64,000 bases of DNA, taken from contig VCMS01000120.1 of NCBI GenBank assembly GCA_022539475.1, positions 1 through 64,000 on the forward strand. Reading direction: 5' to 3'. Position numbers and translations under genes: made by a program. This document shows, one piece after another, positions 1-64,000 of the stretch. The notes under the pieces were generated by a model. The model was given only the letters and a program-made list of their open reading frames with translations, was not told the DNA's origin and did not search any database. Source of the DNA: Gracilaria domingensis. Taxonomy: Eukaryota; Rhodophyta; Florideophyceae; Gracilariales; Gracilariaceae. Each line of letters starts with the position of its first letter. The first letter of the stretch is position 1.

Positions 1-235
1 TAATGACGCGTCATATCGTGAGGTTGATGAGGACAAGGAATTTGGAAGAAATGGATTACTTGCGTACGCAAACCAAATGTATTCATTCGCCAGCCCACAG
101 AGTATCAGGCTCAAACTTTGCCGGGCTTTTGGAGAAACTACAGGGACTCCTCGTAGTCACGGCCTCAAGGGAATTAAGGAGCACGACGAAAATTTTACGT
201 TGACTATGCACCCACATATCCTTGGCGAAAGTTAA
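1..235 (+). pseudogene. Relic of transposon-encoded SET-domain protein (C-terminal end)
   Basis: A frame open from base 2 to the stop at 233-235 begins N-D-A-S-Y with later D, D, R and A-N at the same spacing as N-D-A-G-Y in the copy B SET protein. In another frame, bases 181-210 read ARRKFYVDYA, which matches the RGEELYFDYG signature that closes the copy B SET domain. The two motifs are 200 bases apart here and 186 in copy B. Stretches between them (S-N-F-A; G-I-K-E-H-D-E) also resemble the copy B sequence but lie in different frames, so the gene is broken. It sits upstream of the coiled-coil relic, as in copy B. The match is short and made by eye; chance likeness is possible. Confidence 0.45.
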
Positions 236-1100
236 CCTAGGTTCTCAGACAATGTCCTTGGAACTTCGTATGGGCTCAATGTAGTGAGAAAAGCTTGTTG
301 TTGAAGTAAAATTGTATTGAACACTTGTGCTGATGATTGGCAGAAATACTGACTCATATGTACACTTAAAGCTGTAACTGCCTGTAAACATATTGATGGC
401 ATATAGTGGTGATGAAAGATCGTTGAAAGTGCCGTACGTTGTATATGCAGATCGCAACATCCGGGAAATCGACCAAGTCCGGGAATATGACCCGGGAAAG
501 GTCCAAAAATTTGGAATGCGATGCCACAAATGCTGCAGATGCGTTTTCTGCCATATATGCAGTACGAGCGTTAAATTCCCCTCCCCTTCATTCCTCGCAC
601 ACGAGTGACGTGGACCCTCACTTATTACTCTCAATGGCATATACCTCAGTATGGTTCACGTTTCTATATCTGTTCCGTTAATACTACGCGCACGAAGGCC
701 GAAGGATCTCGGATTGGCCCCTCAACGTGCGGGAGGCATGCAGGTGGTAACCGCCGAAGGCGCGGTACCGCCGGAGCGGCTGCGGATGACTGGGGTGGCC
801 AAACGTAGGAGCGCGGTCTTCTCACGAAGTAGTGCCTACTAACTGGGAGAGGTAGCCGAGGCTGAGCACCTCGTGGCTGGACTTGCAAACCAAAATCTTT
901 ACCTAAACAGTATCGCGAAGTAACAACGATGAAGGAGTTCAGGACATATACAACGCGAGTGCACTTACAGTAAGCTCTAGTGGGAAACCGTTCAAGCCAT
1001 AGAGAGTGAGTGCAGCACTGCGTGGCCTGTGTACACGCCACATTGGCTGCAGATGAAGAGCAAGGGTCAGTGCATTGATGGAATATATAGATTGTAAGCG
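236..1100. other. No recognisable gene
   Basis: This is the spacer between the SET relic and the coiled-coil relic of copy A. It is about 860 bases, against about 285 in copy B, so it may hold an insertion. Short open frames occur on both strands, but none shows a known motif. Confidence 0.4.
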
Positions 1101-1632
1101 TTGACAAGGAAAATAAAGAGAAAGAACGTGGTACGTACAGAGTGTAAGGGAGGACTAAAGGCAGTGGAGCGAACAGAATCCTGCGTGAGGTGCGATGATT
1201 GCTTCGGGACAAGGTGGAGAACTCGCGGATGACAATGCAGGAGATGGAACCGTGGACTTAGCGCGCCGGGCCATCATTGAGAGCGAACCTAGAGCCGAAC
1301 CTGGGGGATAGGAGATACCCAGAAAGCGCTGCCGGAACAGAACGTAACAGTTATGATTCGAAGAACAAGTGCAAGAGGAAACGCAGGAGAGAGAGTGAGT
1401 GGAGGGGCAATGATACTCTCGTTGCCAAGAAAGCGCAGTTGGAAGAAAGGCAGCGGGCAGCTCCACGCCTGCAGTGAGATAGATCCGAGTTGACGTCGAG
1501 GACAAGGATAACCGGTGGAGGCGAACGATAACGTGGACGCCGGAAAATGCAACGCTCATGATAGCTCCCATCGAAAGGCAGCATGCATTCCCGTCTCGAT
1601 ACACCTCCCTATCTATTGCGCGTCCCAGACAA

Positions 1633-1691
<59 letters not shown>

Positions 1692-2461
1692 ACACAAAAA
1701 AAAAAAAAAAAAAAAAAAAAAATGGAAGACGCGCGCGAAGACGAGATACAACCGGACACCAGTCACAGGTGAGTCACAGAAGCAAACGCTCCTCCAGAAG
1801 AAGGGAACGAACATGAATTAATGAGAATAGATGGGGGGGCGAACGATTGGCAACCTGTCAAATAGCCAAATCCGGCCCGTAGACAAGTGATGGAACGATA
1901 AAAGATGGTTGATCGTGGTAGCTTTGTCACGGAGCTTTTAACTGCATGGTGCAATGGAAAGAAGATGAAGAATGGAATTCCCTTACTTCCCGCCGATACG
2001 AGCTTTTGGAAAATATCGGGAAACTGGAAGGGAGATCTGTATCGCTACAATAGAGGACAAGCAAAGTCTGAAAATGAGGTACGGACTTTGCTCAGAAGAA
2101 ACATAGAGCAAGTTAAGGTCAGAGGAACAAGAGGTTCTCATACACTGCTTTGAGAGAGGCGCTCAGACGTGGAGGGAAAAAGAACGAACGGACAGTAACA
2201 AGAGCCAGGAAGGACAATGACGTGAACGAACGAGTTTGTTGTAGTTGCGGAAGACCGTCTATACTCATACTTCAAACGCTGCCAAAGACGAGACAAGAGA
2301 AGCTACTGCTTCGAGATGTAGTCATACGGCCAAGGACTCGGGCAGACCCGACAGTGGAGACAGTTGGACCTGAGAAAGACAGAAAAGTGGTGCTGGTTGT
2401 TGATGGAAGGGAGATAAGTGCCGGACGAGTTGCCCAATGGGAGTCCTTGCCATGGAGATAG
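1100..2461 (+). pseudogene. Relic of the transposon coiled-coil protein
   Basis: Broken plus-strand frames here hold a Lys/Arg-rich stretch (about 1360-1400, KNKCKRKRRRES) and, near 2147, ALREALRRGGKKNERT. The latter resembles GLRGALKQEGDRSTRAG in the copy B coiled-coil protein, and both are followed by basic residues. Position and strand match copy B: downstream of the SET relic and upstream of the 327-type relic. A long A tract interrupts the segment. The two longest open pieces are 1905-2153 and 2150-2461. Likeness is partial and limited to charged, low-complexity sequence, so the call leans heavily on gene order. Confidence 0.35.
1634..1732 (+). repeat. Interrupted poly(A) tract
   Basis: Fifty-seven A residues (1634-1690), then CACAC, then 37 more A residues (1696-1732). 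It could be the A-tail of a retroposed SINE or LINE fragment inserted in copy A, or simply expanded simple sequence. No LINE coding sequence or SINE promoter boxes were recognised immediately upstream. Open frames across it are all-Lys or all-Phe artefacts. Confidence 0.9.
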
Positions 2462-2599
2462 GAGGGGCGTAGCCGCGACGCCATCGCGTACCGTGGGTGG
2501 GGCGACGCATTTGTTTGATGCAGAATTGTGGAGACGGAGGTAATGAAGCCACGTTGGGGAATTCTATCCTGAAAGAATGAAATGGCAAGATGACTGTGT

Positions 2600-3600
2600 G
2601 AAACCAGTTAACGCACGATCGTCCGGGCATTTGTTTGCCAGAAGGTTGAAAGCAGGCTTAAGTGATGCAATGAGGTGTTCGAAAAGCGCCGAATCGCGAA
2701 GGAGAAGTTATTGAAATGGGACTTAGGTTACGACATCTTGTAAGGACCCCGGAAAAATGATGAAAGGGGAGGCAACAAGTATGAATAAAACAGAGAGTCA
2801 CGTGAAAAAACTCCTACCCCGAAAAGATGAAAATGGATGTGAGATTCTGTCGTCGTGGAGAACTCAGAAGTCAGAAGATATATGTTTGCTCGGGCTTTAA
2901 CCCATATCATGCAACCAGAATGACACCAAGTGATTTGCTTTTTCGGCAGCCTGAGCTTGGAGGTTGCTGCATGAGTTCATGGGCTACGACGTTTTAACGA
3001 ACAAGTTCGAGAGAGCGAAGAGAGGGATCCAGTGGAATGGAACCAATTATGCATCTGGCACGTCTTGAGCTGATCAGCGTCCGTTGTTCGCGCGACCTGA
3101 GTCTGAACGAGGGCAGAGGTGGTAAGAGGACAAGTGTTGTTCTCCAACTTGTTCGGGAAATATTCACCACTGGCACTTAGAGTATACTGAAGACCGTGAG
3201 GGGTCCGCATTGCAGCAGAGTTATCCAACAGAGTTGCAGAAATGGCCCATCGAATGCTGAAGATGCGCGGCATGGAAAATAATGCCGGAGGTGGGCACTG
3301 TGGTTTACTGGATTCCGTCGAAAAGGAAATTGTACCTGCTGTCCGAGAAGATGTGTTTTATGGGAGAGATCTCTGAAGAAACTGGCCCGTCGAAAAGAAA
3401 TTGTACCTTGCTGTCCGAAAGATTGTTTATGGAGAATCTCTGAGAACTCGGACTTACTGGATTGCATGTTTGAGCTGCATCGGGAGACCGTATGTTCACG
3501 ACATAACTCAGAAGGATGTGAGGAAAGGTCGTGCAAGAAGGATTACATGAGGAAATAGATAGAGTCATAATGCATATGTTTACTTACAAAGTGGTAGTGG
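2600..3600 (+). pseudogene. Relic of the conserved 327-residue transposon protein
   Basis: Several short plus-strand stretches match the intact 327-residue protein of copy B in the same order. EKLLKWDLGYDIL (about 2700) corresponds to DKLFLLLGYDLIW. SDLLFRQ (2931) corresponds to QDLFFRN. HEFMGYDV (2969-2992) corresponds to KEFIGYDV. YWIPSKRKLYL (about 3305) corresponds to YRMPSNGRLYL. They lie in different frames with stops between, so the gene is dead. As in copy B it runs towards the 3' end of the transposase. Its survival in the same place in two diverged copies argues that the protein is a normal part of this transposon family. Function is unknown. Confidence 0.55.
3315..3455. repeat. Diverged tandem duplication of about 70 bp
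   Basis: Bases 3315-3386 and 3387-3455 are head-to-tail copies starting CCGTCGAAAAG and running through GAAATTGTACC and GTCCGA. The duplication lies within the relic of the 327-type gene, over the part encoding its KLYL motif. Confidence 0.7.
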
Positions 3601-3689
3601 ATGTAGGTTAAAGAGCTCATGGGATGCAAGAATCTTAAGTAGAAATCGGAACTCCAGTGCATGGACGAAAAAGGGCTGCGGATAGTTTT

Positions 3690-6600
3690 GGAATTATCCG
3701 ACCTTTATCGAGAGAATGGACAACCAACCATGGGGATACAGATGCAGTGTGACCGTTTTAGAGAATTGAGGTTTCATGTGTATCTCCTCTCATCCGGGCC
3801 AGCGGAGGAAATGCAGTTCAAGGATTCTCAATGTTATCCAACGCCGCCTTACCTGAAGAAAGCGAACAAAGGAAAATTCAGAATCGGAATTGCTTTGGTT
3901 ACATCTGCTAAAGCGAACCAGGGCAAAGACTTTGCATACCCATGCGGTCGGGAAGTCACAACCGGGAGTAGGATTCCATGAACAGGACGGTAGAGAATTT
4001 TGGGGACTTAGAAGGCGGAAAGAAGTGGTTGCAAAAATACGTTCACACAAAGAGACCCTCCGGCTCTGGCAGTCTAATGCATTAAAAGTGACGATCGTAG
4101 TCATCCAGCGAGGGGCAGAATCCAGAAACAATGTAAGCGGAGTTAACGACGGTGATTTTGATGTCATGGGGGGTTGTCCAACGGTTGAAGAGTTTCTAAG
4201 CTTAGGGTACGGAAGGAAGAGAGGGCGTCGCGAGAGATTGGTTGATGAACTGCAATGTAGTTTTGGAGAACAAATCTGTGAGAGCAGATGACGGGACGTT
4301 TGGATGGGACCGTAGATACTTGTCGGCCATGATGATGTCGAAGAGGGAGAATGAACTACCATCACGAACCATGGAGGGACACCGCTGCGACAAAGACTGG
4401 CCGAGTTGGTAGACATGGAGAAGTGTTTCCTTACCGAGATGGAGTGTAAGAAATCCTGCCACTCTGGATTGAGTCCACTGTTTCCTTATGCGCAGTTGAT
4501 CTTCTGCGAGAGGTACGGCGGTAGTGGTTCTTGAAGAGGAGATGCGCGTGCTCGTACACACCTGCATCATCGAAATGGAGGCCTCCGTATCGACGGATGT
4601 CTGGAATGATGTGATCCAGGAGATGGAATTTGAGAGTACGAAAGTTGGAGGCTGGTATGGACCCAAACTGAGACAGTTTGAGTCTTGAAGTCTTGATGAG
4701 AGTCTCCAAAGAGCGTAAGCGATCATCAGTCCATTCTGGGGCAGTGTGGTAGTGAAGAACGTTATTGACGAGATCGACGTAAGAGGTGAAAATGGTGGTT
4801 ATTGGGGCGGGAGATACTACACCCACCAACGGTCGAAGAATGCACCGATGAAGGTGAAGACCATGTCGAGGGCGCGATAGTCCTTTGCTTCTAGCATGCC
4901 TCTGATTCCGTCAGTGGTGAAGAAGCCGTTGAGAGACTTACCCTTTTCAGATGTCGAGAAATCAATATGAAGCCCTGGAGCCGAAACGAGCGTTCGATGT
5001 CAGCTAGGATGGAGTTGGCGTGAGTAAGAATAGATGTTCTGATGGACCGAAACGACCTGGAGGATCCATTGAAGCCCACGGAAGTGTGAAGAGAATCGGA
5101 CTTCAGGCGTTCGATTGTGGCGAGTTTGATGAGTTTAGAGATGCCAAGGTGAAAGTTGTGAAGGGGCTCGAAGGAGAAGATTGAATAAGGAGTGAGCAGT
5201 GAAGAGATGTTGAGAAGAGGGTAAGATTCCAGAAAGGACTTGTATGGAGAGAGAGAGGTGGAGTGGAGAAGTTCTGCAGCTTCTTCTTTGAGGTTCCTTG
5301 CAACCCGTGGTCTATGGGAGAGGAGAGCAGAATCTGCCTCGAGAAGTAGGTCATCATGTCTTTTTCTGGTTTGCAAAGTGTGTGAGAGGGTTCGCTCTGT
5401 GAGAGTAGGTTGGTACAGGTTGAGTTTTGAACGAGGGAGGAGACAACGGTGGCAGGGTTTGCTTGGCTTTGTGCCATGAAGTACTGCGAGAATGTCCTTG
5501 GCTTCGGGGATGTCAGCGCTGTAGTTGGAGATGACTGGATGGCATTGACGAAGGACTCCTTTGGCGTCGCGGAAGGGAAAACCCTTCATACCGATATGAT
5601 ACAGAGGTTTAAGGATGGCTTCTAGGGACTCTGGACGAGCTGCATGCGCACAATGCGGGTCACGCAGGGGGTTGAGGGAGCGACTTCGAAGGAATCTGTG
5701 TCAGTGAAGGACGAGTCGGAGGTGAAGGATGTGGGTATGTATCCGACGAGTGTGTAGTTCTGCGTGATGCACTTTCTGCGGGAGGAGTCATTGAAATTGA
5801 GGAGGGTGATGTGAAGAGGATACGACGTAACAGAAGAACTTTTCAAAGAGGTGGAAGACTTGTCTGAATATAGTTGAACGAGGCCGACGAACGAGTCTGT
5901 GCCGGTGATACTGGGATCGTGCGAGATGACGTCGGGGTCCGGAGAATGCATGATATGCCTCTTGATAGTCGGGACGACATGGCGGCCGAGTTCCGAAGCC
6001 ATAGGGTGTGCGATTGCGGTAGTTCCTGTTCTTGAAGCTTGTTTGACTGGATGAAAGAAGGAGTTGCTGTGGGATGCGAGACGAAGTTGTTGTAGGAGAA
6101 CCTGAACGGGGTCCCTGAGGTAGAGGGTGGCGGAGAAGTTATGGTTTTTGTCATGGATGATGGTTGAGGTGAACCCAATGGAGCTGACTGTTTCTTCGAA
6201 GATTTTGGAGTGCAGTTTCAGACATTCGGCAGCGGAAGTGATGGAGGTCTGGAAGAGGGAAGAGGGAAAGGTGGATTGCTTGAGAATGTTGATGAGCTCG
6301 TCAGCAGAACGCTTTCCGAGTTTTGTGGCGATGGAGGATATGTAGGTGACGAGGTTATGGATGTGGTCTTTCTGTGAGGGTGGAGAGGGGGAGAAGGCGT
6401 TACCTGAGCCTGTGGAAGGGGACTGGGAGGCGAGTTGGTGATGCGGGCTGAGTATCTGTGCTGCGTCGGATGAGCGTAGGGAGAGAGCAAGCTGTTCCTG
6501 GAGATAAAGGTCTTCGTCTGCGAGTGCTACGTTATCGGACGGGCGGTTAGAGGGGGCGAAGGAAGGGGGTTCGGTGTTGTTGAGTCTGCGGCGCTTGATT

Positions 6601-6746
6601 CGGGGAGGGAAGTGGGATCCTCGATGAGGTGTTGGGGTGAGAAACGGGTTTGGGTCATTCCTGTGTCTGCATCGCTTCTGATGCTGGGCGAGAGAGGCGA
6701 GGGACTGTGTATGGAATGAGCAGCGGGGGAAACAACAGTTGTGCAT
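3690..6746 (-). pseudogene. Plavaka-like transposase, broken
   Basis: The N-terminal frame (5622-6746, 374 residues) starts with a C2H2/C2HC-like zinc finger (C-x4-C-x12-H-x3-C spacing near residues 5-26) and then the DDE-fold region with Y-S-D-K-S-S-T and R-R-K-C. A second frame (4891-5589) has the block with S-A-D-I-P-E-A and C-H-R-C, then F-E-P-L-H-N-F-H-L-G. A third (4431-4829) has L-K-F-H-L-L-D-H and Y-E-H-A-H-L-L-F, the region carrying the last catalytic acid. The C-terminal part is scattered over frames down to about 3690. Order and motifs match the copy B transposase throughout. At least three or four frame changes make it non-functional. The enzyme would have cut and joined transposon ends in the nucleus. 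Confidence 0.8.
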
Positions 6747-7138
6747 GGTTGGGTGAGAGGGTATGAAAGTAGTGAGGGAAGTTGCTTGCAGAGGGAGGTC
6801 GGTGGTGATGGTGCGGCGCAGAATCTTGGAGCACCCTGCAGGGGAGAGTATAAAGTGTGTTTATACGCCACCAACTCCACCGTGCACGTGATCGTTTACG
6901 TACCTTTCCTGCATGTTTCAGTGTGGGGAGGATTTCAAACTTTTCTGAACACAACTTTCAAAAATTTTCGCGGACGGCGCATTACGCGGCCGGTGATGAT
7001 TGACGTACAGTGTGGCTGCGATTGAAGTTCTTCTTCTGTGAGCTTCAGTGGCGTTGCCTCTCACAGTCCTGTCCTGGGATGTGAAACGTGCGAAACAGGT
7101 AAGTCGAGGCGTAAATGTTTGATATGGCGAATATGCGC
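6747..7138. other. Region upstream of the copy A transposase
   Basis: No coding motif seen. This is where the transposase promoter would lie. The plus-strand stretch GAAACAG/GTAAGTC near 7100 looks like an exon end with a good 5' splice site. Confidence 0.3.
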
Positions 7139-8210
7139 GACTCTGACCAGTGTTTTTGCGCGGCGGCGGCTGTGTGCGAGAATGAGCGCGACAGGTTCAT
7201 GAAGCTGCAGCGTGCGGAATCTTTGGATTGGAACCGGAGTAGTTCAGGTTTTTTATGTTTGGGATGCGTACTGAATGGGTTCAATGTAAGTGAGACCTTT
7301 TGATGCTGATGGTGTTTGCGAAGTCTAACTGCGGAACGTTACGTGATTTTGCGAGACGCACGGAGAGGATTTGGAAGCAGGTTAGCGTAAATGTCTTGGG
7401 CGGGGGCTTATGGGTAAGTTTGAGAAGCTTTTTGTTCGACTTTTGATGTGAATGCTAACTGGATAATGTTGTATGCGTATGCGTAGCGCTTTTGGGACAG
7501 TTTGATGCGTGTTGTCGAGGGTATTGGTGAGGTAGGGGACACATGGTAAGTAGATGAGTGTTCATTTGAGAATGTTTCGAAGAGCGAAGAGTTAGCTAAC
7601 GGGATATGTGACTGCGCGGCGGGGGCTGTTTGCGAGAATGAGCGCGATAGGTTCATGGAGTTATAGCGTGCGGGATCTTTGGATTGGAAGTGGAATGGAG
7701 ATGGGGCGGAAGGCGGTGGTTTACTTCGTTTCCTATGTGTAACGTGTTTTTTGAGGTGAAGTGGATAAGGGAGAATGGTTACGATGTGGCTGGGTGGTTG
7801 TGTTTCTAGAGGAATCATGCTAATGACCCTGAACTCTGACGAACAAGAGTTTGGGGTCATGGAAAGAATGATTCCCTCAACGGAGGCCTTCCAGGTAATC
7901 ATTCTTTGCCATTACTCCAAATTCTTGTTCGTCAGAGTTCGGTGTGGATGGCAAGGTACGCGTCGGGGTAAGTACGAGATGTTTTCTGTTCGAGTTCTGA
8001 TAAGAATGCTAACTGGTTACTGCTTTATGTGTATGTGCAGGATTTTCGGGACAGTTTGATTCGTGTTTTTGAGGCTATTGGTGAGGTAGGGACACATGGT
8101 AAGTAGATAAGTGTGCATTTGGGAAAGTTTCGAAGATGGAAAAGTATCTAACGGAGTATTTGACTAGCTTGTGTTTGTGCATGTGCAGGTGCGTTGGATG
8201 GCAATGGATC
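7139..8210 (+). repeat. Tandemly duplicated, exon-like unit of about 500 bp
   Basis: Two units repeat in the order X-Y-X-Y. Block X (7139-7238 and 7609-7700) carries a coding-like stretch (GAGAATGAGCGCGA, then AGGTTCATG, then TCTTTGGATTGGAA), read as ENERDRFM...SLDW in the first copy. Block Y (7430-7617 and 7981-8167) carries GCTAACTGG, GGGACAGTTTGAT, ATTGGTGAGGTAGG and ACACATGGTAAGTAGAT. In the second Y copy the order CTAAC, TGTATGTGCAG, open stretch (DFRDSLIRVFEAIGE), GGTAAGTAG, CTAAC, GCATGTGCAG looks like branch points, acceptors and donors around a small exon. This suggests the remains of an intron-containing gene, later duplicated. The product is not recognised. Confidence 0.55.
7829..7942. 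repeat. Long imperfect hairpin (inverted repeat)
   Basis: Arms 7829-7876 (starts CTGAACTCTGACGAACAAGA) and 7894-7942 (ends TCTTGTTCGTCAGAGTTCGG) are inverted copies of about 48 bases with roughly six differences and an apical loop of about 17 bases. It sits in the second unit of the surrounding tandem duplication, and the corresponding part of the first unit is about 90 bases shorter, so it looks inserted. It could be a small inverted-repeat element or a source of a hairpin RNA. Confidence 0.8.
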
Positions 8211-8572
8211 GGTGGCGGTGCTGGAAATTGTGCAGATGAGATGTTTTCGAGGGAGTTGGGGAGATGAAGATGGCGAAGAATGTTGAGGTAAGTGTGTTTA
8301 TTTCCATGTTGGGATGGACGAAGAGACTAGGAAACAGAAAACTAACCAAGGGGATGTCTACATTGAGGGCAACGAGAGCATTTTCAGGGTATCTATTCGG
8401 TGAGTTTCGATGCGTAATTGTCTTCCAAATGATACAGGGCTTTTTTGGTGATGTCGGAATGGATTTTCGGGGGTGGGAAGTAGGGTGGAGATGTGTACGA
8501 TGACCGGTTTGGACCTGTTTTCATGTGGTGCTATACCTTGCATGAACCTGCAATACTGCATCAATAACATTC

Positions 8573-8662
8573 ATTTCTGCTAGGATGGAACTGCCACCGT
8601 GCTTTCGGACCGATGGCTCTTTTGGACCGATGGACCGGTAGTACTAGTGAACTAGCAGAAAT
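8573..8662. repeat. Short inverted repeat with GGACCGATGG repeats in the loop
   Basis: Perfect 11-base arms ATTTCTGCTAG (8573-8583) and CTAGCAGAAAT (8652-8662). The loop holds two copies of GGACCGATGG. The surrounding 8211-8870 has no recognisable gene and is AT-rich beyond 8640. It could be a tiny non-autonomous element. Confidence 0.6.
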
Positions 8663-8889
8663 GGAAGTTAGTTCTAAGATTCTAGCAACTTTCATATTTC
8701 TTAGAAATAGCTCGTAGTTTGAAAGTCAAGCCTAGTATTCCATTCAAACCATACTGCAGAATCTGGAGTTTACTCTAGTTTTTCTTCCACTTCAAACTTC
8801 CACTAATCGCAATTTAACATATGAAATACTAGCATTTTTTTCTGCGATTTTTGGACTGTAAACTAGCATCCCGGAAACACAGACGAGAT

Positions 8890-11222
8890 AGAGACGGAAG
8901 GCGGATAATTCCCATACGACTGCAAGGCACTCTTTCTCCGAAACGGAGTAGTTCCGTTCATGAACGTTAAGCGAACGTGACCAGTACCCTATGGGTTTTC
9001 GTTCTCCCTCGGGAGTGGTTTGGAACAGCCCCCAACCTACTTGGTAGTCGCTCGAGTCCGTGTCCACAGAGAACGGCAATCCCGGTTTTGGTAACGATAG
9101 GATCGGTGCTGATGTAACAGCCTCCTTCCAGGAGTTGAACGCTTCCGCTTGTGCGGGCGTGAAGGAGTCCGATTTTGGTGGCTGAACTTTTCGCAAGAGA
9201 GCATTAAGGGGAGCCGCAATGTTCGAAACTTTCGGTACAAACTGTCAGTAGACGGTTACCAAGCCTAGGAAGGGGCGTAATTCCGTTTGAGTACGCGGTT
9301 TCTTCGCCTTGGAGAGTGACTTGACACGAGCTTCCTCGTATCCTCAGCCGTCCTGCACCGATAATGGGTCCAAGATACTTGACGGTGTCGGTGAAGAATT
9401 CACACTTCCTCAACTTGAGGGTTATTCCTGCATCACGCAGAGTGGTCATCACGTCCCTGACATGGGTGAGATGATCGTCCAGATTACTGGAAAACACGAT
9501 GATATCGTCAAGGTAGACGAGACAGGTCCGAAACTTGAGGCGGCTCAACAAGATGTCGATGGCACGCTGGAAAGTAGCGGGCTGGTTGGTTAAGCCGAAA
9601 GGCATCCTCTTGAAGCGGTAGGAGCCCCAGTGGCACACGAACGCAGTCTTATCGCACTTTTCCTCCCTGACGGGGACTTGCCAGTATCCCCAATTGGCAT
9701 CCAATGCCGTAAACACGGTAGCGTCACCGAGCGAATCGATGCACTCGTCTATACGAGGGATTGGGTAAGCGTCTCTTACTGTCATGGCATTGAGCCGGCG
9801 ATAGTCGACACAGAACCTCCAGGTTCCGTTGGCTATGAAAGCCAGTAGCACTGGGGATGCCCACTGCGATCGCGCCTGTTCGATGACACCTGCGCGCAGC
9901 ATCTTATCCACTTGAAACTGTTCTTCTTCCCGAGCTTTCAGTCCTGCCCTGTAAGGGGGTTGTGAAACCGGACGCGTGTTCGGTAACAAATCGATACGGT
10001 GTTCCGTTGCATTTATCTCTCTAAGAGATCCATCCCACATTGGGGTAAACTCCCTTAACATGTCTCTTAGACGTTCGCGGTGCGATTCCGTTACATTACC
10101 GAGATCAAGTTCCTCGAGCGCCTTCAAGGGGTCAACCTTGTCGCAGCTCGTGGGCTTACGCTCTTCTGTCCCTGACACAGGGTGTGGTTCCGAGTCAGTC
10201 GGTTTCTTCTCCGTTGCGACGGTATTGGTACCCGCGAAAACAGCAGTAACTGCAGCTCCCTCCCCCTCCTTAGATGAGGCGACGTCCTTTTCGAAGGTAA
10301 CTAGTCCGAGGACATCGGCAGCCGTCATCTTCGTCGGAAGCATCGCGAGTGGTTGCGCTGTCAAAGACCCAATGACTTGGTTCTTCACCAGATACTGGGG
10401 GCTGCTGCCGAGATTGGCAACGAGTATCCGAAACGGAGTATTTGGTGTGACTTGCACAACACCATTCGCGACAGCGAGTTGGCACTTCTCGTACAACGAG
10501 GTAAGTGGTTGAATAACCCGAAGACCGTGTTGACGGGAATTAACTGACACCATAACTTGGGACTCAAGCGGGATGCGAATTGTCGAAGCGACGCGGAGCT
10601 TGGTGGACTCGCGCGTCGCCGGTGTCGGGGGCTGCGCAGCAGGCAGTGGGACTTGCTTCCGCGATGACCGCTTCAGCGGAAGACAGACGATCGGTACCGA
10701 TGAACCATCGCTAAGTTCTACACGCCTGAGGCGGGGCCTGATTGCATCGACAAACCTGTCGCAGTAATCGCAACCCAAAATGACTGGGGCAGCCAATGAC
10801 CGACAAACAATGAAGTCGACCCTCACCGCGGAAGTTCCCAAACGCAGGAATAAGTCGATTGTTCCCACCGTTGTTAACGGGTTGTTATTCGCGTCAGCGA
10901 CATCAGGGAGCACGCTGCGGCGCATACGTTCCCGCAACTGCGGTGTGAGAAGGCACTCCACGATGAAGTTCGGACCTGCACCTGTGTCTAGTACAGTCAG
11001 GTAACGCACCATAAACTGGGGGCTCAAGCCGAGGTCAGCGTACACCTTATAATTTCGCTTAGCCATCACCATGATTCGGTCCGGGATCCGGTTATTCCTT
11101 ACTCGTATCCACGCTCGACGCAGAACACCGAGGTGCTCCGAATTCGCGACTGTGGCGTCTTTCCTCAAGAGGATTTTCACCCGGGAGCGAGGCAACCACG
11201 CCTCGGGTGTCAACAGCGTCAA
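8890..11222 (-). pseudogene. pol: Gypsy fossil: pol region (protease, reverse transcriptase, partial RNase H)
   Basis: The aspartic protease signature LDTGAG is followed by reverse transcriptase with the usual gypsy order of motifs, including the RMPFGL block and the YLDDI active-site box, then RNase H with V-D-T-D-S-S-D. The RNase H part stops early and integrase is missing. This is a broken fossil; family knowledge places these domains in a Gag-Pol polyprotein. Confidence 0.9.
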
Positions 11223-11260
11223 CTCTGAGGAGGCCTCTCCCGAAAGGGAGACTCCCTCGT

Positions 11261-13470
11261 TCAGTTTCCCTGAACTTCCGCCTGCGGCGGCTGCTCAGGT
11301 TCCTCGGCAACGAGTGCTTGGGCTCGCTGGCCGCAGGGTCCAGCGTTAGCGGTATGGGGTTTGGCAACAGGCCGAGGGTTTGGATGCACGGGCTGTGCTT
11401 GTGCATTCCGCTGCGGCGGTGGTGCTGCGACAGCGTGAGAGAAGCCCGTCTTCGCATGCAAGTACGACGTCATAGGGACGGTTTTCTTCTCCTCCGGAGT
11501 CAAAGCTTCATAGTTCATCGTGACCATTGGCATATCCCTCATCGAGAGGAGGCATTGCGGCAAAGTGTGACCATGCGTATAGCAAAGGTGACAGATCGGC
11601 GTTGTCATTCCCGAACGCGGGGTACTATTCCGAGAATCGGTAAACCCTACCCTGGGGCGTGTGTCCTTCCATCCAGGTCGTTGGAAACTGGTGGCTCCTT
11701 TCGCATACGGGATTTTTGGTTCGTTCATATGGTTGGAATCTGTGTAAAGCAGCGTACCGTCTCGAGCGGTATCGAAAGAAGCATCCGTCGTCGACGGTAG
11801 TTCCGTAGTTGGAATGGAACTCAGGCCTTCCTGGGCCAACTGGACGTTGTCATACTCCTTTGGGGAGGCCTCGCTCGCTAGCAGCGACAAAGATGGGAAC
11901 CCAGTCTCCATCATCAACGCCTCGGCGGACTTCGATCTGGGGACAGGATCTCGCGCACGAAGTGCATCACGTTCCGCTCGAGCGTACTGGAATAACTCGA
12001 GGTAGGTAATCTTCCGCTTATCCTCGCAATAGCCGGCGACCAAGGTCTTGATAGCCAGGTCGAGGCCGGCGACGAACATCGTACAACGTTCCCCTGTAGG
12101 GTAGGGATTACCACAACGGTGAGAAGCCTTGTTCAGGCGTACCGAATTGTCGGTTTCCGCATCTCTAGACTTCTGCCGGGTGTCCCAGAGTGCCAGGATG
12201 GCCGTGCCGATTGCATAGTTGGTGGCGTACGAGCGCAGCAAGTACTGGACCGCTTCCGGCCAGCACGTAACCCCTCCTTTGGAGGCCCGAGATGAGCCTC
12301 TTACAGAGTTGAACTGGTCTTCGGCCACTCCCCGTAATAAATGCGGCAACGCAATGTAGGTCTGGCCTTCGTTCATCCCGAGAACATCGGCCTCCGCCAC
12401 GAAACGGGCGAGAAAATGAAGCACCAGGACTGGGTTGCTTCCAGAAAACGTCTGCATACGCAGTGAGAGCTGCATACGACGGATGCATTCCTTCACCTTG
12501 CCCGTCCCACGGGGTGTGCGATCGGAATCTTCCAAACGGTAGTACTGGTATGAAATTAACATCCGATACATCGGGTTCGTCGGCTTCAGCTTCTTCAGCC
12601 CGGAGTGCTTCCGTCCCTTCGACCGGGTAGGAACAACACCTTGGGTGGCCGATGACCGCTTAGAGCGTGATGAGTGCCCTCCACGACCATTTTTGGATGA
12701 GGAATCGGATTAATCCGAACTATCCTGAACATCCGGTGCGTCGTCTGACGAACTCGGGTCCGAGTCGGAGTTCTGATTGTCTTCCTCGACCTTCCACCTG
12801 CTGCGAGATTTGTGCCGACCGGTGTTCTTGTCGCGATGCGATACTTCAACCGGCTCCGACGGAGTGGCGAGTTCCGCGATAGCGGCCTTCTCCAACGTCT
12901 CCAGACGGCTTCGAATCCCATCGAATCGTGTCTCAATTCGTTCTTCGAAGGCAGCGCGTCCTCTAATGCATTCCAGTACGGAGTTGACATCGGACCGTAG
13001 AGTACGGAGATCCCCTGCGACATCCTTTAGAGGAAATGTACGAACTTCCTCCCCGAGAGTCCGGACTTCTCCCGCGAGGAAATCATGGGCTCCATAAGAA
13101 AATTGTGATCAGCTCGCAACATGCGAACCTGCTCTTCCAGGGTTGTACCCTGGCGGTTGTCAATCTTCTCCAGACGGGACTGGGATGCTTCGGCGCTAGC
13201 CTTCACCTGCCCGGCAGGAGCCGGTTCGGCGACGGCAGATTCCAGAGCAATCCCATCAGTGCGAAGGATCAACCGGGAAAAAGGAAGTGTCCCGCGCGCT
13301 GGCGGGTTAGATATCCGCGAGGACGGCCTGTGACCCAGGGTCGATCCAGGGCGAACTGGTATCCTCGAAGGAGGCCGACCATTCGTTGGATTACCACCGT
13401 TGGTGGAACGACTGCGAGTGATGGCAGGCTCCGCATCGGAGGGCTTCCGAGACATTGGTATCCACACCAA
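11261..13470 (-). pseudogene. gag: Gypsy fossil: gag region
   Basis: The frames between the LTR and pol encode a Ser/Arg-rich, charged N-terminal part, a capsid-like middle and a zinc knuckle of the C-x2-C-x4-H-x4-C type near the C-terminal end (CHLCYTHGHTLPQC). The knuckle and the position directly before protease identify it as gag. It is broken. Confidence 0.8.
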
Positions 13471-13534
13471 CCGTTACACGGGAACTTCCAAAAGAACGAA
13501 CCTCAAAGACGGTACACAATAGTGAGTCAGTCTT

Positions 13535-13553
13535 CTAAGTCGGGAGCCCACTT
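13535..13553 (-). other. Putative primer-binding site of the gypsy fossil
   Basis: Reading the minus strand inward from the LTR edge, the sequence TGGGCTCCCGACTTAG follows within a few bases. It starts with TGG, as expected for complementarity to a tRNA 3'-CCA end, and could pair with a tRNA 3' arm. The tRNA was not identified. Confidence 0.45.
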
Positions 13554-14293
13554 TGTAGTGCAATGCCTCCAAGCAGGAAAACAACACGAAGAAGTTAGGG
13601 ATCTTTCTCTACTGAGGGAAACCCAGAGAACAGAGCCTCTCTGGGATGTCACAACTAGCCCGGTGTAAGACTGAGGCCAAACCCTCACGACGGAGCGTTG
13701 AGAGTTGAGCGGAGAAGTGTGACTCACACGTGAGTGTAGCAGCCTCGAAAGAGGGACGAAACCACAGAGTGGGGAAAGGGAAAGGGAGGGAAAAGAAAAA
13801 GAAATAAGAGAGGTACGGCGTGTCGCCGGGGTATTCCCTATACAGGGTCGAACACAAACCACAAAGCTGAAACACTCCCAAAGTTGGGTTCTGCGGGGAC
13901 GCAGGGTGGATACCCGCACCATGACAGCGAAGAGTCTCTCCGGTAAGAAGTTGTGCACCGCCGAAGGCGAGAGTGGCTACAGCCATGATCCTTGAAGTAG
14001 GATCACCCTGGTTGGGGAACTTTACTGGTGCGAGGGCGGCGACGCCGTCGCACTAAGTAGCGTTTTCACCAAAATTAATAAATAATATTAACTAAACATC
14101 CCACTAATTGTGGCAAACGCTCACGTGTAGTGGCCAACCTCCGATCAGCTCCACCGTGTCCCACGTGTCCAAACCATCTCGATGGCAACCACTAGTTACT
14201 ACTAGTAATATACTGGTGCGCACCAGGCAAACCCGTGAACGGGAATTATGACGAACTTCAGCAAAATTCCTCATAAATGAGCGTTGCACTACA
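13554..14293 (-). repeat. LTR of the gypsy fossil (5' LTR)
   Basis: The 740-base LTR is bounded by matching inverted ends, TGTAGTGCAATGC on the left and GCGTTGCACTACA on the right. A diverged copy of the same LTR lies at 36200-36997. Confidence 0.75.
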
Positions 14294-16558
14294 GGTTCTC
14301 CTCGGCCAAGACCTTACGTTTTCTTCAAATCAACAGACCCGAACGCCAAGGAGCAGGGAATGTAGCCTGTTGCAGGCCTCTACCGCCTACATTCGTCGCT
14401 TCTGAAGCCGAATCCCGTGCTTCAGAACAATAGAATGTTCTGGTTGTTGCTCGAAAAAGTGTTTGCCGCTTTTTAGTCGGCTTGAACGTGATTTTTTGGC
14501 ATGTGCACAAAAGTACTGTCAGTGCTTGCCCATTCTATCCGATTCAACCGTCAGATGCCTCGGAACGACACTTTGTTACGACGCTATTTTCATGGCGCTC
14601 GTGAGCGTTTTTATTGTCTTGGTCTTTCAGGTACACGCTTCGTATGCTTCTTTGCGGCCCTTTACAACAAACGAGGTTTTTTAAGACTACTCTATTCATT
14701 ACAGCACCAGTTGCTGCGCTTTCGCCTCAAGCTTGAAAACTTTGCGCTGTTGAGCGCGAGTTCAATTCGAGCGCCGGCGACCTGATGAAAAACTCAATAA
14801 ACTAGAGACTCACCAGATGGCAGCGCCAGCGAATAAACAGACAGACAGGTCTTTGTTCTATTTCGCTTGTGATCGTTTTTTTCCTCGCTTTTCTCTTTGC
14901 CTGTGCGGGACTCCCAGTGCAAAGCTTAGGTTTTCTGATGCTCCTGACGTGTGTCGCGTTCAACTCGACGCTTTTGCAAGGCGGTTTGTCGCCGTATAGA
15001 CTGCGGCATGAGATAGAGCTGTGAGATGGAGTCGTGCGAAGTCATTGGAGGTGAACTTTGGTATTTATGCTGAATGACTGTCCTGTTTGTGTTTCGGACG
15101 ACAAGGGGTTTGGTTCTTTGCACAGCTCGTGAGCAATCGCTACGTAGTACTGAATGACCCTCGATAATGGTTTATCGTCAATGATATGTTGATGTGAGTT
15201 CTGTATTTTTTTGGTGGGTACAGATCAGAGAGTCAATAGTGGGCAAATGCAATCTGAACCTTATGAATGCACGATTTTAGGAGTGTTTGGAGGGTCGGAA
15301 TTTGTTTCATATTAAGGTGGGTACAGATTTGAGGGAATCATTGTTGCGTTTAGAGGAAAAGCGAGGGGTTTACACAAGCGCGATGATATTCGCCATTGTT
15401 ATCTTATGAATTGTGGCACGTACTCTCAGCCAGCTCTCAACACTGGGAGATGCGGGTATGGAAGACGTTCGACAATAATAAAAAACGGGTTGAATGAAAT
15501 TAAAACATATCTGTTTTCCAGCACTGTACGCGCCTCTGAGAAAAACTCGGAAAAAGTTAGATGGAATTCATTCCATTTGAATTTTTATTGCTGCAACTTG
15601 CACCATTGATCCAATTCCAATTTTTGCAAGACTGACAGTAGAAAGACAGTAGGCAGAAAGTTCTCGGCGCTCATTCAAGATCTTGGAAATTCTTGTTGAG
15701 AACTTACAAAGACTGCTAAAGTTTAAGAGTGTATATCATTGTCGTTAAACACTTTTTCAGGTACGTTTGATGCTTCAAACAGAAGGTATAAGAACATAGA
15801 ATAGATTATTAACGTCAAAATACTATATGTTTATGCGTATCGTTTACTTTTTGCGATGAATGATCGCGATATATTGCGTAATTGCGGTATATACCGCCTC
15901 TTTAAAGTGTTAAAATAAAGAAACAAGAAAACAATGACGGTGATCTAGCTACTTTACCCATTTCTTACGAAAGTCTCTACCAATTATTAAAAAAGCGAGC
16001 GTCAATACTCACCAAGTGCCGAGATATAGGGACTTTCATTTAGTGACAAACTGACACTTCGCGCTATCTTTTGGGCCTTTACGAGCATACAAAAAGTACT
16101 GTATGATCGTGAATGCACGCGTATCCAAAATACTGAACGCACATATCCTGGGATTGTGCAAACTGTAAGCCAGTTTTTAAAATATTTGTCATGAGACAAT
16201 TGCAACTAATTTCAGACGACTTTTTCTCCGAATATATGGACCATCCATAATTTGATATGCAAACAGTAATATGTACTCCAATTTTCATTGGGCAGGTGAT
16301 TTTCCGGCATGCCCGTTAATGTCAGGAAGTTGGAATGGATTTCACTCCAAATACACCCCTTATTCCAAATTGAGCCGATCTGAGTGGTAGAATGGACAGC
16401 TTTGTAGTACAGCAATGCATTTGATACACTAGATCTTTATTTTCTATAGTTTTTATGTAACAAAATATAAGTAAGAGCACCTATTCCAACTGTAATAGCT
16501 CTTCCATGTACGCTATTCCATGAGAATGCTTACATTGGAGAGACCTCTTCCATGTAGC
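14294..16558. other. No recognisable gene; small palindromes near 14400
   Basis: About 2.3 kb, AT-rich from 15150 on. Two small perfect palindromes lie next to each other: TTCTGAAGC/GCTTCAGAA (14400-14427) and CAGAACA/TGTTCTG (14422-14442). Short open frames (for example 14501-14785) show no motif. Confidence 0.5.
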
Positions 16559-16563
16559 CTTCT

Positions 16564-16856
16564 TGTGCGGTGTGCACAACGCTGACGCGTGCAGCGCCGC
16601 CGCTTACGTGAGAAGTCTGATTACGCTGAGATCTGCCGCGCAGCTCGGGCAGCTCGGAGGAGAGGAGGAACGGCCTGGAGGGGATTCCAATTTCACTCAA
16701 TAAAGTCAATTCTGTCCGGGCATGGAGGGGGGACTCCAGCGAACGGACAGACGGGACTTCTCCTTCCCGGATTCTTGGTCGCGCTCCACGCGAGGCGAAC
16801 AACTTGACTCTACTGCGCGCGTGCTTTGCGCGCCTCTCTAGCACTGCTGTAGCTCA
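16564..16856 (+). repeat. 5' LTR of the copia fossil
   Basis: The 293-base LTR starts TGTGCGGTGTGCAC and ends CTGTAGCTCA. It includes CAATAAAGTC, which may be a polyadenylation signal. TTATGGGCCCAGAG follows directly and may hold the primer-binding site. Confidence 0.85.
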
Positions 16857-16859
16857 GTT

Positions 16860-18050
16860 ATGGGCCCAGAGTCAAGCATGTCTAAGATGTCAAACACTCA
16901 CGATGTTCCGTTATTCGACCATGCAAAAGATGTAGTGCAATGGCGTCGCAATGTTTCGGAATGGGTTGATACTATCCGCATCGCTGCTGAAAAAGATCCG
17001 GACAAGAAATTCAAGACGATGTTCACAATTCTCGGTCGCCTTCTAGTAGAGCATGGTTTACCACTGGCACAAAAAAGTATTGTGGAGGAAGCTCAGACGA
17101 AAGGCAGAATTGATTTCTGTCAAGGAGATCAAGTCCAGGCGGTCCAAGAAATTGTTAACCTTGTTGCTGTTGATCCTCCTATTGCTATGGTTAATCGCCT
17201 CATTTCTTCTTTCAACAAGGTTTCGAGCTGTCGCTGCAGGAAGAATGAAGACTTGATCGCTTTCGTCGATCGATTCCGAGACTTGGCGTCTCAACATTTG
17301 ATGCATGCTGGCTTTGAGCCTTCAACTCATATCGGCGAAGTGCTCGCTATTACGTTAATCCATAATGCGAACCTTCCTGAAAACACCTTGCACAACGCAG
17401 TTCCGCAGCTTCTTTCCCAAGCTTAATCTCGTGCAGAACATGGCCAAACTATGATTCACGGTGGCTTAGTACCTTTCGCGGTCATTCAGAAGATAAGGGA
17501 CATTTCGGATTCTCTTGTTGGAACTTTGGAACCAATAGTAATCCCGGAGACTCTTGACGCTATGCAGTCAGACTTCCAAGACTATCGGAAGAAGGTACAA
17601 GACATCTCTGACGCCCTCGTTCTGCAGCTTCCAAGTCTTCCAGAGCGAAAAGGGGATAGCAAGCCGGAAAATATTAAGGCAATTGCAAAGCCGGCTGCTC
17701 CTAGGGTTGTTCTATATCTGGACGACGCTGTATCGGTTCTCTACTCACTCTCTTCAGCAATCAAGCATACTTCAAATGCGCTCTCACGCAATGACATTGA
17801 AGCCATGGTCCAGCAAAGGGTGCACAAGGCGCTTCTTTCTTATAGTGTTCAAACTTCTGAGTCACCCCAGTCATCTGAGGCTACGCCTTCTGGTGGTAAC
17901 AAGAAGAAGAACAAGAAGAAGAGAGGTGGTGTAGATGCATCAAAGCGCGGCGGGGATCAATCAGCTCCTCCTTTGAAGCGTCAAAACACCAAAAAGGGGT
18001 TCTGCTTTGACTGTGGATCCCCCAACCGCTACCAAAATGCCAAGGACTAG
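16860..18050 (+). pseudogene. gag: Copia fossil: gag region
   Basis: Capsid-like helical sequence (frame 16860-17426) is followed by a segment (17451-18050) with a Lys-rich stretch and the start of a zinc knuckle (C-F-D-C-G). Position between LTR and pol identifies gag. Broken. Confidence 0.75.
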
Positions 18051-18269
18051 CAAGTACAAAGACTGCGAAACATATCTGCAAACGATAGTCCCCCTTGAGA
18101 AGGAGTCGTCGCAGAGGAACTCGGAATCTGAGGGATTTTTTCGGGGAGGCTCCACACCTCCAAACGCCAATCGAGCCTGATATGTGGGCGTAGAGCAGCC
18201 AGAGCGAGGGAACAAACCGGCGACCCCAACCCAATCCTGAATATTGGATGCCCTCGCAGTGTTGGGGGT

Positions 18270-21200
18270 GTGCAGTCTGCGGTCCGTATCGCCTCCGCAC
18301 TTGGTATTCCGTTCGAACTTAGGCCCTTGCACCGAGAACCATTTTATCATGGCTATGGTGTTAATTGCGATGATGCTCGCTTGACATTCGCCATCTGGGA
18401 CCTCCAGCTAACCGATGTGGATGGTCGGCAGAGTACGCTGCCCTTTTATATGGTAGATGGGGACGGTCCGCTTCTTTTGGGTAACCATCTCCTTCATCAG
18501 TGCAATTTGTTGGGCAATGATAGACTTATGGTCGTTCCGGAAGGCGTGCTATCAAGCAAGGAGTTACGTCTCCAAACGTACCCATCACGCCTGGATGATG
18601 ATCCGGAGGACACCATTCGAACACGGCTTCTCGCCGTGCTATCCACTTGTGAGGCGATCTCATCTTACTTCACTTCGTATCGCAGTCTGGTTTCTAAGAT
18701 GACGGCGAAAGCGTTGAAGAAGAAGTATGCAGACCACAAAGTCTGTCGACGGTTTGCCGCGAAGTTGCATGGCTTCACCCACATGCCCATGGAGGACATG
18801 CGTGAGATCTGCCGCAGGGCAGATGTTCTAACTTCCCTGCTTGACCAGGCGATGAAAGTTGTGCTCAAGAAATGCACCACGTGCCAGTCGACAGGGAGAC
18901 CTCTTTCCTCGAGAAAAGTGTCATTTCGTCGGCTTCTTGTACCCTTCAATAGCCATGTCCAAGTCGACTTTTTCTTCATCTCGGAAATGGAGACTATTCC
19001 CATTCTTCATATGGTAGATTTATCATCTGCATACTCCATAACTGTGATGTTAGAAACGAGAGAGTTGAGTGAAGCCAAGGCTGCTTTCGAGCAGCACTGG
19101 GTTAACATCCATGGCCCTCCAGGCTCGCTCTCTGGTGACCCGGAGTTCGACAAGGGCACCTTTAAGGAGTTTTTGAACGCCCACTCCATCACGTTTGAGC
19201 CCCGACTTGCGAGGCGATACAACAAAATGGGTGTGGTGGAGTCCAAGAACGAAGTGGTGCGGCTCATTACGGGAGATTTTCTCCCGTACGACGTTCCTCA
19301 GCAACTGTATATATGGCGGACGAAAGCTGAGCAGCTTCGAACTAGTTCGGGGGTATACCCCGAGCATTATGGGCCTCCCACAGTCCAAAATAACAGTTGA
19401 ACTCCTTGAAGCCTACCAAGAGCAGGTGGCTAGAAGAGCGATATAGACCCTCGACAACACTCGGAACCCCCACGTTCTCAGGCGAGCTCAATTCCCTAGG
19501 GACACAGCTGTGTACTACTTCAAGCGTGGGCCGAAGTTTGGAACTTGGCATGTGGGCTTCGTCCGTGAAGCGCAAGAGCACTCCCTCTTACCGTTCTCTA
19601 ACGAGAACCACTCGGGCCCTAGAATCAGAGCCGCATATGAGGATGTCCGCTTAGTTCCGACTTCGGCACTGCTAGTCGAACTAGACCAAATAAGCTTTAC
19701 TTCTCCACTTTCACACGGGATTGTGGAAGCTGAGGAGGAATCTCCCGACAAACCGGCAGTTTCCGAACCACAAAAGTCGACGAAGCAGAATGCCGGAGGG
19801 CGTCCGAACTCGGTGGAGTTCCTCCTGAATGAAGAGCCCGCACTATGGTCATACCATCCAATGTGCGCTCGCTGTTTGCCCGTGAAAAGCCACAAGTTGT
19901 GGACCTTCCAGAGAGAGACATTGGCACTTCATGTGATCCTCCGCGCCCCGATAAGGACATCGGACGCACCCCGGTCATTAACGTTATCCCACCGGTACAA
20001 TTGCAATCAGCAGAGCAGGATATCCTGAAGAACGCAATGAAAGTCGTGGGGAAGGAGCAAGTGTCAGAATCGAAGACGGAGTTCCTCCAGCGATGGGCGG
20101 TAGACAAGGCCATCGATAAGGAGAAATCTGTATACGAGGGTCGCTACAAAGAAATACACCGCTCGTCACTTCCAAAGTGGGCGAATATCGTCACTTCACA
20201 CCACTTCTTTCATATTAAGGATGATGGGGAAGGTGGTGCTCTTCGTCTAAAATGCAGGCTTGTCCCTCATGGTAACCGAGACAAAGAGAAGGACGGTTTT
20301 CGAAAGAACTCCTCTGCAGCACAGTTTCCAGTGATTCGAACTGTCCTCTCAAATGCAGCAACGTTTGCATTTCCGTCAGCCACCCTGGACATAAAAGGGG
20401 CATACTTGCAGGGCGGCGACCTTAAGAGGGATATATTTATGATTCCTCCAAGAGGCTGGGCAAGGCTACGAAATGTCTAGAAGCTTCTAGCCCCTACGTA
20501 CGAACTCGTGGAGTCGGGACGGCTTTGGCAGCTTGCCATAGAGAAGTGGTTATCGGATCATAACTTCGAAATCATCCCCGGTCTGCCTCAACTTTTCGTT
20601 CTGCGGGACGAGAACGGCTTCATCAAACTGGCAATGGCCAAGGTGGTCGATGACATGCTCATTGCCGGCTCCTTGCCGGACCTGCAGCGCTTCCACGAAG
20701 ATATAGCGAAACGATTTACGGTGGGCAAATTCGACACCTCGGCAGACCTGATTTTCAACCGACTTCGGATTAGTCGGAAGGCGGATGGTTCCATAGTAGC
20801 GAACATGAATGAGTTTGTGGCTGGTATCCAGAAGCTTGAAATTCGAAGACAACGCCGCAAATCTTATGACTCACCCTTCACGGCTGCAGAAAGAACCCGC
20901 TTCCTTGGCCTCACAGGCTCGCTGAACTTTTTGGGCAACGGTATTTTACCTCAAGCCTTCTTCGCTGCTAGTTACTTGCAACAGCGTACTTCAAGGCCCG
21001 TGGTGTCAGATCTTATCCTTGATAACCAAGTTTTGAAAGAAATCCAGTCACTCAAGCCAGAAATATTGTACCTACGCCCCCCGACGATACTCGCTGCTCC
21101 CCGCTACCTTGCTCTCTCCGATGCAAGTCAAGGAAAGGGTTCATATGGACAGACTGGATATGTTTCCGGCCTTTTTATTCCTGCAGGGGGTGGTGAGCCC

Positions 21201-21638
21201 ATCTTCCATGTTCTCGATTGGACAAGTGCCAAGCAGTCTAGAGTGCCATTTAGCTCGATTGGAGCTGAAATACTCGCGGGAACACATTCAGCTGACCGAG
21301 GATCGTCGATGTCATCCGCAATCCGGAGTGTTTATGGAGCGAGGAAAGTCCTCCCATTCGTACTGACGGTTGATTCGGAAGGGCTATACTCGGCGACCAC
21401 GACGCTCCACGAAGGGAAAAACTATCGCCTTCGACCGACCGTGGCAAGGCTGCGGGATTCGTTCGAGACTGGTGAGATTGCCGTTTTGCAATGGGTGCAG
21501 GATCGTAATTATCTCGCTGATGCACTGACAAAGCGAAACGTAATGATGTTTCGGAAGTTAAATGAAGTAATGCGAACGGGTGTACTCCATGACGAGATTC
21601 TCAAACATACAAAGCCTGTTTCCAACCGAGACAACTGA
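18270..21638 (+). pseudogene. pol: Copia fossil: pol region (integrase, reverse transcriptase, RNase H)
   Basis: The integrase core and end lie in 18270-19400. Reverse transcriptase (LDIKGAYLQG, then VDDML) and copia-type RNase H (LSDASQGKG) lie in 19845-21638. The order integrase before reverse transcriptase is diagnostic of Ty1/copia. The last two frames are long and well kept; overall the region is broken in several places. Confidence 0.88.
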
Positions 21639-21686
21639 GTTTCGTTATGCAACATTTATCTAAAGTTGGCGGGGTGAACCGCGTGG

Positions 21687-23289
21687 TTAAGCGCTGCGCT
21701 GATGTTTCGTCTGTGCTGTCCTCGTGAAAACAACTTTCCGAATCTCCATAACCCGAACACTCTCTCCCGTTCCACCGAGACAACTACAGAGCGACTCGTA
21801 CGAGAGCTCTAGCGGATACGGTTCAACGGCATCTAACACCTGATCGTTTACTGCGTCTATGCAAAGGACGTGATCAACATTCCTTGCACGTAGTCGCAAT
21901 AAGTACACTCCTTCCGTTTGATCAGCCACCCAATGCAGCTTGTCCACGCTCGGACTCAAGCTTTTCAGCCGATGCAGTTTAAGACCACCTGCAACATTTT
22001 GAAGCCATCTTCCGGCGTCTGTGAAACTCATGATTGGAGGAAAAAAGGTCTAGAGAAAGGTTGCCTTGGCAAAGCGGTAACCAACTAACCCCTCTGCCGC
22101 ATTTATTATTGACGCCTGCATGCAGAAGTTTTCTGTATCTGATATCATCATCCTTTCGTTGTGAAGAAGATACTTTCTCGTAGCGTTCTAGTGCGGACGA
22201 GATCCTGGAGAAGATACAAGAGCTGATATCCTGGGATGTGCAGTACACCAATTGTCTAGGGCGTCAATCGCGGATGAGGCCGATACCGGAGTGATGGACA
22301 CATGGTTACCAACGCGCCGAACTGCGCACTGCAATGGACCCCGCAAAATGGATTGTGCAATTAGTGCGCACTCTAGCCCGGTCCTTGGATGCTGTTCAGA
22401 GAAATACAGCTCCAACCCCACTGGGGTTCATCGTGGTTCTTAGCATAATATGCCGGACTGCGAAAAATCCTCACTCCGAATTGTCCAGAGAGAAAGCAGT
22501 CCCTGTCGACGAATAACAACTCGTCAATAGACCACACCTCTCCAGGCTGCTGGTCATAAATGCCAAACCGTAGAGCCTTTTCATGAATGAGAGGTACACC
22601 GGGGCGCAATGAGCACCATTGGAATATGGTATCCCCTAGCACCGCCTTACACTCGTCGGCAGGAAAAGGGCGGGTGTTTGTGGAAACGTGCTCAATTTCG
22701 TACTGTTCGATATCTGCCCTCTGCAACCTGGTGATCGAGACAAGGGTGTAGAAACTCCACGCCTCTTTGTGGGAAGGTTTTGATGCGCTACCCTCATCAC
22801 ACCCGTCGCTGCTCTCAGTTTGGGAGCAACGGACGAAAAGGTACCTAGAACGGCGATTCCGTTTGGGGTACCGCCGCTGTTGGACACGCTGCGTGGCTGC
22901 GTTTTGCGCTGGGTTCGAGGTTCGTGTTGCACCTGGACGTGGAGTTGTGTGATCATTGGTGATACATGTCTGCTGTACGGAGAAGCTGGCTGCGTCTTGT
23001 TTTTTCATGATTGTTCTTGAAGAGTTTCGCGCTGAAGCACCCTGATACGAACCACCGCATGGCCTCTCAGCTCCAAATAATCGCCTGGCATATGAATTTC
23101 ACACTCGTTGCCGGCCCTGATGGATCCCTCTTCGCGGCGAGTGGATCGCTGATGTTGGTCACTCGCACGTGCAAGACAACTACGCCGTGGCCGGTGTTCC
23201 GCGCTAGGCCCCACTTCTAGTGGCCAATGACTTTCGCCCTGCAAAGCTTCAGTTTCGAGCGACATATTTTCGTGAGATGTGGGACGCAA
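21687..23289 (-). pseudogene. Extra antisense open frames inside the copia fossil
   Basis: Between the end of RNase H and the 3' LTR, several minus-strand frames (21687-22031, 21979-22251, 22373-23008, 23005-23289) are open against the direction of the element. One has a basic cluster (RRYPKRNRRSR). Another has D-H-V-L-C-I-D-A-V followed by P-L-E-L-S-Y-E-S-L, which loosely recalls the His/Asp half of papain-fold domains seen in some mobile elements. It could be an additional gene carried by this lineage or an older insertion. Function is not assigned. Confidence 0.4.
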
Positions 23290-23883
23290 GCGCAGACACG
23301 ATAAGTGTATTTGTGTAGAGTGGCTAGAAATCGGCTGAACTCAGATCTGCCCTTCGCTACTGCGTTGCACGATGAAGGTTTGTTGGACGATAAGTCTATT
23401 TTTTGGGTCACTTCATGAATGCTGGAGACCAACTTGGTTAGCAATCGCTTTATTTGTACCACCGCTGGACACCTCACTGCTCGGAACTATTCTGCGCGCG
23501 GCATGTTTTCAGTGCCGGCCTATTTATCTGTTCCGACCATATTGGCCTCGAAGGTGGTTCCAATGCAGCTGTGGTTTTGCGCGTGGCTGCTTTGTTTTTT
23601 TCTGGACGCCTGATCTACAGACAACACTACGGTGTGCTGGTGATTATGTTCGCTTGGTTTATCGTGCAAGCTCAAGCATACTACGTTGCATAAAAATAGT
23701 AAGTCTTTTTATGGTTCTACACATGTCTCTGCGTTATTAGAGTTTGTTGCCGTTGCTGCTTCATTTTCTTGACAATAATTGTTGTTCGTGGAGTTTTCTT
23801 TTTCTCCTCCAGGTCGCGTCGCTTGTCGTTTGCTCGTCGAGTTTGCGTCGCTTCTTCGACGACTTGCAGGCGGGAATGGGGTG

Positions 23884-24991
23884 CGTGCGGTGTGCACAAC
23901 GCTGACGCGTGCACACCGCACGCCGCCGCTTACGTGAGAAGTCTGATTGCGCTGTGAGCTGCCGCGCAGCTCGGGCAGCTCGGAGGAGAAAAGGAGCGGC
24001 CTGGAGCCAGCGGTAATTTTCGTACGCAGTTAGATTTTCGGATTACAGAAACTTGATAAACAGCGGTCGTATGTGGTGTCAGACTGCAATTTAAGTGTAG
24101 GCCTTGCGCTCCAGTAACTGTCATTCGCGTCACGCTACGCCAAAATTTAGTAAAAAAGTTTTCTATTTGCTTCGAACATCGCGCGAATGTTCGCGAATAT
24201 TCGCGAACGCGAATGTTCGGAGACGAACAAACTTCAAAGGCCAAATTTTTGTATATGCTTTATGACATAAGATGTAATCTCTTGTGTACATATAGTCTTT
24301 TTAATAACCCTTCAAAGGAAACCAAAAGTTTGTCGATCAGGTTGCGCAGATAGGTAAATTCGCGGGGCAAAAGTTGCGAATATTCGCGAATTTAGCGGTT
24401 TTTAATGAAATAAAAAGTGCGAATACTCTATTAGTAGAGGTTTTCATGGGAAATGAAAATAGGGGTACGGAGAAGACCTAAAGTAGATTAGAATAACAAA
24501 ACTATCTTGTAGACTGAAGGCTTGTTTTGGTAAAAAATGCTACTTTATAGTCGATAGGTTTGCAAACATTTGAATGTTCGTTGGGAGAAAATGTGAAGAT
24601 TGAAGATGCGGTCAAGTTATCGGGCATTTAGCGAAAACTTTTGGACGTATCTTGGCTGTGTGACCATAGTTGCCGAACAACATGTCATCTTACAAGTGCT
24701 CAAAATTTTAATTAAAATTGGTGAAAACTGTTGAGATGCTTGTGGCAAGTATTGCCACGTCGCAAGAGTAATGGCAAGAATTACAACTTGCTGCGTTTCC
24801 CGCAGGCTCCTGGAGGGGATTTCAATTTCACTCAATAAAGTCAATTCTGTCCGGGCATGGAGGGGGGACTCCAGCGACCGGACAGACGGGACTTCTTCTT
24901 CCCGGATTCTTGGTTGCGCTCCACGCGAGACGAACAACTTGACTCCACTGCGCGCGTGCTTTTCGCGCCTCTCTATCACCGCTGTAGCTCA
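23884..24991 (+). repeat. 3' LTR of the copia fossil, split by an insertion
   Basis: The two halves, 23884-24006 and 24816-24991, match the 5' LTR. The sequence between them is the hAT-like insertion and its duplicated target. The end CTGTAGCTCA at 24991 is followed by the duplicated CTTCT. Confidence 0.85.
24007..24808. mobile_element. Non-autonomous hAT-like element nested in the copia LTR
   Basis: The 802-base insertion is flanked by the direct repeat CCTGGAG (24000-24006 and 24809-24815), which occurs once in the uninterrupted 5' LTR. Imperfect inverted ends are CCAGCGGTAA on the left and, on the other strand at the right, CCTGCGGGAA two bases in. Inside are repeated palindromic motifs such as GCGAATATTCGCGAA (24180-24215). 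A 7-8 bp duplication, short inverted ends and no coding capacity fit a hAT-type MITE; the superfamily is inferred from these only. Confidence 0.6.
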
Positions 24992-25025
24992 CTTCTGCAA
25001 GGGTATAAAGGATACCCCACATGGG

Positions 25026-26577
25026 TTAAATCGAAAAAACTTTGGCCACCTTTGGCCCCTTTTTGCGCCGCACCGTCGCGCAGCGCAGCGCGCGCGCGGC
25101 CGCCACGGCGCGCAGCAGCGCGCGCAGCGCGCGCGCCTGCGAGCGCCGCACGCGCCGCGCCGCCTGCACCAGCGGCGCGTGCGCGCGCCGCGCCGCCAGC
25201 GCCTCTGCGCCGCGCGCCGCGCACGCGCGCATGCGCCGCATCTTGGCGCGCGCCACGCGCCGCAGCGCGCGCGCCACGAGCGGCGCCGCCAGCACGTCCG
25301 CGCCGCGCACGCCCGCCGCGCACGCCTCCAGCGCGTCGTCGTCGCTGCCGCTGTCGTCGTCGCTGCCGCTGTCGCCGTCGCTGTCGCTGTCGCTGTCGCC
25401 GCCGCCTTCGTGCGTCGCGCGCGCCGCCAGCGCGCGCAGCCGCGCGCGCGGCGCGCCGCCCAGCGCGAGCAGCGCGCGGAGGCCGGCGGGCAGCGCGCCG
25501 CGGCGGCTGGCCTCGAAGCAGCCGTCCAGCTCGTCGGCGTTGACGAGCATCTCCGCGCGGCGCGCGCACCGCCGCCGCAGCGCGCGGTCCTCGCGCGTCT
25601 CGCCCGCGTCGCGCGCCGCGCGCCGCAGCGCGGCGTGCAGCGCGGCGCGCGACAGCAGCGCGGCGTCGGGCGCGTCGTGCCGTTCGGTGAAGCCGTAGTG
25701 CAGGAAGAGGCGCGAGTTGCTCTTGGCGCCGAACGTGTTGAATAGCTCGTCGTCCTTTTGCGCCGCGCGCACCGTCACGATCGCCAGCGCCGCGCACTCG
25801 CGCTCCGTCTCCGTCTCCGTCTCCGTCTCCGTCTCCGTCTCGTCGTCCGTGGCGTCGTCGTGCGAGTCGAGCGAGTGGTTCGAATGCTCCGCGCCGGCGG
25901 TGGCCACGCGTTCGCTCTCGACGTGCACGTGCTCCCGCCCGCCGCCGCGGTGGTTGAACATGTCCGCCACGGCCACCAGGCAGTTGCCCAACGCGCCGCC
26001 CACGTCGAACGCGCGCGCGCTCACCACCGCGAACGCCCACACGAAGCGCTCGAAGCGCAGCTCCGCCAGCGCCTCCGCGCCCAGCCGTCTCTCTCGCGCG
26101 GCGCGCGCCAGCAGCGGCTGCACCTCGCGCTCAAACGCGTCGCGCAGGCGCCGCTTCATGGCGATCGCCACGCCGTCCACCTCCGTGCCGCGGAAGAGCG
26201 CGCGCAGCACGTGATCGCGCGCGGCCAGCGGCGTGCCGCAGTCGTGCAGCGCGGCCGGCAGCACGCCGATGTAGCGCGCCCAGCGCGAGGCGCCGCCCAG
26301 CAGCGCCTCGAACAGCAGCGCGGCCGGCAGCTGGAACAGCGCGTCGCACGCGTGGTCGCGCTCGCGCGCGGAGTGGCGCTGCCACAGCGTCGCGCTCTCG
26401 ACGGAGAACAGCGCGCGGCGCGGGATGCGCGCGAGCACCGTGCCCGCGGGCAGCGCGCGCCGCGCGAAGACGCCGCGGCCGTGGCGCGCCGAGGCGCCGA
26501 AGCGCGGCGGTGGCGTCAAACTCGACGCGCTCGTCGCGCAGGAAGGAGCACAACGCGCGCAGCGCGTCGTCGTGCAT
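25026..26577 (-). CDS. SET-domain protein lysine methyltransferase (Rubisco LSMT/SETD6-like)
   Basis: The protein would transfer methyl groups from S-adenosylmethionine to lysines of a non-histone protein; substrate unknown. The main frame (25026 to 26519) has GRGVFARRALPAG at the SET start, VADMFNHR (the conserved D-x-x-N-H block) near residue 188 and ELFNTFGAKSNSRLFLHYGF near residue 255, followed by an Ala/Arg-rich helical C-terminal part. This layout fits the Rubisco LSMT/SETD6/RKM group. The frame has no ATG before the SET domain. The likely N-terminal start MHDDALRALCSFLRDERVEF is in another frame (ATG at 26577) that ends at the join, near 26505. The join could be a frameshift, a sequence error in very GC-rich DNA or a small intron. 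GC is far above the surroundings. An acidic Ser/Asp repeat and an (ET)n repeat lie in loops. The stop is 30 bases from the copia target duplication. Confidence 0.8.
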
Positions 26578-26776
26578 GGCGCGGCGGCGATCGTGTCGTT
26601 GCCGCCATCGCCACGCGCCCATCGCGATGGCGATGCGTAGCTGCTTTACGTGTGGCAACTGTACACGTCGCGCGCTGGATCCAGTTGACTTTGTATCGCA
26701 GAGCCAAACAAGTACAAGCGCTCAGTTTCAACCGTATGCATCTCCCTTCGTACCTCAGCGCGCCCCGCACATCTCT

Positions 26777-27758
26777 TCAAACTGCATCCGTGCTTGAAGC
26801 TTTGTGCTCGTTCTCAGACGCAGCTTTGCTGCTCTCATTATTATTTTCGTTCTCAGAGCCCGGATTGCTCCTCTCAGTATTATTGCCATTCCCTGCCGCT
26901 TTGCTGTTCTCGTCGAAGGTTTCGAAGGCTTCTGTGACTTCTGCTCTAACCTCACGCGGAAACTCAGAATTTCCACGCTTGAAACCGTCCTTGAAACCGT
27001 CCCAGTCAACCAGCTCGTCTTCATCCACTCCGCCCTTCCAGTATTATACGTAGGCTACAATATGATCCACTGCGATGGCAAACGTCGTCAGCGCTACAAT
27101 CAACCATAGCAAGCTGGTTCTCTCCACCAAGATTTCGTCCAGCGCTCCCCACGGAGAAGGAGCCACACTGTTTCCCGAACCCGCAAAAATGACCCACACT
27201 AATACGATCTTGACTATCGCCCAAATTCCTCCCCATTTGCTTCGCGGAGGATTTATCCCAACGAAAATTGACATTAACCACCAACGCCACGACGAGATGT
27301 AGACTAAGAGCACGTGATACCATTGCATGCTACGGTCCAGTGGATTCTGCATTGCTCTCGCTGACAGAAACGTAAAGCCCTTGAACATTACGAAGGAGAG
27401 GAGACAAAATGAAGACACATATACTGTCATACATCGCATAATCCATTGTTCTAAAGTGTGCTTCCCTTTCGCAAGAGCGCTGGTTAAAATGAATCCGACA
27501 CCCACGAAAACGGAGATTACCGATTGAGGAGATTCTCCTTCTAGTAACAGTCGAGACGCCATATATAGAAAACCCGAGACGGAAAAAGATAATCCACGCA
27601 TGGTTTGGGTTGACGGTCGGGCCGAAAGCACTTTGCTGCATCTGTATCAGATACGTAGTGAACACCATAAGGGATGCATATATGACAGTTAGTTCGCTGA
27701 GTAGCACCATTTTGTTCCTGAAGCTATCTCGTGAAGATAAAGGAAGCGAACCCAACAC
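26777..27758 (-). pseudogene. Multi-pass membrane protein gene, apparently broken
   Basis: Reading leftwards, a frame from ATG 27710 (MVLLSELTVIYASLMVFTTY) shifts near 27550 into the frame ending at 27044. That frame has about five further hydrophobic segments (around VFVGVGFILTS, VYVSSFCLLSFVMF, YHVLLVYISSWRWWLMSIFVG, IVKIVLVWVIFAG and LLWLIVALTTFAIAV). After one in-frame TAA it continues as a hydrophilic acidic tail (VDEDELVDWDGFKDGF, then an Asn/Ser/Glu repeat) to 26777. About six or seven membrane spans are predicted. No family was recognised. The frame change and stop indicate a pseudogene, unless an intron is missed. No mobile-element motif is present, so it is probably a host gene. Confidence 0.45.
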
Positions 27759-28260
27759 AGTTCTTGCTGAAATCCTTCAGTTTGCGGTGCACAGATGACA
27801 ATGAGAGGCGTTAGAGAAACGAATTGCATTTTGGCACTATAGGAGTTTACTTAAGTACCATGTGCTCTCCCACGACGACTGCTCATTACACTTGTGGGTC
27901 GGGGCACAACGTATAGCGTTTTGTCCATTCCATTCCAGCAAGATAAGAACAGAGATGAATTGTGATGGAGCACAACTGAAGCAAAACTGCGAGGAAGAGT
28001 AGCGTTGTATGCCTTTTGCAAAACCGGAGCATGCATCTTATCTTTTTTTATTTATAGTTCACATTACTTGACGAAACAACAGCACAACGCAATCAATAAC
28101 TTGGCAGCACATGGAATGGGAAAGAATGGGATCGGTCGGGGCCAAAAGTATCAGATTTCCAGTATCGGATTTGCAGTCCGAGTACCGTTATGTTGATAAT
28201 CTTTCGTTCGTTCTATCACTTTGAAGATACTGAATCACTTTGTGTTAATTATTATGTAAG

Positions 28261-28320
28261 ACAATAATATCTTTGTTCACAAGAAAGTATCTTTTCTCAC
28301 GTTAGATTAGATATTATTGT
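28261..28320. repeat. 60-bp inverted repeat
   Basis: Perfect 12-base arms ACAATAATATCT (28261-28272) and AGATATTATTGT (28309-28320), AT-rich. It may be a minute inverted-repeat element. Confidence 0.6.
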
Positions 28321-31152
28321 TCTAGAAGTATCTTGGATAGTTTAGGTTGAATCTGTGACGAAGAACTGGTTCGTGTTCTTTACTTAAGCTGATGTTCGGA
28401 GGGCTCACACCAAATCTAGTGGGTTAACCTTCGAGTAAAAACCTTCTGTACTGTTAGTACGTTACAAGCATATGGCCGCCTCTGGGAAGGTGTGAAGTTA
28501 AAAGAGTGTACAATGCGCCTTGGCGTTATTGAAACTTTTACGGCTTCCTTTCCCTAAACGTACCCATTGCGGAACGGTTCCGTTCGAGGTCAAGGACGCC
28601 ATGGATAAGCTGATAGTATCAGCCTGATACGTATGACCGTCGCGCTTTACACTGGGATGCGAACCACATGTATTGTTTTTGAGATGAAGGTGAAACTCAG
28701 TTCTTAGATTTCTTTGCGTATTGATAATAGGGGTGTTGATGGCTACGCAGTGTAGACACTGCATGGCTGGGAGAATTCAACACGGATTCGTATCAGTTCC
28801 GTAATCGGAACTGCGTAGGTACCTTCGGCAGTTTTGGAGGTGCACGCACAGAGAATTGTGCAAGTGCAACCCACGACGGAGGAAAATCCTCTGCATTCGC
28901 CTGAGTCGGGCACAATAAATACCCGGACACAGCAGCAATCTGCTAGTGTCCGGAGGCATGCTCGGAAAGAACATCCTGAAACCTATGCGCCTGCTCCTTT
29001 TGTTTTTGCCTCCCTCCTGTCACGCACCGTCCCCGCGAGCGTCCACGTGCGACTGCAGTGCCGTTCTTTCCTCTGGTTTGACCAACAAGGGGTAAAATGG
29101 CAACTCGATGTGCCTTTTCGGCTGAGAAATAGAACAGATGGGACCTCGTTGTTGCATGAGTTCCGTAAAGTGGTATTAGCGTTCGTTTGAACTGCAATAT
29201 AGTTTTCGCAGCAATGCATAGTCTAATACGAGCTACTGAACGAAGAATGAAGTGCAAGAGTTGAATTCATGAGCACTAAAACCACAAAATTGCTTCTTAA
29301 GTGAAACGCTAAGCCATCTTCGCCCCCCATGTCTTCCAGAACAAATGGTAGCGGCTCCCGTGTGAATCAAAAGAGTTTTTTCCACCCGGGCGGTTAGATT
29401 CTGACCGTCAAAAGCAATTGCTCGGGGCCCGGATGGCTATAACGGCTATTATCCGTTTGAAGTGAAGTAGCCGGTGCAGTACACACATCATATGTAGTAT
29501 TCGTTATCTTTGTGTTTGGATAGTTCGTGCCTCTTGCTTCTAGGCAGCCGTGGAGCGGCGAGACAGCGTCGTGGATTAAGTCGAGTTGGACTCTCACCTC
29601 GTGTAGCGAAGAACTCTCAACAAACGAGCGCATCGTGACTGGCGATGTGCTTTCAGTTTAGCTTTCACTACCGCACTCGGTGTAAATGTTTTCAAAGCTT
29701 TGTTTACAGGTATCGCCAGTGTACATGTAATCTACAAAACGATCCCATGACGTCTTTGTGTCTTAGAGCCAAACATTCCTAGAACTCACGCACGTCATGT
29801 GTAGAAATTTAAAAATTACTCTCTATCCCTCGAGCGCATATTTCAAATCTAACAACTCTCCTACAAATCACCTATCGTCAGAAAGAAGGACAAAGATTCC
29901 CGCAGTCTTCGATGAGCTCAGATACACTCCAACTGTGAGTTCACATCTAGTCCATAGATACATGTCAAGAGGAAGTCAATTAATTTACTTCCGTCATGCG
30001 TTGCTTTTGAATGTAGACAAAGCAGCTCCGTAGATGATGGCGCAGATAGATGCACATATCAAAACCGATATTTCTCCGTCCAAAGAAGTTGAGTAAAAAA
30101 TCGTACCTACCAACCTTCTCTTGTAGAAACACGAAAGCCCTGAAGCACGGAAAAGACACGTTATTCCTTCAAGAGAACTCAATAATCTATTTTTGTTTCT
30201 GACCATCCGCTGCCTACACGTTACACAATCCATCTTATCCGTCAAAGCCTTGACTTCCAAAAATACAAATCTGTAGCCAAAGACAGTGTTGCGGACCATG
30301 GTGGAAGCAGCCAATTCCTCATATTCGTGTCAGGCTCACAACAATCCAAACTCAGAGAAGTATGATTGATGTTGATCCGATTTGTAGCTTAAGAGGCGTT
30401 GTGTTTGGCTCAGGCTTTGCAAATGCAAAGTTGCGTGGAATCAAGAACAATATTTATTGTCATGATCCCCTTTTTCTCTCATCAGGTTTCATCGTTAAAG
30501 ATAGTAGACCAAGGGCTATTCACAGCATCATAGAACTTATGATGAAGGATCCAAATTAAAACTAAGTTCTATCGCCTACTAGTGAGCATCTCAAGCCATG
30601 TTGATCAAAAGCAATCACCAGGACATACTTTCATGGGAAGGAACGGTGATGAGTAAAATTTCCACACGTCACACGGAGCTTTTGTCAGTCAAAAAAGTCG
30701 TCTCAAGTTTCTGTACGTGCGTACTCATCTCGTCAGTCCACGAGCACTAGTACGAAGCTGTGCGAGCAAAAGGTTTAACTTTAAGCTTAGTGGACTTAAA
30801 ATTGTCAAGTTGACCCCTTTTCTCCACATACGTTCCGATCAGTTTTCGTATGACCTGAAAATAGCATCTAAGGCCAGCATTCGTCGCTAGCTTTTGAAGA
30901 GCTTCTCGATGCATTTTTACCTTTGATAGTTCTTCTGAAGCAAACTTTGAAAACCCCCGTGAAACCTTTCGCAACATAAAAAAACAAAGGGACGAGTGTC
31001 CTTCTTCCAGAATCTGGCTCTTTTGCAGCTCACGTGAAAGCAGTTTGGAATGAATGAAAGCATGTTCTTCACGTAATTCTTCAGTACCGCACAAATCGGT
31101 CTGTAATTCCTTGTCTGCTCAAACTTGTGGATAAACAAGCGGCTCACGATAT

Positions 31153-31227
31153 GCCATAAAGTTCTCGTTATATCGTGTCCTGTATCACAAGCCATAAAGT
31201 TCTCGTTACGTCCTGTCCGTATCACAA
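31153..31227. repeat. Tandem duplication of about 38 bp
   Basis: GCCATAAAGTTCTCGTTA, then a short variable part, then TATCACAA, occurs twice head to tail (31153-31190 and 31191-31227). Confidence 0.8.
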
Positions 31228-31968
31228 ATGAAATATACGTAGTGGGAGCAGGGCAATTGAGAACAACATCGGGTCCCCGTGATAATGCACATGTTACTAC
31301 ATAGAGCCCCAAACTGAATGCATATCATTAATTGAAGCTCGTGCTCGCTCGGAGTGCATACACGCAAACCAGAAAGAACTGATACGAAACCATTGGGTAG
31401 GGAAAACATCTATTGCATTTCGTATCCGTATGCATCTCCGAATGGAAAGTTTCGAACATTAGATATAGGGCATGTATCAACGTGTTGATCAACTCTTAGA
31501 CCTGCCACAGAAGTCGAAAGAGTGTGATAGCTCCCCCTTCGCAACACACAGGCTCTGTGCACATAGGTACTTCAATTGACCTACACTCTATCGAGAATTC
31601 CGGATACCGTCCATTGCACAAATTCTGAGGACCAAGAAAACTTCCCGCTTTGAGAGAAAGCATTTGAACAAAACAACTCCTCCTTTTCAGCTGGGCCATA
31701 GCCTCCCACGTCATCGGAGAATTGTACAGTCAGCAAGTAGTGGATCCCCCTACCTGCTTTTGCCTGAAGTTCCTACAATATTGTTACGCATGCATCGTGA
31801 AATTTAGTATCTGCGACATTCACGTTTGTAAGACGATTGTGGCTTTGTATGATAACGATATACGAGATCTACAATGAAGAGCCAGAGGGGTCCCGATGAG
31901 CCTTGCGCTTCTTTGCAACGGGTTGAGACTCACTTCCTGATTAACAACTACTCTAGAGTTCTCATCGG

Positions 31969-31976
31969 TATAAAAG
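31969..31976 (+). promoter_or_regulatory. TATA box of the acidic secreted protein gene
   Basis: TATAAAAG lies 115 bases before the ATG at 32091. Transcription starting about 30 bases downstream would give a 5' leader of roughly 90 bases that is rich in A and C and has no ATG before the start. Confidence 0.6.
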
Positions 31977-32090
31977 CTGGCTCTCAACAACGTCCCGGCA
32001 ATATTGGAGACCAACAACAACGATCTCCGTAAAGATTTCCCCTCCTCACAGAAAACCCATTTTCGCACACAAACAAATCTTGCCTGCACA

Positions 32091-32423
32091 ATGCATTTCA
32101 AGCTCTTACTTGCCTCTGCTATTCTTGGTCTGCTAGTGACCTTTTCGCTCTCATCCGTGGTTCCGTCTTCAGTTGAAGCTTTTGCTGGCTCCTCATTCGG
32201 AAAATCTGTTCAGAGGGGTTCGCAGATCTCGACAGACCTTGGCCTACAGAAAGTGGCTGTTCGTGAGGACAACGATGATGACGAAGTTGAGGACACCGAT
32301 GACGATGAAGACAATAGTGAGAGTGATTCCGGTGATGATTCTGATGATGATGATGATGGCACCACCGACGACGATGACGACGACGATGAAGATGATGATA
32401 GTGATGACGACGAAGGTCGTTAA
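32091..32423 (+). CDS. Small secreted, highly acidic Asp-rich protein
   Basis: The 110-residue protein starts with a typical signal peptide (MHFKLLLASAILGLLVTFSL; positive residue, long hydrophobic core, small residues before the likely cut near residues 28-31). A short Ser/Gly/Gln segment follows. The second half is almost only Asp, Glu and Ser, ending in runs of Asp and Glu-Gly-Arg. Such a chain would be disordered, strongly negative and able to bind calcium or other cations outside the cell or in the wall. A cell-wall, mineral-binding or vacuolar role is only a guess. A TATA box lies upstream, and no intron is needed. An upstream in-frame ATG (32004) would bury the signal peptide and is unlikely to be used. 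It looks intact and host-encoded. Confidence 0.72.
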   Translation: MHFKLLLASAILGLLVTFSLSSVVPSSVEAFAGSSFGKSVQRGSQISTDLGLQKVAVREDNDDDEVEDTDDDEDNSESDSGDDSDDDDDGTTDDDDDDDEDDDSDDDEGR

Positions 32424-33440
32424 GGATATTGAGATTAAACATTCTCATACATGCTTTGAGAAAACTCCATCTTTGGCCACCTCCTGCTCACGACAAATTC
32501 TCGAACATTTCGCTACCGTTGAATGACATTTAGGAGAGTATGTTTATGAGCAGATCCACAAGATAGTGAAAGAGAGATAAAGCGTTTTTGTAATGAAGAG
32601 ATGATTGAGTGAAGTCTGGCTTTCTCCAATAGAGTGGAAGGTCAGCTGACGCTCTTCTAATACAGATATTGAAGCAGTCTAGAGATATCTACGACTATTC
32701 TAAAAGCTGTCTACTGTCTTGTGCTTGATCGCAGCACGTGAACTACACGTACCAGCTACGGACTGTGCTCAAGCGTCACGGCAGGTTTATAGACTGTCTT
32801 CTGTGTTACATTTGTGGTCTTCACCAACTGATAGTCCTATTGACGACAGATAAGAAGATAGAAAGACCCAAGAACCTTTCCAGCTTTGCTTGATCCTACT
32901 CAGCACTTCATATATAAAACTTGCGGTCAACTCAAGTGAAGAAAACAAGCTGACTGCACTCTCCTGTTGTTCTCATTCTGTATTTCCCTTACTCCAAGAG
33001 TCAGACAAACCACGTGCTTACAAAAGTCTGCTTTACCTTAAAAGTTTCCCGTCATCTACTCGTTCACGCTAAATCCCTAAATCCACAGGCCAGTTTATTC
33101 GAAAAAGTTATTATATCCCATCCCGTTGCTCCATATTTAAACCATAGAACGTTTCTTTGCACTTTTTGCGATAGCATCAACCATGTGGATGCCAAAACAA
33201 TATCTGTAATAGAATTGTCGACGTCATTTTCGGACAAAAAACGAGAAGTGGTAAGAAACCCAGGGAGTATAGTAGATCTTCCCTACTAATAGTGAATGTT
33301 TGCGCGAATAAAAGAAAAAGAACTTATTAGTGGTCAATGAGCAGTAACACAGTAAAGAAAAAACAGTTTGTAGAAGAGCACACATTATAAAACAAAGCAA
33401 ATAACGTTTACTTCACCAAAAGACTTTGAAATCTCCGAAA
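32424..33440. other. No recognisable gene
   Basis: This covers the 3' flank of the acidic protein gene and AT-rich DNA. Short frames (32890-33289) lack motifs. Confidence 0.5.
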
Positions 33441-33462
33441 TACATAGATATTGCGCAAATCA

Positions 33463-34490
33463 TTAAATAATTCCCGGTTCGATGTTTTCATCATCGGACC
33501 TGAAGGCCCTGAAATGCGCATCCATTTTTCTCTGCCGTTTTGCGCGATACTTCTTTTGAGAAAGTTTGCGCTTTGTGGTAGATTCTTCACTAACAGACAT
33601 TAAACGGTTTCGAATTCTATAATAAAATTCTACGTCAGCGGCTCTGAGTGGATTTCCCAATATATGTTAGAGCAGCACAAAATAAAGATATGAACTCATA
33701 TACGGCATCTTTCCAACGCTATTTGGAACCTAAAACGTTCCAAAGCTGAGTTAATCGGCCAGAATAATTTTCAACCAAAACAGGATCCGATGATACCTTA
33801 GAAATTAATTCTTCTTCTTCAAAGGTTAAATGTCCACGTTGCAATTTGTTCTTTGGATGAATGGCACGCACTTCTTCGGCTGCGCCTTGGTATTCTTCAT
33901 CCAATAAAACACCGCACAAATTTTTATATTTAGAAATTAAATCTCCCGTATCGATCACAAACTTTAAACCTTCATTGTTTTGTTTCTTCAATTTCGTCAT
34001 GCGATCTTCTATATTTTTGTAAAAAATATCAATGTCCGAGGTAGCACCTGGGGCATGCGCCATAAAAAAATTGCTAAAGCAATTGACGAAACAGAGACTT
34101 TAAATTTGTAGCTGTATAATTTATACTTCCAACTGCAGTATTTTTTCCTTTCCTCTAACGACAAGATGGTCGAAAGGCTTGCTAGAACATAACATCTATT
34201 GCGTAACGACAGAATGGAAAATTTTGAAAGCCTAAATTATGCTTTAAAAGCTTTTTTAAATGTCGAACGACCATCATTTAGCGTGAAATACTCATAAAAC
34301 AGATCCTCAACTGCAGCTGTTATAAATTTACTTATAACCTTTCGAAATTTAGATCCGTTCATATCGAATATTTGTCGAAAGAAGACCCATTTTCCGCCAT
34401 TTTTAAAAGTTGTTAATGTCATAAAAAAACTCTCCTTCTCGAAAAATTTAAAACGACGTCCGCGTCTCGAATTTCAACCTTTTTTCTCAA
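33463..34490 (-). pseudogene. Harbinger-type (DDE_Tnp4-like) transposase relic
   Basis: Minus-strand pieces lie in family order. An N-terminal piece (34490-34237) has R-R-G-R-R-F-K-F then FFMTLTTFKNGGKW. A core piece (34063-33719) has G-A-T-S-D-I-D-I-F, then D-E-E-Y-Q-G-A-A-E (second catalytic Asp) and V-E-N-Y-S-G-R-L (catalytic Glu). A C-terminal piece (33660-33463) has D-V-E-F-Y-Y-R-I-R-N-R-L and a Lys/Arg-rich end. This matches the DDE nuclease of Harbinger/ISL2EU-like transposons known from oomycetes and algae. At least two frame changes and loss of the segment carrying the first catalytic Asp make it dead. The surroundings are AT-rich. No terminal inverted repeats were found. Confidence 0.75.
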
Positions 34491-34499
34491 GGAGATTGA

Positions 34500-36199
34500 T
34501 TACATCCCAGAGCTTCAACAACTGGATAGAAGAAAAATGTGTCATCAACAAAATTTATTGCGGGCCATTCTGAAAATAAAACGAATCATAGACAGGGCAT
34601 TCCGAATCGTTTTCTTCGTCAGAGTCCTTTACAACCTTTTTATGCGAAAATTATTGTAAATTAGCCTCCTGCTCTAGGCGTTGAGCAGCAAGCAGATTAA
34701 GTGAAGCATGTTCGGGGGTGATTGGTTGCATTTTGAGGAAGGAATACGGCTTCAGCTCTGTGTCAGATAACGAGGAAAGCCGAACATCTATGTTTTGCTT
34801 ATGTACAGATTCATCTCTTAGAAGATTTACTTTTCTACTAATAGAATAGGTCTCTACATTTCTACTTGTTTCTAATTTCTATGTTCATACTGTCGTACTG
34901 TAGTGTGCTAAATATTCTTTATTGTAGTCTGAGTTTTTGTAACGTGGTATATTCCTGTATACTAGCCTATTGTTCGGAAGAAATAGTAATAAACTAGAAG
35001 ATACACCTACTCTGCAAAAGTTATGTATTTTCCTTGTATGTCTAGAAATGCTCTACACTACCAATCAATGTTTAACAGATAAAAACGGAGCTCAAAGAGA
35101 CAAAGAAATTTTATATTAGAGTGCCAAGGCCATGGTCGATGCGCTAAAACCAGACTAAGCAGTACGGAACCAATTTCTACGATAACGTTCGGAAAACCTA
35201 AGGTGTATGCAAACTGTAGTACAATGCCCATGAGCGGGACAAAAACCATCTAGACATTCGGCATTTTTCTTCTTGTATAGTAACAAACAAAAAGAGCCCG
35301 TTGTAGTGAAACGTTTTCTCGGGCAGTTCACCGCTGTTGCAAGTCATAACATGCGCCACTGATGCGGAAGATAATACGGCAAATCATGAGATGATATAGA
35401 GGACCCATTTCCGGGCAAAATATACACTGTATTGGATCCAAAAGATGTGCACAGAATTACTGGTCAGTCACACAAATATGGAAAGTTTGTACCAGCTAGT
35501 TGGATTAATCTACATATTTATTTTAGATATTTTCACTACATCACTTGACAGTGGGTTGGGACTCTACATTACTTAGTAGGTTGAGCTGCACCCATTGTCA
35601 GGCAGGTAATCAAACCAACCGCGAGTTTGGCTCTGATAAACTACCCTTTTTGTTTAGCAACCTCCCTGCGGAGAGCTGGTATCTCGTGCAGGGTACTTCA
35701 TAAGCCTCGCGGCAACTATAACACACTCACCGCTACTGGGCGTTTGTTTTCGTCGTGTGTCTTTTCCGCATGGCACCACTGTTTAACAGGTGCCGCGCAA
35801 TCGCGTGCCAATGCATACCCTTTCTTGCCCCGACCACTCCCATGGCATTCCACAGTTATCGCGTGTCGTCGCCACTCTCGTGGGTCCCGCGTCTCAATCA
35901 CGTGACGCCGACTGCCGACTGTGTCGTTGTCTCCACCGCCAACCGCGTCTCCTCGGTTTAACCGCTCTCTAAGTGTGTCGTAACGGTGCTTTTCGGAGTT
36001 ACACCCGGCTCGTGTGATCACCCTGAGAGGGGTTCTACTTTTGGGCATACCTCTATAAAGGGAAGGCTTCGAACATCTTTCATGTCTTCGACCGTTTGCG
36101 TGGTTTGTCCCACACCCATCTGATATAATTTGACGAAGTGGGTGTACGCTCGGTCCCGAACCGTGAAAGAAGAGTTTTGAGTGTTACGGAAGAAGTACA
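34500..36199. other. No recognised gene; GC-rich promoter-like stretch at 35700-36060
   Basis: 34500-35600 is AT-rich without motifs. 35700-36060 is GC-richer and ends in a TATA-like CTATAAAGG (36050-36058), which could be an old LTR or promoter. A small hairpin, ACACCCA/TGGGTGT, lies at about 36111-36147. Confidence 0.4.
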
Positions 36200-36997
36200 T
36201 GTAGCACATATTTGTTATACATACCTCCCCAAAGCATGGATAAAACATAATAAAGCTGAAAAGAGAAAGGTAAATACTAAAGAACAAGCAGGAACGGCAG
36301 TGGTGACCTCGTAAAACGGCTGAAGAAACGGCGGCCTATTCGCGACACTTTTTCTACACATGGTCAAACACGACAAACTGTGTTCAAAGTCTTCCCATAA
36401 GTGGGTCCTTGAAATGACTCAGGGTGGATAGCCAGACCATTGAAACGGGGAGTCCCTCCGATAAGGAGTTATGCACCCTCGAAGGCAATATACGCTACAG
36501 CAAAGATGTTTAGATATGAACACCGTGGTCAGAGACCTTTACTGCTGCAATGGCGGCGAGGCCGTCGCACTAAGTATTGTTCGAGACTAAACTAAAAACT
36601 AATATTGACAAAATATTCCACAAACTGTGCAAATTGTTCATGTGTAATGGCAACCTCCCATCAGCTCCAGCGTGTTCCAAATGTCCGAAGCATTTCAATT
36701 GCAACTACTAGTAACTACTAGTCATATAATGGTGTGTACCAGGCAAACAGGTAAACAGGAAGTATGACTAAGTCCGGGAGAGTTATTGATACGTGAGTGT
36801 TGAACTACACAGATTGCGAGGCGGTGACGATGGTAACCAAAATAGAAATGTGCAATACAAGCCGCCCTAAACGCAGCACAGAGCAGTTACGAAAGGAAAG
36901 TCTGGAGACAGGGCAGTCACTGAAGAGATACAGCAAAGAAGAACGTTAAGTATGACTGAGTCCAGGTAAACTACTCATACGTGAGCGTTGCACTACA
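36200..36997 (-). repeat. Isolated gypsy LTR, diverged copy of the 13554-14293 LTR
   Basis: The segment aligns by eye with the gypsy LTR: GGCGGCGAGGCCGTCGCACTAAGTA (first 20 shared bases: GGCGGCGAGGCCGTCGCACT, with one difference), CCTCCCATCAGCTCCA, ACTACTAGTAACTACTAGT, GTACCAGGCAAAC. It starts TGTAGCACAT and ends GTTGCACTACA. The terminal 50 bases are present twice (36763-36813 and 36951-36997) with about 140 bases between. No gypsy interior was seen directly on either side, so it is probably a solo LTR. Confidence 0.65.
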
Positions 36998-39900
36998 GAA
37001 TCCGAGGCTGACGCAACTGGTTGGTGCGACAATCATGATGAGCCATCACAAAGAGAAAATTTGTCAAAGTATCTATTGCGGTGATGACGAAGTTTGGACC
37101 AGGACGGTTCAAATGAACCATGGAGGCAAGACGAGACAACGAGCTCCACATCGCGCCGCTGTCACCAGCTGGAGGTACCAGGTTCACCGGAAGCGATGGG
37201 AACCCGACAAAGAGAGGCCCATTAGTCGCCCAATCTGGAGAATGAGCCCTTGCTTGAAGGTTCGATGGACCATTGGGGGAAGTAGCAGCCACACTGGTCG
37301 ACGGAGTGGCCTGTACCGGGGCCGATGGAGGAAACGCGGGGGACTCGTCGTTCTCGGCGGCCACCATCGTGGTATCGTCAGAACCAAATGGGTCTTTGAC
37401 AGCCACATGCTGGTTCTGTAGAGGCACGATGCATTGCACTTCCGAGTCGTAGAAATCTCAACCAGGGCTTTCACCCTAATTTTCGTTTCTCACAGCCGTG
37501 AGGTGATCATCCAGCTTCTGAGCAGCGTACGTGAAGGCCTCCACACTGTCAGAGAGCGCCATAGCACGAATATCAGCGATGTCATTGATGGGAATGTGGA
37601 AAACCAGACGGACTGATTACGTTCCACTGATCCAGAAAGCTTTCCTTAATATTAATTCAGGATAATACTGCTTTTCAGACCAGCGAGTGGCTCAAAACAC
37701 ACTTTCCACTGACGCCTGCAGGTATAGGATTGCCACCATAAGGCCCCACTCGCTTCGCGCGACTGACCAAACGGCATAAGCGTTATTCTGCTCAATTAAA
37801 ATGCTACTACAGGAGTAGGGGAGAACTGGAGGGGTCGGAACTTCCAACCACTGCCAGACTTTATAGTGATCCCACCAAAAAGGTCTGCTAACATACTAGG
37901 GCCTCCGATTCTGGTCATTCTGCGACCAGTACCCCACGTTATGGAAAAGGTGCATTGTTCGAGTGCGACCCTGATGCTGACAAAGTCGGCTTTCCGTCAT
38001 CGCGTCAGTCACTCACAGCTCACAGTCTCTCCAATACTTGGTGTCCAGGGGGCGTTTGAATGCCTGGTACTCGAGATTGACCTTGACGTGACCAGTTGGT
38101 TCATCTAATCGGTGAAGATTATCTCCCAAGCGAAGAACGTAATATAATTCCCCATCACAGCGAGTGAATGAAAGGTCCGATGTTATGGCCACTGGGATAT
38201 AGTAGAGGAACTGTGTGTGCCTCCAGGGAGGAATCGCACTGTACTGCATGAGTGTCATGTGGCGAAACCGAAAGGGACAGAAGGAGAAGCTGATATTGAA
38301 CTGCCAACCCCCAATGCGACTATCTCGGCAGAAAAGTACGCAAACCGAGCACCGTAGTGGCAATGCGTTTGTCCATGAGCCCAGTTAAGGTGAAGAGGGT
38401 TCGACTTCTGAGCCTCCACAGTACCGACATCCGCCAGAGGATGTACGTTGCACGGTCCGGCGCCAGCGGCATACGGATAGCAGTCGCCGTCGCAACCATA
38501 TGGATCCTGACGAGCGCGAGTCCTCGCCAAAGTGGTCGGTTTAAAGATACCATGGCTATGGCCACGAAATACCCCAGGGGTTTTGCCAGACATTCTCGAG
38601 GGCGCAGCGACAACTTCACGGACCTAGCGGTTAGTCTCCTGCGATGAAGACAGTTTGGAGTTAGAGTAACCCTTCATAGGGTCCTACTCCGGCTCCTTAG
38701 CTACTAATTGGTCTTCTAACACGAGGGACTTGGCGCTGAAAGGAAGTGACACCGGTGTACCAGCCTGGGACAGCACAAAGCGTTGCGAAGACTCAACCAC
38801 GTGGTAGCTAGGCGCATACGGCGCGCCAGCATCCCTGAAACGCACTAAACTGGCAGGGGCGGGCGCCATGTGCTCCTTCATCCCGTCCTCGTGGTGTTCG
38901 AACTTCATCGACCATCTCGTCGGGGAGGCCGGCCCTTAACAGATGTGGTAAGAAAGAATTGATGCGAAGCGGGAGTGTGACAAGGACGAGTGGTGCCACG
39001 AAGGAAACCCACAAGGAAAGTGGAACTGACAGACCACCGAGCGGAGACAGAAGTAGAACTTGGAGGGTCACTAACGGAAACGCCACGGAAGCCGTCTCCG
39101 TACGCAAGAGCGACGAAAGAAAACCCTTGAAGCAGAAGCCCGGCGCCACGAGGCCGATAGGGCGTACGAAAACGACACCTCGGCGGCAACACGCCCAACC
39201 AGGGACTGGTATATTAAGTGTAGGTGCAACCAAGAGGATACTGAAATCGCCGTACAACACCAAGAAGTAACAAGCTGACGACGAAGTACCATTAAGGCCA
39301 GATATTCATCTGGGCAGATGGGAGAAAAGGTAGCCCAACGATGACCACGAGACGGCGAGAACGCAAGCGCGTGCACAACCCCATTCACGGGGCACCGGAG
39401 ACCAGTAGGTAAGACTTGAAGCACCCAAGTGGTCACGGAATCGAGGAGGGATAGAGGTTACCGCGCCTGATACTGAAACGGGATGATGTTTGCGACCTTT
39501 CAAACGCAAGTAGAGAAGGAACGGACGGTCGAACGAAGGTTGTAGCGACCACTAAGGTAAAACAAACCCACTAGGCTGAAGAAGGAAACACCGTTGCGCG
39601 CTGATGTCGGTAGCCGTTCGGTAATGACCCCAAGAGGGTGGAGACTGATTGCATGGTGAAGAACGGCAGCGACGATGGGTATGATGCCAGGCCGATCAAC
39701 CTCGAAGGAGACGACGGAGGACCAAGTTGGTGAAAGGTTGGGAAAGCTGCGCCAGATGGGTCGACGTGCACCCTCCTTGGGAATGCGAGACTCTAATGAG
39801 GTTAGGCTTATGGGGCAAGCTAGGACGCTCCATTGCGTCATCGTAAAGCTCTCCGTGCCCTTGACGACGGACGCAATGATGACCGTTTGGTGAAGAGGCG

Positions 39901-40090
39901 GCAAACGTCGTTGGGACTTGAACAGTTACGGGGCGTGCCTGTCGTTAAGAGAGCGGGGTCTTTACTATAGCACGCTTGGTCTACGGGGACTGTAGTCAGC
40001 CAAGTGGTGACTTCACGGGCCCAGGAGTACTTAGACGTAGTGCACCACGTGGTGCTCGCATGCGTATGCACGGCAACAACTAATTAGTTA
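36998..40090. other. Degraded region, probably retroelement-derived
   Basis: Minus-strand frames (36993-37439, 38013-38363, 38255-38593, 38684-38908) look like fragments of a larger protein rich in Pro, Ser and Ala. 39000-40080 is GC-rich and LTR-like in texture, with a possible end GCACGGCAACA at 40078. No diagnostic retroelement motif was seen, so the family is not assigned. Confidence 0.3.
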
Positions 40091-40579
40091 AATTGCTTTA
40101 GTTTAGAATTAATATTTTCTAAGTAGTAAATTAGATATGCGGCCGGGGAGGGGCTTTACAAGTGCACCTCCCGTTGGCCATTATTTCAATAGGCTCGTGA
40201 AAGCCGGAAGGGCGTTCGGAGGTACTAGGCCCACGAGACGCCATCCTCCCGCACCAAATTATAAATTCAAGCACCAACTAAGCCAAAGTAATGCTAGTCA
40301 CCAATTGGGTAATTCTAGTCGTCCATTATTAGGTTTGCTGACCTCGAGGTATACGTGCTTCCTGCACACCAGTGCAAGAGTACTGATAACTTGGTCACTG
40401 TACACTATTACTAACGGTGGGGGCTGCCGGCCTATTGGGTGTCACGTATTTCAACCGCCGCAGGGTCGAGCTCATTCGTGCGCTCCCTACTATCAGCTCG
40501 TACTGATCGGTTATATCACACCAACCCATCAGGTGTTCAACTCTGAGGAGTAAGCACCTGCTTTCATTGCCTGTCACCA

Positions 40580-43500
40580 TAAGAAGCCCAGTGAAATAAA
40601 TTGAAAAGGTTTCGAAGGTATCCATCAATGGCGCTCGGTAGCCGGCTCGGTAAGGAAAGGAAGATCCATGAACTTACATGCAGCACAACTCTTGACGTAG
40701 TCTGTGATGTCAGTGTGCACATTTGGCCTTCAGAATCGATCAATGACATATTCTCTGGATTCTTTATCATCTCAGTGTCCTACGTTGCCATGAAATGTTT
40801 TCAAGAGCTTGGGACTCTCACCAGTAGCTGGAACGAGTCGTAATGCGGACCTAATCTTGCGATGTAGCTGCCCATTCCATACCATAAACTTGTTAACATT
40901 CCTTTTGATGGCTCCCCTGAGGCTCGAATTGGGCTTCCAATCGGAGTTGAACTCAGATACGGACCAATACTTGCAAAATAGGGTTCGAGACATGAGAAAG
41001 CGTCGCATAGAGGTGAAGAAACCGTGGTCGTCACATCAGGAGCATGATGCTCCTTTTTCGTGTAGTAGCGAAAAGATAATCAGCAGCACATTTCTTATCC
41101 CCTGAGCAGTAAACAACTTCTAGCTCATATTCAGCCAGAAGGTTAAGCCAGCTGGTCAATCGTACATTCATATCCTTCTTCTGAAATTCATACTTCAATT
41201 GCCTGATGATCTGTAATCAACAGGAATGGTTCTGCTTGGAGGAGGTACAGTTATAACTTTTTCAGCTCGAAGCTGACCACTTGTGCCCCTTCCTCGCAGA
41301 CCGCGTCATTTTTTTCGGCTGCAATCATAGCCCGGCTGGCATATTGAATGCGATGAGATATGCTATCTGCCTTCTTCTGAGCGAGTACTGCCCTACAGCC
41401 TCTAACAAAGTATCAGTCTCGACTCGAAACGGACAGTGGAAATTGGGAAGAGGCAACATTGGAAGAGTACTTAGCTTCACCTATAAATCATTAAGGGCTT
41501 TCAGCATCCCGTTAGTAAGTTCAATCTTACCATTTCTTGATGTGGCCGCCTGCAGTAATGCAGAGGTTTTCGCGAAGTGCGTCATAAACCTGCCGTGGTA
41601 GCCAACAAAGCCAAGGACGCCCCTCAATTCTGTGGTTGTTGTAAGGATTAGGGGCGTTTTCATGGCTTCGATTCCCCTCATGTCCGCCGCAACTCCATCA
41701 TTGTTGACGACATGTCAGAGAAGTTTGATCTTGGGCGGGGCAATGTCACATTTAGAAATCTTCAGCTTCAAATGATGAGAGACAACGGTCCTTAATACCA
41801 CATTGACATGCGCCATGTGATCTTCTAATATTTTCGAGTAAATTATCACGTCATCAAGACGGACTCTTACGAAAGGGAAATCATTGAGGATGGACTCCAT
41901 CCTTCTCTGAAATGTGGATGGAGCATTCATCAAACCGATAGGTCTGACCTCAAACGGGTAAATACCTTGCCGGCAAACAAAGGTGGTCATCTATTTGCAT
42001 CGTGGTGAAATTCTTACATACCAGTAACCAGAGAAGATTTCGAGTGTATGTAACGAAAAGCCACCCAGGTCGTCAACAATTTGCTCATTATGTGGTACAA
42101 GTCATCTGTCCGCTTTCATAACTCGATATAGAGCTCTTCAAGAAACGAAAAATCTCGGTTTGCCATCTTTCTTGGCTGCAATGACAATGGAAAATGACCT
42201 CAGAGACGTACGAGGTTTGATGATTTGGGCGTCCAGCATCTTGTCTAGTTCCTTCCTGACAACTTTATCATGTCGCAGCGCAGGCCTACGAACCATTGAG
42301 TTTATCAAAGTCTCTGTCGTCGGCGAAAACTCATGCATCACTAGTACACCTGCTCTTTGAAGATCATACAAAGAACAGGCGACTATGTCAATGTCAAGCA
42401 AAGTGTGAGGCAGTTCTAGCTGTGCTTTCTTGGGTAGGTGCGAAAGCCTTGCGAGGAAGACTTTTTAATGATTCGTGTTGGTAGGGTAATCTCTTCTATC
42501 CGGTGTACCACCATCTTCATTAATTGAACCGGGTCCATCAACAGTGAGTACTCGATCTCAGAAGCGGGACAAGCGACAGTAGGAACAATTTCCAGGGGCC
42601 TGGTGTGACCTTCACCATATCAAGTAGGTCATGGATCTGCCAGAGAGAAGCCTAGCTGATTTTCCGAATCATAAACTGGTGGTGACGGAATTTGCGACAC
42701 GACATCTTTCTGAGAGACTTTTTCCTCGAAAGCGATTACATTGCGGCCATCATCATCTTACTTCAGTAGCCCGGTTCGACCAAAACGCATGTTATCCACA
42801 CCATGGTGAGGAGGGTGTGCTGGAGTGGGTATGGCTTAACTGAGTCTAGACGCGAACGAAAACGAAGTATTTGGCAAGTTCCCCGGATTCTGGTGGCACC
42901 AGGGTGTCCTCTTCCATGATTGGGATTGTCAGGACAGTGTCTCGATAAAGAGGGGTACCAGCGGCTTATAATTTCTCTCGAGAGAAACCATCATCATCTT
43001 CTCCTTGATTATTTTCATTACCATTATCCAAAACTTCTTCATCTAATTCATCTGCACCCGCTTCTTCTTCACGAACTTCGGTTTCTACCTCTCTAAAATC
43101 TTCATCTTCTTGGAGTGCTTCTCAAGAATTCTTCTCATCATCTTCTTCATCGTCACCAGCTAGCACCATTGAAGTATCAGGTGATTGAAGGCTATTATCG
43201 GTTGTGGAACTCGGAAAAGACGAAAGTTATGGGTCATGACAAATCTTACGGGGGCGATCGTTACTCAGTGCGGCAAAATTGCTAGGTCGGTTATCGGTCT
43301 TACCATGATTTTCGTCAAGAACTACAAGCATCACTAGATCTTCACGAGTTCGATTTTACAAGGGAACTTCGGAGTGCTCTATACATTATGATGCCGGTAT
43401 ATACCAGCCTACTCCGAAACGAACTCCTGGTTCGGAGCCATCTTCCATCTCTAGTCCACCACTTTCTCCGTAGGGGAGCTCGGAGACATAAGGATGAAAC

Positions 43501-45540
43501 TGGTCTCCGTTGGTGAGCTGAGAATAACGGCCGTAGACGCGAAAGATCAAATAGTCTGGTTGGCGTCCCAGATCTTCAGCTCGTAGAAGAACAACGTCTC
43601 CTCTGACTGGGACCACAAAGTATCACTCATGCTCCTCATCGGATGGGGACGCTACGAAGGCATCCTGATCTGTACTGTCCTCTAGATCTCCAGCAACCTC
43701 AAATCTTCTATCTGCCTCAGCAGGGGTTTGAGTAGGAGTAACGGTAGATTCTAGTCCAGTCCTTTGTGGTTCTTATGCAACTGCCGAATCCCTTCCCCTA
43801 TCTCCTGGGGATGAGCAGGTGAGGGATCCCCCTGATCGTTAATCATGACATGAGTACTTTCCAGTTGGTCCATGAAATCCTATTCAGGGTGTTGCACTGA
43901 TGTTTGGTCTTCATTCGTAGTAGTCAGTGCATATGGGTAATTATCTTCTTTGCCTTTGGAATTGGTGACAAACTCGCCAATGTCGTCCAAATCAAAATCA
44001 ATAAGGAATGATTCTGAGGCAGATGAGAAGTTCTCACTGTCAGTTTGATCGTCTTCAACATGAAATTACAGATCAAGGTGATGGTAATCAAGGGACAACA
44101 CATTTGAGGCATCATCAAATTGCATCGATACTTGCTGAGTTCCTAAGTCCAGGCAACCCTGAAGGGACTAAAGAGTAGAACAGCCAATAATGACGTGGAA
44201 GGGAGGTTTCCCAAGAACCAAGAAGTACAACGGAACATGGAGAGAACCAAACTCAGGGGAGAATCGTACAATTTTCCGCGGACTAAAGATTTGGTTCCGT
44301 CTGCAACGACAATCCTCCTCCTCGATGGCTTCATTTCCAACGATAACTTGTTGCATAAAGAAATTGGAATAAGATTTGGGAAAGCACCGGAGATCAGTAA
44401 CTTCTGGGACCTAGTCCAATAAGCCGCAACAATCACAACTTTAATCGTCTGGGGCTGTGATTGAGTATGACCGTAACTGACACGCTGTGCCGAAAACCCT
44501 CCGTCGGGAACCCTGCGAATGTTCTTCTTGCCCTCTTCCGCATCGCATCTGGCGAGCTGACCAAAGACCACTCCTGATGATGGTCTTCAAAATTCTTCAT
44601 ACACATACACTTACCCCGTTTTATGGCGTTTTTGGAAAGTTTTACGTTCTTTATGTTAGTGTTAGTATTGTATTTACCCACATGTTCCTGATCCTCACCC
44701 TTCTCGACTTAGACTTAGAATTCTTCCCAGAATCCTTCGGAGCCTTGGATATGTTCTTTGCAGTACTTTGAGGCATGTTAGAGGTTTTCGTCCTACTACC
44801 AGATTCGGGAAACATTACCGGAGAACTTCTTGAGAGAGTACTAGTTAGTGGATGCTTGGGAAGAGGTTCCCTATCTCCCTCCATTTTCGCAGATGCAACA
44901 GAGTTTTTTTCTTCAGGTGGATCACCGTTGACAGCAGTGTCTTGTTCTTCGTCGGCTTTCTGCGAAGCTCACTTCTCACTCAGCAACTTCTCCCTGCCAG
45001 ATACAGATTTCACCTTTTCAAATGATACCTTTCGCCGAGTATCTGCATTAGACATCCTGCAAGAAGTGGTGGCCGAGTGAATTTATATCTCAAAAATACC
45101 AAGTCGTGTGTATCAATGCGGATACGGTTCACACGGTGCTGCAAAGTTGCCGGGTTGACTTCAATGCGAACAGACTTTCTCCGTTTCCTGACATCTAGTT
45201 GCTGTCAAAGTCCTCCTATTATTCTTCATGAAGAGGTGCAAATGCGCCATTCGGTCAGCCAACTGCTCGAATTTCATCTCAAGGGAACTTTGAGGAAAAA
45301 GTTTCTTAGAGCGTTCAAAGATTTGCTTCGGCGGCCAGAAGGCGTTGAGGGCACCATACGACACAACCAGAAAATCCTCATACCAGGCCAAAGTGATATC
45401 AGACGCTGCATAGATATTGCATTGGTGTGATTAGTGCCATAATACGATTGTACGTGAGCGATATTGCATTCTTTACGCTCTACGGCGCTGTGCTGGTTGT
45501 CTTGCGGTGTCTCACGATTAAGATGCAGCACGTTGTTGTG
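40580..45540 (-). mobile_element. Second Ty3/gypsy fossil, without recognised LTRs
   Basis: The minus-strand order is gag-like helical sequence (about 45540-45160), protease-like region (about 44570-44140), reverse transcriptase (42401-41715, with the FPFVRVRLDDVIIYS box), RNase H start (41681-41481, G-V-L-G-F-V-G-Y-H-G-R-F) and the zinc-binding start of integrase (41034-40700, with F-H-G-N-V-G-H). An Asp/Glu/Ser-rich linker lies around 42960-43200. The element is heavily broken and truncated in integrase, and it is clearly older than the gypsy fossil at 8870-14293. It belongs to a different gypsy lineage, judging by the RT sequence. Confidence 0.8.
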
Positions 45541-45549
45541 TCCGAGGCA

Positions 45550-48500
45550 ATCAAAAGAAACTCCCGTCTTTTCAAGACGCTTTCAAAAGATGTGGATGCG
45601 GCGACGTCGGCCTGGCGCGACGACTTTTCGTTTTACGGAAAACTCTAGCGTCGGTACAGATGGAAACTAGGGATTCTTTTGAGACGGTGGTGTCTTTTCT
45701 TAGCCCTCTTGCTATTGGTCTCTTTTTGATCTCGTTCCTAGGTTCAGTACACGGCCCCTTTGTTCAGAAAATCCTTGAAAATGTCTTTTTGTTAGGCCAC
45801 GCATAATTACCGAGATTTCGCTTCCACGCCGTTTGTGTTTCAAAATAAATCTAGCCAAAAGAAGAATTGCAATAGAATTCCAAGTTTTCTTTCAAGAAGC
45901 AATATGTGGATGCAGTAGAAGCAACACACGAATTAATAGACCATAAAGTGCACTACGTTTCGAGCGCGAAAGATAAAAAACTATAAATATCCCCTTCGGA
46001 GGAAGGATTCCGAAGGATGCGGGGCCCATAACACAGATGAATCTGATGTGATCCCTTTGTGCCACCCCCTGTAGCGCCAGACTAATAAACACTCGATTCC
46101 GCGACGTTTTCGACGAGGAAAGCGCATCTGATCACTCTGAAAAATGACAAAGCTAGGCTAGAGCACTCATTCAGTTGCATTACATCATGGAAGAAACGTC
46201 AGTGCGAGGAAGGAGCACAGAATTCTCGTCACTTTTATGAATATGGAACCTTTTTGAAACTGTAAGAAAGGGCATGTAGAACACTTGTTTATGACAATTA
46301 CTGCATCATATGAAGAAAATTTCGGACTCAGCCGAAGGCGAAAGTTCGGGATGAAGAACGTTAAGGCTGAACACCTTTGTACAGTTGCTCTGATTTTCTT
46401 GAATAATTCTGTCGAACATAAGAAGTTTAGAGAACAGGTCAGCTCTTCATTCAGAATTTGGAGGAAGCTGAATGGGATAGTAGAATATTTTCTGTTTGCA
46501 AAAAAGCAGTATAGGGCCAATATTCTCGTAGAAGAATATGGTTAGAGTGGCTGTGAGAAAATCACTCTGATTGATGGATCTGTTGATTCGTCTTCTGCGC
46601 AGTAGATGGACCGCAACCCGCGCACTTCGCCAGAGATGCGCCACCATACTCCGAACCAGAACCACTGCAGAACCCGCAGCCCCAAGTCTGAGTGGTTCGG
46701 AGTTTTAGCGGCTTCACTCACCAGCGTGTTGCCTCGCGCGAGAGTTAACGGCGGCGGACGTAGCTTCGCCACACTCAGCCTTCTGAGTAAACAGGGAGGC
46801 ACCTGACTCCATCATCTTCATACCCCGTACAGCGTTTACTGCCGAAAAGGCATAGTGATCGCTGCTGATAGTAGCGATTTTATTGCCCCACTTGTGCGAT
46901 CGTCATCTTGGCGTGTGAATCGACCACTAGACTGCACGTAGAAAGCCCTTTTCCGCAGCAATCCAGATATGTGCCATTCTCTGTTAGTCATCTGCGACAG
47001 CCCACTACCAATCCTAAGTCATTTTGCGTCTTTACGAGTGAGTACGATCAATTCGTCAAATAAGTCACCGTCTGAGCACACGAACTGGCAGTAATTGACT
47101 CCGCAACCACTGACCCTGTTCAGCCGGTCAATCTTAGATACCCTGGGAATTCTGAATGATTTGAATCCTGTTTAGAGTTGGACCACATCTCTAGTTTCAT
47201 GGATATGGAAGACCTAACCGACGCAAAGCTGCGAACCTACCTCGAATCAGAGGCTGAAGAAGACGCAAACACCATGAGTGTTGCCAACATGGATATTCTA
47301 ATCACACGAAAACTCCACGAACGTGAAAGAAATGACTCTTCGCATCATAAATGTCTTTTCTACGCAGGATGGATTCTGATAGGTTATCAAAAACCATCCG
47401 AAGCTTGCTGTGCGTCACATCTACCGACAACAACAGCGGTGGGATCAATAGAGAACGCAGGCGATGGGAGCAATGGCTCTCTCTCCTCCATCCGGAGGGT
47501 AGAATTTTCCTTTACTAGAGAGTAAGTAATAGCGACGGTCCGTCTAATGCGCGAACCTTCACCTGGAAAAATTATAAGCGCGTACATGACGGTTCGAATA
47601 TCTGCAATATCCATAGATCTGCAATCTCCAACAGATCGTACCATCAGGGAAGCCGAAGCCATTGCAATAAGGCTCGGATTCAGATGCGAAACTCGTACAG
47701 GCCCCTCTCCACAAAAATGTTCAAGGGTTTAAAGAGACACGCGATGTGTGTCACAGAAGGTTTTGATATTGTTGTTACTGGTCCTCCCAGTCGCATGCGC
47801 AGTTCCAAATCCAGTCATCGCAGCCACGGCAACCCAAGTGCAAGCTCCAACATGGGAGCGAAGATTGATTGATTAATCATCTGGATCCAAAACCACCACA
47901 GAGCAGAGACGACGTCCACCTCATCCAAGCCCACATCCACCGTGCAAAGCCGTGGGAGAGCACTATTGGATTGATGAATGTCCGTTATCGCCCAATGACG
48001 AGAAATAGTCTCTGACGGTCGAGCCTGTCGCAGATGGTCGTGCAAAATCGATCCCATCCCAGAGAGAAATACGTAATCGAAGCAAATCGAGCACCGGTGA
48101 CAGATTGCAGCCACCTAAGCAGCAGACACCTTCGAACTGTTTTGTTGCAGTATCGGATGGCACCACAGAAACAGGTCCAATCGTCGTCGCAACGATAGTC
48201 GTGGTGACAGCCTCTTGTTACCAAGCATGCTAAACCGGCAGCGATTAAAGGCCTCGAAAAACTCGCAGCCATAGACAAGGTCCCAGCTAAACATTTGGGT
48301 TGTATATGTACGCTTTATGTCTGCAATAGGGGTTCACGTGACCACGCTATATATTGTTCGGCAAAATGTCATATAAAGTCATACATATGTCGAACATGTG
48401 TCGTATGAGTGCATAATGCATATCTGATGATGGCAAATGAAACGGGAAAAGAAGTAATCTTTTTATATTGGCACTGTGCCTGCTGCGTGCGAGTACCACG

Positions 48501-48990
48501 CATAAAACAACCATGCGCACGGCCTAGATGCGACGAAGATAGGGTATGCATCAGATTTTGGTCCAAAACAGGCATAAAGTAAGAACTTGAACCTCTCCAC
48601 CAGAAACAGACAGTATACATACGTCTGTCTCTTGCAGATGCTAGTTTTTGGCGAGGGTCGTCCAGAAATTGGCAAGGGTCGTCCAGTAAATTTTTTGAAA
48701 AAATATCGAGATCAATTATTTCAAAATTTGCAGATAATTGCTTGGGTCGTCCAGAATCTCTGTGCAGTAAATACTGGGGGGTTTTCCACTCGTGCTAGTT
48801 CTTTAGTCGCGGGCTACCTGAACGGTATTTCGCGAAGTCTAGGTTCAGTTTCCATTAAGGTGCACATTACACGATACCTTCTGCGGAATGATACCCTGCA
48901 ACGCATGGAATACTAGTGCTAGTACAGATGATGCCCATTCTGAAATCATACCGTTTTATTCGTATCTATTCTTCTATCGACCGCTTTTGC
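45550..48990. other. About 3.4 kb with no recognised gene
   Basis: Plus-strand frames at 46285-46545, 47178-47525 and 47547-47872 are somewhat protein-like. The one from 47178 starts in acidic sequence (MDMEDLTDAKLRTYLESEAE). They do not match a family I know and may be relics of one gene. A hairpin with 11-base arms ACTCCGAACCA (46648-46658) and TGGTTCGGAGT (46693-46703) lies within. Confidence 0.4.
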
Positions 48991-49118
48991 TAACCACTAC
49001 TTTGCTATATTACATGTACCATTTCCCCATAATGGAGCGGGTGTAGGCGCAATCTGCGGCAGATGCCGCAGAGGGCACCTCCACCATCGGCTGTATCGGT
49101 AGAACACATACGCACTCC

Positions 49119-49151
49119 GAGAGGATGAGGCGCGAAGCGCCTCATCCTCTC
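49119..49151. repeat. Perfect hairpin, 15-bp stem and 3-base loop
   Basis: GAGAGGATGAGGCGC, loop GAA, GCGCCTCATCCTCTC. The stem is perfect and GC-rich. It stands two bases from a second hairpin. Confidence 0.95.
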
Positions 49152-49153
49152 CG

Positions 49154-49203
49154 TTCCTCATGTAGGGAACCATGCCCAGATGCATGGTTCCCTACTTGAG
49201 GAA
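49154..49203. repeat. Hairpin, 22-bp stem with one mismatch
   Basis: Arms 49154-49175 (TTCCTCATGTAGGGAACCAT, then GC) and 49182-49203, with a 6-base loop CCAGAT. Only one position is unpaired. Confidence 0.95.
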
Positions 49204-49239
49204 CCTGCACCTGCAACTCGTGAGCTACCTCCGCATCAA

Positions 49240-50010
49240 AAGTCATTTACCTGTATACGCAAGCAGAAATTATCCATAAGTTAGTCAATGATCCGTTAGA
49301 TACATTTGAAATGCGATGGAACGTACCATTGATAAAACGAAACAGAAACGTTGCGCTAGAAAAGTCGAGGGACCTGGTAACTCGCAAACGGAAGAAGAAG
49401 CAGGAAAGGGATCGGTTAGATTACCAGCCCACCATATCATCGTAAACCGCGAAAGGTGTCGAAGCGAGAACTCACAAGCAAGGACACCGAGAATGCCCAT
49501 GCAGCAAACATACCGCAAGACGCGATAAACGAGAATCTAGCCTATATCCCAAACAAGTACCAGAATCGCCTATCCCGAACAGTCAGACAGTAAAACGACC
49601 AATTTCATTTTGTCCCTCAAGATCGATGATGGATCTGGAGAGATGAAATAAAATTGGTCGTTTACCTGTATACGCAAGCAGAAAGTATCCATAAGTTAGT
49701 CAATGCTCCGTTGGAAACATTTGAATTGCGATGGAACGTACCATTGATAAAGCAAAACAGAAACGTTGCGCTAGAAAAGTCGAGGGACCTAGTAACCCGC
49801 AAAAGGAAGAAGAAGAAGGAAAGGGATCGGTTAGATTACCAGCAATCCATTCATCGTAAAACGCGAAAGGTCTCGAAGCAAGAACTCACAAGCAACGACA
49901 CCGAGAATGCCCATGCAGCAAACATACCGCAAGATGCGATAAACGAGACAGAAACCTATGTCTCAACCAAGTACCAGAATCGCCTATCCCGAACAGGCAG
50001 AGCTAGAGCC
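49240..50010 (+). repeat. Direct repeat of about 350 bp flanking a small hairpin
   Basis: 49240-49590 and 49662-50010 are near-identical (roughly nine in ten bases by eye). The second copy keeps an open frame (49654-50028) coding for a Lys/Arg-rich peptide with V-T-R-K-R-K-K-K-K-E-R-D-R. It could be the basic part of a nuclear or DNA-binding protein. The first copy is not open throughout. It lies upstream of, and on the same strand as, the transposase. Confidence 0.8.
49593..49663. repeat. 71-bp hairpin between the direct repeats
   Basis: Arms AAACGACCAATTTCATTT (49593-49610) and AAATAAAATTGGTCGTTT (49646-49663) pair with one mismatch. It lies exactly at the junction of the two 350-bp repeats. 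Confidence 0.9.
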
Positions 50011-50275
50011 TATGGCGCAACGAAATGAACTATTGGTCGCGTACTTACAGTCGTCGGTTTGGGTTACCGGGTTCCCGTTTTCACCCTTCAACTCGTTCTA
50101 TATCTTGAACAAATAGAAGAAGTTGAGGGTGATTAGCTTATTTCCTGCCGTTTCCATGTCGCAGAGCGCGAAGAAACGCGGTGAGGATTGGTTAGTTTAG
50201 AGCAAAGATACGTGGAAGGATATGGAAGAACGTACGAAAAGACTGCACGGAATACATCCCTGAGATACGGATGAC

Positions 50276-50348
50276 TCCGTCCTACTTTCTTCCGCCCTCT
50301 ACTTTATGGAGCCTCCATAAAGTGGAGGGCGGGAAAAAGTACGACGGA
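50276..50348. repeat. Long hairpin, 36-bp stem, 1-base loop
   Basis: Arms 50276-50311 and 50313-50348 pair at 32 of 36 positions around a single base. The centre is ATGGAG-C-CTCCAT and the stem includes CGCCCTC/GAGGGCG. It lies about 370 bases before the transposase start and could form a cruciform or, if transcribed, a small-RNA precursor. Confidence 0.95.
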
Positions 50349-50718
50349 GCGGAGTATAACGCGATGATATCGATGGCATGGCTCACGACGGTAACGGAAG
50401 TTCGGACGTCGGAGGCGCGGCGGCGGCGGCGAAGGGAAGAGATTTATTTTTCTGTGCGAGATTGGACAAGTGTACAGCGTACAACGTTGGGAAACCACAG
50501 GTTTATAACCAGTGGTAGATAATACGAGAAGTACACCCTTGTGTTGAGGTCGACGTGTACCTACGTTCCTTTTTGAACGAAAGCACGTGATTTAAACTCA
50601 AAATATATTCTCCGTTCTCAGCATGACGTCGATCTTGACTGTCGCTCGACCTCCTTCTCCCTTCGGACGCCCTTTCCTTGCAGTCTTTGTCGTCGTTTCT
50701 CGTTCAGTTCTTCTTCCC

Positions 50719-53700
50719 ATGGTCTACTACTGTACACATAAGAAGCGTGGGTGCCCCTTCGTTACTCGCCGAGGAGTCTTATCCCTTCAACAGCATGTCA
50801 ACCATTGCCCGTTTCGTCTGAAAGCAGCGCTGGAAGACGACAATAGCCGGCCCATTCGGAGAAGCAAGCGTCTCAAGCTTTCCGCACCCGCGCCCGCATC
50901 TTCCGAAACGGTCACTGCCCCTTGTCGCCTTCCCGAGCCTCCAGTGTCCGAGGACATCGTCGACCCCACTCCGTGCGCCCCTCCCATTCCGGACACTTCG
51001 CATTGTGTTTCTCCTTCCCCGGCTCCCGCGTCATTAGAGCGAGAACACGGAAGCAGTTCCCGCCCAGTGCCTTCTGAGGAGGCCCTCGGTGATTTGCATA
51101 TGGATTATCTCACGGTTTGTCTGGCTTCAGTAGCTTCCAACCTTGGTCATCGTGAGGCGGACGAGCTAATTGGGCTACTTCGGGACCCGCGATTCTCGCA
51201 AAAGCGATTCAACGAGACCATAACAAGTTCCAAGCGCTGTACAGAACTGAAGAAGGCCATTTTCGAACGATACGCCTCAAAGGACGGTTTCAATCGCAGA
51301 ACTGTCTCGCCAGAAGGATGTAAGTTCAGCGCCACCCTCTACACGAGAGACCCCGTTCAGACACTTGTGAAACAGCTCCAGTTGGCTAACAACGAAAACA
51401 CATTCTTCCACCCTATACCTCAGACCCACTCCACGAAAATATCTCACCCCATGTCCGGCTCTCTCGCAAGAGACGCCACCTCAAAACTTAAGGAAATGGT
51501 CATGGGCTCTTTGGATAGTAGAATAGTGTGGTACTCCCAAGAAATAAGTTACAGTGAATCTTTCGTAGGTCTTCTGCAGGTATACACCGATAAGTCTTCA
51601 ACAACTCTAAAGCAAACATCGGTTACCGCCTATCCTCTTCACCTCATATTTCTCAACTTCTCCGACCAGCTTCGCCGTAAGTGTATCCGTGATGACCTCA
51701 CAGTAGTGGCATACTTCCCTACCACACTGATCGAGGTTTCCGCATCTGAAGCAGACGCAATGCCATTTGTTTCTAGCAAGTCTCTACGCGAGTCCAGGAT
51801 GCAAATCCTTCAAGAATCTCTTCGTCAAGTCCTGGAGCCCATTCTAAATCTCACGCAGAAAGGTTTTCAGTTCATCGGCGAAGACAAACTAAGTCGAGTG
51901 TGCCATCCTCTGCTTGCAAGTTATTGTGCGGATATTCCTGAGGCTAAGGACATTCTGTCCATTCTTCATGGGACCAAAACGGAAAGCCCGTGTCATAGAT
52001 GCAAAGCCCCTCGCTCATCTTTATGCAGTCCTATTCCCACCTCATTCAACGGACGTTCTCAAAAGCACACGAAAAGCATCCGAAAGACATACACAGCTAT
52101 CTTGCAACATGCACAAAAAGACGAGGCGGAAAGACGTCCACGTCGTGCGAGGGAGAGGAGATCTCAAGCGGATACTCTGATGCGTTCAAATTCCATATCT
52201 CTCATTCCTTCGTTCCTCGAAACTTCCGTAAGCCTTGGAATGATCCCGGGATTGTCTCCATACAGTCTGTTCTCATTCGAACCATTACACAACTTGCATC
52301 TCGGCATCTCAAAGTTGATAAACGGCCACAATCGAGAGACTGCAGTCAGACACCCTGTGCACCACAATAGGAACATCTGCATCGCGTTCATTTCGAACGA
52401 TACGCACCCAACTCCTCAACCATGCAAACGCAATTCTAGCTGCCATAGAACGCGATTATCCTGCCAAAGGTTTACATATCGATTTCTCCACGCAGGAGAA
52501 AGGCGAATCTTTGAATGGTATCTTCACGAAAGACGGTCTCCGTGGAATGCTGGAGGCCAAAAACTACAAAGCACTTGACATGGTCTTTCCCTTCATAGGA
52601 GCATTCTTTGACATATGCTGTGGAGAACAGGACGTTGCCCCAATCACAACCGTTTTCTCTCAGTATTCGGACTTGCTCTCGACCTTATTCAGATACAATC
52701 GTGACCCGTATTGGACTGAAAGCTCTCTCCTGTGTCTTAGTTCGGAGATTGAAGCCTTCAAGCGTTCCGCAACAAAGACTCTGGCGGATTTTCATCCCTC
52801 CAGACTGGGAACTCTGAAGTTTCATCTTCTCGATCATCTCGTGGACGATATTCGCCGTCTGGGAAGTATCAAGTATTACGACGCAGGCATATACGAACAT
52901 GCACACCTGCTATTTAAAAGACACTACAAAAAGACGTCCAGAAGAACAGCAACGGCTGTGGAGGAGACTATTCGCTCCATTGAGCACGGACATGTTAGAA
53001 AGCAATGGAATGGCAATACTCCTTACCAGCGTAATCCAGGTTTACCAGGAACTTCCACACAGCTTCCTCGGTTTGCAATGAGAGGGCGTTCTTTCACTTT
53101 ACGAGCTCTTCAACATTGTGTTTCAAGTATGTCCAGTTCAAAAACATGGACTGCTGTTAGAGAAATGTTCTCAAGTACGGACACAAGGTCGATTCTTGAT
53201 CAAATTGGTGAACAGGCCCTTCCTCCTTTCCTCAGTCTCGTGAAAGAAACACTGGATGAGCACTCTATTACATACTTCCCAGAAAAGACAAGGATAACTC
53301 TGGTGAATTCGGCCGTCGTGAAAGGCGGTTTCGTTCCGACTCTTGAACACTTCGATTCGTCTTCTAAGGCACTTAAGCTGGGACGACCCAAATACCCCAT
53401 CATCCAACGTGTCTTCGCTTCTCCAGCATTTGGTCCCAGTAGAAAGCCAAAGTTTTCCACTGTATTGGTAAGCGGAGAAGATTCAGAGACTTGGGTTGCC
53501 CAGGTAGTCGCTCTGATTCGAATATCTCTCCTTGATTCTGCACTTACCGCACCAGAGGTGGCATTCGTCCGGTATTTCGAGGTTTTACCCCCCGCAACAA
53601 ACATCGACCACATATTGAAATGCATATCTTTACGGTGGGCTACAAACGATGAAAAGAACCACACTCTTCCGTTCCCTCGTCATTCCAAAGCGGAGACTAT

Positions 53701-53896
53701 CGTAGAGTTAACTCCTTGGTACGAGATGGTTCCGGCTTCTGCACTACAGGGAACTGTCCATGTTGTTCGATCAAACTACCCTGCTCCACCTTTTTGTCCT
53801 CCACTTCAATGGTTCCAACACCGATTCTACATCAATCGATTCTATCATGATTCAGATGAAGGACCAACTGAGCACGTTGATCTTGTACAGCCTTAA
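50719..53896 (+). CDS. Plavaka-like transposase, one frame change
   Basis: Nuclear DDE transposase that would cut and join the transposon ends. The start at 50719 (MVYYCTHKKRGCPF) aligns with the copy A start; an earlier in-frame ATG exists at 50623. Parts in order: a C2HC-type zinc finger (residues 5-30); a Pro/Ser-rich linker; the DDE region with Y-T-D-K-S-S-T-T-L (first acid), Y-P-L-H-L-I-F-L-N-F and R-R-K-C-I; the block S-Y-C-A-D-I-P-E-A with C-H-R-C; F-E-P-L-H-N-L-H-L-G; and L-K-F-H-L-L-D-H with Y-E-H-A-H-L-L-F (last acid). The frame changes near 52320 (the 52578 frame to the 53896 frame). Compared with copy A, two bases seem missing there, so this copy is probably inactive unless the change is a sequence error. 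The stop codon shares TTAA with the convergent gene. Confidence 0.82.
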
Positions 53897-54864
53897 ACAT
53901 TAAGGGCTCCATCTTCTACATGTTCACCTTGTGGTGCCTTTTCTTGTGATCCTGTGTTAATTCCGAAATCGTTCATGTCCATTTCCTTGAAGTCCATATC
54001 CCCTTCCTCGCATTCACCAACGAAGCAATCGCTAATAGACCCCAATCTTCGGCTCACACTGTCAATAAAAAATTGTTCTTTCACAGTGAGGTAAAGTCTT
54101 CCGTTCGACGGCATTCGATATCCAAATGTAGCCTCTCTCATGTCATTACCAAGAACCTTAGTCCAATCTTCCATTGTCGTTCCAAAATTATGAAACTCGC
54201 TGGAATTGGTCCTCAAGACATGTTGCCTAACATCCCCCAGAACATTCTTTAAACACAGAGGTAGCAGTTCAGCAAACTTCTTTGTAAATAGTTTCTGTCT
54301 CTGGCCACCCCTTGACACATCCGTACTTAGAAGGCTCACAACCGTCAACACCCAAGCGTCCAAACGTGCGAGCAACAGTATTGTGCCATCTAAAAAGGTG
54401 CCCGTATCCTTGTCTTCCACATCATACCCAATAAACTCCTTCAGCACTTGTACCCCGACACGGTTTCGGAAGAACAAGTCTTGATCTTCCGTCGGCATAT
54501 CCTCGACATTGTCCGCATTGGAGTACTTTAGACGAAGAAATGGGGCTTTTCTCCACCATGAAGTGTTCGGTACACCATTTTCGTCAAGACGCAGTATGTT
54601 CTCCTGCGCTTCCTTCAACTGCATTGTGAGTTCGTCAGCATTCTCTTCTACCAGCTTTGTTCTTCTCCAAATCAGATCGTACCCCAGGAGCAGAAATAGT
54701 TTATCCCTCGTATTTCTCTTACGAACGCCCACGACGTCACTCATGGTCTGCCGCATTCTCTGCCTAAGGCACATATCTGCACAAAGTTCCAGTATACACC
54801 TGTCGGTAAGAGATGCTTTTCTAATACCTTCCCAGCTCAACTCCTTCAACTCGCTTTCAACCAT
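53893..54864 (-). CDS. Conserved transposon accessory protein of unknown function
   Basis: A frame of 327 codons; the first ATG is at 54864 and the frame is open upstream to about 54900. The protein is mostly helical and charged, with a Lys/Glu-rich start (M-V-E-S-E-L-K-E-L), a middle with Q-D-L-F-F-R-N and K-E-F-I-G-Y-D-V, and P-S-N-G-R-L-Y-L-T-V before an acidic, Asp/Glu/Met-rich tail. There is no signal peptide or membrane span. No known family was recognised. Relics of the same protein lie in the same place in copy A, so it belongs to this transposon family and may help transposition or targeting. It overlaps the coiled-coil frame at a run of six G on its own strand and ends in the TTAA shared with the transposase stop. 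It could be the C-terminal part of the coiled-coil protein. Confidence 0.65.
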   Translation of the reverse strand: MVESELKELSWEGIRKASLTDRCILELCADMCLRQRMRQTMSDVVGVRKRNTRDKLFLLLGYDLIWRRTKLVEENADELTMQLKEAQENILRLDENGVPNTSWWRKAPFLRLKYSNADNVEDMPTEDQDLFFRNRVGVQVLKEFIGYDVEDKDTGTFLDGTILLLARLDAWVLTVVSLLSTDVSRGGQRQKLFTKKFAELLPLCLKNVLGDVRQHVLRTNSSEFHNFGTTMEDWTKVLGNDMREATFGYRMPSNGRLYLTVKEQFFIDSVSRRLGSISDCFVGECEEGDMDFKEMDMNDFGINTGSQEKAPQGEHVEDGALNV

Positions 54865-54869
54865 TTTCT

Positions 54870-56288
54870 TCAGCAAAGCATCTGGCCCCCCTCTACCGAC
54901 GGTGTGAACATGCCAAAACTGCCCAAGAGCTCCACGGGGTTTTTAGGAACCATGTATGAACCACCTTCCTCCGGCTCAATAAGCCCTTCCCCACTCTCAG
55001 TTGCGTCTTCCACCTTCTCGGCACGGTTACCCCAATTTCGGGTGAGCGACTCACCTTCGAGCCATAGCTCACTTGTTTCTCTCCTTGCCCACGTCAGCAT
55101 GTTGTGATACACTGCTCGAGCAACCCCTCGAAACTCGTCGCACACCTCAATTTTATGCTTCTTTCGACCTGTCTGCCCAGGTTCACCAGCACGTGTACTC
55201 CTATCTCCCTCCTGTTTCAGTGCCCCTCTTAGCCCTTCAATGACTAGATCCTTCTCTTCAAGCCTCTTTTTCAAAGCCGTACTCTGCTCTTGGGCGACCT
55301 TCACTAGAATTCCCCGAACCATCAAGTCCTCTTGTAGCGTCTTAACCTTTTCTTTCAAGCAATTCAGTTCATTTAAAAGATCAGGTCTGTTCATAGAGCT
55401 TGAATTCACACCAGTTTGGATATCTTCCGTTATTTCCCTAGCTTCTTCGGCGACAGGCCCCGGTAATGCCGCAGGATTCGGTGTTATTTCGTTATCGGAA
55501 CTATCCTCATGTGCCATAGCCTTAGCCACGAGAGGCTGCAGGCGTTCTGTGTCCACCCTTGGCACGGCTCCGAGCTCCAACTCCCGTGTATGTCCTCCTC
55601 CATGGCATGGTATATCAGATGAATTGGGCCTCGTACGAGCTGCAACGGCCTCCGTTCTGGAAAGAGGGGAAGGTCGAAAAGTAACTCGTCTATCAGTTGT
55701 CTCTCGATTTCTTATTGTCTTTCTCCCTTGTCCGGACCCATTGCGAGGCATGATACGATTCATAGCGGCCCCAGTTCTAGAAGAGAGGGATGGACGTGAC
55801 GATCTTAATATACTAGGACTCTCACGACTTCTCGTCATTGTCCCTTGTTGTCCAGATCCACTGGGCGGCGTAACCCGCGCCCCAGTAGCTCCGGTCTTCG
55901 ATATCGGCCGGGGACATGAAGGTTTTGGTGTCATACGAACCTCTTCGGTTCCAGTTGTCATGCCCTCCTGTCCTGACCCGCTGGGCCGAGTTACCTCATC
56001 TTCTTGAGGAGCAGAGACAGATGCACGATTTGCATTATCGGCAGTTGACGGCACGACATCGTTCGCTGATCCACGAATTCTTGACGCAATCCCGGAAGAC
56101 GCTCCGCTGCGAGATGGGCGAGAGAGTCCTGTAGAAGGACGCCCACTGACTCTCTCCTTCGTCGAGGACGACTTCCGTTTAGGAAGTGCGGTGCTTGTAG
56201 CCTGATTCGTATCATCCGATGCTCTTCTCTTCTTCTGTCCACTCTTGTTCCGCTGCGTACTATTTCGCTTTCTCGGCGTTATACCCAT
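54870..56288 (-). CDS. Coiled-coil protein with long disordered basic N-terminus
   Basis: A 472-residue frame starting at ATG 56288. The first 270 residues are rich in Arg, Ser, Thr, Pro and Gly, with several repeats of the type R-P/N-x-S-G-S-G-Q-E/Q-G-x-x-T (for example PSGSGQEGMTTG and PSGSGQQGTMTR) about 45 residues apart. Residues about 300-360 form a Leu/Lys/Glu-rich coiled coil (LLNELNCLKEKVKTLQEDL). A basic linker and an acidic C-terminal part follow. It has no enzyme motif. It could be a scaffold that pairs proteins or binds nucleic acid through its basic half. It sits between the SET gene and the 327-residue gene, and its end overlaps the latter at a G run. Confidence 0.6.
   Translation of the reverse strand: MGITPRKRNSTQRNKSGQKKRRASDDTNQATSTALPKRKSSSTKERVSGRPSTGLSRPSRSGASSGIASRIRGSANDVVPSTADNANRASVSAPQEDEVTRPSGSGQEGMTTGTEEVRMTPKPSCPRPISKTGATGARVTPPSGSGQQGTMTRSRESPSILRSSRPSLSSRTGAAMNRIMPRNGSGQGRKTIRNRETTDRRVTFRPSPLSRTEAVAARTRPNSSDIPCHGGGHTRELELGAVPRVDTERLQPLVAKAMAHEDSSDNEITPNPAALPGPVAEEAREITEDIQTGVNSSSMNRPDLLNELNCLKEKVKTLQEDLMVRGILVKVAQEQSTALKKRLEEKDLVIEGLRGALKQEGDRSTRAGEPGQTGRKKHKIEVCDEFRGVARAVYHNMLTWARRETSELWLEGESLTRNWGNRAEKVEDATESGEGLIEPEEGGSYMVPKNPVELLGSFGMFTPSVEGGQMLC
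54886..54891 (-). other. Run of six G at a frame junction
   Basis: On the minus strand GGTAGAGGGGGGCCAGATG is where the coiled-coil frame (S-V-E-G-G, then stop) and the 327-residue frame (G-G-P-D-A-L-L-K-K-M-V) overlap. A one-base slip within the run would link them. It may be a miscounted homopolymer or a slippery site. Confidence 0.55.
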
Positions 56289-56325
56289 GCTGTGGAGATA
56301 AACAGGGTAATGAAACGAAATTGTT

Positions 56326-56356
56326 GGGGAGGGGGGGAGGGGGTGGGGGGGGGGGG
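56326..56356 (+). repeat. G-rich run with G-quadruplex potential
   Basis: GGGG-A-GGGGGGG-A-GGGGG-T-GGGGGGGGGGGG gives at least four G tracts within 31 bases. It lies between the coiled-coil gene start (56288) and the SET frame end (56573), so in the 3' flank of one gene and the promoter side of the next. Confidence 0.85.
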
Positions 56357-56572
56357 TGCATGGTTCAGATATTCCGGGAGACTCCGCAGTTCCTGCTTTT
56401 TAGGAATTTGAGGTGCCCAATGGGTCGCAAATATCGCCGTTACAGATGAAGAGCTCCAGTGTACATGTACAACAACGCGTATTGCAGGCAGCTGCAACAC
56501 TCACAAGCATATTTACTTTCTATTCGCTACTGAACTCATCTATTGCTCCAATGTCAGAGCCCAGTCCCAGGC

Positions 56573-57451
56573 TTACTGCTCTCCGTAGTCGAAATACAAC
56601 TCTTCGCCCCTCTCAATATCTCTTACTGCTCTACAACGAAGTAGAGCATAGTTAGAAAGGTCTGACTTAAACTGTATCACGGACTTCGCTTCCACCACCT
56701 GCACATTGGCACTTCGAGTCCTGTTTGACCGGGGCTCCGATAAATCGGGATCCCCGGCATGATATCCGGCGTCGTTAATGTAGCCCCCGATACAAAAAGG
56801 CTGCGGGACAATGTAGACTTCGCTCTCCTTTCTATCCTGAGCCTGTCCTGGTCTGTTTCTCAGGTGCAGAAACTCCGTACCAGTCACAGTGACCATCATA
56901 GAAAACAACTTGTACCGCACTGGAGTTGCTCCGAGACAGCCACTTCCATACGTTAAGTGTCTTTCCTTCCGGTTCGTCAGATCCGTGTATACCAAAGTTC
57001 CATAGAAATGACAGATAGTTTCCCCAGCCAATATCTTATGTTCCGTGAACACCCCCATACCAGCACGGGGATGTCGGATCTTAGAAGATGCTATATGTAA
57101 GCGATAGCGATTGGCTTCAACAGTCAACAGCATATGCATATCCATAAGATTCAGAGCTCCTCGGTACTTCCCCTCCCAAAGATCTACAGTACGCTCTCCA
57201 CACTTGTCGACAAAGTCCCAGTCCTTCCAGTATCTTCCTAGGAACTGAGTAATATGTCCAGGCATCACTTGGTACTGGGGGTAACCAAATGGAGCCTCCC
57301 ATTCAAGCCGACCTCGGTCCCGATGTGGAACCCGTTCATAGGTCGTTGAAGCCGCATCCACCACCTCCTGTTCAACCAGGATGTCATTCTTCCCCCCCGA
57401 ATAACTTCGGCCATAAGAGTCGTTAGATGGTGCTTCGCATGGCTGAAACAT
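56573..57451 (-). CDS. SET-domain protein encoded by the transposon
   Basis: A 292-codon frame. The SET domain covers about residues 117-290: G-M-G-V-F-T-E-H-K-I-L-A-G (131-143), C-H-F-Y-G, then G-G-Y-I-N-D-A-G (222-229) in the place of the usual N-H-S-C, and R-G-E-E-L-Y-F-D-Y-G (281-290) at the end. The fold is that of S-adenosylmethionine-dependent lysine methyltransferases, many of which modify histones; the substrate here is unknown. No pre-SET or post-SET cysteine cluster was seen. Its frame overlaps the end of the DNA methyltransferase frame by 187 bases, and a run of seven G lies at the natural switch point. The two domains may therefore be one protein. Copy A has a relic of the same domain. 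Confidence 0.8.
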   Translation of the reverse strand: MFQPCEAPSNDSYGRSYSGGKNDILVEQEVVDAASTTYERVPHRDRGRLEWEAPFGYPQYQVMPGHITQFLGRYWKDWDFVDKCGERTVDLWEGKYRGALNLMDMHMLLTVEANRYRLHIASSKIRHPRAGMGVFTEHKILAGETICHFYGTLVYTDLTNRKERHLTYGSGCLGATPVRYKLFSMMVTVTGTEFLHLRNRPGQAQDRKESEVYIVPQPFCIGGYINDAGYHAGDPDLSEPRSNRTRSANVQVVEAKSVIQFKSDLSNYALLRCRAVRDIERGEELYFDYGEQ

Positions 57452-58992
57452 GGCCTATTCTTCTCGCACCCCAAGAACTTCCTATGCTTTGTCAGCGATA
57501 GGCACGCCATACCCGTAGAAAAAGTTCCCGCGAACATGTCCATGACAAGATCACCCGGTCTTGTGAAGCGACATATCAACTCCTTCATCAACTCCCTCGA
57601 CTTCTGCTCCGGTCTTATGTACTGCCCACCTGGTACTGAGCTACCTGGCTCATGTACCTTCCATATCAACCACTCCCCCGCCCTCGGTTTGGGCACCCGG
57701 TCAATTACATTTCTGTTAGCCGGGAAAGTGGAAGGAATGAAATTGTTCTCCTCAAATGGAGTAAGACTGGCTTCCTCCGATGGTCGCAATCCACGCTTCA
57801 CCACATGAACGGCGTACTCCGTTACGGGCTGTATCCCAAACTTCCGTGGATTCCCTCCAACATTACTGCGATCCCGGATGAACACCAGTGGATTCGCATC
57901 CACTTTAAACGAAGGCATGAGTTCTGGTTTACCTTCGCTTCCAGCTTCATCTTTCGTACTCGCCGTTTCCGAAAGTATCCTGTGCCACACATGAAACTGT
58001 GCCATGGCACAGAATATAATGAAGTGCCCACCTGACCGAAGCGCGGAACTAATTAAGTCAGCCATACGGATCATGTCTTCCTCACTGAAGACATCGTGAC
58101 CACTATTCCGTTTGTTCCTCTTCCTTCGAGTGTTAAAGGGAGGGTCTGTTAGGACAAGCTGTGCCTCACCCCATAAAATCTCACTCTGATTCACAAACGT
58201 TTCGTGTGTGTGCCTCAGGTCCTTCATGTCACAGTTGTACGCTACAAAGTGTGACTTTCTCATCCCCTTCCACACCTTGTCCATATTCATTCGAAGGAGA
58301 CTGGATATCCCCTTCATGGGCGGCTCAATACCAGTCTTTTGGATGTTGTAACCAGCAACCCGAGATTCATGCTCCGCAAGATTCACCGGCTTCTCGAACT
58401 CGTCGCTATCGGAGCTCACGAGGTTCATATACTCTCGACGAGGTGGGGGTGGGGCAGACTTGGTCGAAGAAGGTTCGGCATTACCGGAAGTTTTAGGGGT
58501 TTTCGTCAGTTCAATATCAGGTTTCGCGTGAATGCCGACATGGAACCCTGCCGCATGACGCATATCCTGTATCGGTTTCCATAGCAACTCCGAAAACTTC
58601 TGAAATCGAGCAGGCAACTCACCGGAGTCAGAGCTAGATACGGTATCCATCCGTATCTCCGAAAACTCTATCCAGTTCCTCATCTGATCAACCCGTAAGC
58701 TATAGAGGCTATCGTGGGTGCATATGGTTTCGAGGTCTGTCAAAAACTTTTTAGCCAGTATTCGCAGGTTTGTATCGCATTCATCACTCAAGGTCTCCAC
58801 CGATCCACTAGTACTGCTCTGTGGCACATCCTTTGTGTTGAATCGAGTACTCTGGCTCGGCGGGGCATAACCAGACTCCCGTGTCTCTAGCGCTGTATAC
58901 TTCAACGTCTGCATATTCATGTAAATGTATGGTTTCACCATGTGCTGACGTTCGTGTATCCAAGATGAGCCGCAAAACAACTCCATGCCCAT
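57265..58992 (-). CDS. DNA amino-methyltransferase (N6-adenine or N4-cytosine type)
   Basis: A 575-codon frame. L-V-L-T-D-P-P-F-N-T (residues 279-288) is catalytic motif IV, and D-M-F-A-G-T-F-S-T-G (485-494) followed by E510 is the S-adenosylmethionine-binding motif I with its ribose-binding acid. The order IV before I is that of the beta class, as in the N6_N4_Mtase family of bacteria. DPPF favours adenine over cytosine (which usually has SPPY) but does not prove it. The first 240 residues are Ser/Pro-rich and lack a known domain. The frame start overlaps the preceding NLS-bearing frame by 58 bases. Such enzymes would methylate DNA in the nucleus, perhaps the transposon itself or its targets. 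All key motifs look intact. Confidence 0.8.
   Translation of the reverse strand: MGMELFCGSSWIHERQHMVKPYIYMNMQTLKYTALETRESGYAPPSQSTRFNTKDVPQSSTSGSVETLSDECDTNLRILAKKFLTDLETICTHDSLYSLRVDQMRNWIEFSEIRMDTVSSSDSGELPARFQKFSELLWKPIQDMRHAAGFHVGIHAKPDIELTKTPKTSGNAEPSSTKSAPPPPRREYMNLVSSDSDEFEKPVNLAEHESRVAGYNIQKTGIEPPMKGISSLLRMNMDKVWKGMRKSHFVAYNCDMKDLRHTHETFVNQSEILWGEAQLVLTDPPFNTRRKRNKRNSGHDVFSEEDMIRMADLISSALRSGGHFIIFCAMAQFHVWHRILSETASTKDEAGSEGKPELMPSFKVDANPLVFIRDRSNVGGNPRKFGIQPVTEYAVHVVKRGLRPSEEASLTPFEENNFIPSTFPANRNVIDRVPKPRAGEWLIWKVHEPGSSVPGGQYIRPEQKSRELMKELICRFTRPGDLVMDMFAGTFSTGMACLSLTKHRKFLGCEKNRPCFSHAKHHLTTLMAEVIRGGRMTSWLNRRWWMRLQRPMNGFHIGTEVGLNGRLHLVTPSTK
57392..57398 (-). other. Run of seven G where the methyltransferase and SET frames meet
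   Basis: On the minus strand, TTCGGGGGGGAAGAATGACA is read I-R-G-G-R-M-T in the methyltransferase frame and S-G-G-K-N-D-I in the SET frame. After this point the methyltransferase frame loses family-like sequence, and before it the SET frame does. This suggests the two were continuous, and that the run was miscounted, mutated or used for slippage. Confidence 0.6.
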
Positions 58993-59520
58993 ACGACCTC
59001 ACTGATACCGAATCCCAGTCGATCACAGTTGTCTTTGGAGAACGACGTAAAAGTGGGTATGTACACAGCTGGTGCATGGTTCACTTTTCGTTTCTTTTTC
59101 GGTTGTTTCTTCTTCATCATTCGGATGTTGTCGTTATCTCCCATTATGTGGCCGAGGTATGATAAGTATATAACGACCTCAAATGGGTTCACAGCTGTTG
59201 GTGGGATGAACACTGTCGTCTTCAGAACCTGCTTTCTCCTGGTCATGAAATAACCAACCAGGCATCGCACCGGTAGGTATATACCCATATCCATAGAGAG
59301 AAGGAAAAAATCGCGCAGTCTCTGGTCCTCATCCCCGTCCTTCTTGTCAAGAAGCTTCGTTACAAGATATCGCTGTTCCACAGGTTTGTTATTCACAACA
59401 CTCTTTCGCAGCTGTTGCAGTGTCAAGTTCTGCAGGTTCTTGGAGTTAGTGGCCTCCTCAAACATCTTCCTTGCCTCCGGAATATCCTTATAGTTCTCGG
59501 CGCAGAACTCTAATTAACCC
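58935..59520 (-). CDS. Segment upstream of the methyltransferase with an SV40-type nuclear localisation motif
   Basis: The frame is open from about 59515 (F-C-A-E-N-Y-K-D-I-P-E-A-R-K) with a first ATG at 59465, giving 176 codons. It holds a helical N-terminal part, hydrophobic middle strands, the exact motif PKKKRKV (59082-59102) in the context K-K-K-Q-P-K-K-K-R-K-V, and a C-terminal stretch ending at 58935. It is probably the N-terminal part of the methyltransferase protein, separated from it by a frame change or an intron. The motif predicts nuclear import, as a chromatin or DNA modifier would need. The fold is not recognised. Confidence 0.55.
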
Positions 59521-59810
59521 TCTAAACCCCACTCCCGTGCCGATCAGGCCTCCATCGCTGTCCTCTAAAGCATCGCGAAGAACCAAGAAAAGTCTGACAT
59601 ATGCAATGGAACGCCGGAGCGGGCACTCATGTCGATAGATTGTTATCTCCTCTTCGCTGATAAACATCGGTGGAAATCCATCGNGACATGCGAAGCCCAT
59701 CGCAATTACTGATCGTGCTCCTATGCCTTCGTAGGCCGCACTCTCCTTGTGCAGCACTTGGAACGAGTTGCAGATTTTGCTTCGGGGCTGTCAAAAATAT
59801 GCTGTTTTCT
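59488..59810 (-). pseudogene. Further upstream coding segment of the cargo gene
   Basis: A frame open from about 59800 to the stop at 59488, with E-S-A-A-Y-E-G-I-G-A-R-S-V-I-A-M-G-F-A-C and later E-E-E-I-T-I-Y. It abuts the next segment with a one-base shift. Its 5' edge follows TTTTTGACAG, which resembles a splice acceptor. An undetermined base (N) lies at 59694. It is probably part of the methyltransferase-SET gene, either as an exon or with a frame error. Confidence 0.4.
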
Positions 59811-60013
59811 GCTCATCAACGTCGCGACCATAGTCTCCAAGCGAACTCAGTCAAAAGTTATCGTTGCCATCAGCGAAGGATACTACTGCATCAACATCTT
59901 TGGCGTCGCTGCTGTTGTGCATTAGGGGTTCGTTCTCATTCGGGCGTTCAATTGCTGTACCAGAAAACGAAGATTTATTTCAATTCAGTCTCCACTCGTT
60001 GCGATTGTCCTTT

Positions 60014-60760
60014 TCAGGACTTGTATCTCTCACCGGAACCCATGCATCTGCGACTTTGGCTCCTCAGATTCACTTCTCCTTCTGGTGATACCCAAAGCTC
60101 GGCAGCACTAAGCTCTTCCTCTTCATGAGTCCACATTCCAATACATATCCTCTCCCTATGCAGTTGACGCATGGTTTGGACCATAAAGAGACCCATGACT
60201 TCGGCGTTGGTCTCGGGTTTGATCCCGAATGCAACTCTCTCCTCGTATCAGACACTGTCTGCAGCGCCTTACCAGGCCTTATTTCAGAGTCTTCGTTAAC
60301 CACCTTAACGCTTCTTCGAAGCTTTTGGCTTTCAGTACTGGCCAGTTCACGTTCTATTGATATCTTCATATCTGTGAGCTCAACTGCTTCTTGGGTCTGA
60401 AAGCCTTTCCGGAAATCTTTATCAGATGTAATTCTTCTAGTGCATGAGGCATTTTCCAGTGATGTAGCGCATTTCTCTCTCCGCATTGTCCTAAATGTCT
60501 TCTGAGACCAACTGGAGTCAGTTCTTGGTACGTTGCTCGGTCCACGGTTTTGGCCTTCGACATTTCCAAAAGCCCTTCTCCTGCTGCCCCTCGTTTTGGT
60601 TCGGTGATTCTCGGCTTCGTCGCTTGATGACAGCTCAATCTCGGGGAAGCCAAGCTTCTCATCCGACAAAAAGTCCATTTCCCAATTTGAATCGGACAGA
60701 GATCTTTTTGCCGAAGATTTGCGCTCCAGTCTTGCATCGGTGTACGATCTGGACTCGGTC
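60014..60760 (-). pseudogene. Basic, Ser-rich N-terminal segment of the cargo gene
   Basis: A 202-codon frame (60070-60678) is open upstream to about 60768. It is rich in Arg, Ser, Glu and Lys (for example R-S-L-S-D-S-N-W-E-M-D-F-L-S-D-E) and ends with W-S-K-P-C-V-N-C-I-G-R-G-Y-V-L-E-C-G, a possible small zinc-binding turn. A second frame continues to 60014. The composition suggests a disordered, nucleic-acid-binding region. It has no ATG earlier than 60678 in its frame. Whether it joins the downstream segments by splicing cannot be told from sequence alone. Confidence 0.4.
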
Positions 60761-61201
60761 CTCGGTATCGTGCTCTATCTGCCGTTCTTTCCTTTGACGA
60801 CAGCACTCCTATCCGTCCTTCTCTTAGTGCCTCGCATCTTTGATCCCACAACCTACAACTCGACGATCGAGGTACAGAGCTCGGCACTACCTAGCCTTCT
60901 TACCAAAAAGCTCAGACAAGCCGGGTGTCGTAAGCGATCTTAGAGTGCCATCTTGTGCGACGTTGAAACAACTCTTAGAGTGAAATCGGAGTTTGTTCAC
61001 CTGACACGCGTACAGTTCTGTTCCCCTGTTGTGAGTTAGGTGCTGCGTCAATATGTGCTGTAGCCCAACATCATGTATCTTAGAAGGTCTGTTAAACGAG
61101 GTTAACAAGGAATAAGCATTTGCGTGTAACCCAATTCTCTGTAAGAAAGTGCTCCACAGCTGGTGCTCAAATTAGAGAGATCCAGATAAGAGCTTCCTAA
61201 G

Positions 61202-61218
61202 GAACGGCGGCCGTTCCG
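61202..61218. repeat. Palindrome near the proposed right end of copy B
   Basis: GGAACGGC-G-GCCGTTCC is a perfect palindrome about 20 bases inside the proposed terminus at 61240. Confidence 0.8.
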
Positions 61219-61240
61219 TTCCAAGCAATATACAGTAGTG

Positions 61241-63597
61241 TGCAAGTTTTGTCCAAATTCATAACAAAACAAGCAGTGGAAAGTCTCCATGAAAGGTTTT
61301 ATGGGCACTAGAGTACATAAAAATAGAAGAGTGTGTACGTGGAGATCAATAACACGTCCAGATGGAGGATTACACATCTACCTCTCAGTCCAATTTCAGC
61401 CCCAAAATCCCACTGGTTTCGTCGCTACAGCTCATTCTTTATCGTGTTTTAGCTACTTCTCGGCAGCTCACACGTCCTCACACCCCGTGTGGAGCCCATC
61501 CACAGCACCGTTCTCGGACATATTCACTGAGTAGATGCCAGCGCGTACTATCTCACAGCAGTAGCGATGGCCTGAAAACCTTAGGGTCTTTGGTACTTGC
61601 TAACCTATGGGGTCAGATAGTTGCCAAGGGGTCTCTTGCTTTACCGCAGGATGAAGGCGCAGCTCGAGCAGCCTAGGTATCGGCCGCGAGGCGCCTCGAC
61701 CTCAGCTGTGGTGCACTGTAACGCAGTAAACCACGTGTACTATCTACACTACCTATGGTACAAAAAAATACATAAAAATTAGAGAACCATTGGAGGGCAA
61801 CCAAAGCACACGTATTCCATGTCTTGGATCTCAAGACAGCACGACCAATGACAGACCACCAGGCGTCGAATCTAAGGCTCAATATACTACATACCTCCCC
61901 CTTTAGACTTTTCCGTCTCGGGAAAGTCCCATTGAGATGTTCGATGTGGGCTCAGTTTCCGGACGACGTTGGCGGGCTGGAGATTAACGGGCATGAGAGA
62001 AAGAAAGGGCAGGTCTGGACCGGCATTGCAAGTCACCGATGTGTTTGAAAAATTGCAAGTTTTGACCTGAACTCCGATGGAAGATGTCCGCTACAGATCA
62101 TATTGGCACTGCGGATGTTCAAAAAAAAAGTTAAACAGCAAAAATAAATTTACCAAACTCATCGGGTGTACTAAGTTTCGACCTAGCTGCTCACAACAGT
62201 TTTGATATATACCACTCTGTAAGTCTTCGTGCACGGGGATAATTGGACACCTACCACGTACTTTCCAGCGTAAACGTTGCGCAAAACGATTCATTTTGAA
62301 AGTCTTAACATGTAACAAAATGTAAGCCTCGCTGTGGAGCAATAGATTTCCGCTTTCGGATGCATCTACTACATCTTGGTCACGGAATCATTGATATTGG
62401 ATGCATTATATACTACCTAAGATTTATGCTGCATTGTGACCAGAGTTTGCAATATTGAAATGATGCAGATAGCTTTTCGATGGCGAACAAAGAATATTCG
62501 AACAAAGATTATTGATATAGATATTTTGAGAATAGGTTTCAGTAGACATATTTTTCAATTGTTGTGAAGCTCGTACAACATTTTCGGAACAGGAAAATTT
62601 TGACATGCGAAGTAATAGTTCTAGTACGATTTAACGAGTAAACGAAAGCTGCGAAAACATTTCCATAACAAGATGAATATTAATAACTCTAAATGTCTGA
62701 AGATAAATATAGAAATACTAGTCGATACTATTAGGCCAATCCTTTTATGTTATTGAATGTTTAGGATGGAAACGTATCTAACCTTCATTCTCGATCGCCT
62801 TAAACTTTTAGAAATCGTGGCTTACATTCTTGTACACCTTAATTTTTTTAGCCTCATTCTTTCCACTGGGAGAGAATAAATTCTTAAAAATACCTGTACG
62901 AGGCCGAGTTTTCAAAGATATTTAACGTTGTTCTGCTGGTAAAACAACCTCCATCCGAGAACGTCACTAGTCGCTACACCAGGTTGTTTTATTTCTTTCC
63001 ACTTGGAAAGAAGAAATTCTTAACAAAACGCATACGACAGCGAGTCCTGAAAGATTTGCAACGTTGCACTCCAGGTAAGACAACATGTATCCGAGGTTGC
63101 ACTTAATCGCTGGGCTTTAGTCTATACTACAAACGATAGAACCCCCTGGATTTGCGGATCGTCTGTGTTCTGCAAAGTGGAATATAGTCTGTTCGCTTTG
63201 GAAACTAAGCTAGTTTTGGGTCTATTTGGGGCGCGCGAGGGGGTAGCAGAGGCTGGCACTCAAAAAATCAAGAAATTTTGGAATATTAAATTCCATCTCG
63301 CGCAGTTTAGTTCTTGGGTGCCCTAGTTTTTGTAGAGGTTCTACTTCGCCGCACCACCCCATTCACTCTTTTCCGCGACCCTCTCTCAAAACTGCACTCG
63401 TGCTAGTTTGCGTTTCCATTTTCTCCCATGTTGCAATGCCAATCGCAACTCATCCCACCTCAATCATCCCATCACTTCTTCCCAGTCCACACCACCCCCG
63501 CTATTTACCCATTTCTCGCCCATCACGCGTTCATTTTGTAGAAGTCAGGTGCACAACTCTCCCCCTTCTCGTATACCCGCCTCGCCCCAAAACGGCT
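61241..63597. other. No recognised gene; AT-rich with a diverged tandem duplication
   Basis: About 2.3 kb. 62856-62980 and 62986-63115 are diverged copies of a unit of about 130 bases (TTCTTTCCAC, GAAATTCTTAA, CAACGTTG, TAAGACAAC). 63350-63597 is C-rich and lies in the 3' flank of the leucine-zipper gene. Other short frames have no motif. Confidence 0.5.
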
Positions 63598-64000
63598 TCA
63601 AATCCCTCCCATCCTTCTCTCCTCCTGTCCCCTCAGAATCCCCTTCGCAGTCCGCGCTACCTCCGCCGCACTCCTAAACCCAGTCACCACCGGAGCTCCC
63701 ACTCCCTCCCGCGGCACCTCCTCCACCACCTTTTTCATCTCCTTACGCCTCTTCTTCAGACGGCTCTTCCCATCCCCAACCCCACCACCCTTTGTCTTCG
63801 GTGTCACAGGAGACCCCTTCTGCACCGCCACCCTTCCCACACTTCCCTTCTCCGTCTTTCCCTCCACACCTCCTTTCACCGTCTCCTCTTCCACCAATCT
63901 TTGCCTTTTGCACAGCTTCTTCACCTCCTTCTCCAGCACGTCCAACCTCTCGTTCAGAACCCTATTCTCCTCCCGCAACTCTCCAACCTCCCTTCCCGCA
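63598..64000 (-). CDS. Leucine-zipper protein, C-terminal part (window edge)
   Basis: The frame is open from the right window edge and ends at 63598. Near its visible start, E-L-R-E-E-N-R-V-L-N-E-R-L-D-V-L-E-K-E-V-K-K-L places Leu at four successive heptad positions, a clear leucine zipper. The rest is Lys/Arg/Gly-rich and probably disordered, with K-S-R-L-K-K-R-R-K-E-M-K-K as a likely nuclear localisation sequence. It may be a bZIP transcription factor; the DNA-binding basic region would lie outside the window, so a general coiled-coil protein is also possible. The upstream part and start are not visible. Confidence 0.5.
   Translation of the reverse strand, partial: AGREVGELREENRVLNERLDVLEKEVKKLCKRQRLVEEETVKGGVEGKTEKGSVGRVAVQKGSPVTPKTKGGGVGDGKSRLKKRRKEMKKVVEEVPREGVGAPVVTGFRSAAEVARTAKGILRGQEERRMGGI

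Follow-up and report, generated by a model that had tools for sequence, protein, structure and literature searches.

Plavaka DNA transposons have been described in fungi, where some carry a TET/JBP dioxygenase and the target site duplication is 2 or 3 bp; the part of the paper used here also cites HarbingerS and MuDR transposons of Phytophthora that carry a SET gene (Kojima 2025, PMC12730594). Retrotransposons of dinoflagellates and charophytes bear a DNMT, and DIRS elements bear a Dam-like adenine methyltransferase, according to the part used of de Mendoza 2018 (PMC5890265). The Plavaka giant repeats of Amoebidium are gene-rich and up to 50 kb long, and matches were noted in red algae in the portion used of PMC11244446. 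No described DNA transposon with a DNA methyltransferase and SET pair was found in the literature.

We analyzed a window of 64,000 nucleotides from the red alga Gracilaria domingensis. On an evenly balanced judgement, which covers the element, its enzymes and their proposed role jointly, the copy in this window (48622 to 59683) represents the left half of a Plavaka-related DNA transposon that moves by cut and paste, reaches up to about 22.8 kb and is abundant in the alga. The window held the following features.

48622 to 48644, plus strand: left terminus CGTCTGTCTCTTGCAGATGCTAG, whose outermost CGTCTG recurs inverted at the right end
48648 to 48757, plus strand: three subterminal repeats containing GGGTCGTCCAG, a repeat family in the window
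49242 to 50001, no strand given: a segment of about 345 bp duplicated in tandem at a distance of 415 bp, from two repeat families; also in copy C29
50596 to 53896, plus strand: Plavaka-related transposase, Pfam PF18759, 8.5e-19, 68.4 bits (cut-off 26.3)
53893 to 56399, minus strand: two frames (509 and 349 residues) that some copies carry as a single frame of 834 residues; coiled-coil-like by eye only
56573 to 59683, minus strand: DNA methyltransferase-SET gene, frameshifted in the window, its 5' side cut by the N at 59684; a 1055-residue fusion in other copies
56582 to 57061, minus strand: SET domain, Pfam PF00856, 1.8e-8
57448 to 58161, minus strand: N6_N4_Mtase domain, Pfam PF01555, 2.8e-16, with DPPF before FAGTFSTG
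59684, no strand given: single N truncating the window copy, crossed by none of 20 matching copies
63160 to 64000, minus strand: right end of another family copy, inverted and running off the window, 97% identical to the right end of C29

First, the limits of the element were determined. Other copies began at nearly the same place, with 27 of the 28 scored lying no more than 10 bases from 48622. The left-end pattern occurred 563 times genome-wide at up to 2 mismatches, the reversed pattern 0 times, and 577 right ends were counted. The flanking DNA differed from copy to copy among the window and the 10 left ends that were fetched. The left end of C28 read CATCTG, and that of C168 was not found within the stretch fetched. 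The N at 59684 is probably an assembly join: none of 20 copies matching the window segment crossed it, 11 of the 20 ended exactly there, and the DNA beyond it in the window was other repeated DNA. An earlier note had placed the unit at 53893 to 60760, and both limits had to be moved, to 48622 on the left and, for the copy in the window, to the N on the right; the whole unit is longer and also holds other genes, a likely dioxygenase among them. The subterminal GGGTCGTCCAG repeats are possible transposase binding sites. In copy C29, which served as the reference for the full gene order and contains a gap of 326 N and, in one region, many one-base indels, exact GGGTCGTCCAG was present at 55 and 123 only and was absent from the right end.

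The transposase in the window copy was split into two frames, 50596-52578 and 52322-53896 (660 and 524 residues), and its stop codon abutted the minus-strand gene block, as the earlier note had read it. The first frame contained CHRC, a candidate for the C(2)C motif that CMC/CACTA transposases have between their catalytic acidic residues. No reverse transcriptase was matched in the scanned frames of the unit, and together with the inverted termini and 2-bp duplications this led us to reject a retroelement.

We then examined the copies for the integrity of the unit. Fifteen other copies were collinear with the window at 97-100% identity for 6 kb or more, counted from the end of the transposase, and the gene order was fixed across many copies; with so many near-identical copies, chance frames were rejected. 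The methyltransferase motif occurred 199 times genome-wide. The result that the earlier note had named as a refutation, transposase copies never flanked by these genes, did not occur: among 58 exact-match methyltransferase loci on contigs C1-C137 the transposase motif lay within 8 kb on the expected side and strand at 37 and on the wrong side at 3, while 12 had neither partner motif among the exact matches. In the copies, the methyltransferase, transposase and dioxygenase motifs sat on the expected sides and strands.

Target duplications were read around 20 copies picked by the end pattern CGTCTG..CAGACG. The 2-bp flanks matched in 10 of them, for which the probability by chance is about 1e-7 (at 1/16 each). 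Matching flanks surrounded all 7 copies shorter than 15 kb and, among those at least 15 kb long, 3 of 13. Two of the duplication-flanked copies bore the methyltransferase, which supports the proposal that a Plavaka-related transposon carries both methyltransferases: the motifs of transposase, methyltransferase and dioxygenase were all present in C8 (20.1 kb), and those of the first two in C28 (15.4 kb). Against the proposal, few long copies had a matching duplication and short copies were without room for the pair. None of the four copies of about 22.8 kb (C29, C5, C34 and C23) had matching 2-bp flanks; assembly joins between near-identical copies may be the cause of the missing flanks in long copies. 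The majority of end pairs (33 of 46) were shorter than 15 kb, and the sampled short copies (n = 2, 10.3-10.5 kb) had the same ends and no room for the methyltransferase-SET pair; the cargo is thus dispensable in cis. Such copies would have arisen by internal deletion and are probably mobilised in trans. The closest copies differed at 2 of 7918 bases, in keeping with an element that was recently active.

The earlier note had described separate DNA methyltransferase and SET enzymes. Both domains and both methyltransferase motifs were confirmed, but the two enzymes formed one protein in most copies scored. In the window, the methyltransferase frame (57265-58998) and the SET frame (56573-57454), both on the minus strand, were separated by a one-base deletion at a G run. 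At 60 of 75 other methyltransferase places the sequence departed from the window frame around residue 538 and went on in the fusion; 13 kept to the shifted frame throughout, and 2 were intermediate. Four separate genes were accordingly rejected, since the methyltransferase and SET parts were joined in most copies. The 1055-residue frame was uninterrupted in four copies, picked for having such a frame listed. The window shared the deletion with the newest-looking copies, C591, C91, C163, C323 and C50; the most recent amplification therefore did not require the fused form in cis, unless sequencing errors account for the lengths of the G runs.

The order of DPPF before FAGTFSTG is that of the beta class. 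A DPP rather than an SPP motif would suggest methylation of adenine N6 rather than cytosine N4, and the enzyme here reads DPPF. Profile searches of the PDB matched the solved adenine methyltransferases DpnA, CcrM, MboIIA and RsrI, and the weakest methyltransferase match was the N4 enzyme PvuII. For the SET domain, the profile matches, to KMT5A/SETD8 and EZH2, were weak. Its C-terminus reads EELYFNYG or EELYFDYG (YG motif), and the predicted domain has INDA at the place of the canonical SET motif NHSC. The fusion was kept at 37-41% identity in two other proteins, and DPP and DxFxGTFxT were invariant in all 6 aligned proteins. IMG/VR, when scanned, yielded either 3 generic methyltransferase matches or nothing, and an origin from a close viral relative was rejected; a scan of GTDB genomes gave 2 generic matches.

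Selection was compared between shared and singleton variants. Omega was 0.26 for shared and 0.75 for singleton variants of the methyltransferase-SET gene (Fisher P = 1e-3), and 0.10 and 0.66, respectively, for the transposase (P = 3e-4). Shared variants of both genes are under purifying selection, and the singletons are nearer neutral. This similarity could also fit a role of the methyltransferase in timing transposition rather than in anti-silencing, with methylation at the ends controlling transposase binding after replication. Dam controls IS10 transposition in such a way, and the repeats near the left end could be methylation targets. Nevertheless, timing would leave the SET domain and the dioxygenase-like protein unexplained, the exact repeat lies at one end only, and we consider this account quite improbable.

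Next to the transposase, the minus-strand block adjoined as the earlier note had described, but its coiled-coil and 327-residue frames were less clearly separate. In copy L010 the frame of 509 residues and that of 349/327 residues fused to a single frame of 834 residues. The junction was joined in 5 of 21 copies and had one G fewer in 16, the window included, so one broken gene and two overlapping genes are both possible. The 509- and 349-residue frames had no Pfam match, and the 834-residue frame showed no significant selection contrast between shared and singleton variants.

Beyond the equivalent of 59684, other copies carried a divergent ParB-like/dioxygenase-like protein and then metabolic genes before the right end. 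The dioxygenase-like protein was read from its motifs only and is likely an oxygenase. With HxD...H...R as the criterion, RQ..HTDF was invariant in all 6 sequences, GRGD..H was present in 5 and RYHxY in 4; P0012 lacked the latter two, and P0009 had G for R. Neither P0006 and P0010-P0013 nor the 584-residue frame had a Pfam match at E up to 5, Tet_JBP included, and PDB sequence searches with the dioxygenase-like part and with the 415-residue frame gave no useful relative. The ParB-like part gave weak PHROG matches in P0006 (0.0014) and P0010 (0.018), no PHROG ParB match in P0013 and no Pfam match, and a profile link from the P0005 N-terminus to it was within the range of 20 shuffles. Two further proteins shared the layout of a long N-terminal part followed by the dioxygenase-like part, at 34-36% identity.

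The dioxygenase-like protein would suit an element that counters cytosine (CG) methylation by the host, as proposed for TET/JBP in fungal transposons, and relatives of Gracilaria are reported to have cytosine methylation in the part used of PMC9861306. This reading is very improbable. The observed/expected CpG ratio of the element was 0.94, G:C to A:T transitions were not enriched at CpG (32 at 336 sites, against 107 at 1232 other sites), a six-frame search of the genome, in which intron-split genes may be missed, gave no match to C5 methyltransferases (PF00145), and the dioxygenase-like part had no Pfam match at all.

Genes for HAD and ribulose-phosphate epimerase lay between both ends in C29 and recurred in other copies. 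With the methyltransferase, dioxygenase-like and ParB-like parts, they could form a phage-like hypermodification cassette, whose modified base would hide the DNA of the element from nucleases or repair of the host while it transposes. The methyltransferase matched the phage family phrog_67 (1.9e-23), and phages are known to combine C5 methyltransferases, TET/JBP and glycosyltransferases (PMC12730594, part used). However, no glycosyltransferase or base kinase was recognised among the frames scanned, the HAD matches were weak (4.7e-5 at best) and the epimerase could be captured host cargo, which makes a cassette of this kind unlikely. The metabolic look of the epimerase and HAD genes could equally mean that host or viral genes were captured by chance and are carried without benefit to the element. 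The abundance of short copies and the spread of the frameshifted methyltransferase/SET subfamily agree with such passengers, but the constraint on shared methyltransferase-SET variants and the fused frame at 60 of 75 places argue against them, and this explanation is distinctly unlikely.

The preferred reading, that self-modification of DNA and chromatin keeps the element active, is one to which we give an even chance from the sequences. The methyltransferase-SET fusion would methylate adenine in element DNA, and its SET part would methylate a lysine of histones or of some other protein bound to that chromatin. A base mark would be removed or further oxidised by the dioxygenase-like protein. 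Together they might keep copies open to expression and transposition, by anti-silencing or self-marking. A bolder version is doubtful: a transposon with a complete self-serving system of base and chromatin modification, in which a fused DNA adenine and lysine writer is transcribed divergently from a ParB-like base oxidiser, perhaps with a modified base new to eukaryotes, and in which a considerable part of a seaweed genome is marked. Other transposons are already known to carry one epigenetic gene; the coupling of a DNA methyltransferase and SET under purifying selection across many copies, with a probable dioxygenase, offers a direct system in which to ask if mobile elements themselves write the marks on their DNA and chromatin. 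It may also bear on how such elements fill red algal genomes.

Compared with the fungal Plavaka elements in the part used of PMC12730594, the algal transposon was similar in its transposase family by Pfam, its 2-bp target duplications and an epigenetic enzyme inside the unit. However, its termini (CGTCTG..CAGACG) fit neither PlavakaA (TGT..ACA) nor PlavakaB (CATCA..TGATG), and the element is therefore filed as Plavaka-related only. It also differs in its red algal host, its length of up to 22.8 kb and its DNA methyltransferase-SET fusion, and its dioxygenase-like protein, unlike the fungal TET/JBP, has no Pfam match and is joined to a ParB-like part. HarbingerS and MuDR of Phytophthora are likewise DNA transposons with a SET methyltransferase, but they belong to other superfamilies, and a fused DNA methyltransferase is not mentioned in that part of PMC12730594. 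Like the DNMT retrotransposons and DIRS elements, the algal element encodes its own DNA methyltransferase and has hundreds of copies; those elements, however, are retrotransposons with C5 or Dam-type enzymes, and a SET fusion is not described for them in the part used of PMC5890265. The Amoebidium repeats differ in their tyrosine-recombinase genes, with no methyltransferase-SET or dioxygenase cargo described in the portion used of PMC11244446, and share with the algal element a Plavaka transposase in gene-rich repeats.

In the window, the transposase on the plus strand and the four frames on the opposite strand lay where the earlier note had placed them. Pfam profile searches of the frames identified the DNA methyltransferase (N6_N4_Mtase, 2.8e-16), the SET domain (1.8e-8) and the Plavaka transposase (8.5e-19), while the 509- and 349-residue frames were without any Pfam match. 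The core of that note's claim, a transposon with DNA methyltransferase and SET cargo, stood, but its limits and gene structure had to be redrawn, and the element carries more genes than were described. The data showed a repeated unit with a transposase and cargo genes that evolves under constraint and has recently been active.

Copies were sought in assembly G000 (77.9 Mb), in which the window lies on contig C120. The methyltransferase frame gave 76 scored places including the window, at 89-100% identity (of 955 first-look candidates). A DNA search with window positions 53000-63300 gave 20 other scored copies, of which 15 ran for at least 6 kb at 97-100% identity, continuous with the transposase end; in the remaining five the transposase end lay within shorter stretches (four copies) or formed a separate piece (C168). 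None of the 20 matched beyond the single N at 59684 of the window, and from 59685 onward the window holds a different repeat, also present on C301 and C175. The junction at the N may be real or an assembly join. This 4.3-kb repeat (59685-64000; 99.7% on C301 and C175, stretches L029 and L030) terminates in a right end, in inverted orientation, that belongs to a further copy of this transposon.

Other features were also seen in the window. A second, diverged Plavaka transposase, split between frames, lies at 4891-6860 on the minus strand (PF18759, 3.3e-6 and 2.9e-12 in its two frames), and retroelement remains lie at 9204-12709 (minus) and 18132-21638 (plus), with RVT_1 at 1.8e-32 and RVT_2 at a sub-threshold 5.8e-6. 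A separate SET-domain frame (4.5e-5) lies at 25026-26645 (minus), amid low-complexity sequence rich in G+C, and is possibly a host gene.

The left end of the element started within 10 bases of 48622 in 27 of 28 other scored copies (query 44000-53200), and the window and ten further left ends that were retrieved have differing flanks; one of the ten, on C28, reads CATCTG, and no left end was found for C168 in the stretch retrieved. The right end was located in the C29 copy by walking outwards through copies, and 24 of 26 other scored copies stopped within 10 bases of it. The right terminus, read inwards, is CGTCTGTGTTCTGCAAAGTGG and the left terminus is CGTCTGTCTCTTGCAGATGC. At up to two mismatches, 563 left and 577 right ends were found genome-wide, with no occurrence of the reversed patterns. 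The long copy C29:294202-316973 (22,772 bp including 326 N) has the following order:

Transposase frame, plus strand
509/349 or 834-residue region, minus strand
Methyltransferase-SET frame, minus strand
Spacer with inverted repeats
Divergent frame of about 1300 residues with a ParB-like and a dioxygenase-like part, plus strand
HAD-like frames, both strands (best 4.7e-5)
415-residue frame, convincing match absent
Ribulose-phosphate epimerase (PF00834; the C29 and C168 pieces score 3e-24 and 4e-30)
342-residue frame, Pfam match absent

The ParB-dioxygenase frame has one stop in C168 and a frameshift in C29. The C168 copy diverges at L035:4848, where other copies run on. The ribulose-phosphate 3-epimerase gene within the transposon was seen at L056:2774-3091 and in the C168 copy. 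In the right flanks of L010, L013 and L016 the spacer is made up of direct and inverted repeats, nested in one another and variable among copies; it could serve as a shared promoter of the two divergent genes. In two short copies, of 10.3 and 10.5 kb, four 120-base samples apiece fell successively in the transposase, the spacer, the 415-residue region and the 342-residue region, so that neither methyltransferase-SET nor the dioxygenase gene would fit.

Methyltransferase and SET had been described as separate frames, which holds for the window; at 60 of 75 other methyltransferase places the window's frame is left near residue 538, where the fusion goes on (kept to the end at 13, intermediate at two). 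The 1055-residue fusion frame was uninterrupted in four copies, chosen because they were listed with it. Among 28 distinct copies aligned at this junction, nine had no indel and 19 had one, the latter mostly selected for closeness to the window; one deletion at a G run was common to the window and ten other loci. The 834-residue frame was open at its junction in five of 21 copies and had one G fewer in the other 16, with C29 left out for its many small indels there. The G-run length differences may be a sequencing problem.

That the genes occur together across copies was borne out by motif linkage. At up to three mismatches, the methyltransferase, dioxygenase-like and transposase motifs occurred 199, 240 and 347 times genome-wide, and control motifs 0 times. 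Linkage was scored on contigs C1-C137, the range covered by the 100 exact matches listed for each of the three motifs. At 37 of 58 methyltransferase loci the transposase was no more than 8 kb away, mostly about 5.85 kb, with side and strand as expected; the dioxygenase-like motif accompanied 28, both partners 19 and neither 12, and wrong-side controls gave 3 (transposase) and 0 (dioxygenase-like).

Target duplications were read in adjacent left-right pairs; taking the 100 places listed first for either end, 46 such pairs could be formed (33 below 15 kb and 13 of at least 15 kb). Matching 2-bp flanks were present in all seven short pairs read and in three of the 13 long ones (C6, C8 and C28), or 10 of 20 overall; at 1/16 each, the chance of this is about 4e-9, 0.04 and 9e-8, respectively. 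The C8 copy (20.1 kb) has GT on both sides and exact transposase, methyltransferase and dioxygenase motifs within, and the C28 copy (15.4 kb) has AA and the transposase and methyltransferase motifs. In the C6 copy the transposase and dioxygenase motifs are unusually spaced and the exact methyltransferase motif is absent. None of the four pairs of about 22.8 kb (C29, C5, C34 and C23) had matching flanks. Assembly joins between near-identical copies are suspected where long copies are missing the duplication.

Constraint was examined by comparing variants. Omega of once-only variants was 0.66 for the transposase (23 copies), 0.75 for methyltransferase-SET (28) and 0.80 for the 834-residue region (23), in contrast to 0.10, 0.26 and 0.52 for variants common to at least three copies. 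The contrast gave P = 3e-4 for the transposase and 1e-3 for methyltransferase-SET, values that are indicative only because related copies are not independent; it was not significant for the 834-residue region in its 23 copies. A separate methyltransferase-SET count on 24 copies agreed with the 28-copy result. The median difference over 120 pairs of 16 copies, which may include haplotype duplicates, was 1.9%. The closest pair, C591 and C91, differed at 2 of 7918 bases, and both carry the frame-breaking deletion.

Protein relatives were also searched. Five relatives of methyltransferase-SET were found (8000 candidates scored from 5.8 billion proteins), two of which have both Pfam domains at 37-41% identity. 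The ParB-dioxygenase query matched two G. domingensis proteins at 88-93%; its second half matched a third at 91% and, at 34-36%, four further proteins, of which two share the long N-terminal part of the transposon protein. NCBI proteins P0006 and P0007, which correspond to this transposon gene, bear the names 'mediator subunit 15-like' and 'cell-wall-anchored protein SasA'; both gene models omit a conserved 185-residue core that P0009 retains.

We hypothesize that with its methyltransferase-SET and dioxygenase-like cargo the element would mark its own DNA and chromatin. The DPPF motif and the nearest solved enzymes hint at adenine as the methyltransferase target. Three observations count against CG methylation being the principal target: the CpG observed/expected ratio of the element was 0.94, its copies showed no excess of transitions at CpG, and no C5 methyltransferase was found in the genome by a search that ignores introns. 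On the other side, 5mC changes are reported in Gracilaria relatives (PMC9861306). Searches of open-access papers, Repbase reports aside, revealed no described DNA transposon that carries a DNA methyltransferase together with SET, in red algae or elsewhere. The nearest described elements are those of PMC12730594, PMC5890265 and PMC11244446.
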